Assembly (NCBI GenBank): GCA_902796445.1
Contig: CADBPJ010000306.1
Location: forward strand, 1 to 33,907
DNA length: 33,907 bases
Source of the DNA: an uncultured Ruminococcus sp.
GTDB lineage: Bacteria > Bacillota > Clostridia > UBA1381
Direction of reading: 5' to 3'
In this document: piece after piece, positions 1 to 33,907 of the stretch
Layout of the letters: the number at the start of each line of letters is the position of its first letter
Position numbering within the stretch: position 1 is the stretch's first letter
The notes under the pieces: generated by a model
Database searches by the model: none
Seen by the model: the letters and a program-made list of their open reading frames with translations, nothing else
What the model was told of the DNA's origin: nothing
Made by a program: the position numbers and the translations under genes

Positions 1-6
1 CAATTT

Positions 7-717
7 TTAATCCTCAGAATAAAACTCTTTCATATCATCAAGTCTTAAACACGCAAGCCTGCCTTTTTCCATATAGAACGGAGGCGGAACAGGAAACCCG
101 CTGCCACAGTCAATACCTATTGCATTTTCGCCATACCATATACATAGCGGATTGGTGCTTTTAAATTTTCTTGTAGGTGTATGACCGAAAATTATGGTAT
201 ATCCATCAGGAATTGCATCACCCTCTTTCCATTTGTGCCATACAGCAAATTCGGTTTCGGATTCATACTTACTCCCATACTCTGCGAAATTTTCAACGGG
301 TGAGCCGTGAACTAACCTGTACTTTATCCCATTAACCTCAATATCAATATTAAGCGGTAAAGAATGAAGATAATCAAAAATTTCTCTTTGCTCAGTCTTT
401 GGAAGTTTTGCCAAAATCTCAAAAGTGTCTAAGCCGTAGTTATCATACCACCTATCTTGTGCCTCAAATACTCGTACCAAATCAGATGTTGATTTATCAA
501 AATCAGCAGCTTCAAGCATCATATACTCGTGATTCCCTAAAAGTATTTTAACATTAGACATTTTCATGACTTCTTGTAAAAGCTCAATTCCATAAGGATG
601 TTGGTCAATTACATCTCCGAGAATATATAAAGTATCCTCTTTGGCAAGTTGAATTTACTCCAAAACAGAATGAAATGCCTTGGAATTACCATGAATATCG
701 GACATAACATAAATCAT
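7..717 (-). pseudogene. PP1-like metallophosphoesterase, broken by an in-frame stop codon
   Basis: This is a calcineurin-like phosphoesterase of the bacterial Ser/Thr protein phosphatase 1 type. Read from the ATG at 717, which has an AGGAGT ribosome binding site, the protein starts MIYVMSDIHGNS and carries the metal-binding motifs SDIHG, GDVID and GNHE in family order, then HG (VHGSP) and GHTPT. Codon 21 is TAA at 655-657, between the DIHG and GDVID motifs. One C-to-T change from CAA (Gln) would explain it. The only open remainder starts at the internal ATG at 567 and encodes 186 residues that lack the first two metal motifs, so it should be inactive even if translated. The promoter and RBS are still intact, which suggests a recent loss or a sequencing error. 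The family assignment is firm; that it is a true pseudogene is likely. Confidence 0.8.
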
Positions 718-747
718 TGTATTACACTCCTAACAAAATTTTTTGCT

Positions 748-776
748 ATTGTAGCGTAGATAGAATAAAAAATCAA
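748..776 (-). promoter_or_regulatory. Promoter of the broken phosphatase gene
   Basis: On the minus strand TTGATT (771-776) is followed after exactly 17 bases by TACAAT (748-753). This is a good sigma-A type promoter about 30 bases upstream of the original ATG at 717. Confidence 0.6.
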
Positions 777-890
777 GTTGTTTTGATGCTAAAAAATGAA
801 ATAATCTAATTTCTATGAAAAAGTCAATCTTTATCTGGACTTACTCCGTCTTCTGTGGTATTGTTTGTATTGCCAAAGGAGGTGAAAGGA

Positions 891-1043
891 ATGGCACATA
901 TAACACTACGAGATATTTATTGGGATGAATACGGAGTAGGCGGAATGGCTGTTGGTGATTTGGTACGAGCGATACAAAAAGGCTTACCAAACAAAAACAT
1001 AAAGAATTCTATGAAATGGCACTTATACAACATACAATTCTAA
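891..1043 (+). CDS. Small protein of unknown function (50 aa)
   Basis: I do not recognise this protein. A very strong ribosome binding site (AAAGGAGGTG) sits just before the ATG at 891, so I prefer this start to the in-frame one at 855. The product begins MAHITLRDIYWDEYGVGGMA and is a mix of acidic, aromatic and basic residues with no signal peptide, membrane segment or cysteine pair. It is followed 20 bases after the stop by a strong hairpin, so it looks like a short monocistronic unit. It lies between the broken phosphatase and the recombinase and could be an accessory or remnant of the same mobile region. The RBS is the best evidence that it is expressed. Confidence 0.45.
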   Translation: MAHITLRDIYWDEYGVGGMAVGDLVRAIQKGLPNKNIKNSMKWHLYNIQF

Positions 1044-1063
1044 CCATTAAACATATATTAAAT

Positions 1064-1104
1064 GAGGGCAACTCGCTATCGGATATCGATATTGAGTTGC
1101 CCTC
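1064..1104 (+). terminator. Hairpin after the small ORF
   Basis: An 11-bp perfect inverted repeat, GAGGGCAACTC (1064-1074) and GAGTTGCCCTC (1094-1104), can form a strong stem. It lacks a clean T-run, so it may be a terminator or an RNA-stabilising hairpin. Confidence 0.5.
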
Positions 1105-1158
1105 GTTCTATGAGTAAAATCAAAAGCGCAAATTATTGACATCGCCTATAAAAATTGG

Positions 1159-1173
1159 TATGTGGTATATAAT
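1159..1173 (+). promoter_or_regulatory. Promoter of the recombinase unit, overlapping a recombinase-arm-like sequence
   Basis: TATAAT at 1168-1173 is a consensus -10 box and predicts a transcript start near 1180, exactly where the structured leader begins. No -35 box is well placed: TTGACA at 1136-1141 is 26 bases away. The 9 bases at 1159-1167, TATGTGGTA, are identical to the arm of the inverted repeats that flank the switch, so the recombinase may bind its own promoter. Confidence 0.5.
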
Positions 1174-1179
1174 ATAACA

Positions 1180-1250
1180 GAAGCCTTGCATGGCAAGTCT
1201 TGGACTATGTCCTTGCTCGTATAAACGAGCACCGCTATATTGACGGCTTC
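1180..1250 (+). ncRNA. Structured multibranched leader RNA upstream of the recombinase
   Basis: An outer stem GAAGCC (1180-1185) / GGCTTC (1245-1250) can close three consecutive perfect hairpins: CTTGC-ATG-GCAAG (1185-1197, sharing one base with the outer stem), GGAC-TAT-GTCC (1202-1212) and TGCTCG-TATAAA-CGAGCA (1214-1231). The outer stem and three arms give a cloverleaf-like shape. It sits in the 5' leader of an XerC/D-type recombinase. I recall a computationally predicted cis-regulatory motif named xerDC in front of such genes in Clostridiales; I cannot verify that this is a member. The decamer ATGTCCTTGC occurs at 1207-1216 and again at 1257-1266, so an alternative fold is possible. Confidence 0.55.
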
Positions 1251-1267
1251 GCAAAAATGTCCTTGCA

Positions 1268-1283
1268 AGCAAAAATTTTTGCT
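1268..1283 (+). promoter_or_regulatory. Palindrome between leader RNA and recombinase start
   Basis: AGCAAAAATTTTTGCT is a perfect 16-bp palindrome located 36 bases upstream of the recombinase ATG. In RNA it could act as an attenuator-like hairpin coupled to the upstream fold; in DNA it could be an operator. No direct evidence separates these. Confidence 0.35.
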
Positions 1284-1319
1284 CATGGTAAAATATATAT
1301 CAAAAAGGAGATGTTGAGA

Positions 1320-2159
1320 ATGAAGAAAATTACAAACGAACTTATACAAAATTTTAAAACATATTTAGTTGAAGAAGAAAAATCCGATTCCACTATCGAG
1401 AAATATATTCGGGATATAACAGTATTTATGAATTGGCTGGAAAATGACGAGATTACAAAATGCAGAGTGTTGGAGTACAAAAAGGAGCTTATGGATAATT
1501 ATGCATCTACAAGTGTAAATTCTATTCTATCATCATTAAATAGTTTCTTTGCCTACAACGAATGGCACGATTGTAAAGTAAAAACCTTAAAAATTCAAAA
1601 ACAGATATTTGCAAATAAGGACAAAGAACTCACCAAAGCAGAATATGAAAGGTTATTAAAAGCGGCGCAGAGCAAAAATAACAAAAGACTCTATTACCTT
1701 ATGCAAACAATATGTTCATCAGGTCTACGCGTGTCAGAATTAAAGTATGTTGATGTAAATGCTGTAAGATCAGGACAAGCACTTATTAATTGCAAAGGCA
1801 AAATGCGGATAGTGCTACTTCCAAAAGAACTTTGTAAAATGCTCAAAGGATATATTAAAGAGCAAGGTATAAAAGAAGGTCCAGTATTTGTAAGCAGAAA
1901 CGGGAAACCGCTTGACAGGTCGAATATATGGAAAATGCTTAAAGGCTTGTGTGAAAATGCAGGAGTGTCCAAAGATAAAGTGTTTCCGCATAACTTAAGA
2001 CATTTGTTCGCAAGAACATACTACTCACTGCAAAAAGATATAGTTCGCCTTGCAGACATCCTCGGTCATTCCAGTGTAAATACTACTCGCATATACACTA
2101 TGGAATCAGGAACAGTCCACAGAATGCACATAGAAAAACTCGGACTTCTGCGATGCTAA
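1320..2159 (+). CDS. Xer-like tyrosine recombinase, probable DNA invertase
   Basis: This is a site-specific tyrosine recombinase of the XerC/XerD/phage-integrase family, 279 residues. I chose the ATG at 1320 because GGAG at 1307-1310 is 9 bases upstream; the ATG at 1311 touches the RBS and the longer reading frame from 1200 overlaps the leader RNA. The N-terminal SAM-like core-binding domain spans about residues 1-95. The catalytic domain keeps the full set: R137 in SSGLRVSEL, K161, H224 and R227 in HNLRH, H250 in LGHSS and the nucleophile Y259. The stop codon lies 7 bases before an inverted-repeat-bounded segment that carries a promoter, so its likely job is to invert that segment and switch the downstream surface genes. 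Expression may be set by the leader RNA and by self-binding at the promoter. Confidence 0.88.
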   Translation: MKKITNELIQNFKTYLVEEEKSDSTIEKYIRDITVFMNWLENDEITKCRVLEYKKELMDNYASTSVNSILSSLNSFFAYNEWHDCKVKTLKIQKQIFANKDKELTKAEYERLLKAAQSKNNKRLYYLMQTICSSGLRVSELKYVDVNAVRSGQALINCKGKMRIVLLPKELCKMLKGYIKEQGIKEGPVFVSRNGKPLDRSNIWKMLKGLCENAGVSKDKVFPHNLRHLFARTYYSLQKDIVRLADILGHSSVNTTRIYTMESGTVHRMHIEKLGLLRC

Positions 2160-2165
2160 ATAAAA

Positions 2166-2191
2166 AACAACATAATTCACATTATGTGGTA
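2166..2191. repeat. Left recombination site of the invertible segment
   Basis: The site has the form expected for a tyrosine recombinase: left arm AACAACATAA (2166-2175), 6-bp centre TTCACA (2176-2181), right arm TTATGTGGTA (2182-2191). Bases 2170-2191 are a perfect 22-bp inverted copy of 2428-2449. The outer arm differs from the ideal TACCACATAA at two positions. The centre is the reverse complement of the right site's centre, so recombination would invert the DNA between them rather than delete it. Confidence 0.82.
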
Positions 2192-2225
2192 AAAACAGGC
2201 ACATACATATACCTTACACGAAAAT

Positions 2226-2254
2226 ATTGTAACACCAAAACCTCGATTTGTCAA
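2226..2254 (-). promoter_or_regulatory. Invertible promoter P1
   Basis: TTGACA (2249-2254, perfect consensus) and TACAAT (2226-2231, 5 of 6) are separated by exactly 17 bases on the minus strand. It lies on the exit side of the internal hairpin, so its transcript leaves the segment unimpeded. Confidence 0.75.
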
Positions 2255-2312
2255 TGATTTACGCACAATTTGATGAATTTAGTCGATTTGAACAATATAA
2301 ATGAAACACAAA

Positions 2313-2348
2313 TAGACCAATGGCACTAAAAGATATTCCATTGGTCTA
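2313..2348 (-). terminator. Hairpin inside the invertible segment
   Basis: TAGACCAATGG (2313-2323) and CCATTGGTCTA (2338-2348) form a perfect 11-bp stem. On the minus strand the sequence after the stem is T-rich, on the plus strand it is not, so it fits a terminator for the P2 transcript and separates P2 from P1. Confidence 0.5.
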
Positions 2349-2414
2349 AGAATCGTTGTAAAAATGCGAATCTTAAACTTATGCAAGTTTCACTACACTG
2401 TTTTACATTGTTTT

Positions 2415-2443
2415 ATTATATCATCAATACCACATAATGTGAA
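2415..2443 (-). promoter_or_regulatory. Invertible promoter P2 with its -35 box in the crossover site
   Basis: TTCACA (2438-2443) and TATAAT (2415-2420) are 17 bases apart on the minus strand. The -35 box is the 6-bp centre of the right recombination site. Because the left site holds the same hexamer on the plus strand, the promoter is rebuilt intact after inversion. Its transcript would meet the hairpin at 2313-2348 after about 60 bases. Confidence 0.55.
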
Positions 2444-2453
2444 TTATGTGGTA
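2428..2453. repeat. Right recombination site of the invertible segment
   Basis: Perfect dyad: TACCACATAA (2428-2437), centre TGTGAA (2438-2443), TTATGTGGTA (2444-2453). Ten-bp arms around a 6-bp centre match the binding and crossover layout of Xer-type recombinases. Confidence 0.82.
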
Positions 2454-2733
2454 AGTGCATCTTTTTTTAGATGACAAAAGAGCAAACGATCGGAAATTTC
2501 TAAAAGAAGTGATATTTGATATATAGTGAGAAAGAAAAGGCTCAACATGTTGCACTATTTTTGTTTGTGGGGTAATGAGGGGTTTTCGGAAGAAAAACTA
2601 ATGTTTATAAGGGTATTAAAAAGTTAAATTAGAAAAGGGTAAATAATATGTTTTGCTCACTTTGGTTAGATAGCGGATAGTACCGCTGTTTTGGATATAA
2701 ATTATGTACAAATTATTTTAGGAGGATTATTTA
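2454..2733. other. Leader region between the switch and the surface protein gene
   Basis: There is no gene here that I can support. It holds CATCT and AGATG around a T7 run (2458-2474), a 4-bp hairpin GCGG/CCGC (2674-2686) and a possible 10-codon leader peptide at 2649-2681. I see no convincing resident promoter and no riboswitch I can identify, which supports dependence on the invertible promoter. A strong RBS (AGGAGG) precedes the ATG at 2734. Confidence 0.5.
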
Positions 2734-5700
2734 ATGAACACAAAAGTGATTAAGACAAACAAAATGTTATCGTTGTTATTGACAATAACAATGATAGCAA
2801 CAATGGTTTTGCCGATGTCTGTATTTGCAGCGACAGAGCCGACAATTACAACTGATCTTAATACAAAGAGACTTGTAATTGATGAAACAATGGAATTTAC
2901 AGTTACAACAGAAAAAAATGATGGTACGCAAATTGTAAAAGGAAAGTTTGAAGTAACTGCTAATGTCGGGGATTTTAAATTAGAGTATGAGGAATCATCA
3001 ACCCCCGAAGAAGATTGGCATGTTATTCCAAATGTTGACGAAACACCATTAGTAACAGGTACTTTTGGCCCTTCGACAGGTTTTCCGGTTATGAATGCAA
3101 CATCGAAGTTCAGAGTTACATTTAACACGCCCGGTACTTATGACATTAAGGTAAGCTTAGTTGATGTATCAACATCAGCGTATGTGTGCTTTAAAGATAT
3201 TCAGGTTACAGTATTAGATTATGCGGATTACAGTGATTTGAATACAGCTATTGCGACTGCGAATGCTCTTAATGAGGATGACTATACAGCAACAAGCTAT
3301 GCAGAGTTAAAAACTGCGGTTGAAACGGCAGAAGCTTTTGTTGCACAGCCGAAAGTTGCATCGGACGAGCAGGCTACGGTTGATACATATACTGACGCAA
3401 TCGTAAATAAAAAAAATGCGTTGGTTAAAATGAAAACTGTTGACTTTACAGCGGTAGCTGTAGCAGATGATGCAAGTGTAAACTATGCGAAAGCGACAAA
3501 AATTGTAATGATTTTTGCAGAGCCTATTGCTGATGGAGCAGATATTCTTTCAAATCTTTCAATTAAGGATAAGATTCAGTCAGCAGCTTGGAGAGATACA
3601 TCAAATACTGTGTATGAATTAGTTCTGAAAAGTGATGCGAATTTGAATAACGGAACAAAAATTACATATACAACAAACGATTCTATAAAAACAAAAACAG
3701 GATATGTATTAAATACTGTTTCAGATATTGAGGTAATTGGAAACTTAGAAGAAGCATCTGCAATGGTTACAGCCACAAAGATGGCTGCAACAATTGTTAA
3801 GGCTTCTGACAAACCCGGCGTAGTTGCAGGCGATAAGATTGTATTTGTATTTAACGCACCAATCAAAGATAATCCGGCAACAATTACCATTGACGGTAAA
3901 ACAGCAAATGCAGTTACAGGAACGGCTAATACAGTATACGAATTAACTTTAACAGGTACTGAAAACTATACAGATGCTTCTACATTTGATTATGGCTCAA
4001 TTACAGACGTTCCATTAAATGGTACATTTGGCACAGCAGTTGCACCGAGAGCTATGAGGGCATATGCTATTGATAACGATGGAACTGAACTCGTGTACAA
4101 TAATGTTGATGGCACTGTTTACAAAGATCAGATTGTTGTTGTATTTGATACTCCCACAAATAAGGCGAATGATATTTCAAAGATTAGTGTTGTAGGTACA
4201 GGTTATACAGCTTCTTTGGGAACAAAAGCAGAACTTAACTGGGAAGACGATGGTACAAAACTTGTTATAACATTAGGACAGGATACCGTAATTAAAAAAG
4301 GTGCAACAATTGATTTAACAAATCTCGGTATTATGGATAAATATGACATAGTTTCTGCTGATAGTACAACACTGGAACTTGATATTGAGGGTTCATTCGG
4401 TTATACAACAAAACCAAGAATCACAAAAGCGGTTGCATTTACACAAGGTGAACTTGACTATATTAGAATTTTCTTTAACACACAAGTAAAAGTTGTTGGT
4501 GAAGTGGGAGTCACAACCGGTTTCCCAATGACAAATATAATACGTGAAGGATTGAATACCACTGTTCCCGGACTTACATATTATGAATTTGTAATGCCTA
4601 AAGATGGACATGGTGAATTTACAAGCAAACAATATACCATTGCATTGAGCGGACTTGTGGACAAAGATACAGGTACTATAGCATTGGATACAACACCGGT
4701 TGATATTATTGGCGGATTTATCTCTCCGATTGTCCCTGAAGTGTTAGATGTAGTTGCACTTAGTCAGGATGGCAGCGGTATCGCAAAGATGGGAGATAAG
4801 ATTCTTGTTATATTCAACATTGCGGTTGAAGGCGGAAACATAACACTCCTTAACAACAATTTCGGTACAAATAGACCTGATGATGCGATAGAAGGAAATG
4901 TTCTTACAATTACATTGGGTGAAAATACAACAGTTAAAGTTGGCGATAAGATTAGAGTTAGTGATTTCGTAGATAGTGCGACCTTATCAGCTAAGATGAA
5001 AACAGAGGATATTGCTATTGGCGGAACATTTGGTAAGATTATTGAACCAAAAGTTCTTAGCATTACAGCTATGAGTAAAGACGGAAGTGGTGTTGCTAAG
5101 GCTGGCGATGAAATTGTAGCAGTGTTTAACACATCTGTTAAAGTAACACATATTAATGGTACACCTGTTACAGAAAAAACTGGTGCAGTTTACACATATG
5201 TTTTAACTAAAGCTGGCGAATATGAAGTTGGCGGTGCATTTGAGTTAACTGTGGAAAGCGTAGACACAGGGTTAACTTATGTGTTAGACAAGGTTGGAAA
5301 AGAAGAAACAGATGATGCGGTTGTAGGTGGAAGCTTTGGTTGGAGTGAAATGCCGAAAGTAAAATCTGTGGTATTGTCAGAAACAGAGGGAAAGGAAATA
5401 ATAACTGTTGTTTTTGATAGAGCAACCAATATGCAGTCAATCTCAAATGCAACACTTGCAACATTTAGAACAAATAATGCACACTTGGGTACTGATGTAA
5501 CTGCAATGTGGGAGAATAATACAGTTCTTAAAATTACACTTGGAGCAAGTGCAACAACAAGAGAAACAGATGTATTGAATCTTTCGGCGTTGGGAATTAA
5601 GGCAGATGACACAGGTGCGGAAATTACAGGGATTGATGCACTTGCAATTAAAGGATTATTAGTTCCAGTTGTGAAAAATGTGACAGCAGCAGATGGCAAA

Positions 5701-6660
5701 ATTACAATTAATTTCTCATCAAGAACAAATGGTGTAGCGAATATTTCTAATTTTACTTCATTATTTGGTGTTGGTGCAACAACAGCATGGAGTAACTACA
5801 ATAGAACGCTTACAATTACCCTTGGTCAAAACTATACAATCAGAAATAATGGTTACGTTGTCTTGAATGGTATGGGCATTACTGACGGATTTACAGGTGA
5901 ACACAGTGTGATAGGTGAATACAGAGTTGTTGGTGACATTGCTTCCAATAAGGTTGCAGTAGTAAGTGTTATAGCTCAGAGCACAAATAAGGCGATTGAA
6001 ACAGCACATAAAGGTGATACAATTGTTATTAAGTTTAACAGTGCTACGGATTTAAAAGGTTTTGCGTTGAACACACCTATTTCAGCTGCTGATGTTGACA
6101 CATTTATTTCAGTTGAAGGTGGCAACGAAGCTGCATTTGGTACAGGATACACTGGTATTTGGACAGCTTATGATAGATTTGTTATCAACCTTGGCGGTTC
6201 CACAACAGAGGGTGAAGGCGAGAGTGCTGTAACAACAGGAGTTGATCCTTCAATTACCATAGATAACATTATCAAAATCAAAAATGTGAAATTTGCAGAT
6301 GGTACAGGCAAGATGGATGATGCTTCTATCGCATTAACCGGAAGCTTTGACGGAAGAGAATTCCTTATCAAGAAGAATGATAACATAACAACAGTTGGTG
6401 CAGATTGTAGAGTTAAGGCATCTGTGGAATATATCTACGGAGAAAAAACACCGACAATCGTATGTGTAGCATACAAGGAAGCTACTGTTGCCGGTATTAT
6501 GAGAATGACATTGTCAATCAATGACAAAGTTGAGTCAGTGTTCGAGTTTGCTAATGGTGCGGATATTACATCAGCAAAAATCTTTGTATTTGACGATGCG
6601 TTTAGTGATATTACTGCAAGTCCAGAGGTATTAGCAAAAACAATTGAAATAACAAAATAA
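2734..6660 (+). CDS. Large repetitive secreted surface protein with FIVAR domain
   Basis: A 1308-residue exported protein. Residues 1-33 are a signal peptide (basic start, hydrophobic core, cleavage likely after MSVFA). Residues about 34-160 look like an Ig-type beta domain. Residues about 163-233, starting at YSDLNTAIATANALNEDDYT, match the FIVAR three-helix fold found in Gram-positive adhesins. From about 236 to 1210 there are eight or nine modules of about 100 residues; several open with a block like VxAxSxDGSGxAKAGDxIxxxFN and close with GGTFG or GGSFG. The last 100 residues form a separate end domain. There is no SLH, LPXTG or transmembrane anchor, so the protein is either released or held by a partner such as the SLH protein encoded next. 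Start supported by AGGAGG. It lies directly downstream of the invertible promoter and is its most likely target. An adhesin or S-layer role is inference. Confidence 0.85.
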   Translation: MNTKVIKTNKMLSLLLTITMIATMVLPMSVFAATEPTITTDLNTKRLVIDETMEFTVTTEKNDGTQIVKGKFEVTANVGDFKLEYEESSTPEEDWHVIPNVDETPLVTGTFGPSTGFPVMNATSKFRVTFNTPGTYDIKVSLVDVSTSAYVCFKDIQVTVLDYADYSDLNTAIATANALNEDDYTATSYAELKTAVETAEAFVAQPKVASDEQATVDTYTDAIVNKKNALVKMKTVDFTAVAVADDASVNYAKATKIVMIFAEPIADGADILSNLSIKDKIQSAAWRDTSNTVYELVLKSDANLNNGTKITYTTNDSIKTKTGYVLNTVSDIEVIGNLEEASAMVTATKMAATIVKASDKPGVVAGDKIVFVFNAPIKDNPATITIDGKTANAVTGTANTVYELTLTGTENYTDASTFDYGSITDVPLNGTFGTAVAPRAMRAYAIDNDGTELVYNNVDGTVYKDQIVVVFDTPTNKANDISKISVVGTGYTASLGTKAELNWEDDGTKLVITLGQDTVIKKGATIDLTNLGIMDKYDIVSADSTTLELDIEGSFGYTTKPRITKAVAFTQGELDYIRIFFNTQVKVVGEVGVTTGFPMTNIIREGLNTTVPGLTYYEFVMPKDGHGEFTSKQYTIALSGLVDKDTGTIALDTTPVDIIGGFISPIVPEVLDVVALSQDGSGIAKMGDKILVIFNIAVEGGNITLLNNNFGTNRPDDAIEGNVLTITLGENTTVKVGDKIRVSDFVDSATLSAKMKTEDIAIGGTFGKIIEPKVLSITAMSKDGSGVAKAGDEIVAVFNTSVKVTHINGTPVTEKTGAVYTYVLTKAGEYEVGGAFELTVESVDTGLTYVLDKVGKEETDDAVVGGSFGWSEMPKVKSVVLSETEGKEIITVVFDRATNMQSISNATLATFRTNNAHLGTDVTAMWENNTVLKITLGASATTRETDVLNLSALGIKADDTGAEITGIDALAIKGLLVPVVKNVTAADGKITINFSSRTNGVANISNFTSLFGVGATTAWSNYNRTLTITLGQNYTIRNNGYVVLNGMGITDGFTGEHSVIGEYRVVGDIASNKVAVVSVIAQSTNKAIETAHKGDTIVIKFNSATDLKGFALNTPISAADVDTFISVEGGNEAAFGTGYTGIWTAYDRFVINLGGSTTEGEGESAVTTGVDPSITIDNIIKIKNVKFADGTGKMDDASIALTGSFDGREFLIKKNDNITTVGADCRVKASVEYIYGEKTPTIVCVAYKEATVAGIMRMTLSINDKVESVFEFANGADITSAKIFVFDDAFSDITASPEVLAKTIEITK

Positions 6661-6724
6661 ATTTAATTTGTATGGAGTTGAACAAATCCTCAACCCCTTA
6701 CAATTAAGAGTGAGGTGTTTAATT

Positions 6725-8554
6725 TTGAAAAAAATAACAGCATTTATAACAGCACTATTGCTTATATTAAATTTATTTTCTTTTTCTGCTTTTGCTTTAG
6801 GTGAAACAGTAACAATAGACGCTATTGATTATGGCGAAGGAAAAACATCTTTTAATATTGGTGATACTGCTAAAATTACAGGAACATGTACTGAAAAAAA
6901 AGATTTGGTCTTAAGACTATATGACGAAAAAGGAGCAATGATTTATACAGATGTAATATATGCTTCTGATAATGATGGTACTTTTGAATTTGATGGCATA
7001 GTTATTCCTGATACAGACTCGACTGGTACATTATCATATAAGGCGTATATAAGCATTACAGGAAATAATAGTGCTTATGAACAAGTAGTCAAGATAAATG
7101 GAAAAACCGAACTTTCTCCAACCCCAGGTCCTGGACCGGGACCTGGGCCAAAAACTGATCCAATTAATATATGCGAAAAGTGTGGCTGGGAAACATGTAG
7201 ATGTAATGAGCCAGAAGATACTTCAGTAGATGAAGTAGGAAAGGCATACAACCATACTGAAAACTATGAGATTATTGCAGAAGCTGCAAAACAAAAAACA
7301 CCTAAAGCTGGAGCTGCAATGATTGATATTGTTACAAAAGCAACCTCGCCAGAAGCACTGGCTGGAGAAGCGGCAAGAAATACAATTGCTATGTCGGTGG
7401 AAGCAATGATGGCTAATATCAGTTCAAAGAAAATTAGCACAACAAGCTCAACAAATAAACTTGTTCTTAAAGAATCATCAATCAGTGATGCAGATCTTAA
7501 GAAGTACACTGATACAGAAAAAACACTTAACGATGCAATGAATAAAAACAAGATTACTTTAAACAGAGAATTGTCAAAAGAGTATATTGTCAACACAACC
7601 TTTAGCACAACAAAGAAAGCGAATATTACGGTTTATAGTAAGTTTGTTGAGAAACTGGGAAAAGTAGGTATTAATACACTTACAATCAATGATAAGAATT
7701 TCCGTGTATCATATTCAATAACAGAACTTAAAACAATGATTGGTGATAAAGAATTCGCATCGTTTGATATTGATACTACTGCCATGACGGGCACAACAAA
7801 GAAATTATCTGTGAATTTTGATACAGATAAAACAACAGCAGTTAAAATTTCATTCCCGGGATTAAAGGGCGACAGTAAGTATATGGCTATCGTTGATGAA
7901 AATGGTAATCCTGTTGGCGGTAGATATAACCCTGCAACAGGTGCAATTGAAGCAAAGATTGTTGCAAGCGGCGAATATCAGATCGTAATGAATGAAAAAG
8001 ATTTTGATGATATCAAAAATAAGAGTGAGGAAATGCAGGAATCAATTAAAATTCTTGCTGCAAAAGGTATTATTGAAGGTACATCAGAAAAGTCATTCAG
8101 CCCTGATGACACTATTTCAAGAGCAGAAATTGCTGCATTGCTTTTGAGAGTGCTTTCACAGGATGATCCTAATGCTGATGGTGGTTTTGTTGATGTTAAA
8201 AAATCTGATTGGTTCTATGGAACTGCCGGTTCAGCAAAAGCATACGGAATGATTGCAGGATTTGAAGATAACACATTCAGAGGTAATGCAGTCATTGAAA
8301 AAGATCAAATTCTTACTATTGCATCTCGTGTATTGCAACGAGAAATGGCGTATAAAACACCAACAGATGTTAACGAGTATTTAACCTATGCCGATTCTGC
8401 TCAAATTGCAGATTGGGCTAAAGATGGTGTTGCATTGGCAACAATGGCAAATATCGTAACACGAAACGAAAACAATTTAATTGAGTCAACAGAAGATATG
8501 ACTCGTGGTGAGGCGGCTCTAATTATTATGAGGCTGTTCTACAAGATTTGGTAA
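6725..8554 (+). CDS. SLH-domain cell-wall surface protein
   Basis: A 609-residue exported protein. I start it at TTG 6725, because GAGGTG lies 7 bases upstream and the product then begins with a proper signal peptide, MKKITAFITALLLILNLFSF, ending near FSAFA; a longer frame from 6668 has no RBS. Residues about 25-130 look like an Ig-type domain. A Pro-Gly linker (about 132-142) leads into a cysteine knot, CEKCGWETCRC (about 149-160), which could bind zinc. Residues about 200-430 are lysine/threonine-rich beta structure. Three S-layer homology repeats (about 438-609, with SFSPDDTISRAEIAALLLRV and later copies) should bind secondary cell-wall polymer. It follows the large repetitive protein by 64 bases, so the two are probably one transcript. 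It may anchor the anchorless neighbour. Confidence 0.85.
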   Translation: MKKITAFITALLLILNLFSFSAFALGETVTIDAIDYGEGKTSFNIGDTAKITGTCTEKKDLVLRLYDEKGAMIYTDVIYASDNDGTFEFDGIVIPDTDSTGTLSYKAYISITGNNSAYEQVVKINGKTELSPTPGPGPGPGPKTDPINICEKCGWETCRCNEPEDTSVDEVGKAYNHTENYEIIAEAAKQKTPKAGAAMIDIVTKATSPEALAGEAARNTIAMSVEAMMANISSKKISTTSSTNKLVLKESSISDADLKKYTDTEKTLNDAMNKNKITLNRELSKEYIVNTTFSTTKKANITVYSKFVEKLGKVGINTLTINDKNFRVSYSITELKTMIGDKEFASFDIDTTAMTGTTKKLSVNFDTDKTTAVKISFPGLKGDSKYMAIVDENGNPVGGRYNPATGAIEAKIVASGEYQIVMNEKDFDDIKNKSEEMQESIKILAAKGIIEGTSEKSFSPDDTISRAEIAALLLRVLSQDDPNADGGFVDVKKSDWFYGTAGSAKAYGMIAGFEDNTFRGNAVIEKDQILTIASRVLQREMAYKTPTDVNEYLTYADSAQIADWAKDGVALATMANIVTRNENNLIESTEDMTRGEAALIIMRLFYKIW

Positions 8555-8570
8555 TCTTAAATAAATTATT

Positions 8571-8610
8571 ATCCCTGTTGCCCATAACATTATTTTATGG
8601 GCAACGGGAT
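8571..8610 (+). terminator. Hairpin ending the surface-protein operon
   Basis: TTGCCCATAA and TTATGGGCAA pair perfectly, and the stem extends through ATCCC/GGGAT with one bulged base. The T-run on the plus strand is poor, but the opposite strand is T-rich. It separates the surface genes from the Tad locus. Confidence 0.65.
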
Positions 8611-8680
8611 GATAAAAAGCTAATAGCTATATGCGTTTACATATATTTTAAACTATGAATTTGAATATAAATTATCTGTT

Positions 8681-8710
8681 TTGATGACAGATATTTGATA
8701 TAGATATAAA
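8681..8710 (+). promoter_or_regulatory. Candidate promoter of the Tad pilus locus
   Basis: TTGATG (8681-8686) is followed by TATAAA (8705-8710) at 18 bases. A small CTGT/ACAG hairpin (8676-8690) overlaps the -35 box. The start would be about 20 bases before the ATG at 8737. Confidence 0.45.
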
Positions 8711-8736
8711 AGTAAGCAAAAGGGAGTGTAATTTCT

Positions 8737-9822
8737 ATGGCAAAAATCAATATAGTAATTGCTGATTCAGACGAACTGTACCTAAATCATTTAACGAATT
8801 ATATGATTGAACATATGAACACCTTTGAAGTTTGCTCATTTACAACAAAAGAGAGCTTAATTAAATATGTTGGAGACAAATCTAACAAAATAGATATTAT
8901 AGCGTTTACTGAAGAACTTATGGATGGAACCATCAGTGTTGCAAATATACCTGCAAAGGTATTACTTTCAGATGGTTCTTTTACTGAACTTGATTTTGAA
9001 TCAGTTAACAAGTATCAAAAAGCTGAAAAATTTATTAACGATATTTTGATGATATATGCGGAAAAGACAGGTCGTGTTGAAGCTGTTTCGACAGGGGATA
9101 AGGACACTAAGATTGTTGGTTTCTTCTCACCAGTTGGTGGCTCAGGAAAAACAACACTTGCTGTTGCTACTGCATATGCATTAGCAAGTCAAGGTAAACG
9201 TGTGTTCTATATGAACGCTGAAAAGTTAAATTCAACATATAATGTTTTAAATGAAGGAAATAATGGAAGTCTTTCTGATTTATATTTAACCGTAAAAACG
9301 AAAGGCGCTAATATTGGTCTTAGAATTATTGCGAATAAATTTACAGATGTTAACACAAATATATCATACATCAATCCGGCTGAGAGTTCTCTGGAAATCA
9401 ATGAACTTACATTAGATGAATTCAACAAACTCATCAAGGAATTCAAACAGCTCGGTGAATTTGATGTTGTGGTTATTGACTTTGATACTGAATTTAGCAA
9501 GGAGAAGGTCGAAATCTTGAATTGTATGGACAGAATCATTGTTCCTTTTACAAGTGAAAATCTTTCGATAGCAAAAATAGGATTATACATTAAAGAACTT
9601 GGTATGTATGATGAGTTAAAAGAAATTTCTGAAAAGTCGGTATTTGTTCTTAATAAATCAAATGCGCAAAGTATTTCGGCATTACAGTCAAGCGGTGCTC
9701 TTGGAAATTGTGAAGTAAGGGCAAATATTGCAATCACACCAGTATTTGCAGATCTAAAGAACTTGCTTCATTCCGGGAATATGGTTTTACAAGTTATGGC
9801 AAAGGTTATAGAAACAATATAA
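8737..9822 (+). CDS. tadZ: TadZ/CpaE-like pilus localisation ATPase
   Basis: A 361-residue protein with the two-part layout of TadZ/CpaE. Residues 1-115 resemble a degenerate response-regulator receiver domain (INIVIADSDELY at the start). From about 125 there is a ParA/MinD-type ATPase. Its P-loop reads SPVGGSGKTT (about 131-140), keeping the GKTT core but having Pro-Val where classical ParA proteins have the signature lysine, as is common in TadZ. VVIDFDTEF (about 248) is the Walker B region. TadZ proteins set the polar or focal site at which the Tad machine assembles. It is the first gene of the pilus locus, with an AGGGAG ribosome binding site, and the TadA ATPase follows 13 bases later. 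The receiver domain as a phosphorylation target is uncertain. Confidence 0.85.
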   Translation: MAKINIVIADSDELYLNHLTNYMIEHMNTFEVCSFTTKESLIKYVGDKSNKIDIIAFTEELMDGTISVANIPAKVLLSDGSFTELDFESVNKYQKAEKFINDILMIYAEKTGRVEAVSTGDKDTKIVGFFSPVGGSGKTTLAVATAYALASQGKRVFYMNAEKLNSTYNVLNEGNNGSLSDLYLTVKTKGANIGLRIIANKFTDVNTNISYINPAESSLEINELTLDEFNKLIKEFKQLGEFDVVVIDFDTEFSKEKVEILNCMDRIIVPFTSENLSIAKIGLYIKELGMYDELKEISEKSVFVLNKSNAQSISALQSSGALGNCEVRANIAITPVFADLKNLLHSGNMVLQVMAKVIETI

Positions 9823-9835
9823 GGCGGTGGGTTAA

Positions 9836-11071
9836 TTGATAGAGAATATGCCCGAATACATAAAAGAGATGAGAGCATTAGTATCGGATAGACTTGATTT
9901 AACAAGGGACTTGTCTGATGATGAGATAAGAGAAGTAATATCAAATATCATTGCCGAAAAATCGCAAGAAAAATATTTAACTCTTGTAGAAAAGAAAGCG
10001 GTTATGGATGGAGTATTTAATTCGATGCGCGGACTGGATGTTTTGCAACCGTTAGTTGATGATCCATCTGTTACAGAAATAATGATTAATGGTCCTGATG
10101 ATGTATTTATAGAGCAGGATGGCAAACTATTTAAAAAAAATGTTAGCTTTGGCAGTGAAGAAAAATTGCAGAATGTAATTCAAAACATTGTAGCAAAGGT
10201 AAACAGAACCGTTAATGAATCAACTCCTATAGTTGATGCTCGTTTGCAGGATGGTTCCCGTGTTAACGTAGTTTTGCCGCCAATTGCATTAAACGGACCA
10301 ACGGTTACAATTCGTAAGTTCCCGGAAAATCCAATGACCGTGCAGCAACTTATAGCATATAAATCAATTACTACGGAAGTTGCAGAATTTTTGGAAAGAT
10401 GTGTTAAAGCAAAATACAACATATTCATTAGCGGCGGTACAGGTTCAGGTAAAACAACATTTCTTAATGCAATGTCAAATTTTATTCCGCATGATGAACG
10501 TATAATTACTATAGAGGACTCTGCAGAACTTCAAATCAGAGGTGTGGACAACCTTGTAAGGCTTGAAACACGTAATGCAAATATGGAAGGCAAGGGAGAA
10601 ATCACAATAAGAGATCTGATTAAATCATCTTTGCGTATGAGACCGGAACGAATAGTTGTCGGCGAGGTGCGCGGAGCGGAGGCTCTTGATATGCTGCAGG
10701 CTATGAATACAGGACATGATGGCTCGCTATCAACAGGACATGCTAACTCTACAAAAGATATGTTATCTCGTCTTGAGACGATGGTTTTGACAGGCGCGCA
10801 AATACCGCTTGAAGCAATAAGACAGCAAATTGCATCTGCGGTTGACATCATTATTCAGCTTTCAAGACTTAGAGATAAATCAAGAAGAACAATGGAAATA
10901 ACTGAAGTATTAGGATTTGAAAACGGTGAAATCAAACTAAATCCGATATATCAGTTTATTGAAACCGGCGAAGATGAAAATCATAAAATAATCGGTTCGC
11001 TTCAACGAACAGAAAACGCTATGGTTAATACCTATAAATTTGCATCAGCCGGATTATCAACAAGAGTTTAG
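9836..11071 (+). CDS. tadA: TadA/CpaF-type pilus assembly ATPase
   Basis: A 411-residue secretion ATPase of the VirB11/CpaF family, which powers both assembly and retraction of Tad pili. It shows the N-terminal helical region (1-75), the [19 protein letters not shown] block, Walker [10 protein letters not shown] (about residue 200), the Asp box IEDSAELQI, Walker [18 protein letters not shown] and the His box [14 protein letters not shown]. It starts at TTG 9836 behind AAGGCGGTGG; the ATG at 9848 (residue 5) is the alternative. It is a cytosolic hexamer docking on TadB/TadC. Length is normal for the Firmicute form. It lies between tadZ and tadB with spacings of 13 and 12 bases, so one operon. 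Confidence 0.93.
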
Positions 11072-11083
11072 GGGGGTGAAATT

Positions 11084-11881
11084 GTGGGTTTGTTTAAAAA
11101 GAGTGAAAAACCGGAAATGGTAGAACGAGAAGATGGACTGATAGATTATGATGTGTATGTGATGAGTAAAGAAGAAAAGATATTTTATATAATACTTGCC
11201 TATGTAGTCATATTTATTGTGGGATTCATTTTCTATGAAAGAATAATATTGGCGGCACTATTAGGATTGTTAGCTTTTAAATTTCCTAAAATGAGGACAG
11301 CACAAATAATCAAGTCAAGGAAAAATGCATTAAATATTCAATTTAAAGATTGGCTTTATTCATTATCATCTTCTATGTCTGCTGGTAGGTCAATAGAAAC
11401 ATCATTTAAAGAATCATATAAAGATTTGGAAATCATATATACAAATCCTGAAACACCTATAATGAAGGAACTTCAGCATATGATTAGATGCCTTGAGATG
11501 AATGAAACTGTTGAAGATGTAGTTAGTGAATTTGCTGAAAGAACACATATAGAGGATATTATGAATTTTGCTGATGTAATTAAAATCAGTAAACGAAGCG
11601 GTGGTAACTTGGTAGAAGTTATAAGAAGTACATCTAATGTTCTTGGAGATAAAATAGAAACAAAGATGGATATTGAAACAACGATTTCAGGAAAGAAATT
11701 TGAATCGAGAATTCTTTGTTGTATGCCTATTGTAATGGTGGCAATTTTAACGGCTACATCTTATGACTATATGGAAAAAGTTTTCACAACTTTTATCGGT
11801 CATGCCGTAATGACAGTTTCAATAGCAATGTTTGTAGCAGCGTTTTTCATTGGTGAAAAAATAATGGATATTGAGGTGTAA
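11084..11881 (+). CDS. tadB: TadB-like inner-membrane platform protein
   Basis: A 265-residue type II secretion F-domain protein. The GTG start at 11084 follows AGGGGGGTG. Two hydrophobic segments lie near residues 30-70 (FYIILAYVVIFIVGFIFY and the adjoining stretch) and two near the C-terminus (about 205-260). The cytosolic T2SSF domain between them carries the family block with NIQFKDWLYSLSSSMSAGRS and later ADVIKISKRSGGNLVEVI. TadB and TadC together form the membrane platform that transfers pilin into the growing filament, driven by TadA. The next gene starts 3 bases after this stop. Confidence 0.85.
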   Translation: MGLFKKSEKPEMVEREDGLIDYDVYVMSKEEKIFYIILAYVVIFIVGFIFYERIILAALLGLLAFKFPKMRTAQIIKSRKNALNIQFKDWLYSLSSSMSAGRSIETSFKESYKDLEIIYTNPETPIMKELQHMIRCLEMNETVEDVVSEFAERTHIEDIMNFADVIKISKRSGGNLVEVIRSTSNVLGDKIETKMDIETTISGKKFESRILCCMPIVMVAILTATSYDYMEKVFTTFIGHAVMTVSIAMFVAAFFIGEKIMDIEV

Positions 11882-11884
11882 AAA

Positions 11885-12826
11885 ATGAATGTTGTAAAAA
11901 TAATTATAGCTGCAATATCCGGTATTTTTTTTGCCATTGCACTAATTGTTATGCTTTTAAATCATAAAAATGGTAAAGAAATTTATTCTGAATATCGTGA
12001 TTATCTGACTAAGGATGATTGCACACTAAAAGATTATATACATATTGGTTTGATGCTTAATGCAAAAATAAATCTGTATAAATATATGCCGGAGATGTTG
12101 GCAGCAGAACTTAGAAAATATAATACTTCTGTTAAAAATAAGATTACTGAATTATACGGTATTAAGCTTTCTGAATTTTATACCGAAATACATGCGGCAG
12201 AAAAATGGCTATATTCGCTATTATGTTTTGCATTGTGTTCAGTATTTTCACTTGCACTTATATTGAACAATGGTGACATATCTACAAGTGCTGTTTTGCT
12301 TGGTGCAGCTATGCTTGGTGCTGCGGGACTCCCGTTTTTAGCAGATTATGAATTGAATTCAAAAATAGAGAAAAGACGCTTATCTATTCAACTTGAGTTC
12401 CCTGATTTTGTTAATACATTAATATTGTTGGTGAATGCTGGAATGACTATTCCTAAGGCGTGGGAAAAAATTGTTTCAGAAAGTAAAAAAACTACACCTT
12501 TATACAATGAATTAAGGTATTGTTTGGCTGAAATTAGTGCAGGAAAAAGCGAGGCGGTTGCCTACGAAGAATTTGGCAGACGTTGTAAGGTAAAAGAAAT
12601 TGTAAAGTTTGTTTCCGTAATAATTCTTAATTTGAGAAAAGGCGGTAGTGAAGTTGTTTCAGCTTTAAAACTACAATCTACAGAATGTTGGGAAATGAGA
12701 AAGGCAACTGCGAAAAGATTGGGAGAACAAGCATCAAGCAAACTTATGCTTCCTATGGGAATAATGTTGGTCGGTATTATGTTGGTTACTGTTTTACCTG
12801 CTATTTTATCACTTATGTCAATGTAA
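11885..12826 (+). CDS. tadC: TadC-like inner-membrane platform protein
   Basis: A 313-residue second T2SSF-domain protein, partner of TadB. A hydrophobic N-terminal helix (about 5-27) is followed by a cytosolic stretch, two central membrane segments (about 105-155), the F-domain with LEFPDFVNTLILLVNAGMTI and GRRCKVKEIVKFVSVIILNL, and a C-terminal membrane helix (about 288-312). GAGGTG at the end of tadB supplies the ribosome binding site. Two separate F-domain proteins, rather than one fused protein, is the normal Tad arrangement. Confidence 0.85.
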   Translation: MNVVKIIIAAISGIFFAIALIVMLLNHKNGKEIYSEYRDYLTKDDCTLKDYIHIGLMLNAKINLYKYMPEMLAAELRKYNTSVKNKITELYGIKLSEFYTEIHAAEKWLYSLLCFALCSVFSLALILNNGDISTSAVLLGAAMLGAAGLPFLADYELNSKIEKRRLSIQLEFPDFVNTLILLVNAGMTIPKAWEKIVSESKKTTPLYNELRYCLAEISAGKSEAVAYEEFGRRCKVKEIVKFVSVIILNLRKGGSEVVSALKLQSTECWEMRKATAKRLGEQASSKLMLPMGIMLVGIMLVTVLPAILSLMSM

Positions 12827-12923
12827 TTCTATTGTGTGTTGAAATTTGTTTTAATTACTATATCTAATATAGCGACAAACAAATTTTAATATAATGATTT
12901 TTTCTGGAAAGGGGGAAATAACC

Positions 12924-13109
12924 ATGTTAAGAAGTTTTCTTAAAGATGAAAGCGGTATGGGAACTATTGAAATAGTTGTCATAGTTGCCATTTTGGTTGG
13001 TCTGGCATTAATTTTTAAAGACGGTATTACAGCATTTGTTAATAACTTAATGAAGAGTATTTGGAAGACACCTAATGCGACCGAAAATATGACAAACGAA
13101 TACAAGTAA
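12924..13109 (+). CDS. flp: Flp-type major pilin (type IVb prepilin)
   Basis: A 61-residue prepilin. I start at ATG 12924, which has AAAGGGGGAAA upstream; the frame is open from 12894 without an RBS. The product begins MLRSFLKDESGMGTIEIVVI: a short basic leader, then a Gly-Met/Gly-Thr-Ile-Glu context in which the prepilin peptidase should cut near the conserved glutamate, then a hydrophobic helix of about 22 residues and a short polar tail. Size and layout match Flp1-family Tad pilins. It is the structural subunit for the TadA/B/C machine encoded just upstream. It has its own 97-bp leader and is followed by a large hairpin, which fits much higher expression than its neighbours. There is only one Flp gene in the window. 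Confidence 0.88.
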   Translation: MLRSFLKDESGMGTIEIVVIVAILVGLALIFKDGITAFVNNLMKSIWKTPNATENMTNEYK

Positions 13110-13162
13110 TACTGCATGTCAGCAATAAAAAGTTTATCATGGGGTTTTCTCCACATAAGTAG

Positions 13163-13206
13163 GACTGTATATGCCGTTTGTACAGTGCAGACGGCATATA
13201 TCAGTC
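13163..13206 (+). terminator. Terminator or processing hairpin after the pilin gene
   Basis: GACTG plus TATATGCCGT on the left pair with ACGGCATATA plus CAGTC on the right, a stem of about 15 bp with one bulge and a 13-base loop. T-rich sequence follows from 13210 to 13233. It probably ends most pilin transcripts and lets a fraction read into the pseudopilin genes. Confidence 0.65.
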
Positions 13207-13318
13207 AACTTATTAATTGTCGTTTAATTTTTTCAGCTGAAGTGTATTTATGTACTTCCGTTGAAAAAATGAAATGACAGTAATAGCCATTAGATTGATT
13301 AAGAAGGAGATGCGAGCT

Positions 13319-13936
13319 ATGAGAAAGAGTTCTAAGGGTTCATATACAGTAGAAGCAACGATAGTTATTTCATCATTGCTCATCGCTTTATGTGCAGTTA
13401 TGTTTGCGTTTATGCTAATGTATCAAAATGTTGTTATTATTTATGCGGCGTCTTATGGTGCCCAGCAAGGTGCTCGTTCATGGGTGAATACTGGAATATC
13501 AATGGATGGTACAAGCCGAGAATATACAAGTGGATTATATAGTGATATAGCAGAATTAACAGGTGGTGGAGATACTTCTGCAAAAAAAAAGAAAATTGAA
13601 AATGCAGTTAAAGATAAATTAAAGATGAGTGTTTTTTCTACAAATACTGCAAATATAAATGTTAATTTTGAAAACAACATACTTCAAAGGAAAGTCGTTG
13701 TTGACATCAAGCAGACTATTCCTATTCCTTTTAGTGGTATTGCTAAATTCTTTAATAATGGAGAGGCTTTTGCACTCAAAGCAAAAATGGAAGCAACCGT
13801 TGCAGAGCCAACAGAATACATAAGAAATATTGACTATGCTTTAGAGTGGATTCAAAGCGCAGGAAAATGGCTTAAAGAAACTTTGGGAAATGATGCTGGA
13901 AGTAAAGCTGCTGGCAAGATTAAGGGGTTGAAGTGA
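13319..13936 (+). CDS. TadE-like pseudopilin
   Basis: A 205-residue TadE/TadG-family protein. The start at ATG 13319 has AAGGAG 9 bases upstream; an in-frame start at 13274 would add 15 residues without an RBS. The N-terminus reads MRKSSKGSYTVEATIVISSL, the typical Gly-Ser/Thr-hydrophobic-Glu cleavage context for the prepilin peptidase, followed by a membrane helix to about residue 35 and an extracytoplasmic domain. TadE-type pseudopilins are minor pilus components or assembly adaptors. Its stop overlaps the next start (TGATG), so the two are translationally coupled. Confidence 0.82.
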   Translation: MRKSSKGSYTVEATIVISSLLIALCAVMFAFMLMYQNVVIIYAASYGAQQGARSWVNTGISMDGTSREYTSGLYSDIAELTGGGDTSAKKKKIENAVKDKLKMSVFSTNTANINVNFENNILQRKVVVDIKQTIPIPFSGIAKFFNNGEAFALKAKMEATVAEPTEYIRNIDYALEWIQSAGKWLKETLGNDAGSKAAGKIKGLK

Positions 13937-16458
13937 TGGATAATAAAAAACAAAAAGGTGCTGTAACAGTATTCTTAGTAATGATCCTACTTGCTTGTTT
14001 TATGTTTGGGGGGTTTTTTATTGATTCTGCTCGAATATTAGTTGCAAAAAGACATGTAAAGAATGCGGTAAATTCCGCAGCTCGTTCAACACTATCATAT
14101 TATGATGAGAACTTAGTTGCAGAATATGGATTGTTTGCTGTTGATGGCAATACCGTAAATGCCAATTTTAATAAATACCTTGCAAATAATCTTACAAAAT
14201 CAAAAGATGAAGGTATGGCAATGTTTAAATATAAAATAAACAGTGCAACAGCAACGGCTCAAAGACCTCTTGAAGGCGAAGAATTACATCGACAAATTGT
14301 TGAATATGAAAAATACAGAGGCCCGGTAAATATAACATTAGGTGTAGTTGAGAAATTTAAGAAAATTTTTGATAATACACCTGTAGACACAGGCAAAATC
14401 TCAAATGCTACAGATTGTGTGAAAGCAGTTAAAAAGAATTTTAAGGATAAAGATGGATTTTTAAAAGAATTAGGAAAAGGATTAAAAACAACAATTAAAA
14501 ACGATATAAAAAAAGGAGTAAAAAAAGACCTTCAAACGGTCACAACTTCATGGGTTCAAGGCGGAAAAGAACAAAATGGTTCTTTGCAGAATGTGTTGGC
14601 TGCTCAATATAAAAAAGCAGATGAGAATATTGCTGCGGCTAAAAACAGATTAAACGAATTAAAACAAGAAAGAGACAATTATGTAAATGCAGCTAAATCG
14701 GTATGTGATGGCAGTAGTCAAGAATCTACATCATCAGAGGCGAATGAATATATTTCGCAAGATAAAACTGTTCAACAACAAGCTGATGAACAAATCGCTC
14801 AATTAGAACAAGACATAGCAAAAGCTGAGAATATTTTAAATGGCAGTAACGGAGTAAAAGCAAATATAGAAAAATATAGACAGGAACTGGTCCCGATTGT
14901 AAATAGATGGGAGTCAAAAAAAACTGAACTGGTTACAGCTGAAAATAAATATAATGCTGCAAAAAGTACTCGGGAGGCGGCAGAAAGAGAAAAAACTGCT
15001 GCCCAATCCACGGTTAATGAATATAACAATACTATATCAGATGCTAATAGGACTATTTTGTGGTACAAGTCTGAAAAGGAAAAACTCGAGAGAGCTAACG
15101 ATGAGATAGCAACGCTTTTGAATGAAGATGGTATTGACATCTATAATGATGAAGAGTGGAAAACATATTGTCGTTTAATTGATAAAAACGATCGAACAAA
15201 AGAGGAAGATAAATGGATTAGAGACGTAGAAAAGCTTTATAATGACATTTTAAATACAACGTATATAAGAAAATATAATATGATGACAAATTATAAAAAC
15301 ATATCTTCTTATAATTCTAAAATTAGTACAAAGCAAAATGAATTATGGAAAGCGCAATCTTCGATTTCTTCAGCTAACACTGCACTGTCAACTGCAACTG
15401 CTAAATATAATGATGCAGTAGCAGAAGAAAATACATGGAAACAAAAGGTTGATGCAATCAAGGCTGAAATACAAAATTTAGAAACAGATATAGTTAACAA
15501 ACAAAACTCTATGTCAAGTGAAGCGGATAGACTAAATGATATTCCAGAATTTAAGATAAATGGAGTTACAATTCCTGATTTAAAAAAATCGGTAGATAAT
15601 TTATCAAACGATACAAAAAAAACATTTGGTGATAAAGTTCTTCAATATAGTAGCATTCTTTCTTATTTGGATAATATAAAAAAAGACTTAGAAAAACCAA
15701 TGTCAGCAGTAACAACTGGAAATGGAGAAAAAGTTGTAAATACAGAAGAAAAAAATCTCCTTACTTTAATGGACTCTATTAAATCGAATATACAATCAAT
15801 AGTTAATATATGTACTAATCCGGAGAGTCTTAGGAATGAGATGTACTACATTGATTATGTTATGGATAAAAATACATATTTGACATCCCAAACATCACGA
15901 AGTCATTATTTTAATAAAGCAGAAGTTGAATATATTATATATGGACATGATTCACAAGGAGCTAATATATTATCTGCAGTGGCAAGCATTTATGCAATAC
16001 GCTTTGTTATAGATTCAGTAAATTATTTCTGCACAAGTGTTAATCCGGAATTAATTTCCAGAATAGCTACAGCTATTGGAAAAGGTGCAGTACAGGCGGC
16101 TTTAGATATGTTAGATATGTTAGTGGATTTTGATGGCGATGGTGCAAAAGGGTGTTCAATATGTCCGTCCTTAGATAATTTAAATTTGAAACTATCATAT
16201 TCTGATCATTTAAGATTATTCCTGTTAATGAACTCTGGAACATCAAAGGATGCTTTGAAAAATACAATATCTACAACATTGGTAAATGAGAAGAATACTA
16301 AAGATTTAGACCAAATGTATACACAAATTAATGCAAAGGTTGAAGTTGAAGTTAATCTTATCATCTTGCCTATGATTGGTAGTGACTTACTGCCCAATAA
16401 TTATTTTAGAAATGGTTGCTATGTAATACATGAAAACATTGTGGAAGGATATGAATGA
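13936..16458 (+). CDS. Large TadG-like protein with central coiled coil (DUF5702-like)
   Basis: An 840-residue protein. The N-terminus (MDNKKQKGAVTVFLVMILLA) has the Gly-Ala-Val-Thr-Val-Phe entry and one membrane helix of TadG-type proteins, then IDSARILVAKRHVKNAVNSA and LVAEYGLFAVDGN, the block I associate with DUF5702. Residues about 228-541 are a long lysine/glutamate/alanine-rich coiled coil with very few prolines. The C-terminal 250 residues contain a hydrophobic patch around SAVASIYAIRFVIDSVNYF and end in a compact domain. It is far longer than ordinary TadE/F proteins. A tip or scaffold function is inference. GTG 13933 is the alternative start. It is coupled at both ends: its start overlaps the TadE-like stop and its stop overlaps the next ATG. 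Confidence 0.75.
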   Translation: MDNKKQKGAVTVFLVMILLACFMFGGFFIDSARILVAKRHVKNAVNSAARSTLSYYDENLVAEYGLFAVDGNTVNANFNKYLANNLTKSKDEGMAMFKYKINSATATAQRPLEGEELHRQIVEYEKYRGPVNITLGVVEKFKKIFDNTPVDTGKISNATDCVKAVKKNFKDKDGFLKELGKGLKTTIKNDIKKGVKKDLQTVTTSWVQGGKEQNGSLQNVLAAQYKKADENIAAAKNRLNELKQERDNYVNAAKSVCDGSSQESTSSEANEYISQDKTVQQQADEQIAQLEQDIAKAENILNGSNGVKANIEKYRQELVPIVNRWESKKTELVTAENKYNAAKSTREAAEREKTAAQSTVNEYNNTISDANRTILWYKSEKEKLERANDEIATLLNEDGIDIYNDEEWKTYCRLIDKNDRTKEEDKWIRDVEKLYNDILNTTYIRKYNMMTNYKNISSYNSKISTKQNELWKAQSSISSANTALSTATAKYNDAVAEENTWKQKVDAIKAEIQNLETDIVNKQNSMSSEADRLNDIPEFKINGVTIPDLKKSVDNLSNDTKKTFGDKVLQYSSILSYLDNIKKDLEKPMSAVTTGNGEKVVNTEEKNLLTLMDSIKSNIQSIVNICTNPESLRNEMYYIDYVMDKNTYLTSQTSRSHYFNKAEVEYIIYGHDSQGANILSAVASIYAIRFVIDSVNYFCTSVNPELISRIATAIGKGAVQAALDMLDMLVDFDGDGAKGCSICPSLDNLNLKLSYSDHLRLFLLMNSGTSKDALKNTISTTLVNEKNTKDLDQMYTQINAKVEVEVNLIILPMIGSDLLPNNYFRNGCYVIHENIVEGYE

Positions 16459-17396
16459 TGATGGGGTTTAATAAAAGAAAGCGGGGATCTCTTACTGTTG
16501 AAGCGGTTATTTCATTTGCAGTATTTGTATCATTTATGTTCATGCTGCTTTCAATGGTTAAGATTTCGCTCGTTAAAATCACTCTTGAAAATGCAGTTTC
16601 AGAAACTGCAAAATATATTGCATCAGCGTCATATCCTATTGGAATGTTTAATGATATTGCAGAAGATTCAAATAGAACGGTTGAAGCAGATATTACTGAA
16701 TTTAAGTTAGGTAAAGATATCCAGGCAAAGGGAATAGAGGCTTTGTTTGATAGCTTGTTTGCTGACTCTGAAGCATCCGCATTAAAAAGCATAGATGATG
16801 GTATAAATGGAATATTTGGGGTTATTACTGATGCAGGGACGAATATGCTTAAATCAGTGGTGTTGACGGGTGTAGAAAATCTTATTACCAAAGAAGGTTC
16901 TAAAGTTGCCGGTAATATTGTGTCAGAGGTAATAGATAACAGTTATGTATCTATTGATAAAGACAACCTGACTGTTACAATTGCTAAACTGCCTGTTCCT
17001 GAGCAAACATACAATATCAGTTATAACACATCTCAATTTACTGATATGGGATTGACAAAGAATGATTTTAATGAAGATGATGTTGTCATTGGTGTAGAGT
17101 ATGTGTATAAGCTGGCATTACCGTTTTTGACTACTATTGATGTTAAAATGCGTGAGGTGGCTGTTGAACACGCATGGGTTAATGGTGGAGCAGGAAATGT
17201 AACAACTCGTACGGAGGGGTTAAATTTCTCAGATATACTTGACAATATACTTGGAGGAGAGACGGTTTATGTTACAAACACAGGTGGTAAATACCACAAG
17301 GAGAATTGTTATTATCTGTGGGGAAGTAAAAATGAATATAAAAAAAGTAGCGCAATAGTAAGTGGTTATAGAGCTTGTAAAAAATGTGCTCCGTAG
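16458..17396 (+). CDS. TadE-like pseudopilin with C-terminal Ada-type cysteine domain
   Basis: A 312-residue second TadE-like protein. It begins MGFNKRKRGSLTVEAVISFA, again with a basic leader and Gly-Ser-Leu-Thr-Val-Glu cleavage context, then a membrane helix to about residue 38. The middle is an extracytoplasmic domain with no clear family. The last 40 residues (VYVTNTGGKYHKENCYYL to YRACKKCAP) match the small zinc-binding Ada-like domain found at the ends of many secreted Firmicute proteins, with the YHxxxC and CKKC elements. The start is ATG 16458 or 16455; both overlap the previous stop. It probably joins the same assembly as the other pseudopilins. Confidence 0.75.
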   Translation: MMGFNKRKRGSLTVEAVISFAVFVSFMFMLLSMVKISLVKITLENAVSETAKYIASASYPIGMFNDIAEDSNRTVEADITEFKLGKDIQAKGIEALFDSLFADSEASALKSIDDGINGIFGVITDAGTNMLKSVVLTGVENLITKEGSKVAGNIVSEVIDNSYVSIDKDNLTVTIAKLPVPEQTYNISYNTSQFTDMGLTKNDFNEDDVVIGVEYVYKLALPFLTTIDVKMREVAVEHAWVNGGAGNVTTRTEGLNFSDILDNILGGETVYVTNTGGKYHKENCYYLWGSKNEYKKSSAIVSGYRACKKCAP

Positions 17397-17412
17397 ACAG
17401 GTGGTAGAGTAA

Positions 17413-18000
17413 ATGTTAAAAGTTATATATGTTTTGGAAGTTCTTGCATTGATTGCCTTTAATATTATTTGGATTTGCAGAACCGACAACAAAAGAGTTA
17501 AATACATATTCATTTCCGTGATTAGTTTACTAGTTTGTGGAGTTATTACATCCATAAGCGAAGGTATAGGAATATACTCGTTTTTTATAACCGCTATTGT
17601 CGCATTGTTTAACATAATTACATTGTACGACATTAAAACGAGGTATATACCCAATATATTGCTATTCGTTTTGAATATCACGGGGTTGATTACTTCATTT
17701 TTTGTACCAAATGGAATGTTTATAACAAGCATCTTGGGGGCTTGGGTAATAACAGGACTATGCTTCTTAATTGGAAGAAAAGCAAAAAATGGAATTGGCA
17801 CTGGAGATTTGTACTGTATGAGTGGGCTTATGATGAGTATGAATTTTAACGGAATGATGAATTTTATGTTTAGTTCTTTATTCCTATCTCTTATTTATGG
17901 AGTAGGAACATTGATATTCAAAAAAAAGACGATGAAATCAGAGATGGCATTTGCACCATTTTTGTTGTGCGGCTATTTAGTCATGATTTTATGTAATTAG
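17413..18000 (+). CDS. Prepilin peptidase, A24 family (TadV/CpaA-like), copy 1
   Basis: A 195-residue polytopic membrane aspartic protease. The two catalytic aspartates are visible: YDIKTRYIPN (about residue 77) and GIGTGDLYCMSG (about residue 134, the GxGD motif). Six or more hydrophobic segments surround them. Proteins of this family cleave the leaders of Flp and TadE-type prepilins at the cytoplasmic face. There is no N-terminal zinc/methylase domain, so it is the short TadV/CpaA type. AGGTGG precedes the ATG by 9 bases. A second A24 enzyme is encoded at 20598-21122, so the substrates may be divided between the two. Confidence 0.85.
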   Translation: MLKVIYVLEVLALIAFNIIWICRTDNKRVKYIFISVISLLVCGVITSISEGIGIYSFFITAIVALFNIITLYDIKTRYIPNILLFVLNITGLITSFFVPNGMFITSILGAWVITGLCFLIGRKAKNGIGTGDLYCMSGLMMSMNFNGMMNFMFSSLFLSLIYGVGTLIFKKKTMKSEMAFAPFLLCGYLVMILCN

Positions 18001-18029
18001 TTTATTGAAGAATTGAAAGGAAGGAAAAA

Positions 18030-19613
18030 ATGACATTTAGTTATGAAACACTTGGTAATTCAAGTTATCTTGTAGCAACATTTGAGAATGGAAAAGGTAT
18101 AATTAACTACCAACTTCAAATGCTTGCAAATAATGATATAAAGAATATATTGAAAGTTAGCAAGCGTCAAAAAAATGATGATATTTTGGTATCATACAAT
18201 ATCACATCAAAGTTAGCCTTATCACAGATGACTGCTAAATCAAAAATACCAAAGGCAGGAATAATTAAGATTATTGAAGGTGCTCTTAATGCAATAGATG
18301 ACATAGCGGAATACCAGCTTGTAAGTTCAGGCATGGTTTTTGATGAAGATTATATTTTTATTAAACCGGGTACTTATGAGCCAAGTTTTGTATATCTCCC
18401 TAATTCTACTGCGGATGATGGTATAGAAGGATTAAAAAAGTTCTTATTATCTCTTATCATGGGAAGTAAAGTAGAGATATCTAATGATAACTTTATTCAA
18501 GTGCTGCTCGAAACACTTAATAAGCCTGCATTGACTGCAAAAGACTTAAGAAAGATATGTGCAAATACAAATCAATCTGCTGCAAGCAATGTGGAAGTAA
18601 AAAGAGAAGTTGTTGAAAAAAGAAAACCGGAAGTAATAAATCCTATCCCGCAAAGACAACCTGAACAGCATCAGATTGTACAAGAGGAACAGATAGAGGT
18701 TGCCAGTCGACCTAATATACCAACATCTATAAAACAAGGAATACCTGAAGATAAAAAAGCGGCAAAGAAAAAAGAAAAGACCGAGAAAAAATCTTCAAGT
18801 CCGAACAAAACAAAATTTGTAATTTTCCAAATTGTGTTTTTGGCAGTAGTCATTGCAATCGTATGTAGCGGTGTCTTAAATAATGCTGAAGGAAAAATAG
18901 AAGTAAAATATTTAGCCGGAGTGCTCATGGCTGTAGCATGTGCTGATTTCGTACTATATAGAGAATTATTCGTAAACAACAAGGACAAAGAAGAAAAATC
19001 AGATAAAACAAAAAAGAATGACAAAAGCAAAAAGGCTACTAATAAACCAATGGCTATGCCCGGAAAAGGTAAGCCTTCAATGCCTAATATTCCGGGTAAA
19101 AATGCAAATGTAGTATCAGCGCCATCTAAAAATAATATTCCGATAAAAAAAGAAGTCCCGGTTGCAAACAAAGTGGTTCAGGAACCGGTAGCTTCTGCGG
19201 TTCAGAATACAGTTCCCCAAGCAGCATATGTTCCTCCAACACCTGCATATAATGCACCAATTTCTGATTTTGAGTCGGAAGACACGGTAGTGTTGGATGA
19301 TGTAAATTCAAACGAAGCGTATCTTGAATATTTTGAAAATGGATTATCGACCAAGATCAAGATTAACAAAGAAAGTATTATTGTCGGCAAGCTCCGCGGA
19401 CAGTGTGATTTTGCATTGAATAACAACAAAATCAGTAAGATACATGCAGAATTTATAATGAGAAACGGAGAATACTTTGTTAAGGACTACAACTCCACAA
19501 ATGGTACATATATCAATGGTTCTAACCAAAGAATTCAGAGTAATACAGAGTATCCGATATTTAATGGAGACAGAATAACATTAGCAAATGTTGATTTAAC
19601 TTTCAGATGCTAA
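18030..19613 (+). CDS. Membrane protein with N-terminal DUF6382-like domain and C-terminal FHA domain
   Basis: A 527-residue signalling protein. Residues 1-170 form an alpha/beta domain that I associate with DUF6382, often found with FHA domains in Clostridia. Residues about 190-265 are a charged linker. Two hydrophobic segments (about 266-288 and 294-315) form a membrane hairpin, so both ends are cytosolic. A Lys- and Pro-rich linker leads to an FHA domain at about 428-527, with the phosphothreonine-binding signature IIVGKLRGQCDFAL, ISKIHAEF and NSTNGTYING. FHA domains bind phosphothreonine on kinase substrates. It precedes a PP2C phosphatase and a Ser/Thr kinase in the same operon, so it is most likely the reader of that kinase and a link to the pilus machine. 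The RBS is AAGGAAGG. Confidence 0.82.
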   Translation: MTFSYETLGNSSYLVATFENGKGIINYQLQMLANNDIKNILKVSKRQKNDDILVSYNITSKLALSQMTAKSKIPKAGIIKIIEGALNAIDDIAEYQLVSSGMVFDEDYIFIKPGTYEPSFVYLPNSTADDGIEGLKKFLLSLIMGSKVEISNDNFIQVLLETLNKPALTAKDLRKICANTNQSAASNVEVKREVVEKRKPEVINPIPQRQPEQHQIVQEEQIEVASRPNIPTSIKQGIPEDKKAAKKKEKTEKKSSSPNKTKFVIFQIVFLAVVIAIVCSGVLNNAEGKIEVKYLAGVLMAVACADFVLYRELFVNNKDKEEKSDKTKKNDKSKKATNKPMAMPGKGKPSMPNIPGKNANVVSAPSKNNIPIKKEVPVANKVVQEPVASAVQNTVPQAAYVPPTPAYNAPISDFESEDTVVLDDVNSNEAYLEYFENGLSTKIKINKESIIVGKLRGQCDFALNNNKISKIHAEFIMRNGEYFVKDYNSTNGTYINGSNQRIQSNTEYPIFNGDRITLANVDLTFRC

Positions 19614-19638
19614 TTAAAACAATGGGAGGAGCAAACGA

Positions 19639-20601
19639 ATGTATAAAATTAAAATCAGCTCCTACACAGACATTGGCGATGTAAAAACAACAAATCAGGA
19701 TTGTATTTTATCCAAAAATGCAACAATAAATAATCACAATGTCGGGTTATTTATTGTTGCTGATGGATGTGGTGGCCTTGCCTATGGAGAAGAAATCAGT
19801 AACCTTGTGGTGACTCATTTCTCAAGGGTTTGGAATAATGAATTAAAAAGTATTCTTTTAAATAAAAAGATTCGGCATAAAACAATCGACGACTTGTTGG
19901 AAAAAGCAATCAAAGAAATAAATGATGCAGCAAAAAATTTTGGTGGACAAGTTGGAAGTAAAGTAGGTTCAACAATATCTCTCTTGCTTACGATAGATAA
20001 GATTTATTATATAAAAAATGTAGGAGATAGTAGAGTTTACATAATTAGGAAGAACAAAATAACTCAGTTGACAGAAGATCAGTCTTTGGTTGCAGATATG
20101 ATAAGAAATGGCGAGCTGACAAAAGAAGAAGCAAAAAGCTTTAAAAAGAAAAATGTATTGACAATGTGTATTGGTGTTTTTGAAGATATTAGAACATATT
20201 CAAAAACAGGCAAAATAAAAGATAATGATGTATTCCTGTTGTGTTGCGATGGATTGCATAATCATGTATCCAATGAAGAGATGGTAAAAATTGTTCGAGA
20301 GAAAAAGATACCATTTGATGACAAGGCAAAAGCGTTGCGAGAAAAGATAGAAGAAGGTAAAGCAAACGATAATGTCTCAGGAATTGTATGTGAATTTGAA
20401 AGGGAAAAACATTTTATGCGAAATTTTATCATATGTACATTATTGATTTTATTAATAGGAATATTGGTTTGGATAGGAGTTTCATGGAAACATATATGCG
20501 AACATTATAAGTGTTGGACAACAATACCCGGTAAACACTGTGATATTTGCGATAAATATATTGGAAGCTCTTCGGTGATAGAAAAAGAGATAGAGCCATG
20601 A
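19639..20601 (+). CDS. PP2C-family Ser/Thr phosphatase with membrane anchor and Cys/His tail
   Basis: A 320-residue PPM/PP2C phosphatase. The metal-binding motifs are visible: DCILSK near the start, ADGCGG (where most have DGMGG), NVGDSRVYI, LCCDGL and NDNVSGIV. After the catalytic domain (about 1-250) one membrane helix (about 260-280, IICTLLILLIGILVWIGVSW) leads to an outer tail with HICEHYKC and CDICDKYI, which could be a zinc-binding or disulfide knob. It should dephosphorylate targets of the kinase encoded two genes later. The RBS is GGGAGGAG. Its stop overlaps the next start (ATGA). Confidence 0.85.
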   Translation: MYKIKISSYTDIGDVKTTNQDCILSKNATINNHNVGLFIVADGCGGLAYGEEISNLVVTHFSRVWNNELKSILLNKKIRHKTIDDLLEKAIKEINDAAKNFGGQVGSKVGSTISLLLTIDKIYYIKNVGDSRVYIIRKNKITQLTEDQSLVADMIRNGELTKEEAKSFKKKNVLTMCIGVFEDIRTYSKTGKIKDNDVFLLCCDGLHNHVSNEEMVKIVREKKIPFDDKAKALREKIEEGKANDNVSGIVCEFEREKHFMRNFIICTLLILLIGILVWIGVSWKHICEHYKCWTTIPGKHCDICDKYIGSSSVIEKEIEP

Positions 20602-21122
20602 TAAATTTTGTTACGGCTGTAAAATACATTTCATTAGGGATATTTTTAGTAGCTATCAATGTATCAGATTTAAAAAGTTATAAGATAAAAAATAAAGCGA
20701 TTATTCCTGCACTTATAGTAGCATTAATTCTTGCAATATCAACAAGAACATTTCTTGATAGTGTGTATGGAATGCTGATACCATTAGTGCTTTTCCCGTT
20801 CTATGCATTAAAAATGCTTGGAGCCGGTGATGTTAAAGCGATGTGCGTCATAGGTGCATTTGTTGGATTTAAGTTATCTGTGCTGAATATGGCATTAACT
20901 TTTGTATCAGGTGGTGTAATTGCAATAGTATTTATGCTTATTAATGGTAATTTTGTGAAGAGAATGAAATATCTTTTTAATTACTTTAAGATATGCATTT
21001 TTTTACACAAGATAAGTAGTTATGATTACGGTGGAGGAGAAAGAAGTTACTTTAGATTTTCTTTTGCAATAACTGCCGGAGCAATCTTAACAGTAGTAAA
21101 TCAATATCTATGTATAATATAG
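20598..21122 (+). CDS. Prepilin peptidase, A24 family, copy 2
   Basis: A 174-residue polytopic membrane protein of the A24 peptidase family. The catalytic aspartates are in SDLKSYKIKN (about residue 24) and LGAGDVKAM (about residue 75). Several membrane segments are present, and the short form lacks the methylase domain. It is only weakly similar by eye to the A24 enzyme at 17413-18000, so the two are not a recent duplication. Translationally coupled to the PP2C gene through a 4-base overlap. It is presumably one of the two enzymes that mature Flp and the pseudopilins. Confidence 0.85.
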   Translation: MINFVTAVKYISLGIFLVAINVSDLKSYKIKNKAIIPALIVALILAISTRTFLDSVYGMLIPLVLFPFYALKMLGAGDVKAMCVIGAFVGFKLSVLNMALTFVSGGVIAIVFMLINGNFVKRMKYLFNYFKICIFLHKISSYDYGGGERSYFRFSFAITAGAILTVVNQYLCII

Positions 21123-21144
21123 AAAGCTATAAGAGGTGACATGT

Positions 21145-23364
21145 ATGGATACCAATTATTACAAGCAATACGAACCGATTTTTGGTTCTTGGACAATCAA
21201 GAGAAAAATCGGAGAAGGTAACTTTGGTGCAGTATATGAAATCGAAAGAGAAGATTTCGGTACAAAATATCATTCTGCACTAAAGGCCATTACTATTCCT
21301 AAATCACAGGCAGAATTAGAGAGTATAATGGATGATGGAATGGATGCCACAAGTGCAGAAAGCTACTTGGAGCAATTTGTTGAAAAAATAGTAGGCGAAT
21401 TTGTGCTGATGTCTAAGCTAAAGGGTAACAGCCATATTGTGAGTTACGAAGACCATCAGGTAATCAAACACAAAAATGGAATCGGTTGGGACATTCTTAT
21501 TAGGATGGAACTCTTGACACCGATGATGTCATATATGAAGACAACATCGATAACCAAGAGAGATGTAATCAAGCTTGGAATTGATATGTGTCGTGCCTTG
21601 GAGTTATGCCAGAAATACAATATTATACATAGAGATATTAAGCCTGAAAACATTTTCATTTCAGAAAGTGGAGATTTTAAACTTGGCGATTTTGGTATTG
21701 CAAAAGAAGTTGAAAAAACACAATCCGGACTTACTAAAACAGGTACACAGACATATATGGCTCCTGAAGTATATAAAGGACAGCCATATGGTTCAAGTGT
21801 GGATTTATATTCATTGGGTGTGGTTTTGTATCGCTTATTGAATCATAACAGAGCACCATTCATGCCACAGTATCCCAATCCAATATCTTATAGTGACAGA
21901 GAACGCGCATTAATAATGCGAATGGGCGGTCACAAATTTCCTGCTCCTTCAGGAGTAGAACAAGGCTGCAGAATTGCTGAAATTGCAATGCGTGCATGCA
22001 GCTTTAAACCGGATGACAGATATTCAAGCCCGACACAGATGCGTGAGGATTTGGAAGCTATTCTGTATGAGGAAGGCGAAGGTGTGCTGATGTTCCCAAG
22101 CGGAGATTCGCTTGATATTAAATCAGTGCAATACATATCAAACAGCAAGTCTCCTAACAAAACGCAAAAACTTGCTGATGAACAGACCGAAATTATGGAT
22201 GATGATGCTACAGAAATCATGGAAGATATAGAGCGTCATTTTTCCAAGAAACACACTTCAAATCCCAAACAAAGAAAAAAATCTAAATTACTTATTCCGG
22301 TTGCGGCAATCCTTGCAGTAGCTGTTGGGTTTTCAGCATTTTGGATGAGTAAAGACAAGACACCTCAAACTGTGGCAGTTATGTCATCTCAAGAAATAAA
22401 GGATGCAATAGAATTTAAGATTGATGACTCAAAAATCGGTAATCAAGACTTGGATATAATTGAAAAAAGATTAGAGTCTTATGGTAAGGCATACTATCTT
22501 GATAAAGAATCAAAGGCTGTGACAATTTCTAAGGGTGATATGGGTTCATCAGAACAGGAAATATTAGCAACAATACATATGATAACAGGAAAAGGAGAGC
22601 TTGTATTATCTAATTACAATAATACATCAGCAAATGCCTTGACAAATGCAGATTTGCAAAGTGCTAAATATGAATATGATGAGAAATCCGGAGAAAGCAG
22701 ACTTGTAATAGAAACTACAAACGCCGGAAAAGGTAAGCTACAAGTATTATCAAACGAAATTATAAAGAGTGATAATAAAACAATTTCTTTGTCTGTTGAT
22801 GGAAATATCAGACTTTCAACTGAAATATCTAATGAATTGACAGAAGGACGAATCATAATAACTGAAAAAGAAGGACAGAGCAAAAATATGATTGCAGGAC
22901 TTCTTGATGCAGTTTCTATGACAGTTCATGCGGAGGACATCAAGTTATCTTCCAATTACATGAAATTAATTGTCTCATTTGTTAACGATGGAATGCTAAC
23001 AGCAACATATGAGATATATATTGACGAAAAATACGGATTAATTACTCCGGAACCTGAAGTTACCCCGGAACCCGAGGTGATAGAGGAAAACGAAGAAATT
23101 ACGGAAGAAGAACCAACTCAAGCACCACAGAAACAGCAGACCACACAAAAAAATACAACTCAGCAAAAAACATCAACACAACAGAAATCGACACAGCAAA
23201 GCAACACCCAACAGAAACCTACGCAACAGCAACCTGTACAGCAAGCTCCTACACAACAACCTGCACAACAACCTGTGCAGCAACAACCGGCACAACAGAC
23301 TCCGGTACAACAAGCACCTTCAAATAATGCAGGTATGCCGGAAGTATATGTTGATTTCGATTGA
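21145..23364 (+). CDS. Membrane Ser/Thr protein kinase with SecD-P1-like outer domain and Gln-rich tail
   Basis: A 739-residue Hanks-type kinase. I start at ATG 21145 behind AAGAGGTGA; GTG 21136 is in frame but inside the RBS. Motifs: glycine loop GEGNFGAVYE, ALKAI lysine, HRDIKPENIF, DFGIAKE and APEVYKG, in a cytosolic domain (about 12-300). Then comes a charged linker, a single membrane helix (about 380-400, LLIPVAAILAVAVGFSAFWM) and an outer part. The outer part does not hold PASTA repeats. Instead IIEKRLESYG, LTNADLQSAKYEYD, and SLSVDGNIRLSTEISNELTE followed by GRIIIT track the order of the SecD P1 periplasmic region. The last 85 residues are Gln/Thr/Pro low-complexity sequence. It probably phosphorylates threonines read by the FHA protein and erased by the PP2C in this operon, in response to an outer signal. 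Confidence 0.88.
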   Translation: MDTNYYKQYEPIFGSWTIKRKIGEGNFGAVYEIEREDFGTKYHSALKAITIPKSQAELESIMDDGMDATSAESYLEQFVEKIVGEFVLMSKLKGNSHIVSYEDHQVIKHKNGIGWDILIRMELLTPMMSYMKTTSITKRDVIKLGIDMCRALELCQKYNIIHRDIKPENIFISESGDFKLGDFGIAKEVEKTQSGLTKTGTQTYMAPEVYKGQPYGSSVDLYSLGVVLYRLLNHNRAPFMPQYPNPISYSDRERALIMRMGGHKFPAPSGVEQGCRIAEIAMRACSFKPDDRYSSPTQMREDLEAILYEEGEGVLMFPSGDSLDIKSVQYISNSKSPNKTQKLADEQTEIMDDDATEIMEDIERHFSKKHTSNPKQRKKSKLLIPVAAILAVAVGFSAFWMSKDKTPQTVAVMSSQEIKDAIEFKIDDSKIGNQDLDIIEKRLESYGKAYYLDKESKAVTISKGDMGSSEQEILATIHMITGKGELVLSNYNNTSANALTNADLQSAKYEYDEKSGESRLVIETTNAGKGKLQVLSNEIIKSDNKTISLSVDGNIRLSTEISNELTEGRIIITEKEGQSKNMIAGLLDAVSMTVHAEDIKLSSNYMKLIVSFVNDGMLTATYEIYIDEKYGLITPEPEVTPEPEVIEENEEITEEEPTQAPQKQQTTQKNTTQQKTSTQQKSTQQSNTQQKPTQQQPVQQAPTQQPAQQPVQQQPAQQTPVQQAPSNNAGMPEVYVDFD

Positions 23365-23384
23365 TTCATGAGGTGACGAATAAA

Positions 23385-24749
23385 ATGAAAAAGTTAATAA
23401 TGATAATATCAATAATACTTTTATTTGTATCTGCCGGAACAGTAAGTGCAAGCGATAATATAAAAGTGGTAATAAACAATAAAGAACTTTACTGTGCAGA
23501 TAAGCCTGTAATTGTAGAGGGAAGAACAATGTTGCCGCTCAGAGCTATTGGTGAAGCGATGGGATGTGAAGTTATTTGGGTAAGTGGTACAAGTACAGCT
23601 AACTTAAAAAATGAATCAACTATTGTCAGTATGCAGATTGGCAATAAGAACATAACAAGAGTTAAAAGAACCAACCAAGAACAAAAACTTTTGCAGACAG
23701 ATGTAGCACCAATGCTTATAAATGATAGAACATATATCCCGGTTCGTGCTTTTGCTGAAGCCTTGGATGCAGTGGTAGGATGGGATGGAACAACAAACAC
23801 AGTAATGATTGTTTATGACACCACTTTAAAATATGCAGGAAATTATGCGGTAGATACATATGCAGGAAATGGTGAAAGACAGAAACATGATAGTGGGTTA
23901 TCAACAATGTCTTTTGTATCGCCTGAAGGAATTTCTGTTAACAGTAGAGGTGACATTCTTGTAGCCGATAGTGGTAAAATCAGAAAACTGTCAAATGGCA
24001 AGAGTGAAACTGTAGAATTTGAACCGGAATATATTACTGCAAATCTTATTCGATGCTATAAAGATGAAATATATGTGTTAACAAATGAATTTCAGAACAC
24101 AGATGGAGTTAAATACTACGGAATTGTTAAGTTGACCAATGCAGGTGCTGAAGGAATATTTGTTACAGAAGCAACATATAGCAAAATCACAGATTTTGAT
24201 ATTTCAAATGATGGAAAATTATATGTAGTCTATAACAATGTAGGTGTGGGTAAAACATATCTTGGACAATTAGATTTAGCAAGTGCAGATATTAACTACA
24301 TCACAGAGTTGGATTCGGGTATCAAAACATTGGCCGTAGATGACAAAGGAAATGTATTTTTAGGAAATACAGTCAAAGGCTCGTTGTATGTGTACAATAT
24401 GTCTACAAAGAGTTTGAAGCTTTTTGCAGGAGCAGATAACAAAACAAAGTTTGTAGATGGACCGAATCCGATGTTCTTTGAACCAAGAAGATTAGATTAT
24501 AAGAACGGATACTTGTATGTTCTTGATTATAATGTACTTAGAAGAGTATCTGTAGACAGTGCATATCAAGCTGTAACAGCAGAGACATTAGCGGGAAAAG
24601 TATCAGTAGAGCAAAATCCCGAAACAATTAATGGAAAAGGTAGTGATATCACTTTTGCACCAAGCTATTTGATGGATTTTGTAGTTACAGATCAGGGTGT
24701 AATTCTTACTGATCCTAAAAATGCGGTATTAAGAATTATACATGAATAA
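23385..24749 (+). CDS. Secreted copper-amine-oxidase-N domain plus beta-propeller protein
   Basis: A 454-residue exported protein. I start at ATG 23385, 9 bases after GAGGTGA; the frame from 23361 has no matching RBS. A signal peptide (MKKLIMIISIILLFVSAGTV, cleaved near VSA) is followed by a copper-amine-oxidase-N1-like domain at about 28-135 (VEGRTMLPLRAIGEAMGCEV and NDRTYIPVRAFAEALDAVVG), which despite its name is a wall or surface module in Clostridia. From about 150 to the end there is an NHL/SMP-30-like beta-propeller with repeats such as PEGISVNSRGDILVADSGKI. The propeller may bind a partner or ligand outside the cell. It follows the kinase by 20 bases and may be part of the same sensory unit. 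Confidence 0.78.
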   Translation: MKKLIMIISIILLFVSAGTVSASDNIKVVINNKELYCADKPVIVEGRTMLPLRAIGEAMGCEVIWVSGTSTANLKNESTIVSMQIGNKNITRVKRTNQEQKLLQTDVAPMLINDRTYIPVRAFAEALDAVVGWDGTTNTVMIVYDTTLKYAGNYAVDTYAGNGERQKHDSGLSTMSFVSPEGISVNSRGDILVADSGKIRKLSNGKSETVEFEPEYITANLIRCYKDEIYVLTNEFQNTDGVKYYGIVKLTNAGAEGIFVTEATYSKITDFDISNDGKLYVVYNNVGVGKTYLGQLDLASADINYITELDSGIKTLAVDDKGNVFLGNTVKGSLYVYNMSTKSLKLFAGADNKTKFVDGPNPMFFEPRRLDYKNGYLYVLDYNVLRRVSVDSAYQAVTAETLAGKVSVEQNPETINGKGSDITFAPSYLMDFVVTDQGVILTDPKNAVLRIIHE

Positions 24750-24760
24750 GATAGGTTTTG

Positions 24761-24791
24761 TATAGCCTTCTGATACTAAAGGAAGGCTATA
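24761..24791 (+). terminator. Hairpin terminator after the propeller gene
   Basis: TATAGCCTTC (24761-24770) and GAAGGCTATA (24782-24791) form a perfect 10-bp stem with an 11-base loop, followed by CTTATTTGT. It ends the long pilus/signalling transcript or attenuates it before the second PP2C. Confidence 0.65.
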
Positions 24792-24817
24792 CTTATTTGT
24801 ACAAGTGGAGGCGTTCT

Positions 24818-25609
24818 ATGAGGGTAAAAACAGCAGTTTGCTCCTCTATTGGAAAAAAGAGAAAAATAAATCAAGATAATTTTTATTTGAACGGATTGCT
24901 TAACGGAAAATACTATTCGCATTTTGATAGTTCGAATTTTTCTTCAAAAAAGGAACAAATATTAGCAGTCTGCGATGGTATGGGCGGAGAAAAACATGGT
25001 GAAATTGCCTCATATATTTCTGCTAAAAAATTAAAGGATTACGATGGCAAATACTCAAATTTATTCAATAGATTTCCGGAACATATTAAGAAATATACCG
25101 AATCGTCTAATAAGGCAATATGTGAGTATATGATGTATCACGGGAATGAACGAATGGGTTCTACCTTTGCTATATTATGTATATCGCCTGAAAATAAGGA
25201 AGCAATTGCAGCAAACCTTGGAGATAGCAAAATATACTATTTTCATGGTAAAAATCTCAAAAAGATATCCGAAGATCATAATCAGGCACAGAGTCTTGTG
25301 AACATGGAAATGATAACAGAAGAAGAAGCAAGGGAACATCCCGGCAAATCAAAATTAACACAGCATTTGGGTATTTTCCCTAATGAGATGTTATTAGAAC
25401 CATACATATCTGAAAATATAATGCTTTCAAAAGGTGATATATTCCTTATATGCAGTGATGGATTGACGGATATGTTGTCAGATGATGAAATCTTTGATTA
25501 TATGAGAACTAAAGAACGATTGAGTAAGAGATGTAAGCAACTGGTAAAAAAAGCAGAGGAAAAGGGCGGGAAGGATAATATAACGGTTATCATTGCGGAA
25601 ATAATATAA
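24818..25609 (+). CDS. Soluble PP2C-family Ser/Thr phosphatase
   Basis: A 263-residue PPM/PP2C phosphatase without membrane segments. I start at ATG 24818 behind GTGGAGG; the longer frame from 24758 runs through the preceding terminator hairpin. Motifs: INQDNFYLNG, CDGMGGEKHGE, NLGDSKIYY, CSDGLTDMLSDDEI and GGKDNITVIIAEI, all as in canonical bacterial PP2C. It is the second such enzyme in the locus and, unlike the first, is cytosolic, so it could act on different substrates or reset the kinase itself. Confidence 0.88.
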   Translation: MRVKTAVCSSIGKKRKINQDNFYLNGLLNGKYYSHFDSSNFSSKKEQILAVCDGMGGEKHGEIASYISAKKLKDYDGKYSNLFNRFPEHIKKYTESSNKAICEYMMYHGNERMGSTFAILCISPENKEAIAANLGDSKIYYFHGKNLKKISEDHNQAQSLVNMEMITEEEAREHPGKSKLTQHLGIFPNEMLLEPYISENIMLSKGDIFLICSDGLTDMLSDDEIFDYMRTKERLSKRCKQLVKKAEEKGGKDNITVIIAEII

Positions 25610-25663
25610 CTTTGTGATATACGAACTAAACAAGTGAACAACATGCTTAGTGCGTATATATTA

Positions 25664-25705
25664 TTTTATCTATTAGGAAATTTTTCAATTTCCTAATAGA
25701 TAAAA
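25664..25705. terminator. Perfect 19-bp stem-loop
   Basis: Two 19-base arms (25664-25682 and 25687-25705) are exact reverse complements around the loop TTTC. It is AT-rich and lacks a following T-run, so it may act as a bidirectional transcription stop or RNA stabiliser. Its last AAAA is shared with the next long stem, so the two folds compete. Confidence 0.55.
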
Positions 25706-25760
25706 AGTCTGCCTATGGGAGTGTAGCGTAGCGAAACGACAATAACGATGGTGACTTTTT
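25702..25760. repeat. Long stem-loop element A upstream of ftsE
   Basis: AAAAAGTC (25702-25709) pairs with GACTTTTT (25753-25760), enclosing a 43-base, more GC-rich core with the motif TAGCGTAGCGA. A T-run of six ends the element, so it could work as a terminator. An element of similar design and core motif lies at 31692-31772. Confidence 0.5.
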
Positions 25761-25794
25761 TATAGAATTATGGGATGAAATTCGAGGTGATTTG

Positions 25795-26484
25795 ATGATT
25801 TGTTTTGATAATGTAAACAAAATATATGAGAATACAGATACTGAGGCATTATCGAATGTGAGCTTCCATATTGATGAGGGAGAATTTGTATTCATAATAG
25901 GACAATCCGGGGCAGGAAAGTCAACGATAACGAAACTTGTTTTGGCAGAAGAAAAGCAAACAAGCGGAGATATTTATGTTGGAGGTGTGGATATTTCTCA
26001 GCTAACAGATAAACAAATTCCATACTATAGAAGGTCATTGGGCGTTGTGTTTCAAGAATTTAGACTGTTGTCAACAAAAAATGTATATAACAACATAGCA
26101 TTTGCATTGAGAGTTAGAGGCGCATCAAATGAGGAAATAAAAGAATTGGTTCCCCAATGGCTTGAACTTGTAAGAATATCTGATAAAGCTAATGCAATGC
26201 CAGATGAATTGTCGGGAGGAGAACGCCAAAGAGTTGCTTTAGCACGTGCAATGGTAAATAACCCTGCTGTATTACTTGCAGATGAGCCGACAGGTAATCT
26301 TGATCCGGTTATGACAGAAGAGATTATGCAGATATTAACGCAAATCAACGAAATGGGTACAACTGTGATTGTGGTTACACACGATATTCATATGGTGAAT
26401 TCTATGAAAAAGAGAGTAATAGAATTAGATAATGGACAAATTGTTAGGGACGAGCATCAGGGAGGTTATCAGTATGAATACTAA
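25795..26484 (+). CDS. ftsE: Cell-division ABC transporter ATPase FtsE
   Basis: A 229-residue ABC ATPase. Walker A GQSGAGKST, signature LSGGERQRVALARA, Walker B VLLADEPTGNLD and the switch histidine in VVTHDIHM are all present. Together with the FtsX-type permease whose gene overlaps its 3' end, it matches FtsE rather than a lipoprotein or macrolide exporter. FtsEX does not move a substrate; it uses ATP to activate a peptidoglycan hydrolase outside the membrane. I start at ATG 25795 behind GAGGTGA; TTG 25792 is also in frame. Confidence 0.93.
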   Translation: MICFDNVNKIYENTDTEALSNVSFHIDEGEFVFIIGQSGAGKSTITKLVLAEEKQTSGDIYVGGVDISQLTDKQIPYYRRSLGVVFQEFRLLSTKNVYNNIAFALRVRGASNEEIKELVPQWLELVRISDKANAMPDELSGGERQRVALARAMVNNPAVLLADEPTGNLDPVMTEEIMQILTQINEMGTTVIVVTHDIHMVNSMKKRVIELDNGQIVRDEHQGGYQYEY

Positions 26485-27370
26485 TTTGAAAAAGTACATT
26501 TCCTTTGTAAATGATGCCATTGAAGGACTGTGGTTTAACAGAAATGTAGTAATATCAACCATTATAATTGTTGTATCGAGCTTATGTTTGTTCGGTACAT
26601 ATATTGCATTTTCTTCCAATGTATCTTATATAAGCAATCAATTTCGAGATCAATATGCTGTTTCTGCATATTTAGAAAAGGGTACACCGGAAGAAAGGGT
26701 AGTAGAGATACAGGATGAAATTAACAAATTAAATAATATAGCTACAGTTAAGTTTATTTCGGAAACAGATGCATTAACTGAATGTAAAAAAATGTTTGGT
26801 AAAGATTACGATTTTTTAAATGGATTAGAAGAAGATAATCCATTAAGAGCGTCTTTTGAAATAACATTAAAAGATATATCAAAAGCAAGTGTTACATCGG
26901 ATGAGTTGTCAAAAATTATTGATGTATCATGGGTGAAAAACAATCAGGATTTAGTAACTCAAATATTGGAGGTTACTAATGCACTAAAACGCGGAAGTAT
27001 GCTTTTAATGCTTGTATTTGCAATAATATCAATATTTATTATATCAAATACAATTAAAATATCAGTATCCTCTCGAAAGGATGATATCTTAACTATGCGT
27101 TATGTTGGAGCTACAAACGACTATATAATATGTCCGTTTGTGATTGAAGGAATAATTATAGGATTAATAGGAGCAGTTATTGGTTTTATTTGTGTAACTT
27201 TAGGGTATGCATATTGTTCCGGTGCTGTCATGAAATATACTGCAGGAATTGTAGATGTATATAAAACACATGAGATTGTGATTAAGCTGTTTGCTCTTTC
27301 AATCTTTTTCGGGTTCTTTATAGGCATGACAGGAAGCGTATATTCTGTGAAAAGATACATAAAAGCATAG
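26474..27370 (+). CDS. ftsX: Cell-division permease-like protein FtsX
   Basis: A 298-residue membrane protein. The ATG at 26474 follows GGAGG at 26461-26465 and overlaps the end of ftsE by 11 bases; the frame from 26432 is an extension without an RBS. A first membrane helix (about 22-45) is followed by an extracellular loop of about 110 residues (YAVSAYLEKGTPEERVVEIQ onward), and then three more helices, the standard FtsX topology. The extracellular loop is the part that contacts the hydrolase, which here is most likely the NlpC/P60 protein encoded 12 bases downstream. Confidence 0.92.
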   Translation: MNTNLKKYISFVNDAIEGLWFNRNVVISTIIIVVSSLCLFGTYIAFSSNVSYISNQFRDQYAVSAYLEKGTPEERVVEIQDEINKLNNIATVKFISETDALTECKKMFGKDYDFLNGLEEDNPLRASFEITLKDISKASVTSDELSKIIDVSWVKNNQDLVTQILEVTNALKRGSMLLMLVFAIISIFIISNTIKISVSSRKDDILTMRYVGATNDYIICPFVIEGIIIGLIGAVIGFICVTLGYAYCSGAVMKYTAGIVDVYKTHEIVIKLFALSIFFGFFIGMTGSVYSVKRYIKA

Positions 27371-27382
27371 CGGAGGGAGAAA

Positions 27383-28432
27383 ATGAAAAAGAAATTTATA
27401 TGTAGTGTAATGGCAATCGTGTTTGTTTTATTTAATCTTACCGTTAATGCAGAAGAGGTTGTGGTTCTCGAAGCTCAGCTAACTGCAAAAAATGCGGAGA
27501 TAACATCGATTAGCAACGAAATAAAAGACAAAGAGAGTCAGAAAAAAGAATTGGAAAAGAGTATTCTTGCAACGAATGAGGATTTGAGCAAGCTGCAGAT
27601 ACAACTTGATGAATTGCAAATGAAAATTGATAGCGTCTCAACTGAATTAGATGAAGCACAGAAAAAAGAAGATGCCAAAAAAGAAGTATTCTTCAAAAGG
27701 TTGATTGTTATGTATGAAAAGGGTAATGTTGCATACATAGAAGCATTCTTGGAATCTAAGAATATTATGGAAATGACTAAGCGAACAGAATACATAAGGC
27801 AGATTTCGGAAAATGACCGAAGAATTTTCAATGAATTTGTAGAAGCGAAGGCAGAAGTGGAAGGCAGAAAAAAGGAACTTGATGATATATCTGCTGAATA
27901 TAACGCACAAAAAGAAGAATATGACTTGCAGATTAACGAAGCAAGTGAGGAAATTGAGACTATTGAGCAGAAAATAAAACAAAAGAAAGATGCTTTAAAA
28001 AACCTAAACTCTGAAAAAAATGAAATAGAAAAGAAACTGTATAAGAAAACATTTGCAGGTAAAGTATTTGAAGAAGGTGAAAAATATCTTGGTTTTCCAT
28101 ACGTGTGGGGTGGTTCTACACCGGAAACATCGTTTGATTGTTCGGGATTTGTATGTTGGACATATACTCATTCAGGTGTATATAATTTACCAAGAACAAC
28201 AGCACAAGGAATATATAATCAATGTAAAAAGATCACAGAATCGGAAGCAGGACCGGGAGATCTAATATTTTTTGAAGGTACATATAATTCACCGCATGAG
28301 CCTGTAACACATATAGGAATATATGCAGGTAATGGAAAAATGCTCCATTGTGGAAATCCAATTCAATATACAAGTACTCAAACAGCTTATTGGAAATCAC
28401 ATTTTTATGCATATGGCAGATTAGAAAAATAG
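27383..28432 (+). CDS. Coiled-coil NlpC/P60 peptidoglycan endopeptidase (FtsEX partner)
   Basis: A 349-residue exported hydrolase. The signal peptide covers residues 1-23 (ending NLTVNA). Residues about 25-220 form two long coiled-coil arms, with the conserved hinge block FFKRLIVMYEKGNVAYIEAF, as in PcsB and CwlO. The NlpC/P60 domain (about 228-349) has the catalytic C253 in SFDCSGFVCW and H310 in VTHIGIYAGN. It should cut peptide cross-links or stems in peptidoglycan when FtsEX relieves the coiled-coil inhibition. Strong RBS (GGAGGGAG) and the 12-base spacing place it in the ftsEX operon. PcsB uses a CHAP domain and CwlO uses NlpC/P60, so this resembles the CwlO type. Confidence 0.9.
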   Translation: MKKKFICSVMAIVFVLFNLTVNAEEVVVLEAQLTAKNAEITSISNEIKDKESQKKELEKSILATNEDLSKLQIQLDELQMKIDSVSTELDEAQKKEDAKKEVFFKRLIVMYEKGNVAYIEAFLESKNIMEMTKRTEYIRQISENDRRIFNEFVEAKAEVEGRKKELDDISAEYNAQKEEYDLQINEASEEIETIEQKIKQKKDALKNLNSEKNEIEKKLYKKTFAGKVFEEGEKYLGFPYVWGGSTPETSFDCSGFVCWTYTHSGVYNLPRTTAQGIYNQCKKITESEAGPGDLIFFEGTYNSPHEPVTHIGIYAGNGKMLHCGNPIQYTSTQTAYWKSHFYAYGRLEK

Positions 28433-28447
28433 AAGAGGGATGTAGTT

Positions 28448-28939
28448 ATGAGTATAGAGATAGTTAATGATGATATATGTAATGCAGATTGTGATGTGAT
28501 TGTGAACGCAGCAAACGGAATAGGCTTTATGGGAGGGGTTTTGGGATGGTTTATTAAATTCTCAGGAGTTTCTGAAAGCATCAATTATAATACCAAAGGC
28601 AAAGTTGAAAGAGAAGCATGCATGAAGTGCCTAAAGCATTATATAATAGGATATATGCCTGGAGATATATATGTGACTAAAGGATATAATTTGAAATGTA
28701 AATATATATTTCATGCTGTTACAATGTGGTTTCCTGGTACTTTTTCAACTAAAAGAACTATTAAGAAACTTGTACCGAAAATACTGAATACAGCAAAAGA
28801 ATATGGAGCATCAACTGTTGCAATTCCTCTGCTGGGTACAGGAGTAGGTCATCTTAAAACAGAAGATGTAATGAAAATATATAATTCAACATTTGACAAA
28901 TCCGAACTTGATGTGAAAATATATGTGATGAATAAATAG
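28448..28939 (+). CDS. Macro-domain protein
   Basis: A 163-residue single-domain macro protein. The ADP-ribose-binding features are VIVNAANGIGFMGGVLG (Asn-Ala-Ala-Asn plus the glycine loop) and IPLLGTGVGHL. Macro domains bind or hydrolyse ADP-ribose derivatives such as ADP-ribosylated proteins or O-acetyl-ADP-ribose. The glycine loop is FMGGVLGWF where many enzymes have GGGVDGAI, so activity may differ. It starts 15 bases after the NlpC/P60 stop with a GAGGG ribosome binding site, so it is likely in the same transcript, though no functional link to FtsEX is known to me. Confidence 0.85.
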   Translation: MSIEIVNDDICNADCDVIVNAANGIGFMGGVLGWFIKFSGVSESINYNTKGKVEREACMKCLKHYIIGYMPGDIYVTKGYNLKCKYIFHAVTMWFPGTFSTKRTIKKLVPKILNTAKEYGASTVAIPLLGTGVGHLKTEDVMKIYNSTFDKSELDVKIYVMNK

Positions 28940-29100
28940 AAGAGAAAAAGGTGGGAGTGAAAGGGGCAATCCCTCATTTTGTGTAAACCTCAAATTGAGC
29001 TCCAAAATGATCATATGATCTAAGTAAATTCTCAGGGTTGGAAGCCAGATTTAGGCTTTCACCCTTAGTCAACCCTAGTCAAGTGGGGGGTATATTTGTA
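28940..29100. other. Intergenic junction with repeats before the mobile remnant
   Basis: No gene seen. The region holds a short AGGG/CCCT hairpin (28962-28974), a 12-bp palindrome GATCATATGATC (29009-29020), AGGGTTG/CAACCCT arms enclosing an AAGCC/GGCTT hairpin (about 29034-29076), and a tandem TAGTCAA-CCC-TAGTCAA. It probably contains the end of the ftsEX transcript, the end of the minus-strand gene and possibly an old element boundary. Confidence 0.4.
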
Positions 29101-29835
29101 TCAATTTGTTGTATTTGAAAATTCATCTAAAAAATCGACAAAATTTTCATCAGAAATTTCCCCATTTCTAAATTTAATACGGTTTTCTTTTAGCAGGGTT
29201 AATTTTTCAGTTAACTCTGCTTTTTCTTGTGCATCCTTGGCTTTGGACTTTTTGTAGTATAAAGATTGATAAATCTTTTCATATTTGGCAAGGGTTTCGT
29301 TGGCTCTTACCTTATCTGCAAATTGTTTTTTAGCACCAATCTGTCTGCAGGTTTTGCCGTTTTTGAAAATTCTATCACAATATAATACACCTGTATGATG
29401 CCCGATAAAAAATTGCTTGCAATTCGGACATTTTACAATTGGAATATTATAGCGAATAGCATACATAGCCTCGAGAAATAGTATAGCAGAAAAAGAATGT
29501 ACAATATAAGTATCTAACATCCCTACCATTCCATCAGGCAAAACCATAGGTTTGGTGATACATTCAGAATATCCGTTGTGTGATTTAATTTGTTCATCGC
29601 ACCATAAGTAAGCCTGAACTTTTTTCTCATTATCCTTTTCGGAAAAACATTTTTCGAGTATATAGTTTGCGTCTTTTTGATAATCACTAAAATTTAAATC
29701 CGGAAAGAAGGACGATACAGTGAGCCAATCACCCACAGAAATGTTATATATACAGTGACCGAGCGGAACTGTATATGTACCTACACTTGTTTCAACCTCC
29801 ATTATTTCATTAAAAAATGATACTTTAATGTCCAT
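29101..29835 (-). CDS. Zinc-ribbon protein, DUF6076-like
   Basis: A 244-residue cytosolic protein. The centre has CPNCKQFFIGHHTGVLYCDR followed by GKTCRQIGAKKQF (about residues 148-180), a four-cysteine ribbon of a type I associate with DUF6076 and with proteins carried next to mobile elements in Clostridia. The rest is helical, and the C-terminal 60 residues are charged. No enzyme motif is seen; a nucleic-acid-binding or regulatory role is possible but unproved. The start is supported by GGAGG. It is divergent from a small ORF and serine recombinase, and its promoter overlaps theirs, so it may control them. Confidence 0.65.
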   Translation of the reverse strand: MDIKVSFFNEIMEVETSVGTYTVPLGHCIYNISVGDWLTVSSFFPDLNFSDYQKDANYILEKCFSEKDNEKKVQAYLWCDEQIKSHNGYSECITKPMVLPDGMVGMLDTYIVHSFSAILFLEAMYAIRYNIPIVKCPNCKQFFIGHHTGVLYCDRIFKNGKTCRQIGAKKQFADKVRANETLAKYEKIYQSLYYKKSKAKDAQEKAELTEKLTLLKENRIKFRNGEISDENFVDFLDEFSNTTN

Positions 29836-29858
29836 AAAACAACCTCCAAAAATAAAAC

Positions 29859-29887
29859 GATATATTTTGTAAAATATCTCTTGACAA
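29859..29887 (-). promoter_or_regulatory. Minus-strand promoter of the zinc-ribbon gene
   Basis: TTGTCA (29882-29887) and TATATC (29859-29864) are separated by 17 bases on the minus strand. The -35 box is almost the same double-stranded hexamer as the -35 box of the plus-strand promoter, so the two promoters exclude each other. Confidence 0.55.
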
Positions 29888-29916
29888 ATATGTTTGATTA
29901 TGTTAGAATAATTCTA
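29881..29916 (+). promoter_or_regulatory. Plus-strand promoter and palindromic operator of the recombinase unit
   Basis: TTGACA (29881-29886) and TAGAAT (29904-29909) are separated by exactly 17 bases. The -10 box is the left half of a perfect 13-base palindrome, TAGAATAATTCTA (29904-29916), well placed for a repressor. Confidence 0.7.
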
Positions 29917-30010
29917 CTGAATATAAATTGAAAACTATTCTTGAAAATATTATAACATATAACAGCAAAGAATGCAAGAATAATTTTTTGTTTTGAAAGG
30001 AGGTTAAAGC

Positions 30011-30169
30011 ATGGCAAGAATTGAGAAAGAAATACCTGTAAAAAGAGTGCAATTTACATTTGAGGGAAATGAAGACGATGTTGTTACTTTTATGAGGGCG
30101 GCAGCATTTGAATATTTGCTGTCAAATCTTGCACAGGCTGAGGATGAAATGCACAAAACGAGTGCTTAA
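30011..30169 (+). CDS. Small acidic protein of unknown function (52 aa)
   Basis: This short gene has an excellent RBS (AAAGGAGGTTA) before the ATG at 30011. It encodes 52 residues beginning MARIEKEIPVKRVQFTFEGN, with a beta-like first half and a helical second half (RAAAFEYLLSNLAQAEDEM). I do not recognise a family. It is the first gene after the recombinase-unit promoter and lies 74 bases before the serine recombinase, the position where accessory or control proteins of such elements are often found. Confidence 0.55.
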   Translation: MARIEKEIPVKRVQFTFEGNEDDVVTFMRAAAFEYLLSNLAQAEDEMHKTSA

Positions 30170-30243
30170 CTTTGGTTGGCTTTGATGAATGGATATTAAA
30201 GACAATATGTGATATTGTTTGTGTGAAACGGAGGTGAGAATAA

Positions 30244-31674
30244 ATGATAGAATTAACAGACAAAACAAGAGGATTTGTATATTGCCGTCTTTCAAGAGAT
30301 GAGGATAGTGAGCATGAATCACTAAAAAATCAAGAGGATATCGTGGTTGGATACCTGAATAAAAATGGTCACGAAATTGTTGATATAGCAAGAGATGACA
30401 ACTATACAGGAATGAACTTTGATAGACCGGGAATTGAGAGGATGATGGAGCTTGTCAATGAAAATAAAATAGAAACTGTCTTTGTAAAAGACTTTTCAAG
30501 ATTGGGAAGACATTTAAGCATGACACTTAATTGCATCGAAGAACTCAAAAAAAAAAATGTCAGAGTTATATCCGTTACAGAAAATCTTGATAGCTTTAAT
30601 GAGAATGATATGCTGACAATTGCAAGAATATTAAATGAACGAGGTGTGAAATCTCCTGCGTATTATTCGGGTAAAATGCCCGGTGTGAATAAGCCGAATA
30701 TATCGGGTAGATTCTTATGGGAATACACCGCAATCAAGCGAATATTAAATAATGAATTCTATTGCGGAACGGTTGTAAATCATAAGCAAGAACGAAGCAG
30801 AATTACACACAGACAAGTCATTGTTCCTGAGGATAAACGATTCAGGCATGAGGACATTGTGCCTGCAATTATCTCAAGGGATATATGGGAACGGGTACAA
30901 GCCTTTATGAAAGAAAAAGAACAGAAAAATGTGCGAGCAGGTGAAAATAAAACTTGTCATAAGTATGCAGGTTTATTACAATGTGCTGACTGCGGATGCT
31001 CATTCGTTGCTAAAATCAGACGGACAAAGAACAATCCTGACAGAATTGAATATGTCTGTAATGGATACAACAGATATTCCGATAAGCACTGCTCATCACA
31101 CAAAATACGGGAAGAAGTTCTTGATGACATTATCAATGAACACCTAATGTACATAAGATGTATGTTCAAAGTTTTGTGGGAGAATGTAGAAGAAGATGTG
31201 AAAAAATGGGCAGCGGGTAAAAGTTCAACAGAGAAAAGAATTGATACCTTGCAAAAGTCAGTAGAAAAAGCTGAATATGAAATCAAGGAAATCCTTATGG
31301 AGAGAATTCAAGATAAGAAAAATGCTGATATGTACGATAAGATGATTGACGAAAGACGAGATAATATTGAAAAATATAATATAGAAATCTCGGAAATAGT
31401 CAATATGGATAAAACTATCAAAGACAGAAAGTCATCACTAAAACAGACCATAGCGATACTTGATGATATTATGAAAGACAATAGCTTGAGCAATGCAACA
31501 CTGCACATGCTTATAAATAAAATCATAATAAAAGATGATGGAGATGGGCTGAGCTTGGACATACAAGTTAAAAGTCCGTTCCGATGTTCGGAAAAGAGCA
31601 GACATTTCGGCAGTAAGGTAATGACAGTGGATTATCGTCAATACAACACATTTGAACAAGTAAAAGTAAGCTGA
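30244..31674 (+). CDS. Large serine recombinase with an internal deletion
   Basis: A 476-residue protein of the large serine recombinase family found in integrative elements of Clostridia. The resolvase domain has the nucleophile S17 in YCRLSRDED, the Q30 helix and VKDFSRLGRH. At residue 124 the protein jumps from FNENDML straight to TIARILNERG. Family members have about 70-80 residues between these blocks, including the (F/Y)NEMYARD..S.K helix and the PYGY segment that joins the catalytic and recombinase domains. The rest is normal: recombinase domain (about 125-215), zinc ribbon (CADCGC ... CNGY ... CSSH, about 250-285) and a C-terminal coiled coil. The frame stays open, so a protein may be made, but it is unlikely to recombine DNA. 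RBS GGAGGTGAG. Confidence 0.82.
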   Translation: MIELTDKTRGFVYCRLSRDEDSEHESLKNQEDIVVGYLNKNGHEIVDIARDDNYTGMNFDRPGIERMMELVNENKIETVFVKDFSRLGRHLSMTLNCIEELKKKNVRVISVTENLDSFNENDMLTIARILNERGVKSPAYYSGKMPGVNKPNISGRFLWEYTAIKRILNNEFYCGTVVNHKQERSRITHRQVIVPEDKRFRHEDIVPAIISRDIWERVQAFMKEKEQKNVRAGENKTCHKYAGLLQCADCGCSFVAKIRRTKNNPDRIEYVCNGYNRYSDKHCSSHKIREEVLDDIINEHLMYIRCMFKVLWENVEEDVKKWAAGKSSTEKRIDTLQKSVEKAEYEIKEILMERIQDKKNADMYDKMIDERRDNIEKYNIEISEIVNMDKTIKDRKSSLKQTIAILDDIMKDNSLSNATLHMLINKIIIKDDGDGLSLDIQVKSPFRCSEKSRHFGSKVMTVDYRQYNTFEQVKVS

Positions 31675-31691
31675 GCCGAAAGTAATAAATA

Positions 31692-31772
31692 TCGTAAAAA
31701 GGTGGTAGCGACAGCGAGCCGTTGTGAGGGCGTTTACAACCGAACAGGAGAACCGAGCGTGCCTTTTTACGA
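31692..31772. repeat. Long stem-loop element B after the serine recombinase
   Basis: TCGTAAAAAGG (31692-31702) and CCTTTTTACGA (31762-31772) form a perfect 11-bp stem around a GC-rich 59-base core containing TAGCGACAGCGA and an inner GTTGT/ACAAC hairpin. Design and core motif resemble element A at 25702-25760. It may end the recombinase transcript. Confidence 0.5.
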
Positions 31773-31819
31773 AAAAGGAAGAGCAGCGGTATGAGCGAAC
31801 TCTGATTTTTATATAAAAA

Positions 31820-31850
31820 ATCAGAGCAAGCGATATAAAGCTTGCTCTGA
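31820..31850 (-). terminator. Terminator of tRNA-Leu
   Basis: TCAGAGCAAGC and GCTTGCTCTGA form a perfect 11-bp stem with an 8-base loop. On the minus strand it is followed by six T, a canonical intrinsic terminator 3 bases after the tRNA end. A second hairpin (TCTGATTTTT/AAAAATCAGA) overlaps it on the plus-strand side. Confidence 0.85.
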
Positions 31851-31852
31851 CG

Positions 31853-31936
31853 TGGTGCACCAGAAAGGACTTGAACCTTCACGTCGGGGACACTAGATCC
31901 TAAGTCTAGCGCGTCTGCCAATTCCGCCACTGGTGC
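31853..31936 (-). tRNA. tRNA-Leu, anticodon UAG
   Basis: This is an 84-base class II tRNA on the minus strand. The acceptor arms GCACCAG and CTGGTGC pair, and CCA is encoded at 31853-31855. The anticodon stem CTAGA/TCTAG encloses the 7-base loop CTTAGGA, giving anticodon TAG (reads CUA and related Leu codons). The extra arm and the T-arm GGTTCAAGTCC are present. It is followed by a strong terminator. The 5' half is duplicated 162 bases upstream. Confidence 0.95.
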
Positions 31937-32063
31937 GTATTAAGTTTTGCCTCGTAAGTTTTACACGGTCGAGGTACACCGAGGAGGAGCATTTGCTTAA
32001 TCCTCATATATGAAAACGGGAAAACCCGAAATCAACAATTCTTTCACCGAGGTGGTGGAACCA

Positions 32064-32103
32064 AAGTCTAGCGCGTCTGCCAATTCCGCCACTGGTGCGT
32101 ATT
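32064..32103 (-). repeat. Truncated 5'-half copy of tRNA-Leu (40-bp direct repeat)
   Basis: Bases 32064-32103 are identical to 31902-31941. The copy covers the tRNA 5' end through the anticodon loop plus 5 bases of upstream sequence, then stops. It lies directly after the strong promoter, where the original gene start would be expected. It looks like the scar of an insertion into, or a partial tandem duplication of, the tRNA gene. Confidence 0.85.
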
Positions 32104-32138
32104 TGATTTTGTCAATGATTTTCGCATCAACAAAAAAC

Positions 32139-32167
32139 ATTATAGCAAATTATCGGCGGTTTGTCAA
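32139..32167 (-). promoter_or_regulatory. Perfect consensus promoter for tRNA-Leu
   Basis: On the minus strand TTGACA (32162-32167), 17 bases, TATAAT (32139-32144). Both hexamers are exact. Transcription would first cross the truncated tRNA copy and then the intact tRNA. Confidence 0.85.
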
Positions 32168-32216
32168 GGGGATTTTGCAAAAAATTTTAAATTGTCATTT
32201 TCACCGATAATTTGCT
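32144..32216 (-). terminator. Long inverted repeat at the end of metA, overlapping the tRNA promoter
   Basis: AGCAAATTATCGG (32144-32156) and CCGATAATTTGCT (32204-32216) are a 13-bp perfect inverted repeat with a 47-base loop. In metA mRNA the stem would be followed by ATAATGTTTTTT, which fits a terminator. One arm is also the spacer of the tRNA promoter. Confidence 0.45.
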
Positions 32217-32242
32217 TGTTTTCTGAGGTTTTTAGTCAATTT

Positions 32243-33160
32243 TTACTTGATTTTATCAATATTGTACGGGGTTATCTGGTACACGAAATAGTTGAGCCAA
32301 TTTGCAAAGAGCAAATGTGCGTGTGAACGCCAGCGTACAATGGGAGGGTTTGCGGGGTTGTCGCCCTCAAAATAGTTTTTTGGGAGATCGGGGTTCATAC
32401 CCTTATCTAAATCTCGGAAATACTCGTTTTTAAGCGTGTCTGCATCGTATTCACTGTGCCCCATTACAAATATCTGTCTGCCTTTTTTTGTGGTAACAAT
32501 ATACACACCTGCATCTTTTGAGTCTGCTAATATTTCCAAATCTGACACCTTTTGTATGTCCTCGGCACGAACTTCTGTGTGACGTGAATGTGGTGCGTAG
32601 AATGTGCTGTCAAAGCCGCGTACTAACTTTGCGGTACTGCGGCGTACTCTGTGTTGGAAAACACCTGAGCATTTCTCTTTAAGCGGGTATTTCGGTATTC
32701 CGTAATGGTAATACAAGCCTGCCTGTGCCGCCCAGCAGATGTGGAGGGTAGATGTCACGTGTGTTTTTGACCAGTCCATAATCTCGCGGAGCTCGTCCCA
32801 ATAGTCCACCTTTTCAAATTCGATATTCTCAACGGGTGCACCCGTTATAATCATACCATCGTACTTAGAGTTGCGTATATCTGAAAAATTCTTATAGAAG
32901 GTTGAGAGATGCTCCTCTGATGTGTTCTTTGACGTGTGAGATGACATATGAATTAAATCAACCTCAACCTGCAAGGGTGAGTTTGACAAAAGCCGTAGGA
33001 GCTGTGTTTCCGTCTTGATTTTTTCGGGCATCAGATTGACAATGACAATCTTAAGCGGACGTATATCCTGCTTTGCCGCGCGTTTTTCGGTCATAACGAA
33101 TATATTTTCCTTTGTAAGCTGTTTTGTTGCAGGCAGCTTATCTGCAATCTTGATTGGCAT
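32243..33160 (-). CDS. metA: Homoserine O-acyltransferase MetA, predicted acetyl-CoA type
   Basis: A 305-residue enzyme of the MetA family, the first committed step of methionine synthesis: it acylates the homoserine hydroxyl. The catalytic residues sit at the textbook numbers: C142 in [10 protein letters not shown]235 and E237 in MGHSEYD. Residue 111 is glutamate (GAPVENIEF), the position where E. coli MetA has glycine. Work on the Bacillus cereus enzyme showed that Glu111 selects acetyl-CoA and Gly111 succinyl-CoA, so this should be a homoserine O-acetyltransferase despite the usual succinyltransferase label. Full length, with AGAGGTGG ribosome binding site. It starts 15 bases after mntP, so the two are co-transcribed. 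Confidence 0.95.
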
Positions 33161-33175
33161 ATATCCACCTCTTTC

Positions 33176-33745
33176 TTATCCTATTACACCGACACCCTCT
33201 AACAAAATTTTAAGACCTATAAGTATCAGTATAATTCCTCCTGCAAGCTCCGCCTTTGCCTTGTAGCGTGTGCCGAAGATGTTTCCTATCTTCATACCTG
33301 CCATAGACAACACAAATGTCGTAACGCCGATGGCAGAAACTGCAAATATCATATATATAATATCTTTTATCATAAATGCAAAAGTTATTCCAACTGCCAA
33401 AGCATCAATGCTTGTGGCAACCGCCATTAAAAACATTGTCTTTACGGCGAATGAGTCGTTTGCCTCCTCGTCCTCGCCAAATGCTTCCTTAATCATATTT
33501 ATGCCGATGACGGCAAGGAGAATGAAAGCAACCCAATGGTCAAGCCGTTCGATATACTGTGCAAACGTCGAGCCGAGGAAATAGCCTATCGTAGGCATAA
33601 GCGCCTGAAACCCACCGAACCATGCCCCTACACAAAGGTAGTGTTTTATTGTTTCCTTTTTTGTAGCAAGCCCCTTGCATACAGATACGGCAAATGCGTC
33701 CATTGAAAGACCTACTGCGATTAATAATAATTCAACTATACTCAT
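33176..33745 (-). CDS. mntP: Manganese efflux pump MntP
   Basis: A 189-residue membrane protein of the MntP (DUF204/YebN) family, which exports Mn(II). It has six hydrophobic segments in two homologous halves, with the metal-binding aspartate blocks GLSMDAFAVSVCKGLA near residue 16 and ATSIDALAVGITFAF near residue 112. The RBS GGAGG lies 8 bases before the ATG. It leads a two-gene operon with metA. I see no yybP-ykoY manganese riboswitch in the 160 bases available upstream, but the window ends there. Confidence 0.93.
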   Translation of the reverse strand: MSIVELLLIAVGLSMDAFAVSVCKGLATKKETIKHYLCVGAWFGGFQALMPTIGYFLGSTFAQYIERLDHWVAFILLAVIGINMIKEAFGEDEEANDSFAVKTMFLMAVATSIDALAVGITFAFMIKDIIYMIFAVSAIGVTTFVLSMAGMKIGNIFGTRYKAKAELAGGIILILIGLKILLEGVGVIG

Positions 33746-33763
33746 TATTATGCCTCCATTCTT

Positions 33764-33769
33764 ATTATA
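33764..33769 (-). promoter_or_regulatory. -10 box of the mntP-metA operon
   Basis: TATAAT on the minus strand lies 18 bases before the mntP start. The best -35 candidate, TTGAAA (33790-33795), is 20 bases away, which is long, so the promoter may be activator-dependent or I may have the wrong -35. Confidence 0.4.
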
Positions 33770-33907
33770 GTATCATAAAATGAAATTTATTTCAATAGTT
33801 TTGCAAAATATTTTCAAGTTCTATTGTTGAATTGTCAATGATGGGTGACACTTTTCTTAAAAAATAAAAAGTTCGCCCCAAATTACCCTTGTCAATGTGG
33901 AATGGTG

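Follow-up and report, generated by a model that had tools for sequence, protein, structure and literature searches.

A probable invertible-promoter switch beside a tyrosine recombinase gene, upstream of surface-protein and Tad-type pilus genes in an uncultured Ruminococcus

In an uncultured Ruminococcus sp., a long run of genes for surface proteins and a Tad-type pilus lies behind a tyrosine recombinase gene and a short segment bounded by inverted repeats. What determines whether these genes are transcribed? The window analysed here is the whole 33,907-nucleotide stretch, from contig C306. Its organization makes it very probable that the locus is a self-contained ON/OFF switch, in which an invertible promoter is served by the tyrosine recombinase encoded next to it. 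From the sequence, we infer that this recombinase performs the catalysis, that the promoter is active, and that the downstream genes are carried on a single transcript.

The proposed mechanism would involve: binding of the recombinase (1320-2159) to both flanking dif-like sites; strand exchange, which the matching 6-bp centres would permit solely in the inverting alignment, so that 2170-2449 flips; and a resulting change in the direction of the promoter. In the orientation drawn, which is OFF, the promoter would fire at the recombinase gene from its 3' side, leaving the downstream genes without one. After the flip, the promoter would lie at ~2365-2393 on the plus strand and would drive the surface-protein, SLH-protein and Tad-type pilus genes through a leader of ~330 nt. 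Convergent transcription in the OFF state might also damp the recombinase, although this is speculative and unlikely.

Sites, promoter and leader

The features of the locus are collected in Table 1. A first-pass annotation of this DNA had described perfect 22-bp inverted copies at 2170-2191 and 2428-2449, and a repeat search confirms them as the core of a 25-nt inverted repeat (2167-2191 and 2428-2452, 96%). The recombinase gene, said to end 7 bases before the 22-bp copies, in fact ends 7 bases before the 25-nt repeat and 10 before the 22-bp core. Similarly, 10-base arms around a 6-base centre had been ascribed to each site. The right site, 2428-2453, is indeed a full 10+6+10 dyad (TACCACATAA-TGTGAA-TTATGTGGTA), but the outer arm of the left site carries two mismatches (AACAACATAA). 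In general notation, the site core is ACATAA-N6-TTATGT, with the centre TTCACA on the left and, as first described, its reverse complement TGTGAA on the right. Sites of this form presumably resemble dif, a likeness that is taken here as a lead only.

Table 1. Features of the window, in order of position
Feature	Position	Strand	Evidence or detail
Xer-like tyrosine recombinase, 279 aa, putative invertase	1320..2159	+	Pfam PF00589 E 3e-29, PF02899
Left recombination site	2166..2191		core ACATAA-TTCACA-TTATGT at 2170-2187; inverted repeat with right site; site family in 90 cassettes
Predicted invertible segment, drawn OFF	2170..2449		homologous opposite-strand segment in G055:C33, 68% over 138 bp, E 5e-10
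Candidate promoter TTGACA-17-TACAAT, TG before the -10, now aimed at recombinase	2226..2254	-	consensus match
Conserved hairpin, putative transcription insulator, AGACCAATGG...CCATTGGTCT	2313..2348		RNA fold z -4.1
Second promoter-like match TTCACA-17-TATAAT	2415..2443	-	same direction as 2226-2254 promoter
Right recombination site	2428..2453		core ACATAA-TGTGAA-TTATGT at 2432-2449; inverted repeat with left site
Leader without resident promoter match	2454..2733	+	promoter scan, Rfam
Secreted surface protein, 1308 aa, first cargo gene	2734..6660	+	signal peptide by eye; no Pfam match
SLH-domain surface protein	6668..8554	+	PF00395 E 2e-21
TadZ-, TadA-, TadB-, TadC-like pilus genes	8737..12826 (starts 8737, 9836, 11084, 11885)	+	AAA_31/TadZ-like, T2SSE/TadA, two T2SSF
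TadE/G-like pseudopilin genes and prepilin peptidase	13933..18000	+	PF13400 (just below cut-off)/DUF5702, TadE below cut-off, Peptidase_A24
FHA protein, two PP2C phosphatases, second prepilin peptidase, Ser/Thr kinase, copper-amine-oxidase-N protein	18030..25609	+	profile matches

Within the segment, the promoter running from 2254 to 2226 scores 15.0 under the weight scheme used here and points away from the surface-protein genes, as had been annotated. Its consensus match suggests a strong promoter of the sigma-70 type. Inversion in silico moves it to plus-strand positions 2365-2393 with a score of 15.0, where it faces the surface-protein genes as had been predicted. The -35 of the second promoter-like match (2443 to 2415) is the centre of the right site, and this match may be fortuitous. 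The absence of another good promoter before the 1308-residue protein is also borne out: the best plus-strand score in the leader is 8.1, below the shuffle median of 10.0, and no plus-strand match between 2160 and 2760 exceeds 10.5 in the same scheme. Neither the leader nor the hairpin matches an RNA family in Rfam.

Related cassettes and their orientation

The family survey used whole-genome searches, a scan of genome contigs with a single protein having given two relatives only. Relatives of the recombinase are found at E 1e-60 or better in 31 of 70 genomes of the family, and at E 1e-90 or better in 51 of 391 genomes sampled from class Clostridia. Both sites could be read in 90 cassettes across Clostridia, comprising a family set of 42 and 48 further cassettes. 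In all 90, reverse-complementing the left centre gives exactly the right one (42/42 and 48/48); 52 different centres occur, none of them palindromic. The family set alone contains 29 different centres, with all pairs matching, where shuffles reach at most 8. This covariation is the prediction of centre-dependent strand exchange, and it supports the earlier argument that matching centres impose inversion. In G005:C64 the arms themselves are altered in step (ACATTA/TAATGT). Selection for different centres among cassettes sharing a genome was also considered and is unsupported, as a common centre occurs in 4 of 45 such pairs, compared with 2.4% of pairs drawn from different genomes.

The family segments are gene-free and measure 131-413 bp from core to core. 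Each carries one strong outward promoter, with a median distance of 56 bp between the end of its -10 and the outer site edge, and this promoter lies above the 95% shuffle level in 38 of the 42. Segments of the 48 further cassettes look similar, with weaker promoters in distant members. The promoter points toward the recombinase (OFF) in 63 of the 90 cassettes and toward the cargo (ON) in 27, a count that includes one unreliable call where the segment holds a run of N (G227:C23); by set, the figures are 31 OFF and 11 ON in the family and 32 OFF and 16 ON in the remainder. The complete cassette of invertase, sites, promoter and cargo proposed in the first-pass annotation is present, and it recurs as a unit in many genomes and in both orientations. 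Absent from that inventory were the hairpin (2313-2348), the two sister cassettes of this genome and the downstream Tad pilus genes. Two plasmid-typed records carry the same cassette (L119, NZ_OY725740.1; L121, OY725857.1), the species being Monoglobus pectinilyticus and Subdoligranulum variabile.

Both orientations exist among relatives of the window's cassette itself. The window's segment (OFF) aligns on the minus strand to that of G055:C33 (ON), with the two recombinases running the same way; G055:C33 appears identical with the contig of L018. Likewise, the segments of G023 (OFF) and G027 (ON) align on the minus strand with 79% identity over 225 bp. For most pairs of homologous segments, the alignment is on the plus strand if the orientation is like and on the minus strand if it is unlike, the exceptions involving segments in which both strands give strong matches or local internal repeats occur. 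Between two Monoglobus pectinilyticus strains, the cassette has the same orientation and no inversion was found (L175 is assigned to this species from 99% identity).

Assembly breaks provide a second line of evidence. Among 48 left sites of the family, 4 have their core no more than 4 bp from a contig terminus, against an expectation of 0.017 (p 3.5e-9). Contigs C7 and C5 of G029 share an overlap of exactly 77 bp that begins at the edge of the repeat. In G022, the recombinase-side contig C2 and the cargo-side contig C42 open with an identical 77 bp, the promoter-side end of the segment; this would be the expected outcome if the reads contained both orientations, and a longer inverted repeat could in principle also be its source. 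Further contigs that end at sites are G026:C23, G028:C71, G040:C83, G023:C29, G310:C4, G439:C23, G439:C63, G439:C154 and G136:C6. Contig overlaps point to an assembly word length of 77; a repeat of ~25 bp should not break such an assembly, so that breaks at the sites imply both orientations in the reads. Together, the breaks and shared 77-mers appear to indicate coexisting orientations in these relatives.

The window's own contig passes through the switch in one orientation only, without a break at the sites, and inversion in this strain is a property that we infer from sequence features. Two further cassettes are present in the same genome, on contigs C76 and C79. Each of their recombinases is 67% identical to the window's, and their site centres differ from the window's and from one another. 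All three cassettes are assembled OFF without a contig break, as would be seen if recombination at the sites had been lost in this strain, leaving the locus fixed OFF and the operon silent or driven from elsewhere. Such fixation is improbable: the recombinase gene is intact and retains the catalytic residues R..K..HxxR..H..Y; the site cores are perfect and their centres match; and the orientation is mixed in relatives.

The C76 cassette (L008, G000:C76; sites at 5927, 6234 and 6275) has a TetR gene and Wzz/CpsB-type polysaccharide genes downstream of it. It is one of several with two or three sites on one side, ~33-45 bp apart (also G027:C18, G023:C29, G022, G028 and G049:C30), an arrangement that would permit alternative inversions or small deletions. 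The C79 cassette (L009, G000:C79) lies upstream of a YspA/SLOG-family gene. A cytosolic protein of this family, an unusual cargo for phase variation, is the first neighbouring cargo both there and in G062:C10, which belong to different genera.

Hairpin, recombinase and downstream genes

The hairpin in the segment recurs in other cassettes. Its CCAATG-N-CATTGG motif has four occurrences in the genome, three of which are inside the three invertible segments. Other cassettes retain the stem with paired changes, such as CCGATG/CATCGG, a covariation that is only suggestive because pairing was the criterion by which the stems were identified; in 45% of segments the hairpin lies above the 95% shuffle level. 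No strong T-tract follows the hairpin on either strand, the flanks being only mildly T-rich, so that the term intrinsic terminator is an interpretation of the stem. One possibility would be that the central hairpin blocks read-through from the recombinase gene and insulates the cargo in both states, a role that seems slightly less probable than its absence.

The hairpin also bears on a different mechanism, in which an upstream start, such as the recombinase promoter, reads through the segment and inversion alters a terminator hairpin and not a promoter, as proposed for the C. difficile cwpV switch (PMC2784873). Conservation of a hairpin within the segment and a recombinase gene co-directional with the cargo would suit such a design. 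Here, however, the hairpin is nearly symmetric and central, hence barely changed by inversion, and it has no strong T-run on either strand; in addition, a strong outward promoter recurs across cassettes at a fixed distance from the site. The terminator mechanism is improbable, and an invertible promoter remains the preferred reading.

By profile and sequence matches, the recombinase resembles XerA/XerD and phage integrases, and XerA/XerD is its best NCBIfam match, under the equivalog cut-offs. Assignment to the XerC/XerD/XerA chromosome-resolution type was rejected on these cut-offs (XerA 152/220, XerD 140/330 and XerC 121/335 bits). A serine invertase (Hin, Mpi) was rejected on the fold, that of a PF00589 tyrosine recombinase, and a RecV-type trans-acting enzyme on the position of the gene, which abuts its own left site and is not unlinked. 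An Xer/dif-type integration/excision element, with a phage-like integrase and attachment sites, might be read from these resemblances and from the presumed likeness of the sites to dif, but is very improbable: the sites are inverted and not direct, the enclosed segments are gene-free and promoter-bearing, the Xer cut-offs are missed, and the reading is already contradicted.

Two observations concern the DNA upstream of the recombinase. Positions 891-1117 hold the remains of a small gene, possibly an accessory gene, with a 73-aa relative that is intact in L017 and G088:C10, where it lies immediately before the recombinase gene; by eye and by search, the window copy lying outside the search, its reading frame looks split into two. 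On the minus strand at 7-718, a metallophosphoesterase-like gene seems to be disrupted: only 7-567 falls within the listed ORF, and by eye the reading continues upstream beyond an in-frame stop.

Downstream, all genes from 2734 to 25609 (~23 kb) lie on the plus strand, closely spaced except for gaps near 8.6 and 13 kb. The gaps scanned within this run contain no strong promoter match, and a palindrome (25664-25705) follows its last group of genes. The switch had been annotated as controlling surface proteins; surface-protein and SLH genes are indeed downstream, but this description is too narrow, as the ~23-kb block includes the Tad-type pilus. Beyond the block, a tRNA-Leu gene (31853-31936, minus strand) overlaps called ORFs.

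The same order of recombinase, switch, surface protein (44%), SLH protein (59%) and TadZ (93% over 107 aa) is found in another family, in G136:C31, where the homologue of the 1308-aa protein occupies the same position behind the switch. Orthologous Tad loci of G103 and G239 have no such switch within the stretch read, the G239 contig beginning 427 bases before TadZ; the switch is therefore not obligatory for the pilus. TadZ is found at E 1e-70 in 3 of 391 sampled Clostridia genomes, and given this rarity and the two loci without a switch, operon and switch look sporadic and were probably transferred. The near-identity of so rare a TadZ in a different family makes recent horizontal transfer of the TadZ-type locus (8737-25609) likely.

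Across cassettes, the cargo includes a Tad pilus, capsule, a YspA/SLOG protein and surface proteins. In an uncultured, gut-type member of the Clostridia, surface-protein, SLH and Tad-type pilus genes are hereby placed under a probable all-or-none switch, the design of which is shared by dozens of related bacteria, frequently with both positions represented. Pairs of ACATAA-N6-TTATGT directly behind a tyrosine recombinase gene form a signature from which such switches can be recognized in Clostridia assemblies, along with their state and cargo, and contigs broken at the sites can serve as an inexpensive indicator that flipping is active. A tentative generalization, still on the doubtful side, would be a Clostridia-wide group of autonomous Xer-derived flip cassettes with: a common site scaffold; many 6-bp centres; a conserved insulating hairpin; a fixed geometry whose OFF promoter fires back at the 3' end of the adjoining recombinase gene, as state-dependent flipping feedback; and unrelated cargo.

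Comparison with known systems

An invertible promoter with an adjacent invertase is a known kind of device; the cargo is notable, and some details of the design are possibly new. A literature search on phase-variable Tad pili and on phase variation by dif-like inversion yielded no relevant paper, which is weak evidence of absence. In a gut-community study, inverton group 139, with invertase group 35, comprises 33 invertons, 32 of them from Clostridia. Nearly all adjoin a tyrosine recombinase, flipping was seen by read mapping, and in one of the listed examples a distance of 205 bp separates the 26-bp repeats (PMC11892184). Size, class and recombinase linkage agree with the window's cassette, the family of which is probably this group; Tad cargo, the hairpin and variable centres are not mentioned for group 139 in the sections consulted (PMC11892184).

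The RecV switches of C. difficile (cwpV, flagellar and cmr) share a clostridial tyrosine recombinase, short inverted repeats, and surface or motility genes. RecV acts at several unlinked sites, and cwpV uses a terminator and not an invertible promoter (PMC2784873, PMC5903667). In contrast to this control from a distance, the window's recombinase adjoins its own sites.

Chromosome resolution by Xer/dif is similar in recombinase fold and in site architecture, with arms around a 6-bp centre. It differs in that the sites described here are paired, inverted and next to the gene, and in that the recombinase falls below the Xer equivalog thresholds. The E. coli fimS switch (FimB/FimE) resembles the cassette in having a tyrosine recombinase beside an inverted segment of ~300 bp that carries the promoter of a surface-organelle operon. 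Unlike fimS, the window's cassette has a single recombinase, dif-like dyad sites with a 6-bp centre and different cargo, and the cassette recombinase always lies upstream, pointing into the segment.
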